Shown: in pieces, positions 1-64,000 of the stretch | Layout: each line of letters begins with the position of its first letter | Position numbering within the stretch: the stretch's first letter is position 1 | Source: Saccharopolyspora thermophila | Lineage (GTDB): Bacteria > Actinomycetota > Actinomycetes > Mycobacteriales > Pseudonocardiaceae | Assembly (NCBI RefSeq): GCF_014646075.1 | Contig: NZ_BMMT01000009.1 | Coordinates: 1-64,000, forward strand | Direction of reading: 5' to 3' | Length of the DNA stretch: 64,000 bases | Program-made: the position numbers and the translations under genes | Notes under the pieces: model-generated | Told to the model about the DNA's origin: nothing | What the model saw: only the letters and a program-made list of their open reading frames with translations | Databases searched by the model: none

Positions 1-1
1 C

Positions 2-121
2 ATGCGCCGCCTGCTGCGCGACATCGCCGAAAACCGCGAGATCGGCGACGTCACCACCCTCGCCGACTCCTCCGTCATGGACCTCATCGCCAAAGGACTG
101 AAGAAAACCTCCGACGACTGA
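2..121 (+). CDS. C-terminal part of an unidentified protein
   Basis: An open frame runs from the window edge to TGA at 119-121. The visible 39 residues start with MRRLLRDIAEN and end GLKKTSDD; they read as a mixed, charged, helix-forming tail, not as frame noise. The Met at position 2 may be internal, so the gene probably begins before the window. I do not recognise the family. A hairpin follows 20 bp after the stop, which supports a true gene end here. Confidence 0.5.
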   Translation: MRRLLRDIAENREIGDVTTLADSSVMDLIAKGLKKTSDD

Positions 122-140
122 GCACCGACGGCCCGCAAAA

Positions 141-172
141 GGGGGCGCCCTCCCAACCAGGAGGACGCCCCC
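141..172 (+). terminator. Hairpin terminator candidate
   Basis: A 12-bp inverted repeat with one mismatch (141-152 against 161-172) and an 8-base loop lies just after the stop codon of the first gene. There is no long T run behind it, as is common in high-GC actinobacteria. It could also act on the minus strand. Confidence 0.6.
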
Positions 173-179
173 CCCTGTG

Positions 180-421
180 CGGTGATCTCGGATCGTGGGC
201 GGTGGTTGCGCTGTGCCGCGTTCCCGCTACGCTGCGGGGCGTGATCCACTTGGTTGCCCGTCGGCACGTCGACTACGTGCGCGTGACGGCTTCGGCTTGT
301 TGATCCGCTTGTGCTGCGCGCGATAGCGCGCTTCTTTCTGCAACCCGCCTTCGGGCATCTCATGCGCGCGCCCTTCTTCGGCGCGCTTGCTTCGCTTGCC
401 CTGATCCACAGGAGAAACCCC
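180..421 (+). other. Hairpin-rich leader upstream of metY
   Basis: About 240 bases without a convincing plus-strand gene. The 3' half is more T-rich than its surroundings and holds consecutive hairpins: GCGCGC-GATA-GCGCGC at 316-331, a CCCG/CGGG stem near 345-355, and GCGCGC arms at 364-369 and 381-386. GATCCAC occurs at both 242 and 403. I looked for a SAM riboswitch, as this is a methionine operon, and could not match the sequence to a known class. On the minus strand, 227-409 is an open frame rich in Lys, Arg and Glu (60 codons from a GTG), treated here only as an observation. Confidence 0.45.
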
Positions 422-1744
422 GTGAGCGCAGACGCTTCTTCCGCCGTGTCGTGGTCGTTCGACACCCTCCAGGTGCACGCCGGGACCAGTCCCGACCCGA
501 CGACCGGGGCCCGAGCCGTGCCGATCTACCAGACCACCTCCTACGTCTTCCGCGACACCGAGCACGCGGCGAACCTGTTCAACCTCAGCGAAACCGGCAA
601 CATCTACACCCGCATCAACAACCCGACGCAGGAGGCGCTGGAGGCCCGGGTGGCCGCGCTGGAAGGTGGTGTCGCCGCGGTCGCCCTGGCTTCCGGGCAG
701 GCCGCCGAGACGCTCACCGTGCTGACCCTGGCGCAGGCCGGGGACCACATCGTCTCCAGCTCGTCGCTCTACGGCGGCACCCACAACCTGTTCCGGCACA
801 CGCTGCCGAAGCTCGGCATCGAGGTGTCCTTCGTCGAGGACCCGGACGACGTCGAGGAGTGGCGGTCGGCCGTGCGCCCGAACACCAAGCTGTTCTTCGC
901 CGAATCGCTGGGTAATCCCCGCGCCAACGTGCTCGACGTGCGCGCCGTGGCCGACGTGGCGCACGAGGCCGGGGTCCCGCTGGTCGTGGACAACACCGTG
1001 ACCACGCCCTCTCTGCTGCGGCCCGTGGAGCACGGCGCGGACATCGTCGTGCACTCCGCGACGAAGTTCCTCGGCGGTCACGGCACCGCGATCGGCGGCA
1101 TCGTCGTCGACGGCGGCACCTTCGACTTCGGCGCGCACGCCGATCGGTTCCCCGGGTTCGTCGAACCCGACCCCAGCTACCACGGCCTGCAGTACTGGCC
1201 CGCGCTGGGCCACGGCGCGTTCGCGGCCAAGCTGCGCGTGCAGGGGCTGCGCGACCTCGGGCCCGCCATCTCGCCGTTCAACGCGTTCCTGCTGCTGCAG
1301 GGACTGGAGACGCTGTCGCTGCGCATCGACCGCCACGTGCGCAACGCGCAGGCGATCGCCGAGTGGCTCAGCGAACGCGACGAGGTCGAATCCGTGCACT
1401 ACGCGGGTCTTCCCACCAGCCGCTGGTACGAGCTCGGGCGCAGGTACCTGCCGCGCGGGGCCGGGGCCGTCGTGTCGTTCGAGCTGCGCGGCGGCGTGGA
1501 CGCGGGACGTGCGTTCGTCGACGGCGTGCAGCTGTTCAGCCACCTGGTCAACATCGGCGACGTGCGCAGCCTCATCGCGCACCCGGCCAGCACGACGCAC
1601 AGCCAGCTCACCGAGTCCGAGCAGCGGCTGGCCGGGGTCACGCCCGGGCTGGTCCGGTTGTCGGTGGGTATCGAGGACGTCGAGGACCTCAAAGCCGACC
1701 TGGAGTCCGGTTTCCGCGCCGCCAAGGCCGAGCTGGAGCGATGA
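422..1744 (+). CDS. metY: O-acetylhomoserine aminocarboxypropyltransferase (sulfhydrylase)
   Basis: A 440-residue PLP enzyme that condenses O-acetylhomoserine with sulfide or methanethiol in methionine synthesis; cytosolic. The Cys/Met-metabolism fold is clear. The substrate segment [14 protein letters not shown] lies near the N-terminus, and the PLP lysine is K215 in [11 protein letters not shown]. Length is usual for MetY. GTG at 422 is chosen because GGAGAAA sits about 7 bases upstream; the frame stays open back to 311, but that extension falls in hairpin DNA. The stop overlaps the metX start by 4 bp, so the two are translationally coupled. Confidence 0.95.
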
Positions 1745-2886
1745 GCGCGGATCCCGCGGAGGGTGCCCTGCCCGCGACCGGCGCGTGGCGGGTAGGGCAC
1801 CCGGTCGGCCGCCGCCGCTGGGTGCGGCTGCCCGAACCACTGGCGCTGGACGCCGGTGGGGAACTGCCCGACGTCCACCTGGCCTACGAGACGTGGGGGC
1901 AGCTGGCACCCGACAGGGCCAACGCGGTGCTCGTGCTGCACGCGCTGACCGGCGACAGCCACGTGGCCGGTCCGCCCGGGCCCGGCCACCCCAGCCCCGG
2001 CTGGTGGGACCGGCTGGTCGGGCCCGGTCGCCCGCTGGACACCGACCGGTGGTTCGTGGTCGCACCGAACGTCCTCGGCGGCTGCCAGGGCAGCACCGGG
2101 CCCGCCTCGCCCGCCCCCGGCGGCAGGCCGTGGGGCGGACGGTTCCCGCCGATCACGGTGCGCGACACGGTGCGCGCCGAGCTGCGACTCGCCCGCGCGC
2201 TCGGCATCGACCGGTGGGCTGCGGTCATCGGCGGGTCGTTCGGCGGCATGCGGGCGCTGGAGTGGGCCGTCGGCCACCCGGACCGGGTGGCGGCGGCGCT
2301 GCTGCTCAGCTGCTGCGCGGTGGCCTCGGCCGAGCAGATCGCCTGGTCGGCCGCACAGGTCCACGCCATCCGCACCGACCCCGACTGGCTGGGCGGCCAC
2401 TACCACGACCTGCCCGCCGGTCGCGGCCCGCACGCCGGGCTCGGTGTGGCGCGGCGGATCGCGCACCTCACCTACCGCAGCCCGCAGGAACTCGAGACCC
2501 GCTTCGGTGCCGCATACCAGGACGGCGAACACCCCTGGCACGGCGGCCGCTACGCGGTCGAGTCCTACCTGGACCATCACGCGGCGAAGCTGGCGCGTCG
2601 CTTCGACGCGGCCAGCTACGTGGTGTTGGCCCAGGCGATGTCCGGGCACGACGTCGGGCGTGGGCGCGGCGGGGTGGCGGCGGCGCTGGCGCGGGTCCGC
2701 GCGCGCACCTGCGTCGCCGGGGTGGACACCGACCGGCTGTTCCCGCTGCACCAGCAGCGGCGGCTGGCCGAGGCGATCCCCACCGCCGGGCCGCTGCGCA
2801 CCGTGACCTCGCTGCACGGCCACGACGGCTTTTTGATCGAGACCGAGCAGGTCGGCGAGCTGGTCCGGGAACTGCTGGACGGGTGA
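1741..2886 (+). CDS. metX: Homoserine O-acetyltransferase
   Basis: A 381-residue alpha/beta-hydrolase that acetylates homoserine from acetyl-CoA, giving the substrate of the preceding gene. The nucleophile is S166 in GGSFGGMRALEW; D331 (TDRLFP) and H361 (HGHDGFL) complete the triad. The N-terminal ETWGQL and HALTGDSHV segments are typical of the family. It starts at ATG 1741 inside the metY stop. No other methionine gene follows. Confidence 0.95.
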   Translation: MSADPAEGALPATGAWRVGHPVGRRRWVRLPEPLALDAGGELPDVHLAYETWGQLAPDRANAVLVLHALTGDSHVAGPPGPGHPSPGWWDRLVGPGRPLDTDRWFVVAPNVLGGCQGSTGPASPAPGGRPWGGRFPPITVRDTVRAELRLARALGIDRWAAVIGGSFGGMRALEWAVGHPDRVAAALLLSCCAVASAEQIAWSAAQVHAIRTDPDWLGGHYHDLPAGRGPHAGLGVARRIAHLTYRSPQELETRFGAAYQDGEHPWHGGRYAVESYLDHHAAKLARRFDAASYVVLAQAMSGHDVGRGRGGVAAALARVRARTCVAGVDTDRLFPLHQQRRLAEAIPTAGPLRTVTSLHGHDGFLIETEQVGELVRELLDG

Positions 2887-3097
2887 CGCCTCAGCGTCGG
2901 CGAAACCCGCCCGAGGGCCGCAGGCCATCACCATCCACTCCAGACCGTCCAGAGTGGACGACCCACGGCGGTGGCCTCCTCCCGGACGCGGAGGACGGGA
3001 TGGCCTCATGATCGAGTTCGCGCCGCGAAACCACGTCGCGGTTTCAGGGGCCGGGCAGTGGCCACGGCGCTGCCGCGGTGCTCGCCGATCTGGGCGG

Positions 3098-3478
3098 TCA
3101 GCCGTCGGCGCGGTAGGACTTGTCCGGCCAGAACGGCCACTCCTCGAAAGCGCGGCACCTGCCGTCCGCGGCGAACCGCGCGATCCACAGGTCGCGGTAC
3201 TCCTGCCGCACCGGGGCTTGGTAGCGTACCTCCACCCTGACCACGGCTGTGTCGCCGTCAACCGCCACCACCTCGCTGCTCATCTCGAAGATCTCGTCCG
3301 CGCTGCGTTCGGCTTCCCACATACGTGCGATGGCGGGCAGGCCGGAGACCGGCTCCAGGTACGGGGCCTGCTGGTACGTCGCGTCCGCGGTGAAGATCTC
3401 GGCGAGCGCGGTGGTGCCCGATGCCCGCCACGCGCGTTCGTAGTCCGCGACCCACCGGCGTACTCGCTGTCGGTCCAT
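3098..3478 (-). CDS. SnoaL-like / NTF2-fold protein
   Basis: 126 residues from ATG at 3478. The N-terminal helix (MDRQRVRRWVADYERAWRA), a FTADATYQQAPYL strand-turn and the C-terminal beta strands ending FEEWPFWPD fit the SnoaL-like NTF2 fold, used by small isomerases, hydroxylases and ligand-binding proteins. No catalytic residue can be assigned. The frame stays open upstream to 3781, but that part looks like a relic of another gene. It lies divergently from the P450; a functional link is only a guess. Start is uncertain: ATG at 3514 is also possible. Confidence 0.75.
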   Translation of the reverse strand: MDRQRVRRWVADYERAWRASGTTALAEIFTADATYQQAPYLEPVSGLPAIARMWEAERSADEIFEMSSEVVAVDGDTAVVRVEVRYQAPVRQEYRDLWIARFAADGRCRAFEEWPFWPDKSYRADG

Positions 3479-3499
3479 GCCCCGCAGGGTGCGCCCGGC

Positions 3500-3690
3500 C
3501 TCGTCGTCCCGCATCCGCTGGCGGTGCAGGACGACGAGGCCGACTGCGGGCATGAGCACCTGGTCCACGATGTTCTCGATGTCCTGATCGGACAGCACCA
3601 GGCCCTGCACCAGGCAGTGATGCAGCACCAGGGCCGGTCCCGCCTGGACCAGGAACAGTGTCGCCGCGCGGGGGCGGACCTGGCCGCGGC
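3500..3690 (-). pseudogene. Possible C-terminal remnant of a TetR-type regulator
   Basis: In the same frame as the SnoaL-like gene, residues roughly 30-95 of the upstream extension read LVQAGPALVLHH, SDQDIENIVDQVLMPAVG. This resembles the last helices of TetR/AcrR regulators. No helix-turn-helix part exists upstream, because the P450 promoter and gene begin there. I infer a decayed regulator of the neighbouring P450; chance similarity is possible. Confidence 0.3.
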
Positions 3691-3703
3691 CCTGGCGGGG
3701 GAA

Positions 3704-3709
3704 TAGCCT
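3704..3709 (+). promoter_or_regulatory. -10 box for the P450 gene
   Basis: TAGCCT fits the actinobacterial TAnnnT -10 consensus. A start near 3716 would leave a leader of about 25 bases carrying the purine-rich ribosome site at 3727-3735. A GTG lies exactly 7 bases after the box, so leaderless initiation at 3717 is the alternative. No good -35 was seen. Confidence 0.45.
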
Positions 3710-3740
3710 GGGTGGCGTGGTGCGCGAAGGGGGGGCTGTG

Positions 3741-4976
3741 ATGACCCAGGTCGATTTTGCCAGCCAGGAGTTCCTCACCAACCCGTACCCAAGCTACGCG
3801 CGTCTGCGGGAAGCCGGGCCGGTGCACCGCGTGCAGGGGCCGATGGGGGTGGAGATCTGGCTGGTCACCCGCTACGAGGAGGCCCGGGCCGCCCTCGCCG
3901 ACGACCGGCTGGCCAAGAGCCTGGCGCACGCCCCGCAGTGGATGCGCGACCAGAAACTCGTCTCCGGCGAGGACGAAGGCGTGGCCGGGCGGAACATGCT
4001 CGACACCGACCCGCCCGACCACACCCGGATGCGCAGGCTGGTCGCGAAGGCGTTCACTCGCCGCCGCATCGACCGGCTGCGCCCCCGGATCGAACAGATC
4101 ACCGGGGAACTACTCGATGGCATGGCCCGGCAGCGCGAGGTCGACCTGATCGCGGCGCTGGCCTTCCCGCTGCCGATCACGGTGATCTGCGAGCTGCTCG
4201 GCGTCCGGCTCGAGGACCGCGACGACTTCCGCGAGTGGACCCGGATGATGCTCACCGCGCCGCTGACCGAGGAAGGCGCCGCCCAGCGCGAGCGGGCCCG
4301 ACGGATCCGCGAGCAATACCTGGCCACGCTGATCGCGCAGGCCCGCGCGCGGGTGGACCACGCCATTGACCCCGACGACCAACCCGATCTGATCAGCGCG
4401 TTGGTGGTGGCCGCCGACGAGCGCGACCAGCTGTCCGAGCGGGAACTGCTCGGCATGGTGCAGCTGCTGCTCATCGCGGGCCATGAGACCGCCGTCAACC
4501 TCATCGGCAACGGGATGCTGGCCCTGCTCACCCACCCCGACCAGTTGCGGCTGCTGCGCGACGAACCGGACCTGCTGGCCGGTGCGATCGAGGAACTGCT
4601 GCGCTACGACGGGCCGGTGGAACGCGCCACACCGCGCTTTGCCACCGAGGACGTGGAACTGGGCGGAGTCACCATCCCCAAGGGCAGCGCCGTGCTGGTG
4701 GGGCTGGCGGCCGCCGACCGTGACCCGGCGCACACCCCCGGCGCGGAGGAACTGGACATCACCCGCGCCGACCGCGGGCACCTCGCCTTCGGCCACGGCA
4801 TCCACTACTGCCTCGGTGCGTCGCTGGCCCGGCTGGAGGGCCAGGTCGCGATCGGCGGGCTGCTGCGGCGGTTCCCGGAGCTGGCCCTCGGCTGCGCACC
4901 GGAGGAGCTGCGCTGGCGCCCGGGCGGCCCGGTCGGCATCCTGCGTGGTCTGGAGGCCCTACCTGTCCGGCTCTGA
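3741..4976 (+). CDS. Cytochrome P450
   Basis: A 411-residue soluble bacterial P450 that would hydroxylate or otherwise oxidise a small molecule using ferredoxin electrons. The I-helix oxygen-activation motif AGHET is at 246-250, the K-helix ExxR is in EELLRY, and the haem-binding loop FGHGIHYCLGASLA begins at 350 with thiolate C357. Sequence style is that of CYP105/107-like actinobacterial enzymes. ATG 3741 is preferred because GAAGGGGGGG precedes it. No ferredoxin gene is adjacent, so substrate and redox partner are unknown. Confidence 0.93.
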   Translation: MTQVDFASQEFLTNPYPSYARLREAGPVHRVQGPMGVEIWLVTRYEEARAALADDRLAKSLAHAPQWMRDQKLVSGEDEGVAGRNMLDTDPPDHTRMRRLVAKAFTRRRIDRLRPRIEQITGELLDGMARQREVDLIAALAFPLPITVICELLGVRLEDRDDFREWTRMMLTAPLTEEGAAQRERARRIREQYLATLIAQARARVDHAIDPDDQPDLISALVVAADERDQLSERELLGMVQLLLIAGHETAVNLIGNGMLALLTHPDQLRLLRDEPDLLAGAIEELLRYDGPVERATPRFATEDVELGGVTIPKGSAVLVGLAAADRDPAHTPGAEELDITRADRGHLAFGHGIHYCLGASLARLEGQVAIGGLLRRFPELALGCAPEELRWRPGGPVGILRGLEALPVRL

Positions 4977-5020
4977 TTCCCACGGTCTGTCGGTGCTGCC
5001 CTCCGGTGGCGGGGCCTCGG

Positions 5021-7464
5021 TCACGGTGTGACGTGCAGGACCGCGGTGAGCGGGGTGTCCCGCACCAGCGTCCAACATGGACAGTGAAGGTGCCCGGCTC
5101 GGTTACCCAGCCCTGGTCCTGCCAGTGCTGGAAGGCGCGGGCCGCCACGGTCACCTCGACGGTGCGCCGCTCGCCCGCGTCGGCCTCGACGAGCGCGAAG
5201 CCCGCCAACCAGCGCGCCGGGCGGTCCACGGCGCTGTCGTCGCGGGACAGGTAAATCTGCACCACCTCGCGGCCCGGCCGGTCACCGCTGTTGCGGACCC
5301 GCACCCGCAGCACCGCGTCCTCGCCCGCGGCGAGCTCCGTGGGTGCCGCCAGGTGCTCGTGTTCCCACGTGGTGTAGCCCAGCCCGTGGCCGAAGCAGAA
5401 GGCCGGTTCGACACCCGCCCGCAGGTACCCGCGGTGTCCAATGTGGATCGACTCGGTGTAGTCCAGCACGTCCTGCCGCGGCCGGGTGCCGGGCAGCGGG
5501 TCGTCCTCGGTCGCGGGCCAGGTCACCGGCAGGCGGCCACCGGGCTCGGCGGCGCCGGTGAGCACGTCGGCCAGCGCGTGGCCGAACTCCTGGCCCGGGA
5601 ACCACGACAACAGCACCGCGGGCACCTCGTCGGCCCACGGCAGCAGCACGGGAGCACCGGAGTTCACCACGACGACGGTGCGCGGGTTGGCCGCCACCAC
5701 CCGGCGCACCAGTTCGTCCTGCCGGCCAGGCAGCCGCAGCGTGTCCCGGTCGAAACCCTCGCTCTCGGCCTCCTCGGAGGTGCCGACGACGACCACGGCC
5801 ACGTCGGCGTCCGCCGCCAGCGCCACGGCGCGCTCCAGCTCCGCGTCCTCCGGCAGCGACGGGGGCTCGACGCCGAGTACGAACGTGGTGCCGACCGTGT
5901 CCGGCGCGACCCGGTGCGCCAGCACCAGCTCGACCTCCTGGCCCTCGGCCAGTACCACCGACCCGGTCTTCTCCGGCGGGCGGACCATGGCCTCGATCAG
6001 ATCGCCGCCGGGCGGCAGGACCAGTTCCTCCTCGACCAGCACCCGGCCGTCGACGGTGAGGCAGAAGTGCCCCACGCCCGCGACGCCGAGCCGGTGCTCG
6101 CCCGCGCTGGTGGCCCGCAGCCGCGCGCGCACCTCAACGATCGCCACAGCGTCCAGCGGCACGCCCGGGCCGAACGACCCCACCCAGGTGAGTCTTGCGC
6201 TGGTGCGGTGCTGCCTGGTGATCAGCGACTGGTCAGCGTCGAGGAACCGCACGCCGAGACCGGGTTCGCCGTTGTCGGGGTCGGTCAGCAGTTCCGGTGT
6301 GCCCGCGGCCAGCCGCCGCGTCGCGCGGACCCCGGGGGAGTGCACGACCTCCACCTGGTCGCCCAGCGCGGCACGCAGGCCCTCCAGCGGCGAGACGGTG
6401 TGGGGCGGGTAGACCGTGGCGCTGCCGCCGCCGAGCGTGCGGGCGACCGCGGCATTGGGTCCCAGCACGGCGACCCGCCGCAACTCGGCCGCCGCCAGCG
6501 GCAGCGTCGCATGCTCGTTGCGGGCCAGGACGAAACCGGCGGCGGCCGCGCGCCGCAGCTCCATCTCCGCGCGCGGCGACTCCGGGGTCGGCGGCCGCCC
6601 GTCGTCGAGCTTGCCGACGCGGTCGGCCAGCCGCAGCAAGCGCACCACCTTGTCGTCCACCGCCGACTCCGGCACCAGCCCCGCGCGGACCGCGGCCACC
6701 ATGTCCGGGCCCCACCGGCTGTCCGGGCCAGGCATGGCCAGGTCCAGCCCGCCGCGCCCGGAGTCCGCGGTGGACCGGGTGGCGTACCAGTCGGAAACCA
6801 CGACACCGTCGAAGCCCCACTCGCCCTTGAGGACGTCCAGCAGCATCGGGTGCTCGGTCATGGTGTGGCCGTTGACCCGGTTGTAGGCGGCCATCACCAG
6901 CCACGGTGCGGCGTCACGCACGATGGTCTCGAACGGTGCCAGGTAGATCTCCCGCAACGCGCGTTCGTCCACCCGCACGTCCAGCGTCATACGCTTGGTC
7001 TCGGAGTCGTTGGCGACGAAGTGCTTGACGGTGGCGCCCACTCCGCCGGACTGCACGCCGCGCACGTAGGCCGCGCCGATCCTCCCGGTCAGCAGCGGGT
7101 CCTCGCTGAAGCACTCGAAGTGCCGGCCGCCGTAGGGTGAGCGCTGCAGGTTCACCGTCGGCGCCAGCAGCACGTCCACGCCCTTGCGGCGGGCTTCGGC
7201 GGCCAGCAGCCGACCGATCCGGAAAGCCTGCTCCTCGTCCCAGGACGCCGCCAGCGCGGTCGGGCACGGCGTGTTCGCGGAGGTGCTGCGCTCGTCGAAC
7301 ACCTCGCCGCGCACCCCCACCGGCCCGTCGGAGACGACCAGGCGGCGCAGACCAGCAGCGGGTTCGGCGTGCAGCGAGAAGAAATCGGCGCCGGTGAGCA
7401 GGCGCACCTTCTGCTCCAACGAGAGCGACCGCACCCGGGCGCGCAGTTCGGCTGTCGATGTCAA
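5021..7464 (-). CDS. GH3 family beta-glucosidase (frameshift near C-terminus)
   Basis: A glycoside hydrolase family 3 enzyme that removes beta-linked glucose-type residues. KHFVAND is at 147-153; the nucleophile is D225 in VVVSDWYATR; the acid/base is probably a Glu of ESEGFDR near 567-573. Residues about 400-535 look like a PA14-type insertion, and a C-terminal fibronectin-like domain follows. No signal peptide is seen. Start is TTG 7464 behind AGGAGG. At codon 798 (5071-5073) the frame is lost. One base later the expected end, DTPLTAVLHVTP, reads to a stop at 5021. Without the shift the frame would run 218 bp into the convergent P450. Confidence 0.88.
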
Positions 7465-7660
7465 CGGACCTCCTGACTGGTGGGACGGCGAACGCTCCGA
7501 CGACGAGCTGTCGGGATACCACGAATGGCAGGATGCCGGTGAGGATGCAGTGCTGTCACCGGCTCCCAGACCCGGTCCTCACAGAGACGGACCGTCAGCT
7601 TGCGACACCGTTGCAACCGCCGGGTCGCGGACCGGCACCCGGGTGCCGGATGCTCGGGCT

Positions 7661-8173
7661 ATGCGCCTGCTGCTGATCGCCGACACGCACGTGCCGAAAC
7701 GCGCCAGAGCACTGCCGGACGAGGTCTGGGACGCCGTCTCCGCCGCCGACGTGGTGATCCACGCGGGTGACTGGGTGGACGTGGCGCTGCTGGACGAGCT
7801 GGAGCAGCGCAACACGCGACTCGTTGGCGTGCACGGCAACAACGATGGTCCCGAACTCCGCGTCCGCCTGCCCGAGGTGGCCAGGGTCGAACTCGACGGC
7901 GTCCGGCTGACGGTGGTCCACGAGACGGGCGCGGCCCAGGGCCGGGAATCCCGCTGCGACCGCTGGTTCCCCGGCACCGACGTGCTGGTGTTCGGCCACA
8001 GCCACATCCCCTGGGACACCACCACCCCGAACGGCCTCCGCCTGCTCAATCCGGGTTCGCCCACCGACCGCCGCCGCCAACCCCACTGCACCTACATGAC
8101 GGCGGAGGCCACCGAGGGCCGCCTGCGGGCGGTGCTGCTGCACCGCCTACCGCCGCGAACGCGTCAGGAGTAG
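7661..8173 (+). CDS. YfcE-type metallophosphoesterase
   Basis: 170 residues with all metal-binding motifs of the small calcineurin-like phosphodiesterases in order: ADTH near the N-terminus, HAGDWVD, HGNND, then GHSHIP and NPGSP. Such proteins hydrolyse phosphodiesters with two divalent metals; the substrate is unknown. ATG 7661 is the natural start directly before the first strand (MRLLLIADTH); the ribosome site is weak. The 196 bp between it and the divergent GH3 gene hold nothing recognisable. Confidence 0.85.
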   Translation: MRLLLIADTHVPKRARALPDEVWDAVSAADVVIHAGDWVDVALLDELEQRNTRLVGVHGNNDGPELRVRLPEVARVELDGVRLTVVHETGAAQGRESRCDRWFPGTDVLVFGHSHIPWDTTTPNGLRLLNPGSPTDRRRQPHCTYMTAEATEGRLRAVLLHRLPPRTRQE

Positions 8174-8384
8174 GCGAGTTGCTCGCGCCAGTCGCTCGGC
8201 GGCCTGCTGCGGCGGCTGGGGAGCCCAAGAGGACGAAACGGTGCCGCGGCGGATGTGCCCGCGGCCACGTCGCGCGGGGACCGGATGGGGGACCAAGTAC
8301 CTGGCCGCGGTGCGCACGCGTCGGCATGCTGGGAGGAGACCGCCGGTGCTGCCAGCGGCCGACAGATCGTGTTCGAGGAGAGAG

Positions 8385-8831
8385 ATGACCGACCAGACCC
8401 CGACCGGGGGCGTGGCCGCGCCGGCGCGGCCCGAGCTTGACCTGCCCGCATCCACCACGGGCATTCCCACCCCACGTCAGCCCTCTGACCAGCACGGATT
8501 CCCGATTCTCGTGATCGAGCGGGGCCAGCAGGCGGGTGCCCGGTTCGCCATCCGCACCCCGTGCGCGGTGATCGGGCGCGACCGCGACTGCGATATCGTG
8601 CTCGACGACGTCACGGTGTCGCGTTACCACGTCGAGGTGCGCCGCGAGGGCGACCACTACGTGCTGGAGGACTGCGGTTCGCTCAACGGCACCTTCCTGA
8701 ACCGGTCCCCGGTGGAGTCGGCGGTGCTCGCCGACGGCGACGAGATCCGCGTCGGCGACGCGCGCCTGACGTTTGCGCACCGCCGGCGCGTGACGGTGGG
8801 TCGCGGCACGGCTCATCCGCTGGACGACTGA
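8385..8831 (+). CDS. FHA-domain protein
   Basis: 148 residues: a Pro/Thr-rich N-terminal 45 residues, then one forkhead-associated domain (about 48-130) with the phosphothreonine-binding landmarks IGRDRDCDIVLDD, VSRYHVEV and GSLNGTFLN. FHA domains bind phosphothreonine made by Ser/Thr kinases. It resembles GarA-type regulators in layout, but I do not see the N-terminal ETTS phosphorylation motif. ATG 8385 follows GAGGAGAG. The 211 bp upstream (8174-8384) show nothing else. No kinase gene is adjacent. Confidence 0.88.
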   Translation: MTDQTPTGGVAAPARPELDLPASTTGIPTPRQPSDQHGFPILVIERGQQAGARFAIRTPCAVIGRDRDCDIVLDDVTVSRYHVEVRREGDHYVLEDCGSLNGTFLNRSPVESAVLADGDEIRVGDARLTFAHRRRVTVGRGTAHPLDD

Positions 8832-8896
8832 GTCCACGCGACGCCCTGGAGAAGCCGTCCCGCGCCTGACAGCGGCCCTGACCTGCGCAGGGTCGT

Positions 8897-8902
8897 TATG
8901 CT
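8897..8902 (+). promoter_or_regulatory. -10 box positioned for leaderless start
   Basis: TATGCT (TAnnnT) lies 7 bases before GTG 8910, the geometry of leaderless actinobacterial transcripts. This decides the start of the following gene, because the ATG at 8898 lies inside the box. Confidence 0.5.
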
Positions 8903-8909
8903 TGCGCCC

Positions 8910-10196
8910 GTGGGTGTGGCGGGACAGTGGCCGACCCGGGTGGTTCCTCGCAGTGACACGGCTCGCTTGGACGCCGCGCGGGCGGTGGTGGGCATGCAGC
9001 GATGGAACGACATCTCCGCGGAGCGACTCTGCGCCGAACTGCTGCCCTTCTTCGAGGCCGGGTGGTGCGTCGACGCGGTGGTGGCGGCCCTGCACCGGCG
9101 CCCGGACGGCACCCCGCAGATGCAGGTGCGCACGAGTTCCCGCGTGGATCTGGTGCGGTACTGGCTGAGGCAGTGGCGCGGCCCGGCCGGCTCGCCGCTG
9201 CGGCCACCGGTGGAACCCAGCACCGACACCGGCTCGGTCGCGGTCGCCGACGACCAGCGAGCGCCATTGCACCTGCTGCAACGCCGGAAGTGGCCGTCGA
9301 GCGTGGTACCGGAGACCCCGGACCAGACGAGAGCCGCGGTGCGCGCGCTGGCGGAGTCGATGCGCTGGTCCGGGGTGACCGACCACGAACTACTGGAGCT
9401 GGTCGCGCCGTTCTTCGGCGCGGGCTGGAGCGTCGACTGCCTGCGGCACGCCATGACCACCTCCGGAGTGACGCGGCAACCGGCCGCGGCTCCCGCGGGC
9501 AGCGGCGCGGACCTGGTCGACCAGATCAGGCGCCGCCTGGCGACCTGGGCCAGCAAACGCGGCTACCCGAAGCGCCCGCCGAAGGAGACGCTGCGCTACG
9601 ACGACTGGTTCGGCAAGCAGCAGGCGCTGGGCACGTTCGACGTCCGGGAGCGCCGCCCGGGCCCCAGTCGCGTGCAGCTCGAAGTGGTCCGGCAGGTTCG
9701 CCGCCTGGACGAGGACCGCCGCCGCAGGCGCCACCAGGACCGGGTGGCCACGGCGCGCTGGCACGACCGGAAGGCCCAGCAGTCCCTGGACGCCCTGGCG
9801 GCCCTGCTGCCACCGGACTCCCGCGGCAGGCCCGCCGCCGACGAGGCCCCGGACCCGAAGACCCGCCATGAGCGCCTGGCCGAGGGCATCTTCTACCTCG
9901 AAGCAACCGACACCGCCCTGGTCCGCTGGCTGCGCAGCCTGGCGGAGATGGACCTGGCGGACATCGGCCCGGAAGCGGCCAAGGTGACCCGCCTGCGCAT
10001 GCGCGACGCCCGTGAACGAGCCAGCCTGGCGGCCCTGGAGCAGATGGGGGCAGCGGGCGAGGAGCTCAGCGAGGTGGCGAGAGCCCTGGCGGACTACGTC
10101 AGCGGAGCGGCGGACCTGGAAGCCGGGCACGAGGTCCGAGACATGTGGCAACAACTCCGAAAAGCCTTCAAGGCCCACGACCGCACCCGCCGCTGA
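8910..10196 (+). CDS. Unknown protein with a duplicated helical module
   Basis: About 428 residues, not assigned to a family. Two related modules are visible near residues 38-72 and 155-188. Each has the pattern L-x(2-3)-L-x-P-F-F-x-A-G-W-x-V-D, followed by a short helix. A basic central part (PKRPPKETLRYDDWF and many Arg) and a long charged helical C-terminal half follow, with a coiled-coil-like RRLDEDRRRRRHQDR stretch. The basic centre suggests nucleic-acid contact, and the AGW-type module recalls proteins of actinobacterial mobile elements; both are inference. GTG 8910 is chosen from the -10 spacing. Confidence 0.7.
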   Translation: MGVAGQWPTRVVPRSDTARLDAARAVVGMQRWNDISAERLCAELLPFFEAGWCVDAVVAALHRRPDGTPQMQVRTSSRVDLVRYWLRQWRGPAGSPLRPPVEPSTDTGSVAVADDQRAPLHLLQRRKWPSSVVPETPDQTRAAVRALAESMRWSGVTDHELLELVAPFFGAGWSVDCLRHAMTTSGVTRQPAAAPAGSGADLVDQIRRRLATWASKRGYPKRPPKETLRYDDWFGKQQALGTFDVRERRPGPSRVQLEVVRQVRRLDEDRRRRRHQDRVATARWHDRKAQQSLDALAALLPPDSRGRPAADEAPDPKTRHERLAEGIFYLEATDTALVRWLRSLAEMDLADIGPEAAKVTRLRMRDARERASLAALEQMGAAGEELSEVARALADYVSGAADLEAGHEVRDMWQQLRKAFKAHDRTRR

Positions 10197-10578
10197 GCCG
10201 CGAGTGGGGGGTCCGTCCGTCCATAGTGGATAGAACCGCCGTCGTGCCGCGCTTTACCAGGTGTCCGGTGCTGATCGCGGGTGTTCGGCGGATCCTGTCG
10301 TGAAATTGCCACGGAACAGTCGGAGCGGTCGGAAATCACGTCGGGATCGGGTGATGAGGCGGAACCCATCCGGTGACGTGCGTTCACGCATTCGCCGGTA
10401 CTTCTTGTGCCGAACGGGGGTATTGTGGGTTCGCAGGTTCGGGTTGTGCAGCGCCTTTGCGCGGATGCTGCGCCGAATCGGTGAAATGACGATCGTTACC
10501 TGACCTTTGCTGTTGGCGCAGCACTTTTCGATAGGCTCGACTGCCCTAGGACGCGACACAACTGGCTTGGGGGAGTTC
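10197..10578 (+). other. Intergenic region before the ESX cassette
   Basis: About 380 bp with noticeably lower GC than the flanks. It holds one TCCAYAGTGGA-type palindrome (10220-10230). A plausible promoter for espG ends in TAGGCT at 10532-10537, about 42 bases before the GTG start. An open frame at 10261-10503 has the composition of noise and no ribosome site. Confidence 0.5.
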
Positions 10579-11391
10579 GTGTCTCGGGTGCTGGAATTCG
10601 ATCTCAGCCTGTTCGGCCCATTATGGCACGGCGCGGGGCTCGCGCATCTGGAGGGTGGTGCGGAGCGGCTCGTGCCACCACCTCGCCTGCTCCGGTACTT
10701 CCCGGATCTCGGTGAAGCTGACGAAAGTGTAGCCGAGTGGAACAACGCGTTCGACAACGCCCGCGCACGCGGGTGGATCGACCGTGCGGGTCGGGCGGCG
10801 ACCTGGGTGGCCGACATCATGTGGCTGCTCGCGCACGCACCAACCGAAGCCGACACGAGGTTCGCGCCCGAGCGAGGCCGACACGTCCGCGGCCTGGTGT
10901 CGATCGCGGACGACCGGGCGGTCCGGACCCGCGTCGAGGGGCGCGAGGTGCGCATCGACCCCGTCGCGCCGACCTCCGCCTACCGCGCACTGGTGGACCT
11001 CTGGCCGAAGATCTCCCCCGTCCAGGGCACGGCGGTCAGCCTCCGAATCGAAGACGCCGACGCAGCAAGCAAAGCTGCGGCCGGCAAGCAGGGAGAAGCA
11101 CAGGAAGCCGCCACCATTCGAGCCCTGCGAGCGCGCGGCGTCCGCAGCGACGACGCCCGCGACTACGTCCGCATGGTCTCCGGAGAACGCCTGTACAGCG
11201 GCGAATTCTCGGCTGCCGTTCGCGATTCTCGAGGCGTGCTCGAGAAATCTCAAGCTGTCATTCTTCTGACGGGAACGAACCACGGGGCGTACCTGCAGTA
11301 CCTCCGTAACGACTTTCTCGTCACCGCACCGGCTCGGCCGGACCAGGTGGTGCGGGCTCTCGCCGAAGCGGTGGACGGGCTGCGGCGGTGA
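10579..11391 (+). CDS. espG: EspG-like ESX secretion-associated chaperone
   Basis: 270 residues. The start VLEFDLSLFGPLWHGAGL, the central VADIMWLLAHAP and the C-terminal AVILLTGTNHGAYLQYLRNDFLVTAPARPDQV match the EspG family. These cytosolic chaperones bind the tip of PE-PPE type heterodimers and keep them soluble for type VII secretion. GTG 10579 follows GGGGGAG. It heads a cassette with a PE-like protein, a lipoprotein and a WXG/PPE-like substrate, as in other Pseudonocardiaceae. No EccC or other core ESX gene is in the window, so export must rely on a distant system. Confidence 0.85.
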   Translation: MSRVLEFDLSLFGPLWHGAGLAHLEGGAERLVPPPRLLRYFPDLGEADESVAEWNNAFDNARARGWIDRAGRAATWVADIMWLLAHAPTEADTRFAPERGRHVRGLVSIADDRAVRTRVEGREVRIDPVAPTSAYRALVDLWPKISPVQGTAVSLRIEDADAASKAAAGKQGEAQEAATIRALRARGVRSDDARDYVRMVSGERLYSGEFSAAVRDSRGVLEKSQAVILLTGTNHGAYLQYLRNDFLVTAPARPDQVVRALAEAVDGLRR

Positions 11392-11492
11392 GGACCGTGA
11401 CCCCGTGGAGTCGCTCGCCTGCCTCGATGGCAGGCGGAGCAGGAGCCGGTACCGGCAGAGAAGGCAGCATTCCTTTGGGGTGGGGAGGATTC

Positions 11493-11909
11493 ATGTCGGC
11501 ACAAGGAGAACCGACGCCGCACGAACACATCGGGAACGCCGGCGCCAGCCCGGTCGCGGGGCGCCCACGGTTGGACGCGTTCCCGGGTACCGGTGCGACA
11601 ACAGGATGTTTCGAGGTGTCGCCGGACGAGCTGGACGCCGTCAAGGCGGATCTGGATGAGGCTCTGGAAGAGTTGCGGCGGGCTTCGGACACTGCCCAGT
11701 ATTTCCGGACGATTCTCCCTCCCGGGAACGACGAGGTGAGCGTCAGTACCACGAACGAGATCATCAAGCACCTGACTGTGGGCTCGGGTTCTGCGGTGGG
11801 GGTTGTCGATGAGATGCGACGTTGGGTCGGTGACCTCAGGGGGAAGGTCGAGGCTGCCCAGCGGGAATACCGCCGTATTGACGAGGCCAACCAGATCGGG
11901 GAGTCATGA
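11493..11909 (+). CDS. PE/WXG-like ESX-associated small protein
   Basis: 138 residues; a disordered N-terminal 45 residues, then two long helices (about 46-75 and 95-138) separated by a loop with LPPGNDEVS. This is the size and helix-turn-helix shape of PE- or WXG100-type secretion partners. No classical PE or WXG signature is obvious, so the assignment rests on shape and position between espG and the PPE-like gene. ATG 11493 follows GGGGAGG. The stop overlaps the next gene by 4 bp. Confidence 0.65.
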   Translation: MSAQGEPTPHEHIGNAGASPVAGRPRLDAFPGTGATTGCFEVSPDELDAVKADLDEALEELRRASDTAQYFRTILPPGNDEVSVSTTNEIIKHLTVGSGSAVGVVDEMRRWVGDLRGKVEAAQREYRRIDEANQIGES

Positions 11910-12484
11910 ATCGGTTTCGAGTCGTTCTCGCATCGGCAATCGCTGCCAGCGGTCTTGGTGTTGCTGCCTGCGCTCCGCAGTCCGCGAGCCCGGTGCCGCA
12001 GGAAAGCGCACCGAGATCATCCGCCGTTGATCCGGCCATGCCCCGCGTCGAACACCCGAAGGACCTCGAAGCGGTGGAGGATCCGTGTCAGCTACTCCGC
12101 CCCGACCAACTGGCGCAGCTCGGCGTCGTGGGCGAACCAATCCGCGAGCAGTCCCCCTGGGGAGAGGCGCTGTGCGTGTGGGGGGCGCGGACCGACGGTG
12201 TCCGGGTGAACCTGGCACCTGTCACAACGCTGAACATCGGGTTGCGGAGCGTTCTCCGCTCGGTCAGCAAGACCGCACCGGACGACAACGTCGACGGCTA
12301 TCCCGTGGTGGTGAGCCAGCCGTTGACCTACAGCTGCGGCATTTACGTGTCGACAACACCCGAGGACACCTTCTCGCTGAACGTGGATCGCGGCGACAGC
12401 GATCGCGTGGACCAGCAGGATCCGTGCGCCCTGGCGAAGCAGGTCGCCAGCATGGTGCTTTCGAACATTCCGGACAAGAACTAG
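11906..12484 (+). CDS. DUF3558 family lipoprotein
   Basis: 192 residues. A signal peptide with lipobox GVAAC (Cys at 22) predicts a membrane-anchored lipoprotein on the outer face. The mature part carries the DUF3558 pattern: DPCQLLRPDQLAQLG, then ALCVWG, and a C-terminal DPCALAKQVASMVLSNIP. Paired cysteines probably form disulfides. Family function is not established; it is frequent beside ESX-type genes in this order. Starts at ATG 11906 inside the preceding stop. Confidence 0.85.
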   Translation: MNRFRVVLASAIAASGLGVAACAPQSASPVPQESAPRSSAVDPAMPRVEHPKDLEAVEDPCQLLRPDQLAQLGVVGEPIREQSPWGEALCVWGARTDGVRVNLAPVTTLNIGLRSVLRSVSKTAPDDNVDGYPVVVSQPLTYSCGIYVSTTPEDTFSLNVDRGDSDRVDQQDPCALAKQVASMVLSNIPDKN

Positions 12485-12488
12485 GGGG

Positions 12489-13700
12489 ATGGGAGTGTGG
12501 CCGTTCAGCCAACCGAAAGGGGTCGATGGCCAGTCGCAGGCCGCTTTCGACCATGCCAGGGTCTACCAGGAGATCCACGGCGGCGCGGGTGCGGGATCGC
12601 TGTCGGAGGCAGCGTGGAAGCTGGCGGGCCCGTTCCGGGAGTCTCTGCTTCGCGTTGAGGAGTTGGTCCACAGCGCGCTGCGGCGTTGTCGTGGCTCCTG
12701 GACGGGAGATGCGGCAGAGGCGATGGAGTCGGAGACCGTCCCGTTCCGCAGGGGGATCCAGGTTTGCGAGGATCTCTCGAGCACCCTGTCAAACGGTGTC
12801 AAGGCGCAGGGGGAGCACTTCGACCACACCCGGCATGCGATGCCGCCTCCGTACCCGGTTCCGCCCCTGGATCTGGACTTCGCCGACGTGGTGCCGACGA
12901 ATCTCGCCGCGAAACTGGCCGGCCAGGAGATCCACGAAGCCAGGCACAACGTTGCTGAGCAGAAGGCGCGGGATGAGTACCTCGCGTACCGGGCTGCGTC
13001 GAAGTACACGCTGCAGTCCCTGCAGTCGTTTCCCGCAGTGCCTTCGTCTTCAGCGGTGGTGGGTGTCTCCGACGCCCGCCGTCCCGGCAACGTTGTGAAC
13101 CCGAGAACCGACCGCCACGCGAATGTCGCGTGGAACCGATTCGATCGGACAGCACCGGAGCCCGCGGCCCCAGTGCATCGGGATGGAGGTACCAATGCGG
13201 GGCGAGCGGACGTTCCGGCCCAGACCGGAACCGCATGGGCAGGCCCCCTCGCCGGCCTTGACGGCGCGAAGGCCGTACCGGGTGCCGGTGCTGGTGGGGC
13301 TGTCGTTGGTGGCGCGGTGACTGGTGGAGCAGCAGGCGGTGCCGTGCCGATTCCCCGGTCTGGTTCTGGATCGGTTGACCGTTGCGGCGGCTGGAACGAC
13401 TCGCGTGGTCGTGTTGGAGGTGGGCTGCGGACCGGCCGTGGCAGCGGCGCTGGTGGAGCGGTCGGTTCCGGAGGCGGTGCGATGCGGGGAGGCCCGGAGC
13501 CTGCAGGTGTCGTCGGAGACGGCCGGAGGGATCCGCGGGGAAGCGAGAAACATCGACGCAAGTACGTCAAGAACACCGACGAGCACTTCGAGTTCCACGC
13601 CGAAGTCGACCCGAACACGGGTGAACTCGTCGCTCCGCCGGTGATCGGCGACGACGATCAGGTGGGCTTCCCCGACGGCGCGGACGACGGCAGGGACTGA
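12489..13700 (+). CDS. WXG/PPE-like type VII secretion substrate, Gly-rich
   Basis: 403 residues. The N-terminal 170 residues are long helices with a W-x-G turn (SWTGDAAEAM near residue 71), like WXG100 or PPE proteins. A proline hinge (PPPYPVPPLDLDF) follows, then a long Gly/Ala-rich low-complexity part (about 240-340) and a conserved-looking acidic tail (VKNTDEHFEFHAEVDPNTGE). This is the layout of ESX-secreted surface proteins. ATG 12489 lies 5 bp after the lipoprotein gene. EspG upstream is the probable chaperone. Confidence 0.8.
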   Translation: MGVWPFSQPKGVDGQSQAAFDHARVYQEIHGGAGAGSLSEAAWKLAGPFRESLLRVEELVHSALRRCRGSWTGDAAEAMESETVPFRRGIQVCEDLSSTLSNGVKAQGEHFDHTRHAMPPPYPVPPLDLDFADVVPTNLAAKLAGQEIHEARHNVAEQKARDEYLAYRAASKYTLQSLQSFPAVPSSSAVVGVSDARRPGNVVNPRTDRHANVAWNRFDRTAPEPAAPVHRDGGTNAGRADVPAQTGTAWAGPLAGLDGAKAVPGAGAGGAVVGGAVTGGAAGGAVPIPRSGSGSVDRCGGWNDSRGRVGGGLRTGRGSGAGGAVGSGGGAMRGGPEPAGVVGDGRRDPRGSEKHRRKYVKNTDEHFEFHAEVDPNTGELVAPPVIGDDDQVGFPDGADDGRD

Positions 13701-13833
13701 GGAACAGGGTTCTCGGGTCGGACCCGACCGCGTGTCTGGCATCCTGGACAGGTGCTGGTGGGCGGGCATTGCTGGCCCGGCCCGGGCGGCGACTAATGAA
13801 ACGCACCGAAGTTCGCCGTCACGAGGAGGGCAC

Positions 13834-15255
13834 ATGGCGGGGTCCCTGCAGGTCGAGCGCAGGTCCATCGACCCGGTTCCGGAAGCCGAGCGGCACGGGC
13901 ACCCGCGGAGCCTGTTCACGCTCTGGTTCGCCAGCAACATGCAGATCACCTCCGCGGTCACCGGGGCGCTGACGGTGCTGGTCGGGCTGCACCCGCTGTG
14001 GGCGCTGGTGGCGGTCGCGCTGGGCAACGCGATCGGCGCGGTGCCCATGGCGTTGCACGCTGCGCAGGGCCCCAAGCTGGGGATCCCGCAGATGATCCAG
14101 AGCCGCGCCCAGTTCGGCGTGTACGGGGCCGTGCTGCCGCTGGTGCTGGTCGTGCTGATGTACCTGGGCTACTTCGCCAGCGGCAACGTGCTCGGCGGGC
14201 AGGCGCTCGCCGAGATCATCCAGCTGCCGGTTGACGCGAGCATCGTGCTCTACGCCGGGCTGTCGGCGCTGATCGCGATCGTTGGCTACCGGCTGATCCA
14301 CCGCTTCGGATGGCTGGCCTCGCTGGTGTCGGTGGTGGTGTTCGTCTACCTGACGTTCCGGCTGGTCACCACGCACGACCTCGGCGCGGTGCTGGCCGGT
14401 GCCGAACCGGACGTGCCCGCGTTCCTACTGGCGCTGTCGCTGACCGCGTCCTGGCAGCTCACCTTCGGCCCGTACGTGGCCGACACGTCCCGGTACCTGC
14501 CGTCGAGCACCTCGGTGCGCGCCACGTTCTGGTGGACCTACGCGGGCACGGCGCTGGGCGCGACGTGGGCGATGTCGTTCGGGGCGCTGGCCTACGCGGT
14601 CTCCGGCCCGCAGTTCAAGGGTCACGAGGTCGCCTACGTGGTCGGGCTCGGCGGGGACGGTCTCGTGCTGCCGCTGCTGCTGGCCATCGCGCTGGGCAAG
14701 TTCACCGTCAACGTGCTCAACATCTACGGCGGGTACATGACCGCGGCCACCACGCTGACCGCCTTCACCCGGCGGGCCGTGCTGTCGCCCGGCGCGCGGA
14801 TCGGCTACATCGCGCTGGTCGGGGTGCTCGGCGGCGCGCTGGCGGTGCTCGGCCGCGGCGACTTCCTGGCCAACTTCGTGCTGTTCCTGCACTTCCTGCT
14901 GTACTTCCTCACCCCGTGGAGCGCGATCAACCTGGTTGATTTCTATTGGCTGCGCAAGGAGGAGTACGACCTGGCCGCGATGTACGACCCCGACGGCCGG
15001 TACGGGCGCTGGTGTGCGCCCGCTCTGGTGGCCTACTTCGCCGGCATCGTGGTGCAGATCCCGTTCTCCCACGTCGACAGGGTGTTCACCGGGTTTCTCG
15101 TGCCGCACCTCGGTGGCGCCGACATCGCCTGGCTGCTCGGGCTGCTGGTGCCGGGCTTCCTCTACTGGGGCGCGATGCGCCGCCGTATCGGCACCGGAGC
15201 CGCGGACGCCGACACCCGTCTCGAATCTGACAAGCCCGGCGAGCGGACCTGGTAG
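13834..15255 (+). CDS. NCS1-type purine/cytosine permease
   Basis: 473 residues with about 12 hydrophobic membrane segments. FASNMQITSAVTGAL in helix 1 and the GPKLGIPQMIQSRAQFG loop are typical of nucleobase:cation symporter-1 proteins. It should import a nucleobase or related compound such as cytosine, allantoin or hydantoin using a cation gradient; the exact substrate cannot be read. ATG 13834 follows GAGGAGGG. No purine catabolism gene is adjacent in the window. Confidence 0.88.
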   Translation: MAGSLQVERRSIDPVPEAERHGHPRSLFTLWFASNMQITSAVTGALTVLVGLHPLWALVAVALGNAIGAVPMALHAAQGPKLGIPQMIQSRAQFGVYGAVLPLVLVVLMYLGYFASGNVLGGQALAEIIQLPVDASIVLYAGLSALIAIVGYRLIHRFGWLASLVSVVVFVYLTFRLVTTHDLGAVLAGAEPDVPAFLLALSLTASWQLTFGPYVADTSRYLPSSTSVRATFWWTYAGTALGATWAMSFGALAYAVSGPQFKGHEVAYVVGLGGDGLVLPLLLAIALGKFTVNVLNIYGGYMTAATTLTAFTRRAVLSPGARIGYIALVGVLGGALAVLGRGDFLANFVLFLHFLLYFLTPWSAINLVDFYWLRKEEYDLAAMYDPDGRYGRWCAPALVAYFAGIVVQIPFSHVDRVFTGFLVPHLGGADIAWLLGLLVPGFLYWGAMRRRIGTGAADADTRLESDKPGERTW

Positions 15256-15366
15256 GCACGTTTCCTGCGGACCGTCGCCGGCACCGATGACATCCGGGCG
15301 GTCGAGGACCCCGAGCTGCTGCGGCGGCTGGCTGCGGACTCTTTCCGGGCGTCCTGCACCCGCTGA
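15256..15366 (+). other. Coding-like tail after the permease stop
   Basis: Directly behind the permease TAG, in the same frame, 36 codons to TGA 15364-15366 read like a protein C-terminus (FLRTVAGTDDIRAVEDPELL, then LRRLAADSFRASCTR). There is no start codon or ribosome site. I interpret it as a remnant of a lost gene; chance is possible. Confidence 0.3.
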
Positions 15367-15368
15367 TC

Positions 15369-15396
15369 CCGGCCCGGCGTTGTGACGCCGGGCCGG
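15369..15396 (+). terminator. Perfect 12-bp hairpin, probably bidirectional
   Basis: CCGGCCCGGCGT (15369-15380), loop TGTG, and its exact complement (15385-15396). It lies between convergent genes, so it can end both transcripts. Confidence 0.7.
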
Positions 15397-15404
15397 TCGA
15401 CCGC

Positions 15405-15569
15405 TCAGTCCTCGTCGGGCCTGGCGTGGTCCGCGACGCCCGGGTTCGGGTCGCGCGACAGGTCGATCAGCGGGTGCACGGTGGCGCCCTCAGGGGCGGC
15501 GTGGTCCGCGACGCCCGGGTTCGGGTCGCGCGACAGGTCGATGATCGGGCGTTCGGGTTCGGTGCTCAA
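15405..15569 (-). CDS. 54-residue peptide with a duplicated 15-residue motif
   Basis: TTG at 15569 with GGAG about 9 bases upstream opens a 54-codon frame. The peptide starts MSTEPERPI and carries IDLSRDPNPGVADHA twice, spaced 25 residues apart, before the end RPDED. The repeats are identical at both DNA and protein level. No signal peptide, membrane segment or cysteine is seen. I do not recognise a family. Two copies of a core-like motif in a short acidic peptide suggest a peptide precursor or a short linear motif that binds a partner. No modification enzyme is adjacent. The frame stays open upstream to 15719, without a better start. Confidence 0.6.
   Translation of the reverse strand: MSTEPERPIIDLSRDPNPGVADHAAPEGATVHPLIDLSRDPNPGVADHARPDED
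15423..15542. repeat. Two identical 45-bp direct repeats
   Basis: 15423-15467 and 15498-15542 are the same 45 bases, 75 bp apart, so the repeat keeps the reading frame (25 codons). Identity at third positions points to a recent duplication or gene conversion. Confidence 0.9.
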
Positions 15570-15764
15570 CCTGTTGGCTCCTCGGGTGGTGATCTGTCGT
15601 CCCCAGGATGCACGGCCGACCGCGGAACTCGTTCGCCGGGGGGCGGCCGGCCTGGCGCCGTTCGCCGGGTGCTCGGGGTTCGCGGTGGAATCGGAAGGTG
15701 GCTGGGGCAGCGCGGCCACACTGGTGGACGGGCGGCTGCGGTCGTCACCGCGCGGCCGAAGCCC

Positions 15765-15770
15765 TAGCCT
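15765..15770 (+). promoter_or_regulatory. -10 box for the cupredoxin gene
   Basis: TAGCCT (TAnnnT), with a leader of about 45 bases before the ribosome site and ATG at 15821. No clear -35. Confidence 0.35.
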
Positions 15771-15820
15771 GGTCTGTGCGGCAGTTCGCCGCGCCAGGAG
15801 TCGCCGGCGAGGGGAGTCCG

Positions 15821-16195
15821 ATGCGCCGGTTCGCCAGCTGCGCGCTCGTCGCCGCAGCGATGTTCCCGGTCGGCTGCGCGACCGGCGAGCAGCCGCCGAC
15901 CGCGCCCCCGGCGTCCACGGTCGTGACGGTGGGGTTGACCGAGTTTTCGCTGGATCTGTCCCGCGACGTCGTGCCGCCCGGGCCGGTCACCTTCGTCGCG
16001 CAGCAGCACGGGCAGGCTTCGCACGCGCTGGTGGTCGAAGGGCCTGGTCTGCCCGGGGTGCAGACCCCGGTGATCCAGCGCGGGGGAGAAGACCAGCAGC
16101 TCACCGCGACCCTCCAGCCGGGGACCTACCGGCTGTGGTGCCCGGTCGGACGGCACCGGGAGCAGGGCATGACCGCCACCCTCACCGTGCGTTGA
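15821..16195 (+). CDS. Cupredoxin-like lipoprotein
   Basis: 124 residues. A signal peptide ends in a lipobox-like FPVGC, predicting an outer-face lipoprotein. The rest is one cupredoxin fold: the first copper-ligand His is in ASHALVVEG, and Cys, His and Met ligands are in the C-terminal loop LWCPVGRHREQGM. It should bind one type-1 copper and carry electrons, or hold copper, outside the cell. ATG 15821 follows GAGGGGAG. No oxidase gene is nearby. Confidence 0.85.
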   Translation: MRRFASCALVAAAMFPVGCATGEQPPTAPPASTVVTVGLTEFSLDLSRDVVPPGPVTFVAQQHGQASHALVVEGPGLPGVQTPVIQRGGEDQQLTATLQPGTYRLWCPVGRHREQGMTATLTVR

Positions 16196-16198
16196 AAA

Positions 16199-16209
16199 TC
16201 CACAGTGGA
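16199..16209. repeat. TCCACAGTGGA palindrome (dispersed word)
   Basis: An 11-bp palindrome around a central base. Exact copies also lie at 29893-29903, 38356-38366 and 55369-55379. One-base variants occur at 2948, 10220, 34889 and 35239. Copies fall in genes and between genes, so it is not a local operator. Confidence 0.6.
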
Positions 16210-16249
16210 ATGTTCGCGTTGGCGTCCGTGCCGGGTGTCCGTGATCCGG

Positions 16250-16255
16250 TAGCGT
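16250..16255 (+). promoter_or_regulatory. -10 box for the TIR-like/TPR operon
   Basis: TAGCGT fits TAnnnT. Initiation near 16262 would give a leader of about 55 bases with GGAGGGC before GTG 16317. A GTG exactly 7 bases downstream (16263) keeps leaderless translation as an alternative. Confidence 0.4.
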
Positions 16256-16316
16256 GGTGCGGGTGCCTCTCGCACGGCGCCGCAACTGCGCAGGTCCGAT
16301 TCGGGCGGAGGGCGCC

Positions 16317-18515
16317 GTGGCTGATGTCGACGAGTTCGTCCGGGACGTGCTGGGGCCGGTCGACGTCGAGCAGTGGCGCAACGTCGCACCGACGGAACTC
16401 GGCAGCCTACGCCACGGCGAACCGGCGCACGCCGCGGCTCGCGCCCTGAAGTACGCCCGGCTGGCCGGTACGTCCTACGACGAGATCGGGTACCGCTCGC
16501 TGGCCGCGACGCCGACCGCGGGGCACGTCCCGCTGCAGACCTTCACCCAGGCCCGGTTCGACGCCGTCCGGGCGCGGCACCGCGCGCTCCCACCGCAGCT
16601 GGCGACGCTGCTGGAGCAGTCGGTGGCGCTGCGGCACCGGCCGCTGGCCATGCCCGACGGGCGGCTCAGCTACACCCGGGACGACCAGGCGCTGCACCTG
16701 GTCCGCCACGACGAACCCGAGGTGGTGTGGTCCTTCCCGCTCGCCGGCCTGCCCGACGTGCTGCTGGACGGTACGGGCGACCGCGACGCCCCGCAGCTGG
16801 TCACCCAGCAGTACCGGGTCGACCTGCCCGGCATGTACTGGCTTCCGCTGCCCGCGCTCATCCGGGCCGCCGCGTTCCCGCGGATGCAGCAGTGCCGCGG
16901 CGAACTGGTCCCGCACACCGAACCCGGTAACTTCTACTGCTTCCTGTCCCACCGCTGGCTCACCCCCACCATGCCGGACCCGGACGGCCGCCAGGCGCGG
17001 CTGGTGGCCTGGCAGCTGTTCGCCGCGGTCTGCGAGGCCGTGCACGTCGCGCACCGCCGGGGGCTGCACACCCCACGCAGGTACCACGCCGCGCTCGGCA
17101 GCGTCGTCGGGCTGGCCGGGTCGGAGCTGGCCGAATCGCTGATCGTCAACGTGCTGCGGCACCGCCTGGACGCCGACGGGGTCGCGGCGGTGCACGCGGA
17201 AGTCGAGGCGCTGCAGGAGATCACCGCCGACCGCGGCCTGCGGGCCGCTCGTGACGACGCGGACCTGGCGCGGCTGCGCGCAATGCTGACCGACCGCCCG
17301 TTGTTGCGATCGCTGCTGGACCGCGTGCACCTCTGGTACGACTACAGCTGCCTGCCGCAGGAACCGCGGACGCCTGCCGAGCAGGAGGAGTTCGAGCAGG
17401 GGCTGCGGCGGCTCGCTGTGCTGCAGGTGCTCGGGCGCACCGCCGTCCTGCTCGACGATGCCGACGACTACCTGACCCGAGCCTGGTGCACGCTGGAGGT
17501 GCTGACCGCGCATGCGTCGAGCGGCTTCGACGTGCTGGTCGGCTCGCACCGGACGGGCGCGGCATCCGGCAGCACCGAGGACCACCTGGTCAAGCTGGTG
17601 CAGGACCGCCCGCACGTGGTGTGGCGGGCGGTGCTGGACACCGAGGTCTTCGGTGTGCAGACCCCGGCCGAATGCCTGGCCCGGCTGGACCTCGCCGCCA
17701 CCCGCGCTGCCGACCTGCCGATCGTCTACTCCGGTTTGCTCGACCTGGGCGCCCCCACGGCGGTGCACATCGACGGCAGCGAAGTGGTCACCGGCACGTT
17801 CCCGCTGCCCGTGGTCGGGGGAGACACCATCGTGGTTCCGGTCTCCAGCAGTCGGCCCCCGGGCGGCGTGCCGCCGACGTCGACCAGCACGCTGGACTGG
17901 ACCGGGGCGCTGCGGTCGGCGGGGACGTCGCGCGGCAGCCGGCAGGCCATCGCGTCGTTCCTGCGGTCCGACGGGTCCGTTCGGCGCCATTCCTCAGAGA
18001 ACCAACGTGGTTTCCCGGGTTCTCGCACCGGAGTGGAGTCCTGCCACGCGGTGGTGATCGGTAGCTGCGAGGGAGAGGCCGTGCTGCTGACCGACTGGGT
18101 GCTGGACCACGTCGGCGAGCTGGAAACCGCGGTTGGGGCGCCGGTGACGTCGTTGTCGTGGCTGGCCTCGGACGTCGCGCCCGTCGGGCACTTCGCGCGC
18201 GGCGTGCTGGCCACCGCCGCCGTCGACGCCGCGCAGTGGGTGCTGATCAGCATCGCGACCCGGTTCGAGCGATGCCAGATGACCAACTTCCTGGTCAACG
18301 CGCTGCTGGCCGGCCAGGTTCCGTTCGCGACGGTGTCATTGGACCAGCTGGAGGACAACGTCGTGCATTACGCGCCACCCCACGAGCGGGACGGCTCCGG
18401 AGAGGTGGTGCGGGTCCCCGCCCAGCACGCGCGGATGGCCGCCTGGCGCGGCGGGCTGTTCCGCGACCACGTGGCCGGGGAGTTCCAGCGCGTCGTCGCG
18501 GGAGGCCACCGGTGA
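16317..18515 (+). CDS. TIR-like domain protein of unknown function
   Basis: 732 residues from GTG 16317 (GGAGGG upstream). The centre carries a diverged TIR-like domain of about 190 residues. FYCFLSHRW at 206-214 matches the first TIR strand; LWYDYSCLPQE at 339-349 is a second core strand; YLTRAWCTLE at 385-394 matches the WCxxE region that holds the catalytic glutamate of NAD-cleaving TIRs (here E394). The first 200 residues and the last 200 match nothing I know. No membrane segment is seen. It overlaps a TPR gene by 4 bp, so the two should act together. An NADase-type signalling or immune role is inference. Confidence 0.6.
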   Translation: MADVDEFVRDVLGPVDVEQWRNVAPTELGSLRHGEPAHAAARALKYARLAGTSYDEIGYRSLAATPTAGHVPLQTFTQARFDAVRARHRALPPQLATLLEQSVALRHRPLAMPDGRLSYTRDDQALHLVRHDEPEVVWSFPLAGLPDVLLDGTGDRDAPQLVTQQYRVDLPGMYWLPLPALIRAAAFPRMQQCRGELVPHTEPGNFYCFLSHRWLTPTMPDPDGRQARLVAWQLFAAVCEAVHVAHRRGLHTPRRYHAALGSVVGLAGSELAESLIVNVLRHRLDADGVAAVHAEVEALQEITADRGLRAARDDADLARLRAMLTDRPLLRSLLDRVHLWYDYSCLPQEPRTPAEQEEFEQGLRRLAVLQVLGRTAVLLDDADDYLTRAWCTLEVLTAHASSGFDVLVGSHRTGAASGSTEDHLVKLVQDRPHVVWRAVLDTEVFGVQTPAECLARLDLAATRAADLPIVYSGLLDLGAPTAVHIDGSEVVTGTFPLPVVGGDTIVVPVSSSRPPGGVPPTSTSTLDWTGALRSAGTSRGSRQAIASFLRSDGSVRRHSSENQRGFPGSRTGVESCHAVVIGSCEGEAVLLTDWVLDHVGELETAVGAPVTSLSWLASDVAPVGHFARGVLATAAVDAAQWVLISIATRFERCQMTNFLVNALLAGQVPFATVSLDQLEDNVVHYAPPHERDGSGEVVRVPAQHARMAAWRGGLFRDHVAGEFQRVVAGGHR

Positions 18516-19408
18516 GCGAAACCGCGTTGCGTGACCAGCTTTTCGCCACCTACCGGCGCGGCGACGAGCCGGCTTTCCTCCGGCTGTGCCAGCAGAACGC
18601 GGACGTGGTGGTGCGCTGCTTCGACGAGTGGGCGGTGGTTCCGGAGGAGATCCGCCACGACCAACAGGCGGTCGGCACCTGGGGCCGGACACTGGTGGCC
18701 ATCGCCCAGGTGCTAGCCGCGCTCGGGCATCCCGGACCGATGCGGCGGATCCTGCCCACCGGACCGGAAAACCCGCTGCACCGCTGGGCGGACGCCTATC
18801 GCCGGGCCCAGCAGCGCAGCGAACTCGGCGAGTTCGCCGCAAGCTCGGAGCGGTTGCGCGCCCTGCTGGCCGACATGGCCGGGGCCAGCGGGTCCGCTGT
18901 GGACGATCTGCGCGCGAAGATCCTCGGCCTGCTCGGCACCAACGACCTCAAGCAGGGCCGCCTGGCCGACGCGATCCGGTACACCGAGCAGGCGCTGCGG
19001 CAGTGCGAGGCCAACGGGGACGCCGAAGGAGTGCGGATCTACACCGAGAACCTCGACGCGGCGCTCGTGGCCAAGGCGGTCGAGGACCGCACTCCCGCCG
19101 CTGCGCAGCTGGTGCGCGCCCGCGAAGCCATCGCGTTCGCCCAGCACCTCAGCGACACCGGTCGCCACCAGGCCAGCAACGATGTGCTCGACCGGCTCCG
19201 TGGCGAGCTCGACGGCGACCACGCCGGGGCCCGCTACCTGGGCAAGGTCCACGGGCTGATCGGGCTGAACCACTTCCGGCTCGGCGACCTCGCGGCGGCG
19301 CGGCGGCACACCGAACGGGCCATCGCCGAATGCCGCCGCCGCGCCGATCCCGTCGGCGTGCGCATCTACACCGCCAACCTCGCGACCATCGACGCTCAGG
19401 ACCGGTAG
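18512..19408 (+). CDS. TPR-repeat protein coupled to the TIR-like protein
   Basis: 298 residues from GTG 18512, overlapping the upstream stop. From about residue 90 it is a series of helical pairs with TPR character. One unit, NDLKQGRLADAIRYTEQALRQ, recurs as LNHFRLGDLAAARRHTERAI. Each unit is followed by a matching segment (GVRIYTENLDA and GVRIYTANLAT). TPR arrays bind peptides or proteins, so it may sense a ligand or hold the TIR-like partner. No catalytic motif is visible. Confidence 0.75.
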   Translation: MSETALRDQLFATYRRGDEPAFLRLCQQNADVVVRCFDEWAVVPEEIRHDQQAVGTWGRTLVAIAQVLAALGHPGPMRRILPTGPENPLHRWADAYRRAQQRSELGEFAASSERLRALLADMAGASGSAVDDLRAKILGLLGTNDLKQGRLADAIRYTEQALRQCEANGDAEGVRIYTENLDAALVAKAVEDRTPAAAQLVRAREAIAFAQHLSDTGRHQASNDVLDRLRGELDGDHAGARYLGKVHGLIGLNHFRLGDLAAARRHTERAIAECRRRADPVGVRIYTANLATIDAQDR

Positions 19409-19518
19409 TGCACCCCGCGCCCCGCCCGGGTGGCATCGGCTGCCCGGCGACCCGGTGCGGTGATCCTGGTGGCCCGGCCAGTTCCGAGCCGGCATGTGCC
19501 CATCCCCTCCGGTCGAGC

Positions 19519-19974
19519 TCACCGCCTGCGGGCACGCAGGGGCAGCAGGAACCACAACAGCGCGAACAGCAGACCGCTCACTGCCCCCAGCACCACGCCC
19601 CACGTGGTCCCGGCGACGACCTGCGCGATCAGCAGCACCGTGCCGCTCATGGCCGCCGCCAGCAGGGCCAGGCCGCCGATCGCGCAGGCGTTCGCCACCC
19701 GGATGATCTCGGCGCGGCGGCGCTGCCGGAACAGCACCCGGTGCCAGGCCGCCGGGGCGATCAGCAGCGCCGCCGACGTGGTGGCCAGCAGGACCGTGAC
19801 CAGGTGCAGCACGTGCACGGAGGCCCCGGCCTGCGTGAACCGTTCGGTGAAGGCCACCGACAGCAGGAAAGCGAAGAGGATCTGCACCCCGGCCTGCGCG
19901 ACCCGCAGTTCCTGCAGGAGCTCGTTGAGGTTGCGGGTCAGGCGGGTGTCGTGCGGTTCCTCCGGCTCGTCCAT
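19519..19974 (-). CDS. DUF6328-type small membrane protein
   Basis: 151 residues with a charged, helical N-terminus (TRLTRNLNELLQELRVAQAGVQ) and four hydrophobic segments, ending in an Arg-rich cytoplasmic tail. The N-terminal pattern fits the DUF6328 group of actinobacterial membrane proteins, whose role is unknown. ATG 19974 follows AGGAGGTGCG, a strong ribosome site. Confidence 0.8.
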   Translation of the reverse strand: MDEPEEPHDTRLTRNLNELLQELRVAQAGVQILFAFLLSVAFTERFTQAGASVHVLHLVTVLLATTSAALLIAPAAWHRVLFRQRRRAEIIRVANACAIGGLALLAAAMSGTVLLIAQVVAGTTWGVVLGAVSGLLFALLWFLLPLRARRR

Positions 19975-20036
19975 CGCACCTCCTGGGCGTCATCGTGCCG
20001 GTGCCGCGCTCAGGTGCGCCCGCCGACGTCGGCGGG

Positions 20037-21278
20037 TCATGTCAGCCGCGGGGGTACACCCGCGTTGCGGCTCAGGACCAGCAGGGCGATGTCATCCGAC
20101 GACGGTTCGGCACCGAGCAGCTTGTTCATCACGGTGCTGCAGACCTGGTCGGCGGGGGCGGGCACGACCGTGTCGCACAACTGCTCCAGGCCGACGTCGA
20201 TCGGCCGGTCCCGGCGTTCCACCAGGCCGTCGGTGTAGAAGCAGACCACGCCGTCGGTGGGTATCTGCACGACACTGGTCCGGCGGCTGCGGCGGGTCAC
20301 GCCCAGGCCCACCGGCGGATCAACCGGCACCGGCGCCAACGCGCCGCGGATGCCCGGAGCCACCACAACCGGCGCGAGGTGCCCGGCCAGCGACAGGTGC
20401 AGCCGCGACGACCCCGGGTCGTAGATCGAGTACGCCACCGTGGCCATCGCGTTCGGCTCGAAGTGGGTCACCTTGCGGTCGAGCTTGTGCAGGACCTGGC
20501 CGGGCTGGTCGGTTTCCAGCACGTAGGCGCGAAGCGCGCTGCGCAGCCGCCCCATCACCACGGCGGCGGCCAGGCCGTGCCCGACCACGTCGCCGATCAC
20601 GATGCCGATCTGGCCGGACGGCAACCGGAACACGTCATACCAGTCGCCGCCGATGCCGCGGTCGGCGCCGGAGACGTAGCGGGCGTCGAGCGTGACACCG
20701 GGAATGTCGGGCAGCCGGGTCGGCAGCAGGCTGCGCTGCAGCGCGTTGGTGGCGGCACGCTCGGTGCGGGAGGTGCTGGCCTGGGTGGCCAGCGCGATGC
20801 GGTCCGCGACCAGCTGCAGCAGGTGCGTGTCGGCCTCGCTGAACTGCCGCGTGACGAACGCGCCGATGTTCAGCACGCCGACCACCTCGCCACCGGCCAG
20901 CATCGGGGCGCCGATCAGCGACCGAATGCCCCGCTCCCACAGCATCGGCCGGACCAGCGTCGGGTCGTCCGCGCTGTCCAGCAACCCCGGCCGGTGTTCG
21001 CCGGTGACGGCGGCGGCGAAACCCGGGCCCACCGGGATGCGCAGCGCCTGGCGCACCTCGTCCTCGATGCCGACTGCCGCGGTGGCCACCAGCACCTCGC
21101 TGTGCGCGTCGTAGAGCAGCACCTCGGCGAGGTCGACCGCGAGCAGGCCCCGCACCCGGTGGAGCAGTTCGCGCAACAGGTCGTTGAGCTCCAGGTGCGC
21201 CAACGCCGTGTCAGTGACCAGCTCGATCCGCCGCAACCGCGCCGCCGGGTCGTCGGACTGACTGGCCGAGGACCGCAT
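20037..21278 (-). CDS. GAF-domain PP2C (SpoIIE-type) phosphatase
   Basis: About 413 residues: an N-terminal GAF sensor (about 20-170), a connecting helix, and a SpoIIE-type PP2C domain. The phosphatase shows the metal-binding motifs GGDWYDVF, GDVVGHGLAAA, FYTDGLVE and SSDDIALLVL. Such enzymes dephosphorylate STAS-domain antagonists to free an anti-sigma kinase. The STAS and kinase genes lie just beyond on the other strand, giving a complete partner switch. Starts at 21278 and 21290 are both possible; neither has a strong ribosome site. Confidence 0.9.
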   Translation of the reverse strand: MRSSASQSDDPAARLRRIELVTDTALAHLELNDLLRELLHRVRGLLAVDLAEVLLYDAHSEVLVATAAVGIEDEVRQALRIPVGPGFAAAVTGEHRPGLLDSADDPTLVRPMLWERGIRSLIGAPMLAGGEVVGVLNIGAFVTRQFSEADTHLLQLVADRIALATQASTSRTERAATNALQRSLLPTRLPDIPGVTLDARYVSGADRGIGGDWYDVFRLPSGQIGIVIGDVVGHGLAAAVVMGRLRSALRAYVLETDQPGQVLHKLDRKVTHFEPNAMATVAYSIYDPGSSRLHLSLAGHLAPVVVAPGIRGALAPVPVDPPVGLGVTRRSRRTSVVQIPTDGVVCFYTDGLVERRDRPIDVGLEQLCDTVVPAPADQVCSTVMNKLLGAEPSSDDIALLVLSRNAGVPPRLT

Positions 21279-21571
21279 GAGCCACAGCATAGCCCGGTCG
21301 CACGCCTCCCGGCCCGACGTCAGCGCCCTCTGCCCAGCGTGCCGCCGCCCGGCCCGCTTGCACAGCACGCATCCCGCGGGGCCCGGGCCGTGCCCACCCT
21401 GTGCCGGCCCACCGGCGACGACTGCGCCCAACGCCGCGGTGGGGACCTGCACAAGTCAGGGACCGAGCCGGGCGGTCTCCGAGGTTGCGCAGGGTGACCA
21501 CGTACGAGCCCGGGGAAGCTCCCCGAGCAGCGGTTTTGCCAACGCCAGGCCCGGCGACCACCATGGTGGGC

Positions 21572-21940
21572 ATGGCAACGTCGACCGGATCCAGCGACCC
21601 GGCGGCTCCGCTGAGCGTCACGACCGAGCGGTCCGACCGGGTTATGCTCGTCGAGATCGCCGGTGAGCTCGAGCTGCTCAACGCGCCGCGCGTGGAGGAA
21701 GTGCTCAAGGCGGCACTGGAGGAATCCCCGGGGGTGGTGGTCGTCGACATCACCGGGGTGACGTTCCTGTCCTCGGCGGGGCTGGCGGTGCTGGTGCGCG
21801 CGCGTCACCGAGCCGGGCCCGACACCGGGTTCCGGGTGGTGGCCAGCGGTTCGGCCACGCTGCGCCCGATCCAGCTCACCGGTCTGGACCAGGAGCTGGA
21901 GGTTTACCCCTCGCGTGAGAAGGCAATGGCGGGGACCTGA
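21572..21940 (+). CDS. STAS-domain anti-sigma factor antagonist
   Basis: 122 residues. A single STAS domain with the strand VVVVDITGVTFLSSAGLAVLV contains the serine pair that RsbW-type kinases phosphorylate. The protein should bind the kinase encoded next when unphosphorylated. ATG 21572 or 21563 are possible starts. It is divergent from the phosphatase gene and probably co-transcribed with the following gene. Confidence 0.9.
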   Translation: MATSTGSSDPAAPLSVTTERSDRVMLVEIAGELELLNAPRVEEVLKAALEESPGVVVVDITGVTFLSSAGLAVLVRARHRAGPDTGFRVVASGSATLRPIQLTGLDQELEVYPSREKAMAGT

Positions 21941-21997
21941 GGATTCCGCACGGCTCCGGACCGGGGATTCCGGGGCAAGCACGAACGGGACTCGCAC

Positions 21998-22441
21998 ATG
22001 GCAGTCGACGAGTCGAACGCGGGGCCTACCGCGGGCGACGGGCGCGGGGTGGATGCCCAGGTACACCACCGGAGGGCCCCCGTCAGACCGGGCGACCTGA
22101 CCGCGCTTCGAGACGAGCTGGCCGACTGGGGCCGCCGCGCCGGCCTGACCGACGAGGTGGTGGCGGCGTTGGCCCTGGCCTGCTACGAGGCGATGGCCAA
22201 CGTGGTGGAGCACGCCTACGTCGACGCCGGTGCGATAGAGGTGCGCGCGGAGCGGCGGAATGATCGGGTGCGGGTGACGGTCGCCGACCACGGACGGTGG
22301 CTGCCGCCGGACAGACGGGACGCCGCGGTGTCGCGCGGCCGGGGTATCCCGCTGATCCACCAGCTCGCCGACGAGGCGGTGATCATCCCCGGGGAGACCG
22401 GCACCGTGGTGGAGATGACCTGGCAGGCGCCGCGCAACTGA
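21998..22441 (+). CDS. RsbW-type anti-sigma factor kinase
   Basis: 147 residues with a GHKL/HATPase_c fold. The N box is EAMANVVEHAY, the G1 box VADHGRW and the second glycine box RGRGIPLIHQLAD. It should bind ATP, phosphorylate the STAS partner and sequester a sigma factor. The N-terminal 30 residues are disordered. The cognate sigma factor is not in the window. Confidence 0.9.
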   Translation: MAVDESNAGPTAGDGRGVDAQVHHRRAPVRPGDLTALRDELADWGRRAGLTDEVVAALALACYEAMANVVEHAYVDAGAIEVRAERRNDRVRVTVADHGRWLPPDRRDAAVSRGRGIPLIHQLADEAVIIPGETGTVVEMTWQAPRN

Positions 22442-22563
22442 AGGTGCGCGGACCGGGTTCGCGTGGCGGCACCTGGGGCGTCGTCTGGTGGGATCGCCGA
22501 CGTCAGCGCAGCGCCTGCTGCACCGACGTCCACATCGGACAACACCGACATCGGGGGGTGCGC

Positions 22564-23751
22564 GTGAAAGCGTTGACCTGGCACGGGCCGCGGGACGTGC
22601 GGGTGACCGAGGTCCCGGACCCGCAGCTGCGTGACGACACCGACGCCATCATTTCCGTGACCACCACCGGGATCTGCGGTTCGGACCTGCACCTGTACGA
22701 ACTGCTCGCGCCGTTCCTGGCCCCCGGCGACGTGCTCGGGCACGAGACCATGGGCATCGTCGAGGAGACCGGCCCGGCGGTCACCAATCTGCGGCCGGGG
22801 GACCGCGTGGTGGTGCCGTTCAACATCGCCTGTGGCCACTGCTGGATGTGCGGCCGCGGCCTGTACGCGCAGTGCGAGACCACGCAGGTCCGCGAGCACG
22901 GCTGCGGTGCGGCGCTGTTCGGCTACACCGAGCTCTACGGCAGTGTGCCCGGCGGGCAGGCGGAGTTCCTGCGGGTGCCGCAGGCGCAGTTCGGGCCGAT
23001 CAAGGTGCCCGACGGGCCGCCGGACGAGCAGTTCGTCTACCTCTCCGACGTGCTGCCCACGGCCTGGCAGGCCGTGGAGTACGCGGCCGTGCCCGAGGGC
23101 GGTACGGTCGCGGTGTTCGGGCTGGGGCCGATCGGGCAGATGTGCGCCCGGATCGCCGCGCACCGCGGTGCCCGCGCGATCGGGGTGGACCTGGAGCCCG
23201 ACCGGTTGGAGATGGCGCTGCGGCACGGCATCGACGTGGTCGACGCGCAGGCGCGCGAGGAGGTGCCGGAGGTGATCCGTGACCTCACCGGGGGCCGCGG
23301 CGCGGACTCGGTGATCGACGCGGTCGGCATGGAGGCGCACGGCGCGCCGGGCACCGCGCTGCTGCAGAAGCTGGTCGGCGCACTGCCCGACGCGATCGCC
23401 GAGCCGTTGATGTCCAGGGCCGGGGTCGACCGGCTCACCGTGCTGTACCAGTGCGTCGACGCGGTGCGGCGCGGGGGCACGATCTCGGTCAGCGGCGTCT
23501 ACGCGGGGTCGCTGGATCCGCTGCCCATGCTGCGGATGTTCGACAAGGGCGTGCGGATCAGCATGGGGCAGGCGCACGTCAAGCGGTGGATCGGCGACCT
23601 CATGCCGCTGGTGACCGGCGATGGCGACCCGCTCGGCGTGCACGACCTGGCCACCCACCGGCTGCCGCTGGACGAGGCGCCGCACGGCTACGACATCTTC
23701 CAGCGCAAGGCCGACGGGGCGATCAAGGTGCTGCTGAACCCGGGGCGTTAG
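22564..23751 (+). CDS. Zinc-dependent alcohol dehydrogenase
   Basis: 395 residues, medium-chain dehydrogenase family. The catalytic zinc site is TTGICGSDLHLYE with GHETMG; a structural-zinc-like lobe is CGHCWMCGRGLYAQCE, and the Rossmann motif VAVFGLGPIGQM follows. The length and the insert after the cofactor domain resemble glutathione-independent formaldehyde dehydrogenase-like members. The substrate is unknown. GTG 22564 follows GGGGGG; another GTG is 6 bases earlier. Confidence 0.9.
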   Translation: MKALTWHGPRDVRVTEVPDPQLRDDTDAIISVTTTGICGSDLHLYELLAPFLAPGDVLGHETMGIVEETGPAVTNLRPGDRVVVPFNIACGHCWMCGRGLYAQCETTQVREHGCGAALFGYTELYGSVPGGQAEFLRVPQAQFGPIKVPDGPPDEQFVYLSDVLPTAWQAVEYAAVPEGGTVAVFGLGPIGQMCARIAAHRGARAIGVDLEPDRLEMALRHGIDVVDAQAREEVPEVIRDLTGGRGADSVIDAVGMEAHGAPGTALLQKLVGALPDAIAEPLMSRAGVDRLTVLYQCVDAVRRGGTISVSGVYAGSLDPLPMLRMFDKGVRISMGQAHVKRWIGDLMPLVTGDGDPLGVHDLATHRLPLDEAPHGYDIFQRKADGAIKVLLNPGR

Positions 23752-23785
23752 GCGGCGTTCGGGTCATCCCACGGGATCGCCGCGG

Positions 23786-25069
23786 TCAGCGTTCGTCGAG
23801 GTCAAACGGCAGCAGTTCCGTGCAGCGGCGGTACTTCTCGGTCAGCTCCTCCTCGCTGCGGGCGCCCAGGTAGCAGGCGGCGAGCTCGTAGCTGTAGGTG
23901 TCCTGGGCGGGCAGCTTGGACAGGCGGCTGCCCTGCGTCGCCGCGATGTCGACGATCACGTCGGGCATCTGCTCACGCAGTCGCCGGATCTCCTGCTCAC
24001 CGGGGCTGCGGCGGACCACCGCGTCCGTGACGAAGGTGCGGATGTACCACTTGGCGGCCACGGTGAACTCGCCCTGCCCGCGGGGCATCTCCGGTCGCTC
24101 GCCGAGCGCCAGCTGCACCATGCACTGGTGGTTGGGCACGCCGTCGACGAGAGCGAACAGCGGCGCGTGGGACTGGGACAGGCGCGGGTTGATCTCCAGG
24201 ATGGAGAGCCTGTCGTGGTCGGCGTCCCAGAAGAACTCGATGTTGAAGGTGCCCGGATCCAGGCCGATCTGACGCATCACCCGCGTCGAGATGTCGACGA
24301 TGCGGTCCTGGACCTCGACCGGTAGCGTCGACGGGTACTGGTAGCGCAGGAAGCTCGGGGTGTCGGGGTAGCACAGCGAGTCGACGATGCCGTAGACGTG
24401 CGCCTCACCCGCGAACCCGTAGCCCTCGGCGGTGACCTGGTGGCCACCGACCTCCTCCTCGACCAGGCACGCCCGGCCACCGGCCTCGGCGATCTCCGGC
24501 GGCAGCTCCAGCATGCCCAGCAGAAAGTCGAAGTCGTCGCCGACGCGGCCGATACCCTCCCGCATCTCGGCCAGCGCGCGGTCCAGCTCGGCCTGGTCGG
24601 CGACCTTGAACGCCAGTACCGAGGAGTAGGACTTGACCGGCTTGACCCACAGCGGGAAGTCCAGGCCCGACGGCGGGTGCGGGTCGGCGTCCAGGTCGAT
24701 CAGGCCGAACGCCGGGTGGGCGTCGGTGACCGTGCGCTGCTCGAGACGGCTCCAGTACTTGTGCTCGCACCTGACCACCGATTCCAGGCTCGGTCCGGGC
24801 AGCCCGAAGCGGGTGCACAGGATCGGCACCATCGAGGTGACCGGGAAGTCCCAGTAACCGGTGAGCGCGTCCACGTGGCCGGGGAACGACTCCAGGCGCT
24901 GGGCGGCCTCCTCGAGCAGGTCGGGCAGCGGCACCTCCACCTCCATGATCCGTTTCTTGGTCAGCAGCGGGTGGAAGCGGTAGGAGCGCGAGTGCGGCAG
25001 GTCCTGCAGGAGCTCACGGTTGCGCTCGTCGAGCCCCAGGATGAAGACGTTGCGCACTCGCTCGGTCAC
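23786..25069 (-). CDS. ATP-grasp ligase paired with a Pup-like protein
   Basis: 427 residues with an ATP-grasp fold of the carbamoyl-phosphate-synthase type. FPLWVKPVKSYSS (138-150) has the nucleotide-binding lysine; CLVEEEVGG (201-209) is the hinge; FNIEFF (275-280) and ILEINPRLSQSHAPL (290-304) supply metal ligands E278, E292 and N294. Such enzymes form acyl phosphates and couple carboxylates to amines or thiols. GTG 25069 lies 14 bp after the pup-like stop, so the genes form one transcript. Inference: it may act on the C-terminal glutamate of that protein, or use it as a carrier. The substrate is otherwise unknown. Confidence 0.85.
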   Translation of the reverse strand: MTERVRNVFILGLDERNRELLQDLPHSRSYRFHPLLTKKRIMEVEVPLPDLLEEAAQRLESFPGHVDALTGYWDFPVTSMVPILCTRFGLPGPSLESVVRCEHKYWSRLEQRTVTDAHPAFGLIDLDADPHPPSGLDFPLWVKPVKSYSSVLAFKVADQAELDRALAEMREGIGRVGDDFDFLLGMLELPPEIAEAGGRACLVEEEVGGHQVTAEGYGFAGEAHVYGIVDSLCYPDTPSFLRYQYPSTLPVEVQDRIVDISTRVMRQIGLDPGTFNIEFFWDADHDRLSILEINPRLSQSHAPLFALVDGVPNHQCMVQLALGERPEMPRGQGEFTVAAKWYIRTFVTDAVVRRSPGEQEIRRLREQMPDVIVDIAATQGSRLSKLPAQDTYSYELAACYLGARSEEELTEKYRRCTELLPFDLDER

Positions 25070-25083
25070 GGCCGCCGTCCCGT

Positions 25084-25275
25084 CTACTCGCCGCCCTTCT
25101 GGATGTAGGAGCGGACGAAGTCCTCGGCGTTCTCCTCCAGAATGTCGTCGATCTCGTCCAGGGTGGCCTCGGTGTCGTCGGTGAGCTTGTCCCGCCGCTG
25201 CTGTCCGGTCGGGGTCGGCTCGGTCGCGTCATCGTCGTCGTCTCGCGGGCGCGGGCGGTTCTTCTCCTGGCGCAT
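25084..25275 (-). CDS. Pup-like protein (prokaryotic ubiquitin-like), GGE C-terminus
   Basis: 63 residues from ATG 25275 behind AGAGGTGG. The acidic DDDDD run (12-16), QQRRDKL (25-31), the helix EIDDILEENAEDFVRSYIQ (41-59) and the end QKGGE match Pup, the tag joined to lysines for proteasomal degradation. The native end is Glu, so deamidation by Dop would not be needed. Lysines at 5, 30 and 60 remain. The N-terminal third (NRPRPRD) differs from the Gly-rich start of known Pups. No prcBA, dop, mpa or pafA gene is near; the partner is an ATP-grasp gene. I infer a second, specialised Pup, but it could be the only copy in the genome. Confidence 0.88.
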   Translation of the reverse strand: MRQEKNRPRPRDDDDDATEPTPTGQQRRDKLTDDTEATLDEIDDILEENAEDFVRSYIQKGGE

Positions 25276-25488
25276 GGGCCACCTCTCTGTCGGATCCGGT
25301 TCGTCACCGGTTCGTCCATGGCACCCTGTCGCGTACCCAGCCGGCGATCGGGAAAACCGCGCGGCGGCCCGGATTTCCCCGCCGTTTCGGGACCAGTCGC
25401 GGGCCGCGCCGGCGCAACCCCGCTGTGAGGCGGGCACGCGGGCTTCGCTCGGGTGACGGGGTGGGGGCTTGCCCGGCTTCGCGGGGGG

Positions 25489-26391
25489 TCAGCCGACGTA
25501 GCGGCGGGCCACGGAGTGGCGTTGGGGTTCCTCCAGCAGGCGCAGGCCCCGCTCCACCTGCGGCGGGACCACGCGGCGTTCGCGCAGGACCCAGGGCAGG
25601 CTGCGTAGCGCTTCGGCCAGCGCCGCCGCCGTGTGGCGATCCTTCGGAGCCGCCGCGAGGACCGCCGCGCTGCGGCGCAGGGCGGCCGTCACCGGTCGCC
25701 GCAGCCACGCCGTCCACACGGTGTTGCGGATGCCCAGCTGGCGGCGTCGCCGCGCGTCACGGGACCGCGACGGCGCGTGGTGGATCACCACGTCCTCCCG
25801 CCAGCACAACCACCAGCCCCGCGACACCAGGTCCAGGGCGAGCAGCTCCTCCTCGCCGCCGAGCCACAGCCGCGGGTGGAACCCGCCGACCTGGCGGAAG
25901 GCATCGACCCGGAACATCGTCAGCCCGGCCATGACGCTCAGCAGCGCTGGTCCCGGCAGCCAGTACGGCGCGGGCACCGGCGAGGCGCGCAGCTCCGGGA
26001 TCAGCGGGTCCTCGGCGAGATCGGGTTCGACCAGGCACCGGCCCATGACCGCGCCCACGTCCGGGTGGCGGTCCAGCACGGCGGCGGCGCGCAGCAGCGA
26101 CCCCGGTTGCCAGCGCGTGTCGTCGTCGCAGAAGGCGACGTAGGGCGTCGACGTGTGCTCGACGGCCCAGTTCCGCGCCACCGCGCCGAGGTTCTGCTCG
26201 TGGCGCAGCAGCCGCACGTGCGGGAAGCGCCGCCGGATGGCGTCGGCGGTGCCGTCCGCGGAACCGTTGTCCACCACGATGACCGGGGCGCCGTCGGGCA
26301 GCGCGGTCATGTGCTCCAGCGTCCGCAGGACCTCCGCGCACCTGTTGTGCGTCATCACGACCACGGTCGCGTTCCCTTTTCCGTGCACCAC
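25489..26391 (-). CDS. Family 2 glycosyltransferase
   Basis: 300 residues. GT-A fold: VVVMTHNRCAEVLRTLEHM at the start, VDNGSADGTADAI, and the metal-binding FCDDDTRW motif; GGEEELLALDLVSRGW is the acceptor-side motif. It transfers a sugar from a nucleotide donor; cytosolic or membrane-associated. It closely resembles the GT2 at 28711-29577 in order of motifs, so the two are probably paralogues of one glycan locus. It is divergent from the UXS-like gene. The 213 bp behind it (25276-25488) look empty. Confidence 0.88.
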   Translation of the reverse strand: MVHGKGNATVVVMTHNRCAEVLRTLEHMTALPDGAPVIVVDNGSADGTADAIRRRFPHVRLLRHEQNLGAVARNWAVEHTSTPYVAFCDDDTRWQPGSLLRAAAVLDRHPDVGAVMGRCLVEPDLAEDPLIPELRASPVPAPYWLPGPALLSVMAGLTMFRVDAFRQVGGFHPRLWLGGEEELLALDLVSRGWWLCWREDVVIHHAPSRSRDARRRRQLGIRNTVWTAWLRRPVTAALRRSAAVLAAAPKDRHTAAALAEALRSLPWVLRERRVVPPQVERGLRLLEEPQRHSVARRYVG

Positions 26392-26473
26392 GAACCGGTG
26401 CTACCCGGTGCGGGGCGCGCGCAATCCTGGTTTGCCCGCAGCGGGACCGGGGTAGCGCGGATCCGGGAAGGTG

Positions 26474-27445
26474 ATGCCGGTGCAGTGGGAGTTCCGCCGG
26501 GTGGCGGTCACGGGCGGTGCGGGTTTCCTCGGCTCGCACCTGTGCGAGCAGTTGGTGGCACGCGGAACCTCGGTGCTGTGCCTGGACAACCTCAGCACCG
26601 GGTCGGCGCGCAACCTGGAATCCCTGGCCGAGGAGCCCACTTTCGAGCTGGTCGAGCACGACATCGCGCGGCGCCCGTACACCGCCGGCGGGATCGACCT
26701 GGTCGTCCACCTGGCGTCGCCGGCGTCGCCGGCGGACTACCTGCGGATGCCGGTGGAGACGCTGCGGGTCGGTAGCCGTGGCACCGAGCACGCCCTGGAG
26801 CTGGCCGACCGCAACGGGGCCCGGTTCCTGCTGGTGTCCACCAGCGAGGTCTACGGCGATCCGCTGCGGCACCCGCAGACGGAGGACTACTGGGGCAACG
26901 TCAACCCCGTCGGCCCGCGCGCCGTCTACGACGAGGCCAAGCGCTACGCCGAGGCGCTGACGACCGCCTTCCGGGCCAGCCGCGGCACCGGCACCCGGAT
27001 CGCCCGGGTCTTCAACACCTACGGCCCGCGGATGCGGCCCGCCGACGGCCGGGTGGTGCCCACGTTCATCCGGCAGGCGCTGGCTGGGGAACCGATCACG
27101 GTCAACGGCGACGGCCGCCAGACCCGGTCGCTGTGCTATGTGGACGACACGGTGCGTGGACTGCTGGCCGTGGCGGCCGCGAACCGGCCGCAGCCGGTGA
27201 ACATCGGCCGCCCCGGCGAACTGCCGGTGCGCAAGCTGGCCGAGCTGGTGCGCTCGCTGGTCGGGTCACGCTCGCCGATCGAGCACGTCGCCGCGTCGGC
27301 CGACGACCCGAAACGCCGCTGCCCGGACATCACGGTCGCCACCCGAGAACTGGGGTGGCGACCGCGGGTCGACGTCGTGGCGGGTCTGCGCCACACCATC
27401 GCCTGGTTCACCGCAGAAGCGCGCGCAGCGGGTGCCGCGCGATGA
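26474..27445 (+). CDS. UDP-glucuronate decarboxylase-like epimerase/dehydratase
   Basis: 323 residues, extended SDR. NAD motif TGGAGFLGSH is at the N-terminus, followed by LDNLSTGS. HLASPASPADYLRMPVETL, the STSEVYGDP active-site serine/threonine strand and YDEAKRYAE with catalytic Tyr and Lys match UDP-xylose synthases. It probably turns UDP-glucuronate, made by the dehydrogenase at 41471, into UDP-xylose. Other UDP-sugar epimerases of the same fold cannot be excluded. ATG 26474 follows GGGAAGG; GTG at 26480 is an alternative. Confidence 0.8.
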   Translation: MPVQWEFRRVAVTGGAGFLGSHLCEQLVARGTSVLCLDNLSTGSARNLESLAEEPTFELVEHDIARRPYTAGGIDLVVHLASPASPADYLRMPVETLRVGSRGTEHALELADRNGARFLLVSTSEVYGDPLRHPQTEDYWGNVNPVGPRAVYDEAKRYAEALTTAFRASRGTGTRIARVFNTYGPRMRPADGRVVPTFIRQALAGEPITVNGDGRQTRSLCYVDDTVRGLLAVAAANRPQPVNIGRPGELPVRKLAELVRSLVGSRSPIEHVAASADDPKRRCPDITVATRELGWRPRVDVVAGLRHTIAWFTAEARAAGAAR

Positions 27446-27761
27446 AGCGGCGTCGGCGCAGCGTGCGGGTCAGCGCGTAGGCGATGGCGCAACTGGTGGC
27501 GAACACGAGCGCGATGCTCAGCAACCGCGGTGGTGTCGCGATCTGCCGCACGGCGCGCTCGGCGCGGCTCTGGGTGCGCATCACCGCGTTGCGCGCGGCC
27601 TGCCTGGACCGTTCCGGGATGTCCGCGCGGTGCATGAGTTCGTCCAGCGTCTGGATCAGCTCCTGCTTGGTGACGTCGTGCTCCGCCTGCAGCCCGGCCG
27701 CCCCGGCTTCGAGCTCGGCCGCGCGTTCCTGCCTGATGTCGCGGTGCTGGCCGGTGGTCAT
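27408..27761 (-). CDS. DUF3618-type small membrane protein
   Basis: 117 residues: an N-terminal charged helix with the DUF3618-like KQELIQTLDELMHRAD pattern, an amphipathic middle and one hydrophobic segment (LLSIALVFATSCAIAYAL) before a basic tail. It overlaps the upstream holin-like gene by 4 bp and the end of the convergent epimerase gene by 38 bp. Function unknown; such genes usually travel with phage-holin-superfamily envelope proteins, as here. Confidence 0.75.
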   Translation of the reverse strand: MTTGQHRDIRQERAAELEAGAAGLQAEHDVTKQELIQTLDELMHRADIPERSRQAARNAVMRTQSRAERAVRQIATPPRLLSIALVFATSCAIAYALTRTLRRRRFIARHPLRALLR

Positions 27762-28180
27762 CGTCGGATCGCCTCGCTGAGGTCGTGGTAGTCCTGCCTG
27801 ATCGCCTCCAGCGACGCCTCGGGCATCGCCGGTGCGGAGTGCTTCAACCGCGCGCGGCCCACCAGGGCCGAGATCCCCGCCGCCAGCAGCAGCACGGCGG
27901 CGACGATCAGCGCGGCCAGCCACGCGTCGAGTACGATGTCGAGGGCGATCACGGCCGTGGCAACCAGGGTCCCGCCGCCGAGCAGGCCGAGTACGCCGGC
28001 GGCGCCGAGCATCGCGGCGCCCGCACCGGCCTGCTTGCCCTTGCGCTGCAGCTCCAGCTGCGCCAGGCGCAGCTCGGTGCGGATCAGGCGGGTCAGCTGC
28101 CCGCCCACGTCGCTGATGAGCTGCCCGGTGCTCCGGCGCGACAGGTCCGGTGTGTGCACCGGTTCGGTGTGCGTCGTCAT
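27758..28180 (-). CDS. Holin-superfamily III-like membrane protein
   Basis: 140 residues. An N-terminal amphipathic helix (STGQLISDVGGQLTRLIRTE, then LRLAQLELQRKGKQ) precedes two glycine-rich membrane hairpins, the pattern of the phage_holin_3_6/DUF1469 family found in actinobacterial chromosomes. It is not evidence of a prophage. ATG 28180 is preceded by GAGGAGTGAACG inside the end of the GAF gene. Confidence 0.8.
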   Translation of the reverse strand: MTTHTEPVHTPDLSRRSTGQLISDVGGQLTRLIRTELRLAQLELQRKGKQAGAGAAMLGAAGVLGLLGGGTLVATAVIALDIVLDAWLAALIVAAVLLLAAGISALVGRARLKHSAPAMPEASLEAIRQDYHDLSEAIRR

Positions 28181-28183
28181 CGT

Positions 28184-28714
28184 TCACTCCTCACCACGTC
28201 CGTGGCCGCGACGCCGACTGCACTCCACCTGGTACCCGTTCACCGGCGCCGCCACTCCTGCCAGACCGTCGGCCAGCAGCGCCGCGCAGATGGCCGGGAT
28301 GGCCAGCTGGGCGGTGGTCTCGTCGCGCTCGGTGAAGGCGTGCGAGCGCTGCGCGTAGAGGCTCAGGGTGCCCAGCAGGGCGTCGTTGTGCAGCAGCGGC
28401 ACGACCAGGAAGCTGAAGATGCGCGCCTCGCGGGCGCTGCGGGCGAATCCCGGCCAGCAGAGGCGGACCTGCGTGATGTCGGCGAGCACCGACCGGCCGC
28501 TGCGGGCCGCTTCCACGCACGGCCCGGCGCCGTGCCGGAGCTGCGCGAGGTCGACCCGCCGGGCGCGTTCGTCGGTGTGCAGCGCCAGCGCGCGCGGCCC
28601 GCTGATGCAGGCCATGTCGGCACCGGGCACCGCCGTGATCAGCCGCGCCAGCAGCGCCGGCGTCGAGTTCCGGTAGGTCCGGTCGAGCACGACCACTCCC
28701 GCACCACGCGTCAC
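28184..28714 (-). CDS. GAF-domain protein
   Basis: 176 residues from GTG 28714, overlapping the GT2 stop by 4 bp. One GAF fold: ALLARLITAVPGADMACISG, RHGAGPCVEAARSGRSVLADI, then FSFLVVPLLHNDALLGTLSLYA. The last 30 residues carry no ANTAR or kinase output domain. GAF domains bind small ligands or redox cofactors. It may be a stand-alone sensor for the glycosyltransferase operon; this is inferred from position only. Confidence 0.8.
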   Translation of the reverse strand: MTRGAGVVVLDRTYRNSTPALLARLITAVPGADMACISGPRALALHTDERARRVDLAQLRHGAGPCVEAARSGRSVLADITQVRLCWPGFARSAREARIFSFLVVPLLHNDALLGTLSLYAQRSHAFTERDETTAQLAIPAICAALLADGLAGVAAPVNGYQVECSRRRGHGRGEE

Positions 28715-29577
28715 CAGGGGTGCACTTCCAGCACGTCCATCTCTTTGCGGACTTCGGCGGGCAGTTGGCGGCGGTGCGTCAGCGCGGTCGGCAGCCGCCG
28801 CAGCACCGCCAACGCGGCCCGCCTGCTCGGCGGGTCGACGAGGGCACGCTGCAGCAGCCGGGCCGTCCGCGTGACGGCCGCCGCGGGGGCCTGCCGCATC
28901 CAGGAAATCAGCACGTCGTTGCGCAGTTCCAGCACCCGCCGGCCGTGGTCGTCGCGCGCGGTGGACGGGTGGTGGTGGGCGACGATGTCGTCGACGTAGA
29001 TCAGGTCCCATCCGGCGGCGGCCACATCGCAGGCCAGCAGTTTCTCCTCGGCGGCGAAGAACAGCTCGCGGCTGAAACCGCCGACCGACAGGAACGCGTC
29101 GCGCCGCACGATCGCCGCGCAGGCGGTGAAGCCGAGGATGCGCGGCCCGGGCAGCTGCGCGGGGCTGCGCAGCGGTGACCGCGCCATCAGGTCGTTGACC
29201 GGGTCCCTGCGCTCCTGCTCGCCGACCAGCGTGCGGGCGGCGATCACACCCACGCCCGGGTGCGCGGAGAACACCTCCTCGGCGCGGGCCAGCGAGCCCT
29301 GCCGCCACCACGAGTCGTCGTCGCTGAAGGCGACGTAGGGTGTCGCGGCCCGCTGCACGCCGATGTTGCGCGCGGCGGCACCGAGGTTTCGCGGTGCGCG
29401 CACGAGCGCGACGTCGGGGAACTCCTCGGCGACGGCGTCCGCGGTGGCGTCGCGGGAGTCGTTGTCCACCACGATGATCGGCGGCGTCGGGTCCAGGTCG
29501 CTGAGTTCGCCCAGGGTGCGCAGCAGCTCCGCGCACCGGTCGCGGGTGGCGATCACGACGCTGGTGTTCAGGCGCAT
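28711..29577 (-). CDS. Family 2 glycosyltransferase
   Basis: 288 residues from ATG 29577 behind AGGAG. GT-A motifs: SVVIATRDRCAELLRTLGEL, VDNDSRDATADAV, FSDDDSWW, and AAEEKLLACDVAAAGWD. It overlaps the pyruvyl-transferase-like gene upstream by 10 bp and the GAF gene downstream by 4 bp, so all three form an operon. Donor and acceptor are not readable. Confidence 0.88.
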   Translation of the reverse strand: MRLNTSVVIATRDRCAELLRTLGELSDLDPTPPIIVVDNDSRDATADAVAEEFPDVALVRAPRNLGAAARNIGVQRAATPYVAFSDDDSWWRQGSLARAEEVFSAHPGVGVIAARTLVGEQERRDPVNDLMARSPLRSPAQLPGPRILGFTACAAIVRRDAFLSVGGFSRELFFAAEEKLLACDVAAAGWDLIYVDDIVAHHHPSTARDDHGRRVLELRNDVLISWMRQAPAAAVTRTARLLQRALVDPPSRRAALAVLRRLPTALTHRRQLPAEVRKEMDVLEVHPW

Positions 29578-30455
29578 GGCGACTCCTGGCGAACAACCGC
29601 GACCACCGCGTCGACCAGCGGTGATCCGGCCGTGGTGGCGCGGCGCAGCGCGAGGTCGCGCCCGGCGGGCGAGCAGCACCACGCCCACCAGCGGTCCAGC
29701 GCGGCGGCACTGATCTCGTCGGCGCGCAGCACCGCGGGCCACCGCCACACCGCCGCCTGCGCCGCGACCTTCGCGCCGCCGGCGATGGGGTCCGCGGCCA
29801 GCACCGGTCGACCCCGCGACAGGCCGAAGACCAGGCCGTGCAGCCGGGAGGTGATGACCACGTCGGTGCGGTCCACCAGGGACGTGAACTGATCCACAGT
29901 GGAGCAGCAGCGCCAGTCCCGGGGGTCCAGCCTGGTGTCCAGCGGTAGGGCGGCGCAGTCCACTCCGGTCAACCAGTCCACCAGCACCCGGTGCACCTCC
30001 TCGTGCCGGCGGCGCGTCCCGTACTCCGGTTGCGCGGGGGCGAGCGCGACACCCGCCACCGGCACCCGGCCGGCCGGGGCTGGTGTGGCCAGGTCCAGCG
30101 CCGGGTCAGCCGCGCCGCCGTCCCGGGCGAAGACGTGGTGGAATCCCACGACCGCCGGGTCCTGAGGATCCAGCACGGACACGCCGACGGCCACGCGGTG
30201 GCAGCCGGCGTAGCGCTCGTGCAGCGCCTCCACCTGCCAGCCGCGCGCCGGCCCGCACACGAAGACCAGGTGCGTGTAGTCCGCCGGGCGCGCCCGGTCG
30301 AGATCCTGCCCGGGCACCAGAACAGGGCTCCACGCCAGGTCATTCGGGATACCACGGGCGGACAGCGCCGCCGCGACGTGCCGCATGCTCAGCACGTCGC
30401 CGGCTGTGGCTTCGCCGTGCCGGAAACTCGGCCACCCGGTGATCAGCACGCGCAC
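29568..30455 (-). CDS. Polysaccharide pyruvyl transferase-like protein
   Basis: 295 residues from GTG 30455 behind AGGAG. It starts VRVLITGWPSFRHGEATAGDVLS. The C-terminal signature of the family is TDVVITSRLHGLVFGLSRGRPVLAAD followed by GGAKV. Members add pyruvate ketals to surface sugars; some relatives are only GT-B-like. It leads the minus-strand operon and is divergent from the carbamoyltransferase gene across 244 bp that should hold both promoters. No clear promoter was found there. Confidence 0.75.
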   Translation of the reverse strand: MRVLITGWPSFRHGEATAGDVLSMRHVAAALSARGIPNDLAWSPVLVPGQDLDRARPADYTHLVFVCGPARGWQVEALHERYAGCHRVAVGVSVLDPQDPAVVGFHHVFARDGGAADPALDLATPAPAGRVPVAGVALAPAQPEYGTRRRHEEVHRVLVDWLTGVDCAALPLDTRLDPRDWRCCSTVDQFTSLVDRTDVVITSRLHGLVFGLSRGRPVLAADPIAGGAKVAAQAAVWRWPAVLRADEISAAALDRWWAWCCSPAGRDLALRRATTAGSPLVDAVVAVVRQESPCA

Positions 30456-30699
30456 GATGACTCCTGTCGTCCGAACTCGCCGCACCGGCATACCCGCGCT
30501 GCCGCGCGGAAACTCCCCACTCGCCTGCGCACGGTGAGCGACTGGCCTTCCGGGATCTGGAAAACCGCCGCAGTTGCCGCGATATTTCGGTCTTACGTGT
30601 TTAGGAGTCGCTTCGCAGGGTAGCGATGTAGTCGGGAGCAGTGGTCGCCCGACCGGCCAGCCACACCGGAAGCCGGACACCGCCGGAGGAGTCGTCGCT

Positions 30700-32337
30700 G
30701 TGCGTATCCTGGGGATCAACGCCGTGTTCCACGACCCGGCCGCCGCGCTGGTCGTCGACGGCCGCATCGTGGCCGCGGCCGAGGAGGAGCGCTTCTCGCG
30801 CCGCAAGCACGGGAAACGACCAGTTCCGTTCTCCGCGTGGGAACAGCCGGAGCAGGCCGCGAACTGGTGCCTGCGGCAGGCCGGGATCAGCCCGGCCGAC
30901 CTGGACGCGGTCGCCTACTCCTACGACCCCTCCCTGGTGGACCACGGGTTGCCCGGCCTGGACTCGACGTGGGAAGAGCTGCGCACCACGTTCGCCCGGC
31001 ACGCACCGGGATTCCTCCGCACGGCGCTGCCGGGACTCGACCCGCAGATCGTGCGGTTCGTGCCGCACCACGTCGCGCACGCCGCCTCGGCCGGGCTGGC
31101 CGCGCCGTTCGACGACTGTGCCGTGCTGACCGCGGACGGTCGCGGGGAGAGCATCTCGGCGCTGGCCGGGCAGTACCGCGGTGGACACCTGGAGGTGCTG
31201 GCCACGCAGCTCCTGCCGCACTCGCTGGGCCTGATGTACGAGGAGCTGACCGAGCACCTGGGCTTTCACCGCTCCAGCGACGAGTACAAGGTCATGGCGC
31301 TGGCCTCCTACGCCAAACCCCTGTTCCTGGCGGACTTCGCCGAGCTGGTGCGCAGCACCGGCGACGGGCACTTCGAGGTCGGTGACACCGACTGGTCACG
31401 CTGGGCGCCGCGTCGCGCGCCCGACGGCCGCGTCGAGCCGGAGCACGCCCAGTTGGCCGCCAGTGTGCAGGCCCGCCTCGAGGAGGTGCTGCTCGACCTG
31501 GCGCGGTGGCTGCACCGGCAAACCGGGCAGGAGCGGCTGGCGATGGCCGGGGGCGTGGCGCTGAACTGCGTCGCCAACACCCGCCTGGCCGCAGAAGGAC
31601 CGTTCCGCGAGGTGTGGGTGCAACCGGCCGCCGGTGACGCGGGTACCGCGCTGGGCGCGGCGCTGGAGCTGGCCGCGAAAGAAGGCGAACCGCGCACCAC
31701 GATGACCGGCGCCGACCTCGGCCGGGAATGGTCCGATGTGGACATCGAGGCGCTGCTGCGCACCGCCGCCGTCGAGCACGAGCGACCCGTCGACGTCGCC
31801 GAGGTGGCCGCCGCGGCGCTGGCCCGCGACGAGACGGTCGGCTGGTTCCAGGGGCGCAGCGAGTTCGGCCCGCGCGCGCTGGGCCACCGGTCGCTTCTCG
31901 CACACCCCGGGCACGCGCACAACGTGGAGCGGCTCAACGACATCAAGGGCCGCGAGCAGTTCCGGCCGGTGGCACCGATGGTGCTGGCCGAGCGCGCCGG
32001 CGAGCTGTTCGGCCGCGGCCCGCTGCCGAGCCCCTACATGCTGTTCGTGCACGACGTGGCCGGCGAATGGCAGCCCCGGATACCGGCCGCGGTGCACGTG
32101 GACGGCACCGCGCGGGCGCAGACCGTGGACCGCGAGCGCGAGCCGCTGCTGGCCCGGCTGCTGGACTCCTTCGCCGCGCGCACCGGCCTGCCCGCGGTGG
32201 TCAACACCAGCTTCAACACCGCCGGCCGCCCGATGGTCGACAGCCCCGTCGACGCGCTGGAGTGCTTCGGCGCCTCGGCGATCGACGTGCTGGTGCTCGG
32301 GCCGTTCGTGGTGCGCCGCCGGGGGAGCCGGCCATGA
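30700..32337 (+). CDS. NodU/CmcH-type O-carbamoyltransferase
   Basis: 545 residues. The N-terminal Kae1-like domain starts ILGINAVFHDPAAALVVDG, with AAEEERFSRRKH, the metal-binding HHVAHAASA, and ADGRGE. The C-terminal domain has WFQGRSEFGPRALGHRS and VVNTSFNTAGRPMV. It should move a carbamoyl group from carbamoyl phosphate, through carbamoyl-AMP, to a hydroxyl of a sugar. GTG 30700 follows GGAGGAG. It heads the long plus-strand glycan run and overlaps the next gene by 4 bp. Confidence 0.9.
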   Translation: MRILGINAVFHDPAAALVVDGRIVAAAEEERFSRRKHGKRPVPFSAWEQPEQAANWCLRQAGISPADLDAVAYSYDPSLVDHGLPGLDSTWEELRTTFARHAPGFLRTALPGLDPQIVRFVPHHVAHAASAGLAAPFDDCAVLTADGRGESISALAGQYRGGHLEVLATQLLPHSLGLMYEELTEHLGFHRSSDEYKVMALASYAKPLFLADFAELVRSTGDGHFEVGDTDWSRWAPRRAPDGRVEPEHAQLAASVQARLEEVLLDLARWLHRQTGQERLAMAGGVALNCVANTRLAAEGPFREVWVQPAAGDAGTALGAALELAAKEGEPRTTMTGADLGREWSDVDIEALLRTAAVEHERPVDVAEVAAAALARDETVGWFQGRSEFGPRALGHRSLLAHPGHAHNVERLNDIKGREQFRPVAPMVLAERAGELFGRGPLPSPYMLFVHDVAGEWQPRIPAAVHVDGTARAQTVDREREPLLARLLDSFAARTGLPAVVNTSFNTAGRPMVDSPVDALECFGASAIDVLVLGPFVVRRRGSRP

Positions 32338-33830
32338 CCGCACCGCAGACCCGCTACGCCGTCATCGTCCCCACGACCGGGCGATCGAGCCTGGGCGCGC
32401 TGCTGGAGGCGCTGGATTCGGCGGCCGGACCGGCACCCGCGGAGGTCGTGGTGGTCGACGACCGCCCGCACCCGGCGCCGCCGCTGGCCCTGCCGAAAAC
32501 CTCGCTGCCCGTCCGGCTCGCCCGGTCCGGCGGGCGGGGCCCGGCCGCCGCACGCAACACCGGGTGGCGCGAGGTGGACGCCGACTGGGTGGTGTTCCTC
32601 GACGACGACGTGGTGCCGGGGCCGCGGTGGCGCCGAGACCTGCGGCATGACCTCGACGTCGGGCCCGACGTCGTGGCCTGCCAGGGCCGGATCGCGGTGC
32701 CGCTGCCGGAGGACCGCCGCCCCACCGACCTGGAGCGCGGTGTGGCGGGACTGGCCAACGCCTGGTGGATCACCGCCGACATGGCCTACCGGCGCAGCGC
32801 GCTGGCCGCCTGCGGTGGTTTCGACGAGCGCTTCCGGCGTGCCTTCCGGGAAGACGCCGACCTCGCGCTGCGGGTTCAGGCCGCGGGGTGGCGACTGGTC
32901 ATCGGCAGCCGCACCACCGAACACCCGGTGCGCCCCGCCGGACCGCTGGCCAGCGTGCGGGCGCAGGCCGGTAACGCCGACAACGCCCTCATGCGGCGCA
33001 AGTACGGCAGGAACTGGCGCAAGCGGATCGGTGAAGGGCCGGGGCGCACCCGCCGGCACGCGATCACCACCGCGGCGGGTCTCGCGACGCTGGCCGCCAC
33101 CTGCGCCGGGCGGCACCGGGCCGCGTGGACCTCGGCGGCCGGGTGGGCCGCGCTGACCGCGGAGTTCGCGCTGCGGCGCATCCTGCCCGGCCCGCGGACC
33201 GCGGCCGAGATCGGCCGGATGCTGCTGACCAGCGTGCTGATCCCGCCGGTGGCCTGCTGGCACCGGCTGCGCGGCGAACTCGCGTACCGGCGGCGACCGA
33301 CGCTGCCGGCGGCGGTGCTGTTCGACCGCGACGACACCCTGATCCACGACGTGCCCTACAACGGTGACCCGGCACGCGTGCGCCCGGTGACCGGCGCGCG
33401 CGAGGCCCTGGACCGGTTGCGGGTCAACCGCATCCGGATCGGGGTGGTGAGCAACCAGTCCGGGGTGGCCCGCGGGCTCCTGCGCGAATCCGACGTCGCC
33501 GCCGTCAACGCCGAGGTGGAGCGGCAGCTGGGGCCCGTTGACACCTGGCAGTGCTGCCCGCACGGCGACCGGGACGGCTGCGACTGCCGCAAACCCGCAC
33601 CGGGACTGGTGCAACGCGCGGCGGCGCAGCTGGACGTCCCGGCCAGCCGCTGCGTGGTGATCGGCGACACCGGAGCCGACGTCGAGGCGGCACTCGCGGC
33701 CGGGGCCCGGGCGATCCTGGTGCCCACCGGGCGGACCCGGCCCGCGGAGATCACGCGCGCGGTCTGTGACGCCGAGATCGCCCCGTCGGTGTGGGCCGCC
33801 GTGGAGTTGGTGCTCGGGGGTGGCCGGTGA
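32334..33830 (+). CDS. GT2 glycosyltransferase fused to GmhB-like heptose-bisphosphate phosphatase
   Basis: 498 residues. Residues 1-300 are a GT-A glycosyltransferase with VIVPTTGRSSLGALLEAL, FLDDDVVPG (acidic triad at 90-92) and a hydrophobic region around 245-310 that may touch the membrane. Residues 328-498 are an HAD-IIIA phosphatase of the D-glycero-D-manno-heptose 1,7-bisphosphatase type: FDRDDTLIHD with D331/D333, VSNQSG, the zinc loop CCPHGDRDGCDCRKP, and VIGDTGADV. The phosphatase supplies a step of ADP-heptose synthesis that the separate GmhA and HldE genes need. Such a fusion is unusual. Confidence 0.88.
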   Translation: MTAPQTRYAVIVPTTGRSSLGALLEALDSAAGPAPAEVVVVDDRPHPAPPLALPKTSLPVRLARSGGRGPAAARNTGWREVDADWVVFLDDDVVPGPRWRRDLRHDLDVGPDVVACQGRIAVPLPEDRRPTDLERGVAGLANAWWITADMAYRRSALAACGGFDERFRRAFREDADLALRVQAAGWRLVIGSRTTEHPVRPAGPLASVRAQAGNADNALMRRKYGRNWRKRIGEGPGRTRRHAITTAAGLATLAATCAGRHRAAWTSAAGWAALTAEFALRRILPGPRTAAEIGRMLLTSVLIPPVACWHRLRGELAYRRRPTLPAAVLFDRDDTLIHDVPYNGDPARVRPVTGAREALDRLRVNRIRIGVVSNQSGVARGLLRESDVAAVNAEVERQLGPVDTWQCCPHGDRDGCDCRKPAPGLVQRAAAQLDVPASRCVVIGDTGADVEAALAAGARAILVPTGRTRPAEITRAVCDAEIAPSVWAAVELVLGGGR

Positions 33831-34843
33831 CGGGGCGGGTGCTGGTGGCGCGGCAGGACAATATCGGTGACGTGCTGCTCGCCGGTCCCGCGGTGCGGGC
33901 CGTGGCCGCCCACGCGGAATCCGTGGTGCTGCTCGCCGGGCCGCGCGGCTCGGCCGCCGCGCACCTGCTGCCCGGGGTGGACCGCGTCGTGCAGTGGTGC
34001 GCGCCGTGGATCGACCCCGAGCCGCTCCCGGTTCGCCTCGCCGAGATCACCGGGTTCGTCGACCACATCCGGGCGCTGCGGGTGTCCCGCGCGCTGATCC
34101 TCACCTCCTTCCACCAGTCGCCGCTGCCGCTGGCGCTGCTGCTGCGGATGGCCGGGGTGGGCTGGATCGGGGCGATCAGCGAGGACTACCCGGGCTCCCT
34201 GCTGGACCTGCGCCACCAGGTGGACGGGGACCCCCCGGAGCCGGAGCGCGCGCTGTCGCTGGCCCGCGCGGCGGGTTTCGGCCTGCCACGCGGCGACGAC
34301 GGGCGACTCGCGGTGCGCGGGCCGCTGCCGGACGTCACCGACCTGGTCGGTGGCCCGGGATACGTCGTCGTCCACCCCGCGGCGTCGGTCCCGGCCCGGC
34401 AGTGGCCCGCCTTCCGGTGCAAGGCCGCGGTGCGCGCGCTGGCCCGCAGCGGCCGGCGGGTCGTGGTCACCGGCACCCTGGCCGACCGGGAGCTGACCGC
34501 CCGCATCGCCGGGGACGACGGCCTGGACCTCGCCGGGCGCACCGACCTGCGGCAGCTGGCCGCGGTGCTTGCCGGTGCCGAGGCGGTCGTGGCGCCCAAC
34601 ACCGGACCGGCGCATCTGGCGGCCGCGGTGGGCACCCCCGTGGTGTCGCTGTTCGCGCCCGTGGTGCGTGCCGCCCGCTGGGCCCCGTACGGGGTGCCGG
34701 TCGTGGTGCTGGGTGACCAGCGCGCGCCCTGTCGCGACTCACGGGCCCGGTTCTGCCCGGTCCCCGGCCACCCCTGCCTGAGCCGCGTCACGGCGGACCA
34801 GGTGGTGGCCGCGGTGGGCCGGCTGGAGGAGGTCGTTGCATGA
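33827..34843 (+). CDS. GT9 heptosyltransferase-like protein (first copy)
   Basis: 338 residues from GTG 33827, overlapping by 4 bp. GT9/GT-B architecture: VLVARQDNIGDVLLAGPAVR at the start, VVHPAASVPARQWPAF at the inter-domain region, and the donor-site motif NTGPAHLAAAVGTPVVSLFAP. The family uses ADP-heptose to build inner core in Gram-negative bacteria. Here the donor is probably the ADP-heptose made by this locus. A GRCxxxxC-like Cys pair lies near the C-terminus (CRDSRARFC). Confidence 0.85.
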   Translation: MTGRVLVARQDNIGDVLLAGPAVRAVAAHAESVVLLAGPRGSAAAHLLPGVDRVVQWCAPWIDPEPLPVRLAEITGFVDHIRALRVSRALILTSFHQSPLPLALLLRMAGVGWIGAISEDYPGSLLDLRHQVDGDPPEPERALSLARAAGFGLPRGDDGRLAVRGPLPDVTDLVGGPGYVVVHPAASVPARQWPAFRCKAAVRALARSGRRVVVTGTLADRELTARIAGDDGLDLAGRTDLRQLAAVLAGAEAVVAPNTGPAHLAAAVGTPVVSLFAPVVRAARWAPYGVPVVVLGDQRAPCRDSRARFCPVPGHPCLSRVTADQVVAAVGRLEEVVA

Positions 34844-35799
34844 GGGTCCTGGTCTGGCACGTGCACGGCTCCTGGACGACGTCTTTTGTCCACGGTGGAC
34901 ACACCTACCTGGTGCCGGTGACCCCGCGCCGCGACGCCGACGGGCGCGGCTGGGCGCGGACGTTCACCTGGCCGGACCACGCGATCGAGGTGGAGCCCGA
35001 CCAGCTGCGCACGGAGCACGTCGACGTCGTGGTGCTACAACGGCCGCACGAGCTGGAACTGGCCGAGAAGTGGCTCGGGCGGCGGCCTGGCGTGGACGTG
35101 CCCGCGGTGTACGTGGAGCACGACACGCCCCGCGGGCCCGCCGCCGACACCCGGCACCCGCTGGCCGACCGCGACGACATCCCCATCGTCCACGTCACGC
35201 ACTTCAACCAGGTGTTCTGGAACACCGGCCGGGCACCGTCCACAGTGGTGGAACACGGCGTCGTGGACCCCGGCCACCGGTTCACCGGCGAGCTGCCGCG
35301 CGCCGGGGTGGTGGTCAACGAGCCGGTGCGCCGCACCCGCATCGCCGGCACCGATCTGCTGCCGCGTTTCACCGCCGCCGCACCGCTGGACGTCTTCGGC
35401 ATGCGCGTGCGGGAACTGCCGGCGCGGCTGGGCACCGGCCGGATCACCGCGCACGAGGACCTGCCGCAGGAGGCGATGCACACCGCCCTCGCGGCCCGCC
35501 GCGTCTACCTGCACCCGTACCGCTGGACGTCGCTGGGCCTGGCGCTGCTGGAGGCCATGCACCTGGGGCTGCCGGTCGTCGCTCTCGCCAGCACCGAGGC
35601 CGTTGAGGCCGTCCCGCCCACCGCCGGGGTGCTCTCCACGCGCATTGACGTGCTCGCCGACGCGGTCGCCGAGTTCGCGGCCGACCCCGACCGCGCCCGG
35701 GAGGTGGGCGTCGCGGCGCGGGCCGCGGCGCTGCGCCGGTACTCGCTGAGCCGGTTCCTGGGTGACTGGGACGAGCTGTTGCAGGAGGTGGCGCGATGA
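34840..35799 (+). CDS. GT4-like glycosyltransferase
   Basis: 319 residues. MRVLVWHVHGSWTTSFVHGGH begins an N-terminal Rossmann half. The C-terminal half has the retaining GT-B motif YRWTSLGLALLEAMHLGLPVVALAST with the expected glutamate. It overlaps both neighbours by 4 bp. The donor cannot be told; by position it works on the same glycan. Slightly short for GT4. Confidence 0.78.
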   Translation: MRVLVWHVHGSWTTSFVHGGHTYLVPVTPRRDADGRGWARTFTWPDHAIEVEPDQLRTEHVDVVVLQRPHELELAEKWLGRRPGVDVPAVYVEHDTPRGPAADTRHPLADRDDIPIVHVTHFNQVFWNTGRAPSTVVEHGVVDPGHRFTGELPRAGVVVNEPVRRTRIAGTDLLPRFTAAAPLDVFGMRVRELPARLGTGRITAHEDLPQEAMHTALAARRVYLHPYRWTSLGLALLEAMHLGLPVVALASTEAVEAVPPTAGVLSTRIDVLADAVAEFAADPDRAREVGVAARAAALRRYSLSRFLGDWDELLQEVAR

Positions 35800-37010
35800 G
35801 GATCGACCTGGTCTCCGAGCACGCGAGCCCGCTCGCGGCGCTCGGCGGCGCCGACGCCGGAGGCCAGAACGTCCACGTGGCACAACTCGCCACCGGACTC
35901 GCCCGGCTCGGCCACGACGTCGTCGTACACACCCGGCGCGACGACCCCGAGCTGCCCGAACGCGTGCGCACCGCGGCGGGTGTCACCGTCGAGCACGTCG
36001 CGGCCGGCCCGCCCGAGCCGGTTCCCAAGGACGATCTGCTGCCGCACATGGACGAGTTCGGCGACCGCCTCGCCACGCGGTGGGCCGAGGAGCCACCGGA
36101 TTTGGTGCACGCGCATTTCTGGATGAGCGGGCTGGCGGCGTTGCGCGGCGCGGCCGGGCTGGACGCGCCGGTGCTGCAGACCTTCCACGCGCTGGGCCGG
36201 GTCAAACGCCGCCACCAGGGCGCCAGGGACACCAGTCCACCGCAGCGGGTGCCGTTGGAGGCCGAGATCGCCCGCAACGCCGACCTGGTGATCGCCACCT
36301 GCTCCGACGAGGTCGCCGAGTTGGTCGAGATGGGCGTGCCGCCCGCTCGCACCGCTGTGGTGCCCTGTGGCATCGACCCGGACCGGTTCTCCCCGGCGCC
36401 GCACCGGGCCCGCACCGGGCGGCCGCACCGCATCCTGAGCATCGGCCGCCTCGTGGAGCGCAAGGGCGTCGACATCGCGATCCGCGCGCTGGCCGCCATC
36501 CCGGACGCGCAGCTGCTGATCGCCGGCGGCCCGGCGGCACCGGAGTTCGACCGCGATCCCGAAGTCCTGCGGCTCAGGGCCATGGCCGAGCAGGCCGGGG
36601 TGACCGGCCGCGTGGTGTTCCTCGGCCAGATCGACCACGACCGCACCCCCGAGCTCTACCGCTCCGTCGACGTGGTGGTCAGCGTGCCCTGGTACGAGCC
36701 GTTCGGCACCGTCCCGCTGGAAGCGATGGCCTGCGGCGTGCCGCCGGTGGTCACCGCGGTCGGCGGGCACCTGGACACCGTGGTCGACCGCCGCACCGGG
36801 CTGTGGGTACCGCCGCGCCAGCCGGCGGCGGTCGCCGCGGCCGTCCGCGAACTGCTGGCGCGGCCGGACTGGCGGGCCGAGCTCGGCCGGTCCGGTGCGG
36901 ACCGGGTCCGCACCCGCTACGGCTGGACCCGGCTCGCCCGCGACACCGAGGCGATCTACCAGCGGGTGCGCGCCACCGGCCGGGTCCTGTCGAAAGGAGC
37001 AGCGCCGTGA
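35796..37010 (+). CDS. GT4 family glycosyltransferase
   Basis: 404 residues, a full-length GT-B retaining enzyme. N-terminal EHASPLAALGGADAGGQNVHVA is the glycine-rich acceptor loop seen in sucrose-phosphate-synthase-like and MshA-like enzymes; then SIGRLVERKGVDIAIRAL and YEPFGTVPLEAMACGVPPVV for the donor site. The N-terminus resembles that of MshA, but the locus argues for a surface glycan. Overlaps neighbours by 4 bp on each side. Confidence 0.88.
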   Translation: MRIDLVSEHASPLAALGGADAGGQNVHVAQLATGLARLGHDVVVHTRRDDPELPERVRTAAGVTVEHVAAGPPEPVPKDDLLPHMDEFGDRLATRWAEEPPDLVHAHFWMSGLAALRGAAGLDAPVLQTFHALGRVKRRHQGARDTSPPQRVPLEAEIARNADLVIATCSDEVAELVEMGVPPARTAVVPCGIDPDRFSPAPHRARTGRPHRILSIGRLVERKGVDIAIRALAAIPDAQLLIAGGPAAPEFDRDPEVLRLRAMAEQAGVTGRVVFLGQIDHDRTPELYRSVDVVVSVPWYEPFGTVPLEAMACGVPPVVTAVGGHLDTVVDRRTGLWVPPRQPAAVAAAVRELLARPDWRAELGRSGADRVRTRYGWTRLARDTEAIYQRVRATGRVLSKGAAP

Positions 37011-37582
37011 TCGAGCAACACCTCGCCGAACTGGGCGCGGCCGCCCGGCGCACCAGCGCCGCGGCGCCCACGATCCGCACCTGGGCACGCACCCTGGCCG
37101 ACGTGCTGGAATCCGGCGGTCGGCTGCTGACCTGCGGCAACGGCGGCAGCGCCGCGGAAGCCCAGCACCTCAGTGGCGAACTGGCCGGGCGGTTCCTGCG
37201 CGACCGCAGGCCGTACGCGGCGATCCCGCTGCACGCCGACACCTCGGCGTTCACCGCGATCCTCAACGACTACGGCGAGCAGGAGGTCTTCGCCCGCGGC
37301 GTGCGCGCGCACGGCCGCCCCGGTGACGTCCTCATCGCCCTGTCCACCAGCGGCCGCAGCCACAACGTGATCGCCGCAGCCAAGACCGCCCGCGAGATCG
37401 GGATGCGCACCTGGGCCCTGACCGGGCCCGCGCCCAACAGCCTCGCGGCCACCTGCGACGACGCGGTGGCCGTTGACGCCGGCGGCGTGGCCACCATCCA
37501 GGAGGTCCACCTGGCGCTGGTGCACGCGCTGTGCGCGGAGTTCGACGCGCTGACCGCCGATGCCGAGGAGGTCCTGCCGTGA
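37007..37582 (+). CDS. gmhA: Sedoheptulose-7-phosphate isomerase
   Basis: 191 residues from GTG 37007 behind AAAGGAG. SIS-domain isomerase: CGNGGSAAEAQHLSGELAGRF, the linker RPYAAIPLHADTSAFTAILND, and ALSTSGRSHNVI match GmhA. It converts sedoheptulose 7-phosphate to heptose 7-phosphate, the first committed step to ADP- or GDP-heptose. A DnaA-initiator-associating SIS protein would look similar, but the adjoining hldE and the GmhB domain settle the role. Confidence 0.92.
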   Translation: MIEQHLAELGAAARRTSAAAPTIRTWARTLADVLESGGRLLTCGNGGSAAEAQHLSGELAGRFLRDRRPYAAIPLHADTSAFTAILNDYGEQEVFARGVRAHGRPGDVLIALSTSGRSHNVIAAAKTAREIGMRTWALTGPAPNSLAATCDDAVAVDAGGVATIQEVHLALVHALCAEFDALTADAEEVLP

Positions 37583-38940
37583 ACCTGGTCGTCGTCGGCG
37601 ACGCGCTGCTGGACGTGGACCTGTCCGGCGGCGCGGAGCGGTTGTGCCCGGACGCGCCGGTGCCGGTGGTCGACGTCGTCAGCCGCCAGCGCCGTCCTGG
37701 GGGTGCGGCGCTCGCGGCGGCGCTCGCCGACGCCCAGGGCGTCGACGTCACGTTGATCACCGGCCGGGGCGCGGACGCCGCCGGGCGGGAGCTCGGGCGG
37801 CTGCTGTCGGCCCGCTCGGTGCTGCTGGACGTGCCGTTCACCGGCGGCACGCCCAGCAAGACGCGGGTGCGGGCCGGTGGGCAGTCACTGGTGCGACTGG
37901 ACTCCGGCGACGGGGTCGTGCCGGACCTCCCGCCCAGCAGCGGCGCGATCCAGGCGCTGCGGCACGCCGACGCGGTGCTGGTCGCCGACTACGGGCACGG
38001 CATCACCAGCAACTCGTGGCTGCGTCGCGAGCTGTCGCGACTGCCTTCGGACGTGCCGGTGGTGTGGGATCCGCACCCGAAGGGCGCCGAACCGGTGCCG
38101 CGCGCCGATCTCGTGGTGCCCAACCGTGCGGAGGCCGCCGCGTTCGGGGTCACGACGGCGTCGGTGGAGGGCGCCGCGGCCCTGTGGCGCCGGTGGGAGT
38201 GCGGTGCGGTGGCGGTGACCCTGGGCGAGAAGGGTGCGGTCGTCGCGCCGCCGGGGGAGCTGGTCGTGGCGCCCGGTCTCAGCTCGGTCACCGACGTCTG
38301 CGGTGCGGGCGACGCCTTCGCGGTGGCCGCCACCACCGCCCTGCGCAGTGGGATGTCCACAGTGGAGGCAGTGCGGTTCGCGGTGGAGTCCGCCAGCCGC
38401 TTCGTCGCCGAGGGCGGCGCCGCGGCATGGGCTGCCGAGGGGCGGGAAAAACGCCCCGCCCGGCATCTCTCGTCGTTCGACGTGGTCGACCAGGTGCGGT
38501 CCTGGGGTGGCCGGGTGGTCGCCGCAGGCGGCTGCTTCGACCTGCTGCACCCCGGCCACGTCTCCTTGCTCAACCGGGCGCGGGCGCTGGGCGACGCGCT
38601 GGTGGTGTGCATGAACTCCGACGAGTCGGTGCGGCGGCTCAAGGGCCCGCCGCGCCCGGTGGTGCGGGCCGAGGACCGCCGGTGCCTGCTGGAGGCGCTG
38701 GAATGCGTCGACGCCGTCGCCGTCTTCGACGAGCTGTCTCCGTGCGCCCTGCTGGAACGCCTCCGGCCCGACGTCTGGGTCAAGGGTGGCGACTACGAGA
38801 CCGCGCACCTGCCCGAAGCCCGCGTCGTGGAACGCCACGGCGGTCGGACGGTGCTGGTTCCGCTGGTCGACGGGTACTCGACCAGCCGGCTGCTGCGCGA
38901 CCTGCTGGACCGGAAGGAGATCGATGAAAGAGCTGGGTAA
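37579..38940 (+). CDS. hldE: Bifunctional heptose 7-phosphate kinase / heptose 1-phosphate adenylyltransferase
   Basis: 453 residues. Residues 1-300 are a ribokinase-like kinase: GDALLDVDLSGGAERLCPDAP, GGAALAAALA, and the anion-hole motif DVCGAGDAFAVA. Residues about 315-453 are a nucleotidyltransferase: GGCFDLLHPGHVSLLNRAR, VWVKGGDYETAHLPEA and GYSTSRLL. Together they phosphorylate heptose 7-phosphate at C1 and, after GmhB action, make ADP-heptose. Length and order equal HldE of Gram-negatives. GTG 37579 overlaps gmhA by 4 bp. Confidence 0.93.
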   Translation: MNLVVVGDALLDVDLSGGAERLCPDAPVPVVDVVSRQRRPGGAALAAALADAQGVDVTLITGRGADAAGRELGRLLSARSVLLDVPFTGGTPSKTRVRAGGQSLVRLDSGDGVVPDLPPSSGAIQALRHADAVLVADYGHGITSNSWLRRELSRLPSDVPVVWDPHPKGAEPVPRADLVVPNRAEAAAFGVTTASVEGAAALWRRWECGAVAVTLGEKGAVVAPPGELVVAPGLSSVTDVCGAGDAFAVAATTALRSGMSTVEAVRFAVESASRFVAEGGAAAWAAEGREKRPARHLSSFDVVDQVRSWGGRVVAAGGCFDLLHPGHVSLLNRARALGDALVVCMNSDESVRRLKGPPRPVVRAEDRRCLLEALECVDAVAVFDELSPCALLERLRPDVWVKGGDYETAHLPEARVVERHGGRTVLVPLVDGYSTSRLLRDLLDRKEIDERAG

Positions 38941-39610
38941 CGTGCTGATCACCGGGGGAGCGTCCGGCCTCGGCGCGGCCGTGGTGGACGCCGTCGCCGA
39001 GCACGGCGGCACCCCGCTGGTGCTGGACCGGGCGGTGCCCTCCGGGCCGGTCAAGCACGCCTGCGTCGACCTGGCGGACCGGCGGGCCGCCGAGCACGCG
39101 GTTCAGGAGCTCGCTGCGGCCGTCGGCGGCCTGGACGCGGTGTTCACCGCCGCCGGGATCGACTCCTGCGGCGCGCTCGGCGAGGTGCCGACCGCGGCGT
39201 GGGAGCGCGTCATCGAGGTCAACCTGCTCGGCACCGCGGCCGTGGTGCGTGCGGCGCTGCCGTACCTGGAACGCAGCCGGGGCACCGTGGTCACCTGCGC
39301 CTCGACCCTGGGCGTCAACGCCGTCGGCGACGCCACCGCCTACTGCGCCTCCAAGTTCGGCATCGTCGGGTTCTCCCGCGCGCTGGCCGCGGAGACCAAG
39401 GGCCGCGTCGGTGTCACCATGCTGGTGCCCGGCGGCATGCGCACCGCGTTCTTCGACGGCCGCGACCCGCGGTACCAGCCGGCCGCCGACGCCAAGCTCA
39501 ACGACCCGGAGCACGTGGCGCGGGCCGTGGTGTTCGCGATGCGGCAGCCCGCCGGGTGCGAGATCCGGGAGATGGTCGTGTGCCACTCCGAGGAGACGTC
39601 GTGGCCGTGA
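38924..39610 (+). CDS. Short-chain dehydrogenase/reductase
   Basis: 228 residues, classical SDR: TGGASGLGAAVV nucleotide motif, AAGI, the catalytic Ser in VVTCASTLG and YCASK. It is not an extended SDR of the HldD epimerase type; no HldD is in the locus. It may oxidise or reduce a sugar or aglycone of the glycan. ATG 38924 follows GGAAGGAG and lies 17 bp inside hldE. Confidence 0.88.
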   Translation: MKELGNVLITGGASGLGAAVVDAVAEHGGTPLVLDRAVPSGPVKHACVDLADRRAAEHAVQELAAAVGGLDAVFTAAGIDSCGALGEVPTAAWERVIEVNLLGTAAVVRAALPYLERSRGTVVTCASTLGVNAVGDATAYCASKFGIVGFSRALAAETKGRVGVTMLVPGGMRTAFFDGRDPRYQPAADAKLNDPEHVARAVVFAMRQPAGCEIREMVVCHSEETSWP

Positions 39611-40533
39611 CCGAGGGCGAGGTGCTGGTACTGCGTGCGCTGGGGCTGGGTGACCTGCTCACCGCGGTCCCGGCGTTGCGCGGGCTGCGTCGGAACTACC
39701 CGCGGCACCGCCTCGTGCTCGCCGCGCCGGAGCAGCTGGGCGAGCTGCTGCCGCTGCTGCCGGAGGTTGACCAACTCGCGCCGACCCCCGACCTGGCCGC
39801 GTTCTCCTGGCCACGACCGGCCCCGGACGTGGCGGTCAACCTGCACGGCAGCGGACCGCAGTCGGTGGCGGCGGTGTGCGGCACCGGTGCCCGCACCGTG
39901 CTGAGCCACCAGCACCCGGGCGTGCCCGGCCCGCCGTGGAACCCCGACATGCACGAGGTGCACCGCTGGTGCCGCATGCTGGCCTACTGGGGTATCCGCA
40001 CCAACCCGGCGGATCTGCTGCTGCCGGAACCGGACGAGGAGTTGTGGCCCGGCTCCGTCGTCGTGCACCCCGGGGCGAGCCACGCCGCGCGGCGCTGGCC
40101 GGCCGAGCGGTTCGCCCGGGTCGCTCGCTGCCTGGCCGACCGCGGTCGGCACGTGGTGGTCACCGGCAGCGCCGCGGAACGCCCGATCGCCGGCCGGGTC
40201 GCCGAACTCGGCGGGCTGCCGCCGGATTCGGTGCTGGCCGGGCGAACCGGGCTGCGGCAGCTGGCCGGGCTGGTCAGCCGCGCCGAGCTGGTGGTCTGCG
40301 GGGACACCGGCGTCGCGCACCTGGCCACGGCCTTCGACACGCCGTCGGTGGTCCTGTTCGGACCGGTGCCGCCGAAGCACTGGGGCCCGCCGGAGAACCC
40401 GCGGCACGTGGCGCTGTGGCGCGGCAGGTGCGGTGACACCTTCGCCGACCAGCCCGACGCCGGGCTGCTGGAGCTGTCGGCGGGTGACGTGCTGCGCGCC
40501 GCCGAGGACCTGCTCAGCGGGAGCCGGTCATGA
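39601..40533 (+). CDS. GT9 heptosyltransferase-like protein (second copy)
   Basis: 310 residues. LVLRALGLGDLLTAVPALRGL is the N-terminal GT9 signature, VVHPGASHAARRWPAERFA the middle, and CGDTGVAHLATAFDTPSVVLFGP the donor-binding loop. It differs clearly from the copy at 33827, so it is not a recent duplicate and may add a second heptose. GTG 39601 (AGGAG upstream) or GTG 39607 overlapping the SDR stop. Confidence 0.87.
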   Translation: MAVTEGEVLVLRALGLGDLLTAVPALRGLRRNYPRHRLVLAAPEQLGELLPLLPEVDQLAPTPDLAAFSWPRPAPDVAVNLHGSGPQSVAAVCGTGARTVLSHQHPGVPGPPWNPDMHEVHRWCRMLAYWGIRTNPADLLLPEPDEELWPGSVVVHPGASHAARRWPAERFARVARCLADRGRHVVVTGSAAERPIAGRVAELGGLPPDSVLAGRTGLRQLAGLVSRAELVVCGDTGVAHLATAFDTPSVVLFGPVPPKHWGPPENPRHVALWRGRCGDTFADQPDAGLLELSAGDVLRAAEDLLSGSRS

Positions 40534-41423
40534 CCACCGACCACGTGTCCCGCGTCGCCGTCCGCGGCACCGGCCGCACCGCCGCCGTCGTGGCTGCCGG
40601 ACTGGCGTGGCTGGGCAACGAGGTGCGCTGCCGCCGCCCGGACGTGGCGGATGTGTCCGCCGAACCCGGCCTGGCGGAGATCCTGCTGCGAAGCATCCGC
40701 GCCGGGCGGCTGCGCTTCACCGGTCGGCCGCGCGGGGACGTCGTCTTCCTGTGCGGCGACGGACCCGGCCCGGCCGGGGACCTGCCTGCCTGCGCGGTGG
40801 TGGTGAACACCGGCCTGCCGCCCTGGGAATCCAGCACGCGCCTGGCCGAGGAGCTCTCCGGTGCGGACGTCGCGGTGGCCAGCAACCCGCAGGACCTCCG
40901 CGAGGGCGCGGCACTCGACGACTTCCTCGAACCCGGCTGCGTCCTCATCGGAGCCGACGAACCCGAGGCGCTGCGTCGCGTGGCGGCGCTCTACACCGCG
41001 GTGTCTGCCCCGGTTGTGCACCTGGACCTGCGCAGCGCGGACCTCGTCACCCCGGCCGGCAACGGTTTCCTCGCTGTCAAACGGCAGTTCTTCACCGAAC
41101 TCGCCCGGCTCTGCTACGCCGTGGGCGCCGACGCGCGCAGCGTCGTGCACTGCCTGTGCCTGGACCAGCGCATCGACAGCGCGCGGGCCGACCGGATCCG
41201 GCCGGGCAGCGTGGCGCGGCTGCTGAAGCTGGCCGGACCGGATCCGCCCGCCACCATCCGCGCGCTGGCCCGGCCACGAGCCGGTTCGCGCAGCGAAACC
41301 GCAGACGACTTCTCGCTGCCGGATCATCGCCCATGCCGCTCCACCACGTCGGTGGCGTCCTCGCGAGAAGACCCCAACCCGAGCTGCGGAGGTGGCGGGG
41401 AAGCGACTTCGCCGCTCGCCTGA
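40530..41423 (+). CDS. Degenerate UDP-glucose dehydrogenase paralogue
   Basis: 297 residues from ATG 40530. Residues 45-230 align by eye with the dehydrogenase encoded next: EPGLAEILLRSIRAGRLRFTG, ASNPQDLREGAALDDFLEPG, and a GNGFLAVKRQFFTELARLC helix. The N-terminal dinucleotide motif is altered (VAVRGTGRTAA). The catalytic-cysteine region (GGSC) and the whole C-terminal domain are missing; the last 65 residues are low complexity. It may be a decaying copy or a non-catalytic partner. Confidence 0.7.
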   Translation: MTTDHVSRVAVRGTGRTAAVVAAGLAWLGNEVRCRRPDVADVSAEPGLAEILLRSIRAGRLRFTGRPRGDVVFLCGDGPGPAGDLPACAVVVNTGLPPWESSTRLAEELSGADVAVASNPQDLREGAALDDFLEPGCVLIGADEPEALRRVAALYTAVSAPVVHLDLRSADLVTPAGNGFLAVKRQFFTELARLCYAVGADARSVVHCLCLDQRIDSARADRIRPGSVARLLKLAGPDPPATIRALARPRAGSRSETADDFSLPDHRPCRSTTSVASSREDPNPSCGGGGEATSPLA

Positions 41424-41470
41424 CGCCGCCCCGGGCCGCACCCGATCCGCGCAAGCTCAGTGGGGGAACG

Positions 41471-42781
41471 ATGGACCAGTCACGAGCTCACCGCATCGTC
41501 GTCGTGGGCGCCGGCTACGTCGGGCTGACCACCGGCGCGTGCCTCGCCTCGCTGGGCCACCACGTGGTGTGCTGCGACGTCGACGCGGGCAAGGTCGCGC
41601 AGCTGTCGCGCGGTCAGGTGCGCATCCACGAACCCGGCCTGCCCGAGCTGGTGCGCGAGGGCATCCGCGTCGGCCGGCTGTCCTTCACCCGGTGCGCTGC
41701 GTCAGTCGTGCCCACCGCCGACGAGATCTTTCTGTGCGTGCCGACGCCGATGGCCCCGGACGGCGGCGCGAACCTCGCCGCAGTGGAGTCGGTGATCCGC
41801 CAGATCCGCGCCGCGCTGCCCGCCGGCTGCGTGCTGGTCACCAAGTCGACCGTGCCGGTGGGCACCACGGCGCGGCTGGCCGAACTCGTGGGCCGCGGCG
41901 ACGTGGCGGTGGTCAGCAACCCGGAGTTCCTCCGCGAGGGCCTGGCCGTGCAGGACTTCCTGCACCCGGACCGGATCGTGCTCGGCTCCGACGACCCCGA
42001 CGCCGCGTACCGGGTCGCCGAGCTGTACACCGACCTCGACGCGCCCACCCTGGTCACCGACGCGGCCAGCGCCGAGATGGTCAAGTACGCGGCGAACTGC
42101 TTCCTGGCCACCAAGCTGTCCTACGTCAACGACGTCGCCGAGCTGTGCGAGCAGGTCGGGGCCGACGTCGCGGGCATCACCGAGTACCTGGCCCACGACC
42201 GGCGGATCACGCCGTCGTTCCTGCGGCCGGGCCCCGGGTGGGGCGGCTCGTGCCTGCCCAAGGACACCGCCGCGCTGCTGCGCACCGCCGAGGTCGTGGG
42301 CGTGGACCTGCCGCTGGTGCGCGCGGCGATCGACGCCAACCACCGGCACCAGCGGCGGATGGCGGCCAAGGTCGTGGCCGCCTGCGGCGGGTCGCTGGCC
42401 GGGACACGGCTGGGGCTGCTCGGCCTGACGTTCAAGGCGGGCACCGACGACCTGCGCGACTCGCCCGCGCTGGCGGTGGCGCGGCTGCTGGCCGAGCAGG
42501 GCGCCGAACTCGTCGGCTACGACCCGGCGCTGCGTGGCGACGAACCGGAACTCGCGCACCTGGTGACCCTCGTCGACGACGCCTACCACGCCGCGAAGGG
42601 GACCGCGGCGTTGGTGCTGCTCACCGACTGGCCGGAGTTCCGGGACCTGGACTGGTCGCGGGTGGCCGAGCTGGCGGCGCGGCCGGTGGTGGTCGACACG
42701 CGCAACCACCTCGACCCGGCGGCGCTGCGCCGCGCCGGCCTCGACTGGCACGGCACCGGACGCCCGTCGCGCGTCCGCTGA
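41471..42781 (+). CDS. UDP-glucose 6-dehydrogenase
   Basis: 436 residues. VVVGAGYVGLTTGACLA is the NAD site; FLCVPTPM, TKSTVPVGTT, SNPEFLREG, the conserved lysine in EMVKYAANCFLATKLSY, and the catalytic C261 in GPGWGGSCLPKD are all present, as is GLTFKAGTDDLRDSPA. It oxidises UDP-glucose to UDP-glucuronate with two NAD. The product can feed the UXS-like enzyme at 26474. ATG 41471 follows GGGGGAA, 47 bp after the degenerate copy. Confidence 0.93.
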   Translation: MDQSRAHRIVVVGAGYVGLTTGACLASLGHHVVCCDVDAGKVAQLSRGQVRIHEPGLPELVREGIRVGRLSFTRCAASVVPTADEIFLCVPTPMAPDGGANLAAVESVIRQIRAALPAGCVLVTKSTVPVGTTARLAELVGRGDVAVVSNPEFLREGLAVQDFLHPDRIVLGSDDPDAAYRVAELYTDLDAPTLVTDAASAEMVKYAANCFLATKLSYVNDVAELCEQVGADVAGITEYLAHDRRITPSFLRPGPGWGGSCLPKDTAALLRTAEVVGVDLPLVRAAIDANHRHQRRMAAKVVAACGGSLAGTRLGLLGLTFKAGTDDLRDSPALAVARLLAEQGAELVGYDPALRGDEPELAHLVTLVDDAYHAAKGTAALVLLTDWPEFRDLDWSRVAELAARPVVVDTRNHLDPAALRRAGLDWHGTGRPSRVR

Positions 42782-42934
42782 GCCGGCGACACAGTCGGCC
42801 CGTGGGGCGGAGTTGCGGGTGCGGCGCGCGGATTTCATGCCTTCGGGCGGACTACCGGAGCCGTTCCCCGGTTATTCCTTGAAAGACGCAAGCGCCGAGG
42901 GGGCGGGGCGGTCGGCCGCGGAGGGAGGCGACGC

Positions 42935-43336
42935 ATGGACACCACGGGACAGGCCGTCGGCGGCCTGGTCAAGTACGTGCGCGCGGTGGCGGACGACCTC
43001 GGCGACGAGGTATCCGAAGTGGACGTCGACGTCGGCGGGCTGGCCACCGCGATCATTCTGGTGCGCTCCCACGTGCCGACCCTGGTCGAGTTCCCGCTGC
43101 TGCTGACCTGGGACGAGGTCAGCGGCTGGGCACTGCGGATCGAGACCGACGGGCGCGGCGACACCACACCGGTGGTGTTCATGGGTGGAGACATCCTGCC
43201 CGAGCCCGAGTCGGTGCAGCGGTTCCTGCGGGCGGCGACGACCGGGGAGCACCCGGGCACGCCGCTGCCGCCCGCGTTCCGGCTGCCCAACGCGCCGGAC
43301 GACCTGGAACGGCGGCTGGCGCACTTCGGATGCTGA
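42935..43336 (+). CDS. DUF6292-type protein
   Basis: 133 residues with an N-terminal helix (VGGLVKYVRAVADDLGDEV), a beta-rich middle (LEVDVD-like VSEVDVDVGG, PLLLTWDEVSGWALRIETDG) and a C-terminal helix PDDLERRLAHFG. This fits the DUF6292 actinobacterial family of unknown function. ATG follows GAGGGAGG. Confidence 0.75.
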   Translation: MDTTGQAVGGLVKYVRAVADDLGDEVSEVDVDVGGLATAIILVRSHVPTLVEFPLLLTWDEVSGWALRIETDGRGDTTPVVFMGGDILPEPESVQRFLRAATTGEHPGTPLPPAFRLPNAPDDLERRLAHFGC

Positions 43337-43471
43337 ACGGAGCACCCGCGAGGGTCGCGACCACGCGCTGGAGCAGGCACGATGCGGCGAGCTGGTGGGT
43401 CCCGCCACGTGATTGTTTCGCACCCGGCGCCGCGGGAACTCCAGTGATGGAGTCGATCGGAGGTGATCTGC

Positions 43472-43864
43472 GTGCCTGCCCGCGAAGAACTCCCGTCGAC
43501 GCTGCGGCGTTCGCCGAAGAAGGCGCAGGAAACCTGGATCAAGGCGCACGACAGCGCGGTCGAGACCTACGGCGAGGGCCAACGGGCACACCGGACGGCC
43601 TACGCGGCCCTCAAGCACCAGTTCGAGAAGGTGGGCGACCGCTGGATGCCCAAGCAGCGGAGCGGCCCGTCCGACGAGCAGGCCCGCCGGGGCGCCGGCC
43701 AGCAGGAGAAGCCGACCAGCGGTGGCGTGGACGAGAACGCCAGCAAGAAGCACCTCTACGAGCGCGCCCGTGAACTGGACGTCGCGGGGCGCTCCACGAT
43801 GAGCAAACGTGAACTGGTCGAGGCCCTGCGCAAGGAGAGCGACCGCCGCACCCGCAGGGCGTGA
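43472..43864 (+). CDS. ChaB-domain protein with C-terminal SAP-like helix pair
   Basis: 130 residues. ELPSTLRRSPKKAQETWIKAHDSA and VGDRWMPK mark the ChaB fold (residues 5-58). A basic linker follows, then KHLYERARELDVAGRSTMSK with RELVEAL, a Rho-N/SAP-like helix pair that may bind nucleic acid. ChaB proteins were linked to cation transport, but the role here is unknown. GTG 43472 follows GGAGG at the right distance; the GTG at 43463 lies inside that site. Confidence 0.85.
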   Translation: MPAREELPSTLRRSPKKAQETWIKAHDSAVETYGEGQRAHRTAYAALKHQFEKVGDRWMPKQRSGPSDEQARRGAGQQEKPTSGGVDENASKKHLYERARELDVAGRSTMSKRELVEALRKESDRRTRRA

Positions 43865-43926
43865 GTCCGGCGACAACGCGGCTTCCTGCGGGTTGGTGTG
43901 CCGCGGTCATGCTCCACCGTGTCGGG

Positions 43927-44994
43927 TCAGCGGTCGGTGTGACCAGTCGGTCCGGGCTGCGGGCGCGCGTCGTCGAGCAGCGCGCGGATGATGGTGTTGG
44001 CCGACGCGACCAGCGGCACGGCCAGCACCGCACCGCCCACCCCGGCAAGGGTGAAACCCGACGTCACGCTGAGCACCACCGCAAGCGGGTGCAGCCGGAC
44101 GGCGTGCCCGAGCAGCAGCGGCTGCAGCACGTGGCCTTCCAGCTGCATGACCCCCACCACCACGGCCAGCATGATCAGCGCGGTGAACAGCCCGTTGGCC
44201 GCCAACGCGGCGAGCACGGCCAGGCCGCCGGTCACCACGGCTCCGATGTAGGGCACGAACGCGCCCAGGAAGACGAGCACGCCGAGCACGAAGGGCAGGG
44301 GGACGCCCAGCACGGCGGCGCCGATGCCGATGGCGGTGGCGTCCATGAAGGCCACCGCCGCGGTGGCCCGCACGTAGGCGACGAGCGTGCGGAAACCCGC
44401 GTGGCCGGCCTCGCGCACCCGGTACCGCAGTGGCTGCGGCACGGTGATGCGCACGAGGAAGGACCAGATCCTGGCTCCGTCGCGCAGGAAGAAGAACAGC
44501 GTGAACAGGCCCAACAGCATGCCGCCGAGGAAGCGCAGCACGGTACCCGTCGTGGCCAGCGCGGTGGTCGGCAACGCACCCCGGTCGATGCGCAGGCCCT
44601 CGGTGAGCTGCTGGAAGACCTGGTTGAGCTGCTGCTGGCTGAGGCTCAGCGGGCCGCGGATCAGCCAGGTGCGGATCTGCTCGACGCTGGCCGCCAGCTG
44701 CTCGGCCAACCCCGCCAGGCCCGCCACCAGCGTGTTGATCACCACGGCCAGCACGGCAGCGAGCGCCCCCAGCCCACCCACCAGCACCAGCACCGTGGCC
44801 AGCGTGCGGTGCACGCCCCTGCGCACCACCCAGTTGACCGCCGGGGACATCAGTGCGGCCAGCAGCGCTGCCACGGCGACCGACACGATCTCGCCGTAGA
44901 GCATCTCGAACAGCTGCCAGCACACCCACAGCACCGCGGCCAGCACCAGCAGCCGCCACCCGACGGCAGCGGCGACGCGGAGGCCGCGCGGCAC
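43927..44994 (-). CDS. AI-2E family transporter
   Basis: About 355 residues with eight hydrophobic segments in the AI-2E (TqsA/YdiK) arrangement: two helices at the N-terminus, a soluble coiled middle (LSLSQQQLNQVFQQLTEGL), then GMLLGLFTLFFFLRDG and the family motif FLGAFVPYIGAVVTG near the C-terminal bundle. Members export small molecules or sodium. GTG 44994 puts the first helix near the N-terminus; GTG 45039 is possible. The frame stays open to 45345 through Gly/Arg-rich DNA that overlaps the next gene on the other strand. Confidence 0.87.
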   Translation of the reverse strand: MPRGLRVAAAVGWRLLVLAAVLWVCWQLFEMLYGEIVSVAVAALLAALMSPAVNWVVRRGVHRTLATVLVLVGGLGALAAVLAVVINTLVAGLAGLAEQLAASVEQIRTWLIRGPLSLSQQQLNQVFQQLTEGLRIDRGALPTTALATTGTVLRFLGGMLLGLFTLFFFLRDGARIWSFLVRITVPQPLRYRVREAGHAGFRTLVAYVRATAAVAFMDATAIGIGAAVLGVPLPFVLGVLVFLGAFVPYIGAVVTGGLAVLAALAANGLFTALIMLAVVVGVMQLEGHVLQPLLLGHAVRLHPLAVVLSVTSGFTLAGVGGAVLAVPLVASANTIIRALLDDARPQPGPTGHTDR

Positions 44995-45061
44995 CGAGCC
45001 CGCGGCCCCGCCACGGCCGTGCGCGCCGGATCCTCCCACGTCCCGTGGTTGGCCCGGAACC

Positions 45062-45319
45062 CTGATCGCCAAACGCCGCGCCCGTAATCCACACAAACCA
45101 CCGGAACCGAATCCGGACCGCACACCGGGCCTGGAACCCGGAGGGTCGGTACCTCCGGGGGAGACGCCGCCAGAGTCGGCATCAGCCACCCAGGGCATGC
45201 CGCACCCGCAGGAACCGCCGTCGCGCGCCGCGACGTGGATCTGGCTCACGGTGGTCGCCGTCGTGGTGCTCCTGGTGGCGGCGTTCTTCGTCTTCCTCGC
45301 CGTCGGCCAGGTGCAGTGA
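45062..45319 (+). CDS. DUF6480-type proline-rich single-pass membrane protein; start unclear
   Basis: The plus frame ending TGA 45317-45319 reads TPGLEPGGSVPPGETPPES, then one hydrophobic helix (WIWLTVVAVVVLLVAAFFVF) and a 6-residue tail. This is the layout of the small actinobacterial DUF6480 proteins. There is no ATG or GTG at the usual N-terminus; CTG 45062 or ATG 45197 are the only options seen, and the latter keeps just 40 residues. The gene is divergent from the AI-2E-type gene. Confidence 0.6.
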   Translation: MIAKRRARNPHKPPEPNPDRTPGLEPGGSVPPGETPPESASATQGMPHPQEPPSRAATWIWLTVVAVVVLLVAAFFVFLAVGQVQ

Positions 45320-45432
45320 CCGGGGCGAAACACGTTGCCGCCCACCAGTTTTGCGCGCCCGCAGGTTTAACGGGCGGCCACCGGTGGGAACTCCCGGGCC
45401 GTGGGTCATCGCAACCGATCGGGGTGAGCGAC

Positions 45433-45573
45433 ATGGAACCGGCCAGGGAGAACGGGGCCGAGGGCACCGCGGAGGACCTCGACGAGGTCGTCGCGGTCAC
45501 GCCCGACCCGCAACCTCGACCCGACGCGGAGCGACCCGACGCCGACGAGGTGATCACCTTGGGCTACAACTGA
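45433..45573 (+). CDS. Small acidic protein
   Basis: 46 residues from ATG 45433 (GGGG 9 bases upstream; GTG 45424 also possible). Composition is strongly acidic with a TPDPQPRPD linker and the end DEVITLGYN. No family recognised. It ends 27 bp before a hairpin. Confidence 0.55.
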   Translation: MEPARENGAEGTAEDLDEVVAVTPDPQPRPDAERPDADEVITLGYN

Positions 45574-45600
45574 AACAGCGACAGGCCCAGCAATCCACAC

Positions 45601-45630
45601 CGGAAGACCCGCCGCGTGGCGGGCCTTCCG
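45601..45630. terminator. Bidirectional hairpin terminator
   Basis: A 13-bp stem with one mismatch (45601-45613 against 45618-45630) between two convergent small genes. Confidence 0.65.
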
Positions 45631-45636
45631 CTGTGC

Positions 45637-45816
45637 TCACCGGGATTCCTTATCCTCCTCGTTACCCGGCGGCATGTCCGCCGGTAGATGCCTCGGATGC
45701 GCGCGCGGCTCCGGTTCCCGATCCCGCGGAACGGGACCGGACTCCGGCGTGATCCGGTCACCGGTCGCCTCATCGTAACCGGTGTCGTGCTCCCGGGGTT
45801 CTCGTTGCTCCACCAC
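45637..45816 (-). CDS. Small hydrophilic protein
   Basis: 59 residues from GTG 45816, with GGAGG 6 bases upstream. Charged and proline-rich throughout (EPREHDTGYDEATGDRITPE, PADMPPGNEEDKESR), so probably unstructured. Family not recognised. It sits among stress-type small genes. Confidence 0.55.
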   Translation of the reverse strand: MVEQREPREHDTGYDEATGDRITPESGPVPRDREPEPRAHPRHLPADMPPGNEEDKESR

Positions 45817-46038
45817 GGCAGACCTCCGATCCGCGTTCACCGCTGGTTGAGCCCGACAGGTGCCGCGCGCCACCCCGGCCAGGGCGCACCGCAGGTCCTC
45901 CCGGGTCGAGTCGCGGTCCCCACCGCGTTCCCGGTGCCGGGTACCACTCAAACGCAGGTGAACACCAGCCACTGGTTTGGGCGGGCTGGTCCGGGGAACG
46001 CCGGAGGGAGCAATCGACGTCCATAGGAAGGAAGCGCC

Positions 46039-46608
46039 ATGGCACGCGCAACGAGACACACGGGCGACATCGTCGACGTCCTCACGACCGATCACCGCGA
46101 GGTGGAGCAGGCGTTCGCCGACTACGAGCGCGGTGGACTGTCCGACGAGCAGCGCCGCAGTCTCGCCGACCACATCATCACCGAGCTCGTGCGCCACTCG
46201 GTCGCCGAGGAGCAGTACCTGTATCCGGCGGCGCGGGAGAAGCTGTCGGACGGCGACGAGGTGGCCGACAAGGAGCTCCGCGAGCACGCCGAGGCCGAGG
46301 AGGTCATGAAGCAGCTGGAGGGCATGGACGTCACGGATGCCGAGTTCGACCGGCTGATGGGGCGCCTGATCCGCGACATCCGCCACCACGTGGAGGAGGA
46401 GGAACGAGACCTGTTCCCGCGGCTGCAGGAGGTCTGCAACGCCGACGAGCTGATGGACCTGGGCAACAAGATCCAGATGGCGAAGAAGGTCGCACCAACC
46501 CGACCGCACCCGTCCGCACCCGACCGGCCGCCGGCCAACCTGATCCTCGACCCCGGGGCCGGCATGATCGACCGGGTGCGCGACGCGTTGTCCGGGCGCA
46601 ACCGCTGA
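46039..46608 (+). CDS. Hemerythrin HHE-domain protein
   Basis: 189 residues. Four-helix HHE repeats: DVLTTDHREVEQAFADY, LVRHSVAEEQYLYPAAREKL, ELREHAEAEEVMKQLE and IRHHVEEEERDLFPRLQ supply the His, Glu and Asp ligands of a di-iron centre. The C-terminal 45 residues are Pro-rich and basic. Such proteins bind oxygen or nitric oxide or protect iron. ATG follows GGAAGGAAG. Confidence 0.9.
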   Translation: MARATRHTGDIVDVLTTDHREVEQAFADYERGGLSDEQRRSLADHIITELVRHSVAEEQYLYPAAREKLSDGDEVADKELREHAEAEEVMKQLEGMDVTDAEFDRLMGRLIRDIRHHVEEEERDLFPRLQEVCNADELMDLGNKIQMAKKVAPTRPHPSAPDRPPANLILDPGAGMIDRVRDALSGRNR

Positions 46609-46747
46609 CCGACCGCCACGATGCTCGGTGAATAGCCCACGGACCAGCCGGGTACTCCGACTCCGACGGAGGCGGTTGCAGCCGCGACGAGTCCGGGTCG
46701 GCGGTCCGCCCGTCCCGCGGCGTCCGTCCTGAGTGGAGGGTTGACCG

Positions 46748-46903
46748 ATGATCATCCTGGGCATCATCCTGCTGATTCTCGGATTCCTGTTCAACATCTC
46801 GATCCTGTGGACGCTCGGGATCGTGGTGCTGGTGGTGGGCGCGGCACTGGCCATCGCCGGCTCCACGGGACACGCGATCGGCGGGCGCAGGCACTGGTAC
46901 TGA
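46748..46903 (+). CDS. 51-residue hydrophobic membrane protein (DUF6131-like)
   Basis: ATG 46748 with GGAGGG 8 bases upstream; two membrane helices (MIILGIILLILGFLFNISIL and VVLVVGAALAIAG) and a basic C-terminal end RRHWY. It fits the DUF6131-type small actinobacterial membrane proteins. A strong terminator follows 11 bp later. Confidence 0.75.
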   Translation: MIILGIILLILGFLFNISILWTLGIVVLVVGAALAIAGSTGHAIGGRRHWY

Positions 46904-46914
46904 GCCGAACAGCA

Positions 46915-46949
46915 GCGGCCCCGCACCGGAAACCCCGGTGCGGGGCCGC
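46915..46949 (+). terminator. Strong hairpin terminator
   Basis: A perfect 15-bp GC-rich stem (46915-46929 against 46935-46949) with a 5-base loop, followed by CTTC. The best terminator in the window; it ends the small membrane-protein gene. Confidence 0.8.
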
Positions 46950-46972
46950 TTCATGCCGGGATCGCGTCCCGG

Positions 46973-47092
46973 TCACCAGCTGCACCTCGCGTCGGATGTC
47001 ATCGGAAGGCGCAGGTCGTTGTGCAGCTGTACCGACGCCTGCCAGTAGCGCCCGGCGTCGATGACCGCGTGGGCGAACTCGTCCGGCCGCAC
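46973..47092 (-). CDS. Possible small protein
   Basis: 39 codons from GTG 47092: RPDEFAHAVIDAGRYWQASV, then HNDLRLPMTSDARCSW. The mixed composition looks protein-like, but there is no ribosome site and no family match. It might be a gene fragment. Confidence 0.3.
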   Translation of the reverse strand: MRPDEFAHAVIDAGRYWQASVQLHNDLRLPMTSDARCSW

Positions 47093-47189
47093 GGTCAGTG
47101 CTTCAGGGCCTGCCGGAGCGCGTCGGCCGGGTGATCCTCGGTGGCCTGTGCCGCAGCTCCGCCCCACGCAGTCGGCGAGGCGGCGGCGG

Positions 47190-47462
47190 TCAGGCGTGGC
47201 TGCGGTGCCTGCCGTGAAAGACGAGCCGGTAGATCCCCAGCAGGATCAACGAGCCGATGATCGCCCACACGAAGCTCATCACGTTGAAGCCGGTGACGCC
47301 TTCGGCGCCCATCAGGGTGCTGCCGAGCCAGCCGCCGAGCAGACCACCGGCGATGCCGATCAGCATCGTCACGAAGATCCCGCCGGGATCGCGGCCAGGC
47401 AGGATGAACTTGGCGATCGCCCCGGCGATCAGGCCGAACAGGATCCAGCTCAGGATGCCCAT
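47190..47462 (-). CDS. GlsB/YeaQ/YmgE-type stress-response membrane protein
   Basis: 90 residues with three glycine-rich helices. GLIAGAIAKFILPGRDPGGI and GIAGGLLGGWLGSTLMG are the transglycosylase-associated protein signature; the third helix ends in a basic HGRHRSHA tail. ATG 47462 fits GGAAGGG better than ATG 47468. Confidence 0.9.
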   Translation of the reverse strand: MGILSWILFGLIAGAIAKFILPGRDPGGIFVTMLIGIAGGLLGGWLGSTLMGAEGVTGFNVMSFVWAIIGSLILLGIYRLVFHGRHRSHA

Positions 47463-47549
47463 GACCATGTCCCTTCCGTTCGGGTGCGGTGGCCTCTGGG
47501 GTTCCCCGTCCACCCCGGCACCATGCCTGGTGGCCTCGAAGCAGCCCGG

Positions 47550-49178
47550 TCACACCGGTGGCAGCTGCTGTTCGACGTCCAGCAGCGCGGCGAACGGGTC
47601 GCCCCGGCTCGCCAACCGGTCCAGCACGGTGCGGATCGTCCAGCGGTCCGGGGCCAGGTCGGGGTCGTCGAGCTCGTCCCACTCCAGCGGCACCGAGACC
47701 GGCGCGCCCGGCCGGGGTCGGGCGCTGTAGGGCGCGACCAGCGTCTTGTTGATGACGTTCTGCGTGTAGTCCAGCCGGGCCAGTCCGCGTCGGTCCTGCT
47801 TGGTCCACGCCCAGCTGACCAGTTCGGGAACGGTGTCGCCGACCGCCCGGGAAACCTTCTCCGTCCAGGCCCGGGTCTCGGCGTAGGTGTAGCGCGGCTC
47901 AACCGGCACCCAGATCTGGATGCCGCGCTGGCCGGTGACCTTCGGTCTCGCCTCGACACCGAGGTGGTCCATCGCGGTGCGGTGCAGCCGCGCGAGCACC
48001 AGCACGTCACCGAAGGACGTCCGGGGGCCCGGATCGATGTCGAACAGCGCCCATGTCGGGTGCTGCACGTCGTCGATGCGGGAGGTCCAGGCGTGCAGCT
48101 CCAGCGCGCCGTAGTTGGCCAACCACGCCAGTGCCGGCACGCTGTCCGGCACGATGTACCACTGGGTGTCCTCCGGATCGGCCTGCGGGTAGCGCCAGCG
48201 GCGCAGCCAGGCGGGCGCGTGGTCGGGCACCTCCTTGTGCCAGAAGCCGGGTTTGTCCACCCCGTCGGGGAAGCGGTGCGAGTTCAGCGGCCGGTTGACG
48301 AGATACGGCAGCATGACCGGGGCGATCAGCGCGTGGTAGCGGATCAGGTCGCGCTTGGTCACCGGCGGCTCGTCGCCGCGCGGCGGGAACAGGACCTTGT
48401 CGAGGTTGGTCAGCGCCAGCTTCCGCCCGCCCAGCTCCCAGGAGCCCTTCTTGCCGAGCTTGTCCAGCGCGGCCAGCTCGTCGTCGGTGGGCAACTCCCA
48501 GCGGGGCCGCTTCCGGCGGCGCGTCCGGTGCGGACCGCCCCCGCCGCGCAGGTCGATCTCGGCGCGGGCCGGCGGCAGGTCGCTGCGCCACATCGCGTCC
48601 GGGTCGGCGGCGACCTCCTCGTTGGTGCGCCCGCTCTTGACCGACTTCGGGTGCGTCTCGGGATCCCACCCCGGCTCGGCGTGGTCGTCGTGCTTGTGCA
48701 GCAACAACCACTGCTCGCCCTCGCCGCGCCGCACCAGCACGAACCGGCCCGCCAGCTTCTCGCCGTGCAGGTCGAAGTGCAGGTTGCCGGCGGCGATGGC
48801 GGCGACCGGGTCGTCGGTGTCCACCGGTTCCCAGGTGCCGCGGTCCCAGACGATGACGTCCCCGCCGCCGTACTCCCCGGCCGGGATGGTGCCTTCGAAG
48901 TCGGCGTACTCCAGCGGGTGGTCCTCGACGTGGATGGCCATCCGCCGCGCCTTCGGATCCAGTGTCGGGCCCTTGGGCACCGCCCAGCTCACCAGCACCC
49001 CGTCCAGTTCCAGCCGCAGGTCGTAGTGGCGACGCCGGGCGCGGTGGCGCTGCACAACGAAGCGGTTGCCGTCGCCGCGCGCGGTGTCCTCCCCGCGCGG
49101 CTCGGCCGTGCGGTTGAAGTCGCGCATGCCGCGATACCGGGCGAGGCTGTCGCGCCGTCTCCGCTGCGCATCGTCCAC
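47550..49178 (-). CDS. LigD-like protein: 3'-phosphoesterase plus polymerase, no ligase domain
   Basis: 542 residues. The N-terminal phosphoesterase domain (about 15-170) has RFVVQRHRARRRHYDLRLEL, GVLVSWAVPKGP and the histidine EDHPLEYADFEG. The C-terminal primase-polymerase domain (about 240-542) has LTNLDKVLFPP, HRFPDGVDKPGFWHKE, ALFDIDPGP with the metal aspartates and LARLDYTQNVINKT. In non-homologous end joining these process broken ends. The order PE-POL and the absence of the ATP-dependent ligase and of ku nearby are notable. GTG 49178 is the likely start; ATG 49235 is possible. Confidence 0.9.
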   Translation of the reverse strand: MDDAQRRRRDSLARYRGMRDFNRTAEPRGEDTARGDGNRFVVQRHRARRRHYDLRLELDGVLVSWAVPKGPTLDPKARRMAIHVEDHPLEYADFEGTIPAGEYGGGDVIVWDRGTWEPVDTDDPVAAIAAGNLHFDLHGEKLAGRFVLVRRGEGEQWLLLHKHDDHAEPGWDPETHPKSVKSGRTNEEVAADPDAMWRSDLPPARAEIDLRGGGGPHRTRRRKRPRWELPTDDELAALDKLGKKGSWELGGRKLALTNLDKVLFPPRGDEPPVTKRDLIRYHALIAPVMLPYLVNRPLNSHRFPDGVDKPGFWHKEVPDHAPAWLRRWRYPQADPEDTQWYIVPDSVPALAWLANYGALELHAWTSRIDDVQHPTWALFDIDPGPRTSFGDVLVLARLHRTAMDHLGVEARPKVTGQRGIQIWVPVEPRYTYAETRAWTEKVSRAVGDTVPELVSWAWTKQDRRGLARLDYTQNVINKTLVAPYSARPRPGAPVSVPLEWDELDDPDLAPDRWTIRTVLDRLASRGDPFAALLDVEQQLPPV

Positions 49179-49259
49179 CGCCCCGGCATACCCCCTGCGC
49201 GCGGATCGCACAAGCCGACCACCCGCCGACTCCACATCGGACCGGCGGTGCGCGACGCG

Positions 49260-50126
49260 TCAGCGCAGCTCGACAAGCTGCCCGTCGGCCGCCACACCGG
49301 CGCCGGCGGCGTGCACCTCGGCCAGCTCCGGCGAGTCCGGGTGGGCCAGCGGGTTGGTGTTGTTCAGGTGGGTGAACATAAACCGCGTCCGCGGGCGGCG
49401 GGCGATCTCCGGCAGCGACGCGCACACCGGCAGGTGCCCCATGCTGCGCGCGGGCCGGTCGCGGCCGGAGGTGCGGGTCAGCTCGTCCTCGGTGAAGAAC
49501 GTGCCGTCCAGCAGCACCACGTCGGCGCCGTCGACGACCTCCGCGAACGCGGCGTTCCAGTCCGGCAGGCACGGCGCGTAGACCAGGCTGCGGCCGGTGG
49601 CGGTGTCGGTGAAGCGGTAGGCGACCACCCAGTCGCGCCCCGCCAGCCCTGCGGCGTAGCGGGGGCGCTTCTCGCCGACTCCGGTGGCGCGCGCGGTGAG
49701 CCCGCCGGGCAGCTCCAGCTCGCCGGTCACCACCTCCTGCCGCAGGTCGGTGTAGGCGGAGATCATCCCGGTCACCGGTTCCAGCGCCCGGTGCACCGCG
49801 GCCGTCGCGTACAGCCGCAGCTGCTCGGCCTCGCGCAGCGTGACCAGCCCGAGTGCGTGGTCCAGTTCGGCGGTACTGAGCAGCACCCCGGCGATCGGGG
49901 TGCGCCGAGTGCCCGGCGGCGGCTGCAGCTCGGGGGTGGTCAGCAGCTGGGTGCGCAGGTCCGGTGCGGCGTTGACCAGGAACCAGGTGGCGTCGTCGCC
50001 GCTGACCGCCAGGCAGTCCTGGGTGCGCCACTGGCCGGTTTCCCTGGCGTGCAGGCAGCTGCGGCACCCGCAGTTCCACTGCGGAAGGCCACCGCCGGCC
50101 GCGGTGCCGAGGACGCGGACGCGCAT
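49260..50126 (-). CDS. PqqB-like metallo-beta-lactamase-fold protein
   Basis: 288 residues. MRVRVLGTAAGGGLPQWNCGC, then SCLHARETGQWRTQDCLAVS, is the hallmark N-terminus of PqqB, including the cysteine-pair zinc loop. LSTAELDHALGL replaces the HxHxDH metal motif as in PqqB; FMFTHLNNTNPL lies near the C-terminus. PqqB acts in pyrroloquinoline quinone synthesis, probably in hydroxylation. No pqqA, C, D or E gene is near. ATG 50126 behind GAGG. Confidence 0.87.
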   Translation of the reverse strand: MRVRVLGTAAGGGLPQWNCGCRSCLHARETGQWRTQDCLAVSGDDATWFLVNAAPDLRTQLLTTPELQPPPGTRRTPIAGVLLSTAELDHALGLVTLREAEQLRLYATAAVHRALEPVTGMISAYTDLRQEVVTGELELPGGLTARATGVGEKRPRYAAGLAGRDWVVAYRFTDTATGRSLVYAPCLPDWNAAFAEVVDGADVVLLDGTFFTEDELTRTSGRDRPARSMGHLPVCASLPEIARRPRTRFMFTHLNNTNPLAHPDSPELAEVHAAGAGVAADGQLVELR

Positions 50127-50205
50127 CACCGCCGCCTCGGCACCGCGGATTCGGGTCGGCGGCGTGAGCGCTGCGCCCCGCTGCTGGCTGGTTCGTGACC
50201 GGGGC

Positions 50206-51273
50206 TCACGGGCGCTGGCCAACTCCGGTGGCGACCTCGTGCCGGCGTCCGCCCGGGATCCTGGCGCGCAGCGGTGGCGTTTGCGCACCGGCGGATGCGC
50301 GCAGGCCCCGCAGGAAGGCGGCGACCGCGTCGGTGGCGCTGTGCCGCGGTGTCCAGCCCAGCTCCTCGCGGGCCCGGCGGGTGTCCATGATGGGCAGTCG
50401 TAGGAACGTGTCGAACAGGCCCGGGGACGCCGGGACCAGGTGCAGATTCCACGCCGCGGTGAGCGCCGCCTTCACCGGAGCGACAGGCACGTCCAGCGTG
50501 CGGCTGCCGAACAGGTCGGCCAGCACACCGGCGTTGATCACCGGGTTGGCCGCGATGTTGAACGCGCCGGAGACGTCGGACAGCGCCGCCAGCCGGTACG
50601 CCTCGCCGACGTCCTCGGTGTGCACCGCCTGGAACCGCATCCCCGACGGCATCGGCAGTACCGGCAGCAGGTCGGGCCGGACCAGCCGGTCCATCAGCAG
50701 TGGCCCCAGGAACAGCCGCCGCTGCTGGGAGGCCGACTCCGGTTTGAAGCAGAACGCGGTGCGCAACCGGACCACCCGGATGCCGGAGTGCTGGCGCTCG
50801 AACGCGTCCAGGCAGCGCTCCAGGTACGCCTTCTCCAGGCCGTAGGCCGCCACGGGCCAGCCGTGCGTGGGCCACGACTCGTCGACCGGCCGCTCCGCGG
50901 GCCCCGGGCTGTAGGCGGCGATGGACGAGGCGTGCACGAGCGTCGGCACCCCGGCGGCCGCCACCGCCTCGAACACCCGGGTGCTGCCGATGACGTTGTT
51001 GCGCCAGGTGGTGACCGGGTCGTGCGTCGGCTGGAACAGCCACGCCAGGTGGATCACCGCGTCGGCATCCTGGAAGTGCTCGGCCAGGTCGGCGTCGAGC
51101 ACGTCGGCCCGCTCCCACCGCGTTTTCGGGCCCGCGACGGCGGGTTCCCGCCGAGACAGCGCGACGACCGCGCCGACCTGCGGGTCGGCGGTGAGCGCCT
51201 CGACGACGCTGGTGCCGATGTTGCCCGTTGCCCCCACCACGACCACGCGCCGGGGTTTGGCAGCCGAAGTCAT
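50206..51273 (-). CDS. NAD-dependent epimerase/dehydratase family protein
   Basis: 355 residues, atypical/extended SDR. VVVGATGNIGTSVVEAL binds the dinucleotide; HLAWLFQPTHD, VHASSIAAYSPGP and the YGLEK tyrosine-lysine pair follow. Substrate unknown; similar actinobacterial proteins act on nucleotide sugars or sterol-like compounds. ATG 51273 follows GGAGGGG. The next 164 bp to the divergent TPP enzyme hold no recognisable site. Confidence 0.87.
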   Translation of the reverse strand: MTSAAKPRRVVVVGATGNIGTSVVEALTADPQVGAVVALSRREPAVAGPKTRWERADVLDADLAEHFQDADAVIHLAWLFQPTHDPVTTWRNNVIGSTRVFEAVAAAGVPTLVHASSIAAYSPGPAERPVDESWPTHGWPVAAYGLEKAYLERCLDAFERQHSGIRVVRLRTAFCFKPESASQQRRLFLGPLLMDRLVRPDLLPVLPMPSGMRFQAVHTEDVGEAYRLAALSDVSGAFNIAANPVINAGVLADLFGSRTLDVPVAPVKAALTAAWNLHLVPASPGLFDTFLRLPIMDTRRAREELGWTPRHSATDAVAAFLRGLRASAGAQTPPLRARIPGGRRHEVATGVGQRP

Positions 51274-51437
51274 TCCGTCCCCTCCGCACTCGCCGGGTAC
51301 TGGCCCTCGGTTTCCCGCCCGCGCCGCGGGCAAACAGCGTCCCCGCCGCCGATTGACCGCCGCCTGCCCGGGGTACAGCGGAGGCTGTGCGGCGACTGCG
51401 AGGCCGTGCGGGTCGATGCGTTTGCTGAGGTGCGGTG

Positions 51438-53228
51438 ATGGCGGAACGGGTGGCGGACCATGTGCTGACGCGGTTGCGGGAGTGGGGAGTGGAAACCGTC
51501 TTCTCCTACGCGGGTGACGGCATCAACGGACTGCTGGCCGCCTGGCAGCGGGCGGACGACCGCCCCCGCTTCATCCAGGCGCGGCATGAGGAACTGGCCG
51601 CGCTCGAGGCGGTCGGCTACGCGAAGTTCTCCGGCCGGGTGGGGGTGTGCGTGGCGACCTCCGGCCCTGGCGGGATCCACCTGCTCAACGGCCTCTACGA
51701 CGCCAAGCTTGACCACGTGCCGGTGGTGGCGATCGTCGGCCAGCAGCCGCGGTCCGCGCTGGGCGGCGCCTACCAGCAGGAGATCGACCTGCTGTCGCTG
51801 TTCAAGGACGTGGCCAGCCAGTACGAGCAGATGGTGACCGTGCCCGAGCAGCTGCCCAACGTGCTGGACCGGGCGATGCGCACCGCGATCGCCCGTCGCA
51901 CCGTGACGGCCGTGATCATCCCGGAGGACGTGCAGGAACTGCCATACTCCGCGCCCGGTCACGAGTTCAAGATGGTCCCCTCCAGCCTCGGTGTGCCGCG
52001 GTCGCAACCGGTGCCACCGCGCGAGGACCTGCACCGTGCCGCTGGCGTGCTTAACGCCGGACAGCGGGTGGCGATCATGGTCGGGCAGGGGGCCGCCGGT
52101 GCGGTCGACGAGGTGATCCGCACTGCTGAAACCCTCGGGGCCGGGGTCGCGAAGGCGCTGCTGGGCAAGGACGTCCTCTCCGACGAGCTGCCCTTCGTCA
52201 CGGGCGCGTCCGGGCTGCTGGGCACCCGGCCGTCCTACGAGCTCATGCGGGACTGCGACACGCTGCTGATGATCGGTTCCAGCTTCCCGTACAGCCAGTT
52301 CCTGCCCGAGTTCGGGCACGCCCGCGGCGTGCAGATCGACATCGACCCGAGCTTGATCGGCATGCGCTACCCGTTCGAGGTCACCCTGCTCGGCGACGCG
52401 CGGGCGACGTTGCGGGAACTGCTGCCGCTGCTGCGGTGCAAGGAGGACCGCACGTGGCGGGAGAAGGTGGAGCGCAACGTCCGGCGCTGGTGGGAGACCA
52501 TGGACCGGCGGGCGGCGGTCTCGGCGGACCCGATCAACCCGGAGCGGGTCTTCGCGGAGCTCTCGCCGCTGCTGCCCGATGACGCCATCGTCACCGCCGA
52601 CTCGGGATCGGCGGCCAACTGGTACGCGCGGCACCTGAGGTTCCGGGGGAGCATGCGCGGCTCGCTGTCGGGCACGCTGGCCACGATGGGGCCGGCTGCA
52701 CCGTATGCCACCGGGGCGAAGTTCGCCCACCCCGACCGGCCGGTGTTCGCGCTGGTCGGCGACGGGGCGATGCAGATGAACGGGATCAACGAGCTGATCA
52801 CCATGGCGCACTACTGGCGCGAGTGGTCCGACCCGAGGGTGGTCGTGGCGGTGCTCAACAACGGTGACCTCAACCAGGTCACCTGGGAGCTGCGCGCGAT
52901 GGGCGGTGCGCCGCAGTTCCTGCCGTCGCAGCGGCTGCCGGACTTCGGCTACGCGGCCTTCGCCGAGCTGGCCGGGCTGCGCGGGGAGAAGATCACCGAA
53001 CCGGACCGGGTGCGGGGCGCCTGGGAGCAGGCGCTGCAGGCGGACCGGCCGTGCGTGCTGGAGTTCGTCACCGACCCTTCGGTGCCGCCGATCCCGCCAC
53101 ACGCCGAAACCGACCAGATGGAGAACGTGGCGGCGGCACTGCTCAAGGGCGACCCGGCGGCCTGGTCGGTGGTCAAGGAGGGTGTGAAGACCAAGGTCCA
53201 GGAGTTCGTCCCGCACCGCGACCGCTAG
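51438..53228 (+). CDS. Thiamine-diphosphate enzyme, pyruvate oxidase/acetolactate-synthase type
   Basis: 596 residues with the three domains of the family. The cofactor-activating glutamate is in QARHEELAALEAVGYAK. SGPGGIHLLNGLYDAKLDHVP is conserved, and the C-terminal ThDP motif is VGDGAMQMNGINEL ending LNNGDLNQVT. FAD-domain residues cannot be judged. It decarboxylates a 2-oxoacid, probably pyruvate. ATG 51438 follows GAGG; it stands alone. Confidence 0.9.
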   Translation: MAERVADHVLTRLREWGVETVFSYAGDGINGLLAAWQRADDRPRFIQARHEELAALEAVGYAKFSGRVGVCVATSGPGGIHLLNGLYDAKLDHVPVVAIVGQQPRSALGGAYQQEIDLLSLFKDVASQYEQMVTVPEQLPNVLDRAMRTAIARRTVTAVIIPEDVQELPYSAPGHEFKMVPSSLGVPRSQPVPPREDLHRAAGVLNAGQRVAIMVGQGAAGAVDEVIRTAETLGAGVAKALLGKDVLSDELPFVTGASGLLGTRPSYELMRDCDTLLMIGSSFPYSQFLPEFGHARGVQIDIDPSLIGMRYPFEVTLLGDARATLRELLPLLRCKEDRTWREKVERNVRRWWETMDRRAAVSADPINPERVFAELSPLLPDDAIVTADSGSAANWYARHLRFRGSMRGSLSGTLATMGPAAPYATGAKFAHPDRPVFALVGDGAMQMNGINELITMAHYWREWSDPRVVVAVLNNGDLNQVTWELRAMGGAPQFLPSQRLPDFGYAAFAELAGLRGEKITEPDRVRGAWEQALQADRPCVLEFVTDPSVPPIPPHAETDQMENVAAALLKGDPAAWSVVKEGVKTKVQEFVPHRDR

Positions 53229-53328
53229 CGCCTCCCGCGGTGCATCACGGTACGCGGCACCCCGTCTGATGGGACGGGACACGAGAACGTTGGGAGGCCA
53301 GTAGTCCGATCAGTCGCCCACCATCCTG

Positions 53329-54827
53329 GTGATCAAGATCAGTTTGCTGGTGCGCCTTTCACGCACCGCAATACGGTCGGCCTACCGCGTGCTACGCACC
53401 ATGGGGCGTGAAGGTGTGATCTCGGTTGACTCAACACCGGAACTCGCGGCTCGAGTGCGTGGTGTCGCACGAGCATCTGCCGTTTCCAATCCGGTTTTCC
53501 ACTTCAGAAAAAATCCCACCCCTGTTCGGGTTGATCTGCGCGGCGGTCTCCTGACCTTCCCAGCCGAAGTCCTGCGCCAGGTAGGGGTTGCGACGAGTTT
53601 CTACCGCAACTCGCCATTCGCGGACATCGCGCGGCACTGGGCCCAGGTCCGCTACTGTGCCGCCCTTCGGAGGACGCCGAAGAACCTGCTGGTGCTTTCC
53701 GAGGAGGGAGGTGAGGTCGTCCATCACCACAAGGTGGCCCAGACCGAGCACCTCGGCATCGGGTTCGCGCTGGTGATCGCTCAGGAAGTCCTTGGCAGGC
53801 AGTACCCGGGATGGGAATTGAGCCCGGTCGACGTGGATGTTGCGTTGGGCGCAGGGCTTCCAGGTGTCGGGTCGGTGCGGCTGTCCAATACCGCGAAGCG
53901 TCGTCCCGACTACTTCCTCGTTGGTCGTCGCACGGACGGTATCGGTGGCGCGAAGGTCGTCGTGCTCGAATGCAAAGGCACCCATGCCACGGCCCAGTTC
54001 GCGGTCAAGCAGCTCGCGAAGGCATGCATCCAGGTCGAGGCGGTCGAAGTCGGTGGTAAGACGCCGCAATCCCTCATGGTCGCCATGTGCTTGTCAAGAG
54101 CCGGGGTAACCGCCTACGTGCTCGATCCGCCAGGGGAGGAGGATCTGTGGGCTGGCAGCTCAGCAGAGATGGATGAGCTGTTGGCAGAGGACCTCGGTGA
54201 CCCACCAGAAGCTTTCGAACGGCGGCTCCCGACGGCGCAGGAGCTGGAGATGCGAAAGGCGGCTCTGGAGAGTGCTGACCGCGATGCGGATCAGCCTGCC
54301 GACCTCGACAGTATTCCACCCGACGAAGTCGCTGAGGTAGAGGCTCCGGAAGTGGTGAACATGCCGGAACGGAGTCGGACATGGTTCATCCGAGTGCTCG
54401 CGCGTGCCGCTGCCTCGGCTGCCCTGTGGTATGCAGGCGAGGGCGACGCCGCGGCGATGTACCAACCCCGGCCGGTGCGGCCAGCGAGCGAGGAACGAGA
54501 GCTTCCTCTGGAGGAACTCGTGGCAGAGGTGAGTACGGCGACGCATTTCGAATTGCCTGGTGGCATAGGTTTCCGGGGCACCCAGTACGTCATGCCGTTG
54601 CCGGGTGGCGGTGTCTTGCAGGTTCAGCGGGGCATTGAGAACCGGCTGTACGAACAGTTGGTTGAACGCCGTCTGGGGGTTACCTTCGATCCGCGCACGA
54701 ATTGCGCAACCGTTGGGTGGGTACTTCTCGGCGGGCTGCCTCGGCTGACGATGCCATCTCGATCGGCCGTGACGGAACGATCCTCCGCATGCGGATCAGC
54801 AGAGGTAGCGGGCGCGGGGACGTCTGA
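53329..54827 (+). CDS. PD-(D/E)XK nuclease-like protein (frameshift near C-terminus)
   Basis: About 499 residues once a frameshift is allowed. The centre, TAKRRPDYFLVG then AKVVVLECKGTHATAQFAVK (about 187-225), has the D-x(n)-ExK arrangement of PD-(D/E)XK nucleases. The rest is unassigned. Base composition is clearly lower in GC than both sides, a sign of transfer. Near 54690 (TTCGATCCGCG) the frame breaks; adding one T continues as SAHELRNRWVGTSRRAA and DDAISIGRDGTILRMRI to TGA 54825-54827. Without it the frame runs on into the MaoC gene. GTG 53329 or ATG 53401 may be the start. Confidence 0.6.
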
Positions 54828-54915
54828 GGTGTGGTTCTCGCGGTCACCGAAGTTCGTGCGAGTTTCCGGGTGGCTCTGCGTGGGGTTGAGGGCCACGCCG
54901 CGGGAAGGAGGTTTC

Positions 54916-55365
54916 GTGGATTCCGCGTCCGCACAGTCTGGTCGACCGGGTGCCCTGTGCGGCGGGCTCGTGGCTCCGGGCACCGAGCTGCCGCCGCTGG
55001 AGCTGCCGCCGATCAGCCGCACCACTCTTGCGCTGTTCGCGGGAGCTTCCGGCGACCACAACCCGATCCACATCGACATCGACAACGCGCGCAGCGCCGG
55101 GTTCGACGACGTCTTCGCGCACGGCATGCTGTCGATGGCCTACCTGGGGCGGCTGCTGACCGGCTGGGCGCCGCAGTCGGCGCTGCGCTCCTTCCAGGTG
55201 CGGTTCGTGGCGATCACCCCGGTGCACGGCAGGCCGACCTGCACGGGCCGGGTGGTCGAGGTCGAGGAGTCCGGTGGCGAGCGCCTGGCGCACCTGGAGC
55301 TGGCGGTCACACTGGAGGACGGCACCGTGACCCTGCGCGGCAGCGCCGTCGTCGCGGTGACCTGA
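54916..55365 (+). CDS. MaoC-like (R)-specific hydratase
   Basis: 149 residues from GTG 54916 behind AAGGAGG. Hot-dog fold with the hydratase motif GASGDHNPIHIDIDNARSAGF followed by AHGML, containing the catalytic Asp and His. It hydrates or dehydrates an acyl thioester. The frame is by chance open into the nuclease-like gene upstream, but the ribosome site and the domain start show a separate gene. Confidence 0.88.
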   Translation: MDSASAQSGRPGALCGGLVAPGTELPPLELPPISRTTLALFAGASGDHNPIHIDIDNARSAGFDDVFAHGMLSMAYLGRLLTGWAPQSALRSFQVRFVAITPVHGRPTCTGRVVEVEESGGERLAHLELAVTLEDGTVTLRGSAVVAVT

Positions 55366-55420
55366 TAGTCCACAGTGGATTCCGGCGGAGTGTGCTCCGC
55401 TGTGGACGTTGCCGCTTTCG

Positions 55421-55426
55421 TAGAAT
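55421..55426 (+). promoter_or_regulatory. -10 box, leaderless geometry
   Basis: TAGAAT lies 6 bases before GTG 55433, and there is no ribosome site, so the following gene is probably translated from a leaderless transcript. A TCCACAGTGGA palindrome lies at 55369-55379. Confidence 0.55.
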
Positions 55427-55432
55427 CGCCCC

Positions 55433-56179
55433 GTGGAGCTTTATCGCGGTGCGCTGGACGCGGGCGCGGATCAGGCGTTGGAGATCGCGGTGGCGCATGC
55501 GATGCTGCGGCGCGTCAGCCGGGGCGAGTCCGGCCCGGCGCTGCGGGTGTACCGGCCAGGCGCGCGGGTGGTGGCCTTCGGGCGGCGTGACACCCTGCTG
55601 CCCGGGTTCCCGGCCGCGGTGGACGCCGTCCGCGCCGCCGGGTTCACCCCGGTGCTGCGCGCGCCCGGCGGCCGAGCGGTCGCCTACACCGAGCGGTCTC
55701 TGGTGGTCGACCACGTCGGCCCCGACCCCGGCCATCTGGCGGGAATGGAAGAGCGGTTCGTGGGCTACGCCGAGCTGTGGGCCGGGGTGCTCGTGGAGCA
55801 CGGCGTGGCCGCCCAGATCGGCGCCGTGCCCGGTGAGTACTGCCCGGGCGCGCACAGCGTCAACGCGCGGGGCCGGGTGAAGCTGGTCGGTACGGCGCAG
55901 CGCATGGTGCGCGGGGCGTGGCTGTTCAGCGCGGTGGCGATCTTCGACGACGCCGACCTCCTGCGTCCCCTGCTGACCGAGGTCTACCGGTGCCTGGACC
56001 TGCCGTTCGACGGCGAGTCGGTCGGCTCGGTCCACGACGAGGCCAGCGGGCTGTCACTGGAGCACTTCGAGGCGGCGGTCGTCGACGCCTACCACGAGCG
56101 GTTCGGCCTGATCCCGACGGACCTGCCCGAGCAGACCCTCGCCAGGGCGCGGGACCTCGTCGACGACCACCGCGTCTAG
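55433..56179 (+). CDS. Lipoate-protein ligase A-type protein
   Basis: 248 residues of the biotin/lipoate ligase fold. ALRVYRPGARVVAFGRRD, LRAPGGRAVAYTERSLVV (in place of the RRSGGGAVYH loop) and ARGRVKLVGTAQRMVRGAWL with the catalytic lysine are visible. GSVHDEASGLSLEHFEAAVV forms the C-terminal part. It may attach lipoate or octanoate, or act as an amidotransferase. The changed RRxGGG loop lowers confidence in lipoate as substrate. Confidence 0.8.
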   Translation: MELYRGALDAGADQALEIAVAHAMLRRVSRGESGPALRVYRPGARVVAFGRRDTLLPGFPAAVDAVRAAGFTPVLRAPGGRAVAYTERSLVVDHVGPDPGHLAGMEERFVGYAELWAGVLVEHGVAAQIGAVPGEYCPGAHSVNARGRVKLVGTAQRMVRGAWLFSAVAIFDDADLLRPLLTEVYRCLDLPFDGESVGSVHDEASGLSLEHFEAAVVDAYHERFGLIPTDLPEQTLARARDLVDDHRV

Positions 56180-56380
56180 GCGACCGACGTTGCGGCCCGT
56201 GCCCAGGGCCGGAGGCGATGTCCGGACGGTCCGCGTGTCGTCGCCTCGGCCACGCAGTTCGAAGGAGCCAGACCTCCGGCGGCGCGCCCCGGAAGGCGGC
56301 GACACGTCGGTGCCCCGGGCAACCCGGGAGCGGGTGTGCACGTCCTCAGGGCAGGAGATCCGCTCAGCACGGAGGCTGTC

Positions 56381-57004
56381 ATGACCCGGACACTGCTCGT
56401 CGGCGTCGCCGCAGCGGCTCTGCTGCTCCCCGGTGGCGCACCGGCGCTCGGCCAGGAACGCGGTGTCACCGCCGACATGGACGGCGACGGGCGGCCGGAC
56501 CCGGTCTCGCTGCAGCAGGTTTCCGACAGCTCGATGCTGCTGCGGGTCGGGCTACCGGGGGAGTTCGTCGACGCCAAGGTGCCCGGCAACGCCGGTGGGC
56601 GGCAGCCCGTGCCGGTCGACGTCAACGGCGACGGGTTCGACGAGGTGCTGGTACCCGAAGCGGTGGGGGCGAACACGGTCACCTACGTGGTGTGGGCGTA
56701 CTCCGCCGAGGCGGGCCTGTTCGGTGTGCCGCTACGCGACGGTGCGCCGTGGCGCATCTTCGAAGGCGGCGGGGCCACGGCGGTGTCGACCTACGGGTGC
56801 GGCCCAGGGCGGCCCGGCCGGGTCCTCGACAGCGTCAACGCCTACCTCGCCGACGACGGCGGCTACCGGGGTGAGCGGGTGACCTACCAGTTCGCCTACG
56901 GCGTGGCCGGGGAGGTGTACCGAATGCCGATCTCCGGTGTGGGGCGCGACGATCCGGCGCTGCAGGCCGATCCGGCGACCTGCGCGCCGCTCGACGGGCG
57001 GTGA
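56381..57004 (+). CDS. Secreted protein with calcium-loop repeats
   Basis: 207 residues from ATG 56381 behind GGAGG. A signal peptide (1-24, cleavage near PALG/Q) is followed by two FG-GAP/EF-hand-like loops, DMDGDGRPD and DVNGDGFDE, about 50 residues apart. Two cysteines (STYGCGPG and PATCAPL) may form a disulfide. An exported, calcium-binding beta protein of unknown role. Confidence 0.8.
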
Positions 57005-57029
57005 GCCACGACCGGGTCGCCGTCGGCAC

Positions 57030-57475
57030 CTCGTGACCGCGGCCGCAGCGAGCCGGCCCGGCACGCGCCGGAGTGAGATCGCCGGGGTTGTTCCCGGCTA
57101 CCGCCAGCCCGGCGGCAAGGATGTTCTTCGCGGCGTTGTGGTCCCGGTCGTGCCGGGTGCCGCAGTCCGGGCACGTCCAGTGCCGGACGGAGAGCTTCAG
57201 GGTGGCCAGCTGGTGTACGAACGCCAGCGGCGCGGTCTGCTTGGCCAGCGTGAGCGTGCCGTCACGCAACCGGAACGCGCTGCGGGTGTCGTGCGCGGTG
57301 TGGCGGCCGGTGCGGGATTTCAGACCGCGGGTAGCGGGCGCGTCCGGCGAAGAAGTTCCCCAAACGCGGTGTGCTGGTGCCGCAGCGTCTGCTGCAACGG
57401 CACCGACGACACCTCCGACAACAACGCCAGCTCGCTGGTTTTCTTCCACGCGGTCAGCGCGGCGGGCACTGCCGG
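57030..57475 (-). pseudogene. TnpB (IS200/IS605-type) relic
   Basis: Three fragments of a TnpB protein appear in order on the minus strand in different frames. The first is [19 protein letters not shown] and [14 protein letters not shown]; the second, after a one-base shift, [11 protein letters not shown]; the third, after another shift, [20 protein letters not shown] and [13 protein letters not shown]. This joins directly to [20 protein letters not shown], the C-terminal zinc-finger end. About 200 central residues with the RuvC catalytic site are deleted, and the N-terminus is absent. It cannot be active. No TnpA or element ends were seen. Confidence 0.85.
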
Positions 57476-57573
57476 TGGTGCAGACGGCGGCCGGGCCGGT
57501 GCGTGACGACAACGCGGGACTCCCGGTGCCGCGACCCGTGCGCTTGGGATGCGATCCGGCGTGCCTGACCAAC

Positions 57574-57602
57574 TTGACCCAGATACCCCCCTAGGGTATA
57601 AA
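57574..57602 (+). promoter_or_regulatory. Promoter of the copper operon
   Basis: TTGACC (57574-57579), 17-bp spacer, TATAAA (57597-57602): near-consensus sigma-70-type elements, the best promoter in the window. The spacer contains the CsoR-type palindrome. Confidence 0.8.
57583..57599. promoter_or_regulatory. CsoR-type copper operator
   Basis: ATACCC-CCCTA-GGGTAT, an inverted repeat around a G/C-tract core, matches operators of CsoR copper-sensing repressors. It sits between -35 and -10, so binding should block polymerase until Cu(I) releases the repressor. No csoR gene is in the window. Confidence 0.8.
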
Positions 57603-57659
57603 TCCAGGTGTGACGACCCGGTGCCGACCGGGACGGTCGAAGTCGAAAGGAATGTACGG

Positions 57660-57866
57660 ATGAGCCAGACGACCTATCACGTGACCGGCATGACTTGCGG
57701 CCACTGCGTGCAGTCGGTGACCGAGGAGGTCGGCGCCCTCGACGGCGTGACCGGCGTCAAGGTGGACCTGCCGACCGGCGCGGTCACCGTCACCAGCGCC
57801 AAGGAGCTCGCCATCGACGACGTGCGCGCCGCCGTCGAGGAAGCCGGGTATCAGCTGGCCTCATGA
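57660..57866 (+). CDS. copZ: CopZ-like copper chaperone
   Basis: 68 residues, one HMA domain: YHVTGMTCGHCVQSV with the Cu(I)-binding CxxC, and AVEEAGYQL at the end. It should deliver Cu(I) to the ATPase of the same operon. ATG 57660 follows AAAGGA. First gene after the CsoR-type operator. Confidence 0.93.
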   Translation: MSQTTYHVTGMTCGHCVQSVTEEVGALDGVTGVKVDLPTGAVTVTSAKELAIDDVRAAVEEAGYQLAS

Positions 57867-57891
57867 GGCCGCTCAGATCCAAGGATGTGAC

Positions 57892-58812
57892 ATGAACGCA
57901 GCAGGGAAGCTCTCCGCCTACGGTGTGGCGCTCGCCCTGGTCGCAGGGGGCGGCTGGGGTCTGGGCACCGCCGTCGGTCCCCTCGCCGGTACGACCGGTG
58001 CGCGCGGCGCGGAGGACGCCGGGCACGGGGACAGCCACAGCGGCACCGTCGCGGGGACCGCGCAACCCGACCAGCCCGCCGGGCTGGCGTCGTCCAGGGG
58101 CGGTTACACCCTCACGCCCACCGACACGACGCTGGCTGCGGGAACCACCACTCCGTTCTCCTTCCGCATCACCGGGCCGACCGGCCAGCCGATGACGCAG
58201 TTCGAGGTCGAGCACGACAAGCGGATGCATCTGATCGTCGTGCGCCGGGACACGGCCGGCTACCAGCACGTGCACCCCGAGATGGCCCCGGACGGCACCT
58301 GGACGGTGCCGCTGGAGGTGACCCGGCCGGGCAGCTACCGGGCCTTCGCCGACTTCACGCCCACCGGCGGCGAACCCACCACGCTGGGTGTCGACCTGGC
58401 TGTCGCTGGTGACTTCCAGCCCGTCGCCTATGCTCCCTCGCGGATCGCCGACATCGACGGGTACCAGGTGCGGCTGGGCGGCGACCTCGTTACGGGGACG
58501 TCGACGGTGACACTCACCGTCACCAGAGACGGGCGCGAGGTCACCGACCTGCAGCCCTACCTGGGGGCCTACGGGCACCTGGTGGCGCTCCGCGCGGGCG
58601 ACCTGGCCTACCTGCACGTGCACCCGGACGGCGCTCCGGGGGACGGCCGGACCCGGCCCGGGCCGACCGTGACCTTCCACGCGGAGGTCCCGTCGGCCGG
58701 AACGTACCGGCTGTTCCTCGACTTCCAGCACGAGGGCCAGGTCCGCACCGCCGAGTTCACGGTGCCCGCCGTGACGCCCGGGACCGGCGACAGTCACGGC
58801 GCGCACGGCTGA
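57892..58812 (+). CDS. Exported copper-resistance-associated protein, His/Met-containing
   Basis: 306 residues. An N-terminal hydrophobic helix (about 8-30) acts as signal or anchor. A His-rich spacer (GHGDSHSG) follows, then two beta-domains with [26 protein letters not shown] and YLHVHPDG. Paired His-x-His and Met residues suggest copper binding outside the cell. The C-terminus is again His-rich (DSHGAHG). It lies between copZ and copA, which supports a role in copper handling. Confidence 0.8.
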
Positions 58813-58835
58813 CCGGCGACGAAGGAGCACGCGAC

Positions 58836-61151
58836 ATGACTTCCGAAGTGCAGCACCCGGGCCCGCTCGCCGGGCAGCGGGTGGAGCTCTCGATCAGCGG
58901 GATGACCTGCGCCTCCTGCGCGGCCCGCATCGAGCGTAAGCTCAACAAGCTCGACGGCGTCACGGCCACGGTCAACTTCGCCACCGAGAAGGCCACGGTG
59001 CAGTTCCCGGCAGATCTGGACCCGCAGCGGCTGGTCCAGGAGGTGGAGGCCGCGGGCTACTCCGCGGCCCTGCCCGCCCCCGCAGCGGAGCCCCCGGCCG
59101 CGGCGGGCGACGCCGACGACCCGACGCGGCCGCTGCGCCAGCGGCTGGTCGGCTCGGCGGTGCTGGCCGCGCCGGTGATCGTGCTGGCGATGGTCCCCGC
59201 CCTGCAGTTCACCTACTGGCAGTGGATCTCGCTGGCGCTGGCCGCGCCGGTGGTGCTGTGGGGCGCGTGGCCGTTCCACGCGGCCGCGTGGCAGAACCTG
59301 CGCCACGGCTCGGCCACCATGGACACGCTCATCTCGATGGGCACCCTCGCGGCGTTCCTGTGGTCGCTGTACGCGCTGCTGTTTGGCACCGCGGGCACGC
59401 CCGGCATGACGCACCCGTTCGAGCTGACCATCCAGCACATGAGCGGCGACGGCTCGATCTACCTCGAGGTCGCCGCCGGGGTGACCACGTTCATCCTCGC
59501 CGGGCGGTACTTCGAGGCCCGCTCGAAGCGGCGGGCCGGGGCGGCGCTGCGGGCGCTGCTCGAGCTCGGCGCCAAGGACGTCGCGGTGCTGCGCGGCGGG
59601 CGAGAGGAACGCATCCCCGTTGAGCAGCTCGCGGTCGGCGACCTGTTCGTGGTGCGGCCGGGCGAGAAGATCGCCACCGACGGCGTGGTCACCGAAGGCA
59701 GCTCCGCGGTCGACGCGAGCATGCTCACCGGCGAGTCGGTGCCGGTGGAGGTCGGCCCCGGTGACGACGTCGTGGGCGCCACCGTCAACGCCGGCGGCCG
59801 GCTGGTCGTGCGGGCCACCCGGATCGGCTCGGACACCCAGCTGGCGCAGATGGCCAAGCTCGTGGAGGACGCGCAGACCGGCAAGGCGGCGGTGCAGCGG
59901 CTGGCCGACCGGGTCTCCGCGGTGTTCGTCCCGGTCGTGATCGCGCTGTCGGTGGCCACGCTCGGCTTCTGGCTCGGCTCGGGCGGTACGGCCACGGCGG
60001 CGTTCACCGCGGCGGTGGCGGTGCTGATCATCGCCTGCCCGTGCGCACTCGGCCTGGCCACGCCGACCGCGCTGCTGGTGGGCACCGGCCGGGGCGCCCA
60101 ACTGGGCATCCTGATCAAGGGCCCGGAGGTGCTGGAGTCCACCCGCCGCGTCGACACCGTGGTGCTGGACAAGACCGGCACCGTCACGACCGGTCAGATG
60201 ACGCTGCTGGAGGTGCATGTCGCCGACGGCACGGACCCCGACGAGGTGTTGCGACTGGCCGGGGCGCTGGAGGACTCCTCGGAGCACCCGATCGCCCAGG
60301 CGATCGCCCGGGGCGCCCGGGAGCGGGTGGGCGAACTGCCCGCGGTGGCGGAGTTCGCCAACGTCGAGGGCCTCGGCGTGCAGGGCGTCGTCGACGGGCA
60401 CGCGCTGCTGGTCGGGCGCACGGCGTTGCTGGCCGAGTGGAGCCAGCACCTGCCGCCGGAGCTGGCCGAGGCCAAGGAGGCGGCCGAGCAACGAGGCCGC
60501 ACCGCGGTCGCGGTCGGCTGGGACGGCGCCGCGCGGGCGGTGCTGGTCGTCGCCGACACCATCAAGCCCACCTCGGCCGAGGCGGTCCGCCAGCTGCGCG
60601 GGCTCGGGTTGACCCCGGTGCTGCTGACCGGCGACAACGAGACCGTGGCCAGGTCGGTGGCCGCCGAGGTCGGCATCGACGAGGTCCTCGCCGAGGTGCT
60701 GCCGAAGGACAAGGTCGACGTGGTCAAGCGGCTGCAGGCCGAGGGCAAGGTCGTGGCCATGGTCGGCGACGGCGTCAACGACGCCGCCGCGCTGGCCCAG
60801 GCCGACCTCGGCCTGGCCATGGGCACCGGCACCGACGTGGCCATCGAGGCCAGCGACCTGACGCTGGTCCGCGGCGACCTGCGGGTCGCCGCCGACGCGA
60901 TCCGGTTGTCCCGCCGGACCCTGCGGACCATCAAGGGCAACCTGTTCTGGGCGTTCGCCTACAACGTGGCGGCGCTGCCGCTGGCCGCGGCGGGGTTGCT
61001 CAACCCGATGATCGCGGGTGCGGCGATGGCGTTCAGCTCGGTGTTCGTGGTGGGCAACAGCCTGCGGTTGCGCGGCTTCCGCAGCGCCATCAGCGGCCCG
61101 GGAACCTCGCTGGCCGAGGTGACCGCGAAGGAGCCCGTCGCGGCGAAGTAA
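58836..61151 (+). CDS. copA: Copper-exporting P1B-type ATPase
   Basis: 771 residues. One HMA domain with MTCASC at 23-28, eight membrane helices, the actuator TGESVPVEV, the transport motif CPC (401-403), phosphorylation site DKTGT at 445-449, the SSEHPIAQ His-Pro motif of the nucleotide domain and GDGVND at 644-649. This is a complete CopA-type Cu(I) pump of the cell membrane. It is the third gene of the CsoR-controlled operon. Confidence 0.95.
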
Positions 61152-61313
61152 CGAAGTGAAGACGGTCGTGCCCGTCGAAAAGCCGTCGGCGGGCACAACC
61201 GCGTTGCGTTCGAGGAGTCCTCTGTGGACTTACCGGGCCCGTTGCGGGCGCAACCCGGCCGGATTCGCGTGCGCGGGAAGCGCGCCACCGGCACCGCCGC
61301 CTGCGCGGCGCTC

Positions 61314-63338
61314 TCACACGCAGTCGCGCGGGATCCGCTCCTGCCAGTTCTGCGAGCGCACGCGGTTCTCGCCCTCGTAGGCGTCCAGCTGTGCGTGCAG
61401 CAGGAACTCGGTGGGCGTGGACCTCAGCACGGTGCGGGTGCGGGTGCGGACCGCCCACGTGCCGCGCCGGAAACCCATCTCCCAGTCGATCTCGCCGCAC
61501 ACCGAGTTGAAGTCGTCGTTGACCCAGCTGTAGCGCTCCCGCGCGCGCCGCGTCATCTCGAGGTCGATGTCGTCGATCCGCACCACGCCGAGATCCTTCA
61601 CCACGTTTAGCTCCGAGCGGTACTCGACCAGGTCCCGCGAGACCGTCCAGCGGTGCTCGGCGGGCCGGACCTGGGTGCTGGCCACCGGTGGCGTGCCCTC
61701 GGGCTCCGGGAACGGCGACTCGGGTAGCTCGTCGGGCTCCCGGATGGAGCGCACCGGCAGGATCAGCTCGCTGTCCTCCGGGTACACGGTCAGCCGCACC
61801 GGTTCGGGCGGCGGCCAGGCCAGCGGCCAGTAGGACGTCGACAGCGCCAGCCGGATCCGGTGCCTGGCCGGGAACGCCTGCGCGACGCCGTTGAGCTGCA
61901 CCCGCACCCGGTAGGTGGTGCCCGGCTCCAGCAGGGTCGGCTCGGCGTGCCCGTCGCGGTGGGTCAGGTTGAGCAGCCCGTAGCTGACGCGGGTGGCGCG
62001 GCCATCCGGCGCGACGTCGGACAACCGCGCGGCCAACATCGCCACCGGCCGGTCCACGGACAGGCTGATCTCGGCCACCGGACCGCCCAGGATCTCGCAG
62101 CGCTCAGCCAGCGGTTCGGTGTCGAACACCATCGCCCCGCCGTCCTCCTCACGCTGGTCGTAGGGCAGGTCGGGGGGCGCGTTGTAGGAGCACCACTTGC
62201 CGGCGAACTGACCCAGCGACAGCGGCGACTCCACCTCCAGCGGCCGTGAGGCGGGCTCGGTGCCGGGGCGGCCGATCAGGTTGTGGCCCAGCGGGCAGTG
62301 GATCCGCTCCATGTGTGGTGAGGGCCAGCCCGGTTCGCCGACCCAGCGACCGGGCCGCTCGTCGTAGGCCGTCGACGGCGGCATGCTCTCCTGCATCCAG
62401 ATGCACAGCATGGGTGCGTCCATGACGCCGTTGTCGACGTCCTTGAGCCAGTGGTCCCACCAGCGCACCAGTTCCTGCAGGAACCCGATCGCCGGGCCGG
62501 GCTGACCCAGGTGCGGGTACTTGTGCGACCACGGGCCGATCAGGCCCCGCCGCGGCACCGTGAGGCGCTCCATGAGCCGGAACACCGCGTTCGAGTACCC
62601 GTCGGCCCATCCGCTGGCGGCCAGCACCGGACAGGCGATGCTGCTGTAGTCCTCGCACACCGAGCCGTGCTCCCAGTAGGCGTCCCGGCGCTGGTGGTGC
62701 AACCACTTCGCCAACCACAGGCCGCTGTCGCGCATTCGCTGGTGCCACTGCTCACGCCAGCTCTCCCCGACCAGCGCCGGATCCGGCGGACAGGCGTTGT
62801 AGGCGAACATCGTCGAGGCCCACGACAGGTTGTCGCTGAGCAGGCACCCGCCCATGTAGTGCACGTCGTCGGCGTAGCGGTCGTCGCTGCAGCTCAGCGC
62901 GGCGATCGCGGCGAGGCTCGGCGGGCGGCGGGCGGCGACCTGCAGGGCGTTGAACCCGCCCCAGGAGATGCCCATCATGCCGGTGCGCCCGGTGCACCAG
63001 GGCTGCGCGGCCAGCCAGGCCAACACCTCCTCGGCGTCCCGCAGCTCCTGCTCCAGGTACTCGTCGGCGAGGACGCCCTCCGAGTCACCGCTGCCGCGCA
63101 GGTCCACGCGGGCGCAGGCGTAGCCGTGGCCGGCCAGGTAGGGGTGGTGGATCGAGTCGCGCCGCGCGGTGAGGTCGCGCTTGCGGTACGGGATGAACTC
63201 CAGGATCGCCGGCACCGGTTCGGTGTCGGAGGACACCGAGCGCCAGATGCGCGCCGCCAGCCGGGTGCCGTCGCCGAGCGGTATCCAGACGTGCTCCTCT
63301 TCCTTGATCTCGTTCGGCAGCGCGGTCACGATCCGCAT
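61314..63338 (-). CDS. CocE/NonD-type serine hydrolase (X-Pro dipeptidyl-peptidase family)
   Basis: 674 residues. The alpha/beta-hydrolase domain has the nucleophile S125 in MMGISWGGFNAL, an Asp in the VLAASGWADGYSNA region and a His in GPWSHKYPH. The C-terminal jelly-roll domain (about 330-550) and an extra C-terminal 100 residues follow. Such enzymes cleave acyl esters or Xaa-Pro peptides; no signal peptide is seen, so it is probably cytosolic. ATG 63338 follows GGAGTCATTCCG. Confidence 0.87.
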   Translation of the reverse strand: MRIVTALPNEIKEEEHVWIPLGDGTRLAARIWRSVSSDTEPVPAILEFIPYRKRDLTARRDSIHHPYLAGHGYACARVDLRGSGDSEGVLADEYLEQELRDAEEVLAWLAAQPWCTGRTGMMGISWGGFNALQVAARRPPSLAAIAALSCSDDRYADDVHYMGGCLLSDNLSWASTMFAYNACPPDPALVGESWREQWHQRMRDSGLWLAKWLHHQRRDAYWEHGSVCEDYSSIACPVLAASGWADGYSNAVFRLMERLTVPRRGLIGPWSHKYPHLGQPGPAIGFLQELVRWWDHWLKDVDNGVMDAPMLCIWMQESMPPSTAYDERPGRWVGEPGWPSPHMERIHCPLGHNLIGRPGTEPASRPLEVESPLSLGQFAGKWCSYNAPPDLPYDQREEDGGAMVFDTEPLAERCEILGGPVAEISLSVDRPVAMLAARLSDVAPDGRATRVSYGLLNLTHRDGHAEPTLLEPGTTYRVRVQLNGVAQAFPARHRIRLALSTSYWPLAWPPPEPVRLTVYPEDSELILPVRSIREPDELPESPFPEPEGTPPVASTQVRPAEHRWTVSRDLVEYRSELNVVKDLGVVRIDDIDLEMTRRARERYSWVNDDFNSVCGEIDWEMGFRRGTWAVRTRTRTVLRSTPTEFLLHAQLDAYEGENRVRSQNWQERIPRDCV

Positions 63339-63498
63339 CGGAATGACTCCAGACAGCAGCGGTCGCTCGTCATCGTCCACTGGGGACGAGCGCGGGGTGG
63401 GGCGGCGTGTGCACCCCTCTCACGTACCCGTTCCGATCGCCGCGTTAACCCGCCGCCACGACGGGTAGCCGGTGGACGTGCGGGAAGGAGGCCGGACG

Positions 63499-64000
63499 AT
63501 GGGGGACATGCCGAATACGGCCCCGGCGCAGCAGCAGGAAACGCCGGGCACGACCGGCCCGATGGAGCCGGCGCCGCGTGACGAGATGCGCGACTACGTC
63601 GGCGCCGGTCACCTGCAGGACAGAAAGGCACTGATCACCGGCGGTGACTCGGGCATCGGCCGGGCCGTGGCGGTGGCCTTCGCCAAGGAGGGCGCGGACG
63701 TTGCGATCGGCTACCTCGACGCCGCCGAGCAGGCCGACGCCGAGCACACCGCCGAGCTGGTGCGTGAGCAGGGCCGCGACTGCCACCTGTTCCGCGGCGA
63801 CGTCGCCGACGAGCAGTACTGCCGACGGCTGGTGGACGAGGCGGCCGAGCGGCTCGGCGGGCTGGACGTGCTGGTCAACCACGCGGGGACACAGGCGGCC
63901 AGCGACGATCTGACGGCCATCAGCACCGAGCAGTTCGACCGCACCTTCAGGGTCAACGTCTACGCGGTGTTCTGGCTGTGCCGGGCCGCGCTGCGCCACC
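63499..64000 (+). CDS. Short-chain dehydrogenase, cut by the window end
   Basis: 167 residues are visible; the gene continues past 64000. ATG 63499 follows AGGAGG. A 40-residue disordered N-terminal extension precedes the SDR motif ALITGGDSGIGRAVAVAFA and VLVNHAGTQ. The layout fits general-stress SDRs of the YhdF/YdaD type. It is divergent from the CocE-type gene. The catalytic YxxxK lies beyond the edge. Confidence 0.88.
   Translation, partial: MGDMPNTAPAQQQETPGTTGPMEPAPRDEMRDYVGAGHLQDRKALITGGDSGIGRAVAVAFAKEGADVAIGYLDAAEQADAEHTAELVREQGRDCHLFRGDVADEQYCRRLVDEAAERLGGLDVLVNHAGTQAASDDLTAISTEQFDRTFRVNVYAVFWLCRAALRH

Follow-up and report, generated by a model that had tools for sequence, protein, structure and literature searches.

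The question raised by this locus is why a pup gene should lie apart from the proteasome genes and directly upstream of an ATP-grasp ligase gene. The window analysed here is the whole stretch of 64,000 nucleotides from contig NZ_BMMT01000009.1 of Saccharopolyspora thermophila, and its features are collected in Table 1. The initial annotation had described a 63-residue Pup with a QKGGE end, followed after 14 bp on the same strand by a complete ATP-grasp gene, and both the coordinates and the domain scores agree with this description. The Pup matches the Pfam Pup family (PF05639) over nearly its full length with 77.9 bits (cut-off 27, E 1.1e-21) and the Pup C-terminal domain of NCBIfam (TIGR03687) with 60 bits (cut-off 41.45). 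A phmmer search with it retrieved the Pup chains of PDB entries 3m9d, 7px9 and 3m91 along with the PafA-Pup fusion 4bjr. The ATP-grasp protein scores 37.4 bits against PF13535 (cut-off 27); its Pfam matches above the cut-off are to general ATP-grasp families, and none of the 25 NCBIfam matches listed for it attains its cut-off. With these scores, a chance open reading frame is ruled out. The two genes are separated by positions 25070-25083 on the minus strand, and this short gap suggests that they probably share a common transcript.

Table 1. Features of the window around the accessory pup gene
Feature	Position	Strand	Remarks
GAF-SpoIIE phosphatase	20037..21290	(-)	
STAS-domain protein, anti-anti-sigma-like	21563..21940	(+)	
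HATPase_c_2 protein, anti-sigma-kinase-like	21998..22441	(+)	
ATP-grasp ligase, L-amino-acid-ligase-like	23786..25069	(-)	427 aa, GTG start
Accessory Pup	25084..25275	(-)	63 aa, QKGGE end, PupE type
Candidate SigB/SigF-type stress promoter GTTTTC-N13-GGGTAC	25333..25357	(-)	starts 82 bp upstream of the pup initiation codon; 0 mismatches to GTTT-N14-17-GGGTAY
S15/PepX-type hydrolase	61314..63338	(-)	77% identical to the ATP-grasp neighbour in G003; SigB-like site at -112

In size and ending the window Pup lies within the range of the family (60-70 aa, with an acidic helix at the C-terminus and a GGE or GGQ end). The near full-length Pfam match and the di-Gly plus Glu end are common to it and the canonical actinobacterial Pup (3m9d, 7px9 and 3m91), and it is identical to the 3m91 chain at 31 of the 43 C-terminal residues. 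Because so many of these residues are kept, the existing PafA and Mpa could plausibly use it. Unlike canonical Pup, it is encoded outside the dop-prcBA-pafA locus, has its own stress-type promoter and falls in a separate accessory group. The canonical pup of the same genome (5.36 Mb in 59 contigs) was found at G000:C13:113076-113270, with the end QKGGQ (PupQ), in the order PF03136 gene (Dop position), pup, two proteasome subunit genes, PF03136 gene (PafA position). Since this PupQ sits in a dop-pup-prcBA-pafA locus elsewhere, the window copy is an accessory Pup. Hence the proposal of a real second Pup is borne out, the pup at the prcBA locus being what the initial annotation had suggested looking for, and the reading in which the window holds the sole pup of the genome is rejected. 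The genome has both PafA and Dop, in the two PF03136 genes flanking the canonical pup and the proteasome subunit genes, and no third gene of this PafA/Dop family was found across its 59 contigs. Passages of PMC2588565 give the adjoining of pup to a PafA-family gene as a genomic habit. The window pup departs from it, both PF03136 genes being on contig C13 and the window on C9, and this concerns the habit of the locus, not the Pup protein itself.

Extra Pups are mainly confined to Saccharopolyspora among the sampled genomes, and they come without extra ligases. The pup survey covered 120 genomes including that of the window, of which 22 belong to the genus and 98 do not. Two to six pup matches were found in 18 of the 22 genus genomes, the accessory matches ranging from 0 to 5 per genome. 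Outside the genus, 95 genomes had one pup, two had none and one (G033) had two. A draw of 396 genomes across the phylum contained pup in 160 and two pups in three (the window genome, G264 and G306), and duplication as an ordinary trait of the phylum is rejected on these 3 of 160. In every one of the 22 genus genomes the number of PF03136 genes is exactly two, which would allow the usual ligase to serve both Pups. A second PafA/Dop serving the second Pup is rejected, as none was found in the window genome or in the 22 genus genomes. The genus and G033 together gave 30 accessory matches, 28 intact and two degenerate: a partial match in G011 (L138 near 830) and a frameshifted copy in G021 (L153 near 9658; C1:3766688). 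These two were excluded from the promoter, tree and ending counts (28 of 30) and included in the count of distances within 20 kb.

The initial annotation had suggested a tree of Pup proteins, and in both trees built the 28 accessory Pups form one group. They occupy one side of a branch with support 98/87 in a tree of 70 rows (28 accessory, 23 canonical and 19 out-group sequences, one of 20 out-group loci having yielded no pup by the pattern used). They are again united with support 96/90 after the addition of family members (77 rows, 45 columns), from 19 of 20 family/order loci together with 7 out-group rows. Class A (15 members, the window Pup among them) and class B (13) are defined by the 70-row tree, where class B is a subclade with support 92/91; this subclade is absent from the 77-row tree. 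The finer forks of the Pup trees are weak because the proteins are short. Class A comprises 5 GGE, 7 GGQ and 3 NGQ ends, and class B 9 GGE and 4 GGQ. Since 11 of the 28 accessory Pups thus end in GGQ and 3 in NGQ, readiness for ligation is not a general property of the group. Among the 23 canonical copies, 22 end in GGQ and one in GGE. The latter belongs to G009, where the ends are swapped, the canonical Pup having GGE and the accessory one GGQ (L137:9908-10099 and L167:936-1130). An altered di-glycine motif, with KNGQ ends, is found in three accessory Pups, two of G007 and one of G017 (L134:6690-6878, L135:16194-16385 and L144:9850-10038).

Most accessory Pups carry stress elements close to a published consensus upstream, of the SigB type in class A and as OsdR/DevR boxes in class B. 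The SigB-type search form was GTTT, 14-17 bases, GGGTAY, with a spacing slightly wider than the printed one, and its last position (Y) is our own assumption. The window pup has this form with 0 mismatches, and the genome encodes a SigB/F/G-type sigma factor scoring above the curated cut-off. SigB-type promoters are printed with a GTTT-type -35 and a GGGTA-type -10 in passages of PMC8346170; compared with the promoters of the Streptomyces coelicolor SigB homologues given there, the putative window promoter fits in its GTTT-type -35, GGGTAC-type -10 and 13-base spacer. With at most one mismatch, the form was found upstream of 8/15 class A pups, 1/13 of class B, 1/23 canonical pups and 0/47 comparison genes drawn from three proteasome loci, against about 1% in shuffles. 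When two mismatches were allowed, the counts became 14/15, 1/13, 7/23 and 2/47, with shuffles at 10-15%. For the second regulator, the OsdR consensus 16-mer AGGGCCGATCGGCCCT was used as printed in PMC5069765. With at most 4 mismatches it occurred in 11/13 class B Pups and in 0/15 of class A, 0/23 canonical pups and 0/47 proteasome-locus genes (shuffles 2-4%). In 10 of these 11 the position of the box is between -92 and -129, and in G033 it is -28. Earlier looser SigB and DosR patterns had been written after inspecting the sequences (28 accessory, 23 canonical and 553 neighbour genes). The strict SigB pattern gave 6/28, 0/23 and 30/553 respectively, the relaxed one 12/28, 2/23 and 50/553, and the DosR pattern with at most one mismatch 12/28, 0/23 and 38/553. 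One copy, G021a (L149:9629-9823), fits neither class, being class A by the tree, near universal-stress-protein genes, and devoid of a close SigB or OsdR site.

Genes were called with our own codon-usage script rather than a published caller. Near the window pup are a GAF-SpoIIE phosphatase, for which we assume a role in partner switching, a STAS protein, presumably anti-anti-sigma-like in role, and a HATPase_c_2 protein that we take to act like an anti-sigma kinase; ChaB and hemerythrin genes are also present in the window. Strict SigB-like sites were found upstream of 25/257 neighbour genes at class A loci, 0/168 at class B loci and 0/47 at proteasome loci. The looser DosR-type pattern was found at 18/168 class B, 9/257 class A and 7/47 proteasome-locus neighbours; because the proteasome loci also have it, OsdR control of the class B neighbours is unsupported by this pattern. 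Genes of a universal-stress-protein cluster, identified by Pfam, lie within about 11 kb of 9/13 class B pups and 1/15 of class A (G021a). For example, in L139, the sole class B locus annotated in detail, pup has near it the genes of a universal stress protein, a nitroreductase and a pyruvate phosphate dikinase, all three of them types that appear in the OsdR list of PMC5069765, and also the gene of a LuxR-type response regulator. Class B Pups thus resemble the OsdR/DevR dormancy regulon through their AGGGCCGATCGGCCCT-like boxes and the L139 gene types, the window copy being class A, and the word pup does not occur in PMC5069765.

The ATP-grasp gene has a family of its own. K104, K143, E204, E278, E292 and N294 are invariant in a family alignment of 46 rows, and we take these to be the residues expected for ATP-grasp catalysis. 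The protein thereby shows the ATP-grasp domain (PF13535) and the conserved residues of an L-amino acid ligase. A profile of the 46 members has its best PDB match in 3vot (the L-amino acid ligase BL00235; E 9.5e-11, profile positions 82-317), and the family is distant from that enzyme and has an S15-type hydrolase as its usual neighbour. Of 123 relatives in public genomes the loci of the best 80 were taken; the hydrolase gene is present in 71 of them, and in 65 of the 80 it lies on the same strand within 300 bp. With the pattern used, no acidic ORF with a GGE or GGQ end was found near the ATP-grasp gene in these best 80 of 123 loci, with flanks of up to 6 kb. In the window, the S15 homologue lies 36 kb from the ATP-grasp gene and has its own SigB-like site. 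Likewise, 9 of 103 ATP-grasp genes elsewhere have a strict SigB-like site of their own, against 0.4% in shuffles. At E 1e-40 the ATP-grasp was found in 37 of the 120 surveyed genomes, 14 of the 22 in the genus and 23 outside, 22 of the latter with one Pup.

Several further observations touch on this family. The window genome has a second ATP-grasp paralogue, 53% identical (L157:9297-10562; G000:C16:54296-55564), with a SigB-like site at -79; an S15 relative is absent from the 20 kb stretch around it, and pup is absent from its contig. In Salinisphaera orenii, a cyanophycin-synthetase-like gene (L062:2034-4664) precedes the ATP-grasp gene by about 1.3 kb, and in 9 fetched loci the ATP-grasp is present more than once. 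The cyanophycin-synthetase-like neighbour and the repeated ATP-grasp genes would fit small-peptide chemistry.

The sequence itself establishes the presence of paralogues, of one PafA/Dop pair and of promoter-like elements, together with the gene neighbourhoods and how the ATP-grasp is distributed. We infer the expression of the accessory pups, the use of their products by PafA for ligation, and what the ATP-grasp makes. It is rather likely that stress-inducible accessory Pups feed the ordinary PafA system and that the ATP-grasp is another gene of a stress island. In Saccharopolyspora, pup would have been duplicated away from the proteasome locus, and the extra copies would have come under two regulons, a SigB-type general-stress sigma factor for class A, including the window copy, and an OsdR/DevR-type dormancy regulator for class B. 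Upon stress, the extra copies would add to the supply of Pup on which the single PafA/Dop pair of the proteasome locus draws, and those ending in GGE, the window Pup included, would be ready for ligation without deamidation by Dop. The ATP-grasp, as a separate member of the island, may together with the S15-type hydrolase make and break a small peptide or amide. The simplest reading of the locus is that Pup and ATP-grasp are in one island as both belong to the general-stress regulon.

Other explanations have to be weighed against this one. A spare pup that has no function and persists by chance in an island rich in genes would agree with the varying number of accessory matches among the genus genomes and with the degenerate copies in G011 and G021. 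However, the 28 intact copies stand in one group, the regulatory elements follow class, and dN was lower than dS in 10 of the 11 pairs compared, which makes neutral retention very improbable; the exception, G002/G014 with dN > dS, has a one-codon length difference and was trimmed rather than aligned. The same low dN is among the points for a Pup isoform code, in which the accessory Pups would pass PafA and their conjugates would differ in fate under stress (slower depupylation, non-degradative use or a different affinity for Mpa). Canonical Pups are near-invariant across the last 38 residues, the accessory Pups have diverged as a group with the helix and tail kept, and the three NGQ ends point the same way. 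However, the divergence may merely reflect relaxed constraint, and no changed position was tied in this analysis to a contact with PafA, Dop or Mpa; such a code is considered unlikely.

The initial annotation had favoured a second Pup with its own ligase or loading enzyme. In such a dedicated pair, the C-terminal Glu of Pup would receive an amino acid, a peptide or a small amine from the ATP-grasp, and Pup would serve as a carrier or as a modifier in extended or activated form. The same-strand gap of 14 bp, the L-amino-acid-ligase-like nature of the ATP-grasp and the free GGE end of the window Pup are in its favour. So is G003, where pup, ATP-grasp and S15 are near-contiguous and look like one operon, but the adjoining Pup there ends in GGQ. 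The annotation had proposed to look for a conserved adjacency. Of the 14 genus genomes bearing the ATP-grasp, 2 have the genes directly adjacent, namely the window genome and G003. Hence, of the two outcomes that the annotation had counted against itself, a sole pup in the genome is false and a non-conserved ATP-grasp neighbour is largely true. These 14 genomes hold 22 accessory Pups, 7 of which, including a degenerate one, are no more than 20 kb away from an ATP-grasp gene. There is a weak co-occurrence in the genus, as class A Pups are present in 11/14 genomes with the ATP-grasp versus 2/8 without (p 0.026); for any accessory Pup the counts are 12/14 versus 5/8 (p 0.31). The co-occurrence with class A would be explained by common membership of the island, and Pup and the ATP-grasp may still be functionally linked. 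As the model for a carrier reading of the window Pup we took a LysW-type amino-group carrier with its ATP-grasp. The conserved adjacency of carrier and ATP-grasp that marks such a system is limited to the 2 of 14 genus genomes and was seen in none of the best 80 of 123 loci with flanks of up to 6 kb.

The distribution of the ATP-grasp also argues against the dedicated pair. Pup was searched for in 16 ATP-grasp host genomes, 11 non-actinobacterial and 5 actinobacterial; a match was present in 5/5 of the latter and absent from 11/11 of the former (Halomonas, Salinisphaera and Marinobacter among them, and two metagenome-assembled). Conversely, five genus genomes with accessory Pups (G005, G006, G008, G013 and G018) have no close relative of the ATP-grasp, their matches in the profile search reaching 42.5 to 52.3 bits, compared with 597 bits in G001 and 621 bits in G011. 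The initial scan of G005, G006, G008 and G018 had scored 14 of 18-23 candidates, and the later profile search scored all. Given this distribution, and with S15 as the usual neighbour, a dedicated ligase is rejected as the leading interpretation; the enzyme is probably no dedicated ligase of Pup, and the chance that the pair is dedicated is judged to be very small. It is just as improbable that, where the genes are contiguous, the stress Pup is modified by the ATP-grasp at its free C-terminal Glu and becomes a carrier or an extended modifier. If true, a Pup-modifying ATP-grasp would be a second Pup chemistry beside ligation by PafA.

To our knowledge, how bacteria raise pupylation under stress is an open question. 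In Saccharopolyspora, extra and separately evolving Pup genes bear the marks of two stress regulons, and the ligase and depupylase are held at one pair. The genus would therefore be a natural setting for asking whether the supply of Pup, rather than PafA, limits tagging under stress. It is also suited to asking whether a GGE end makes Dop dispensable, and whether the isoforms of Pup differ in meaning.

Passages of PMC3511204 describe organisms whose two pup genes encode a PupQ and a PupE, as well as the duplication of parts of the pupylation system in Saccharopolyspora erythraea. As in the window genome, one of the two pup genes encodes a GGQ end and the other a GGE end, and the passages are silent on the stress regulons, classes and copy numbers of pups described here for Saccharopolyspora. 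A stress review (PMC8223512) contains no occurrence of Saccharopolyspora, paralog, second pup, two pup or DosR. Searches of the open-licence literature found no printed statement that SigB or OsdR controls accessory Pups, and none on Pup together with SigB and a stress regulon. A search on extra pup genes gave unrelated titles among the matches listed, and one on ATP-grasp with osmolyte or dipeptide gave nothing useful. Two pup genes per genome were already known, and on the stress regulons of the accessory Pups nothing was found in the open-licence literature searched.

Beyond the pup gene, positions 25489-41423 of the window are occupied by an extended series of genes of the glycosyltransferase, epimerase, carbamoyltransferase and sugar type, several with SigB-like sites. 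Such sites recur at genes of the same cluster in G002, G007, G014 and G019.
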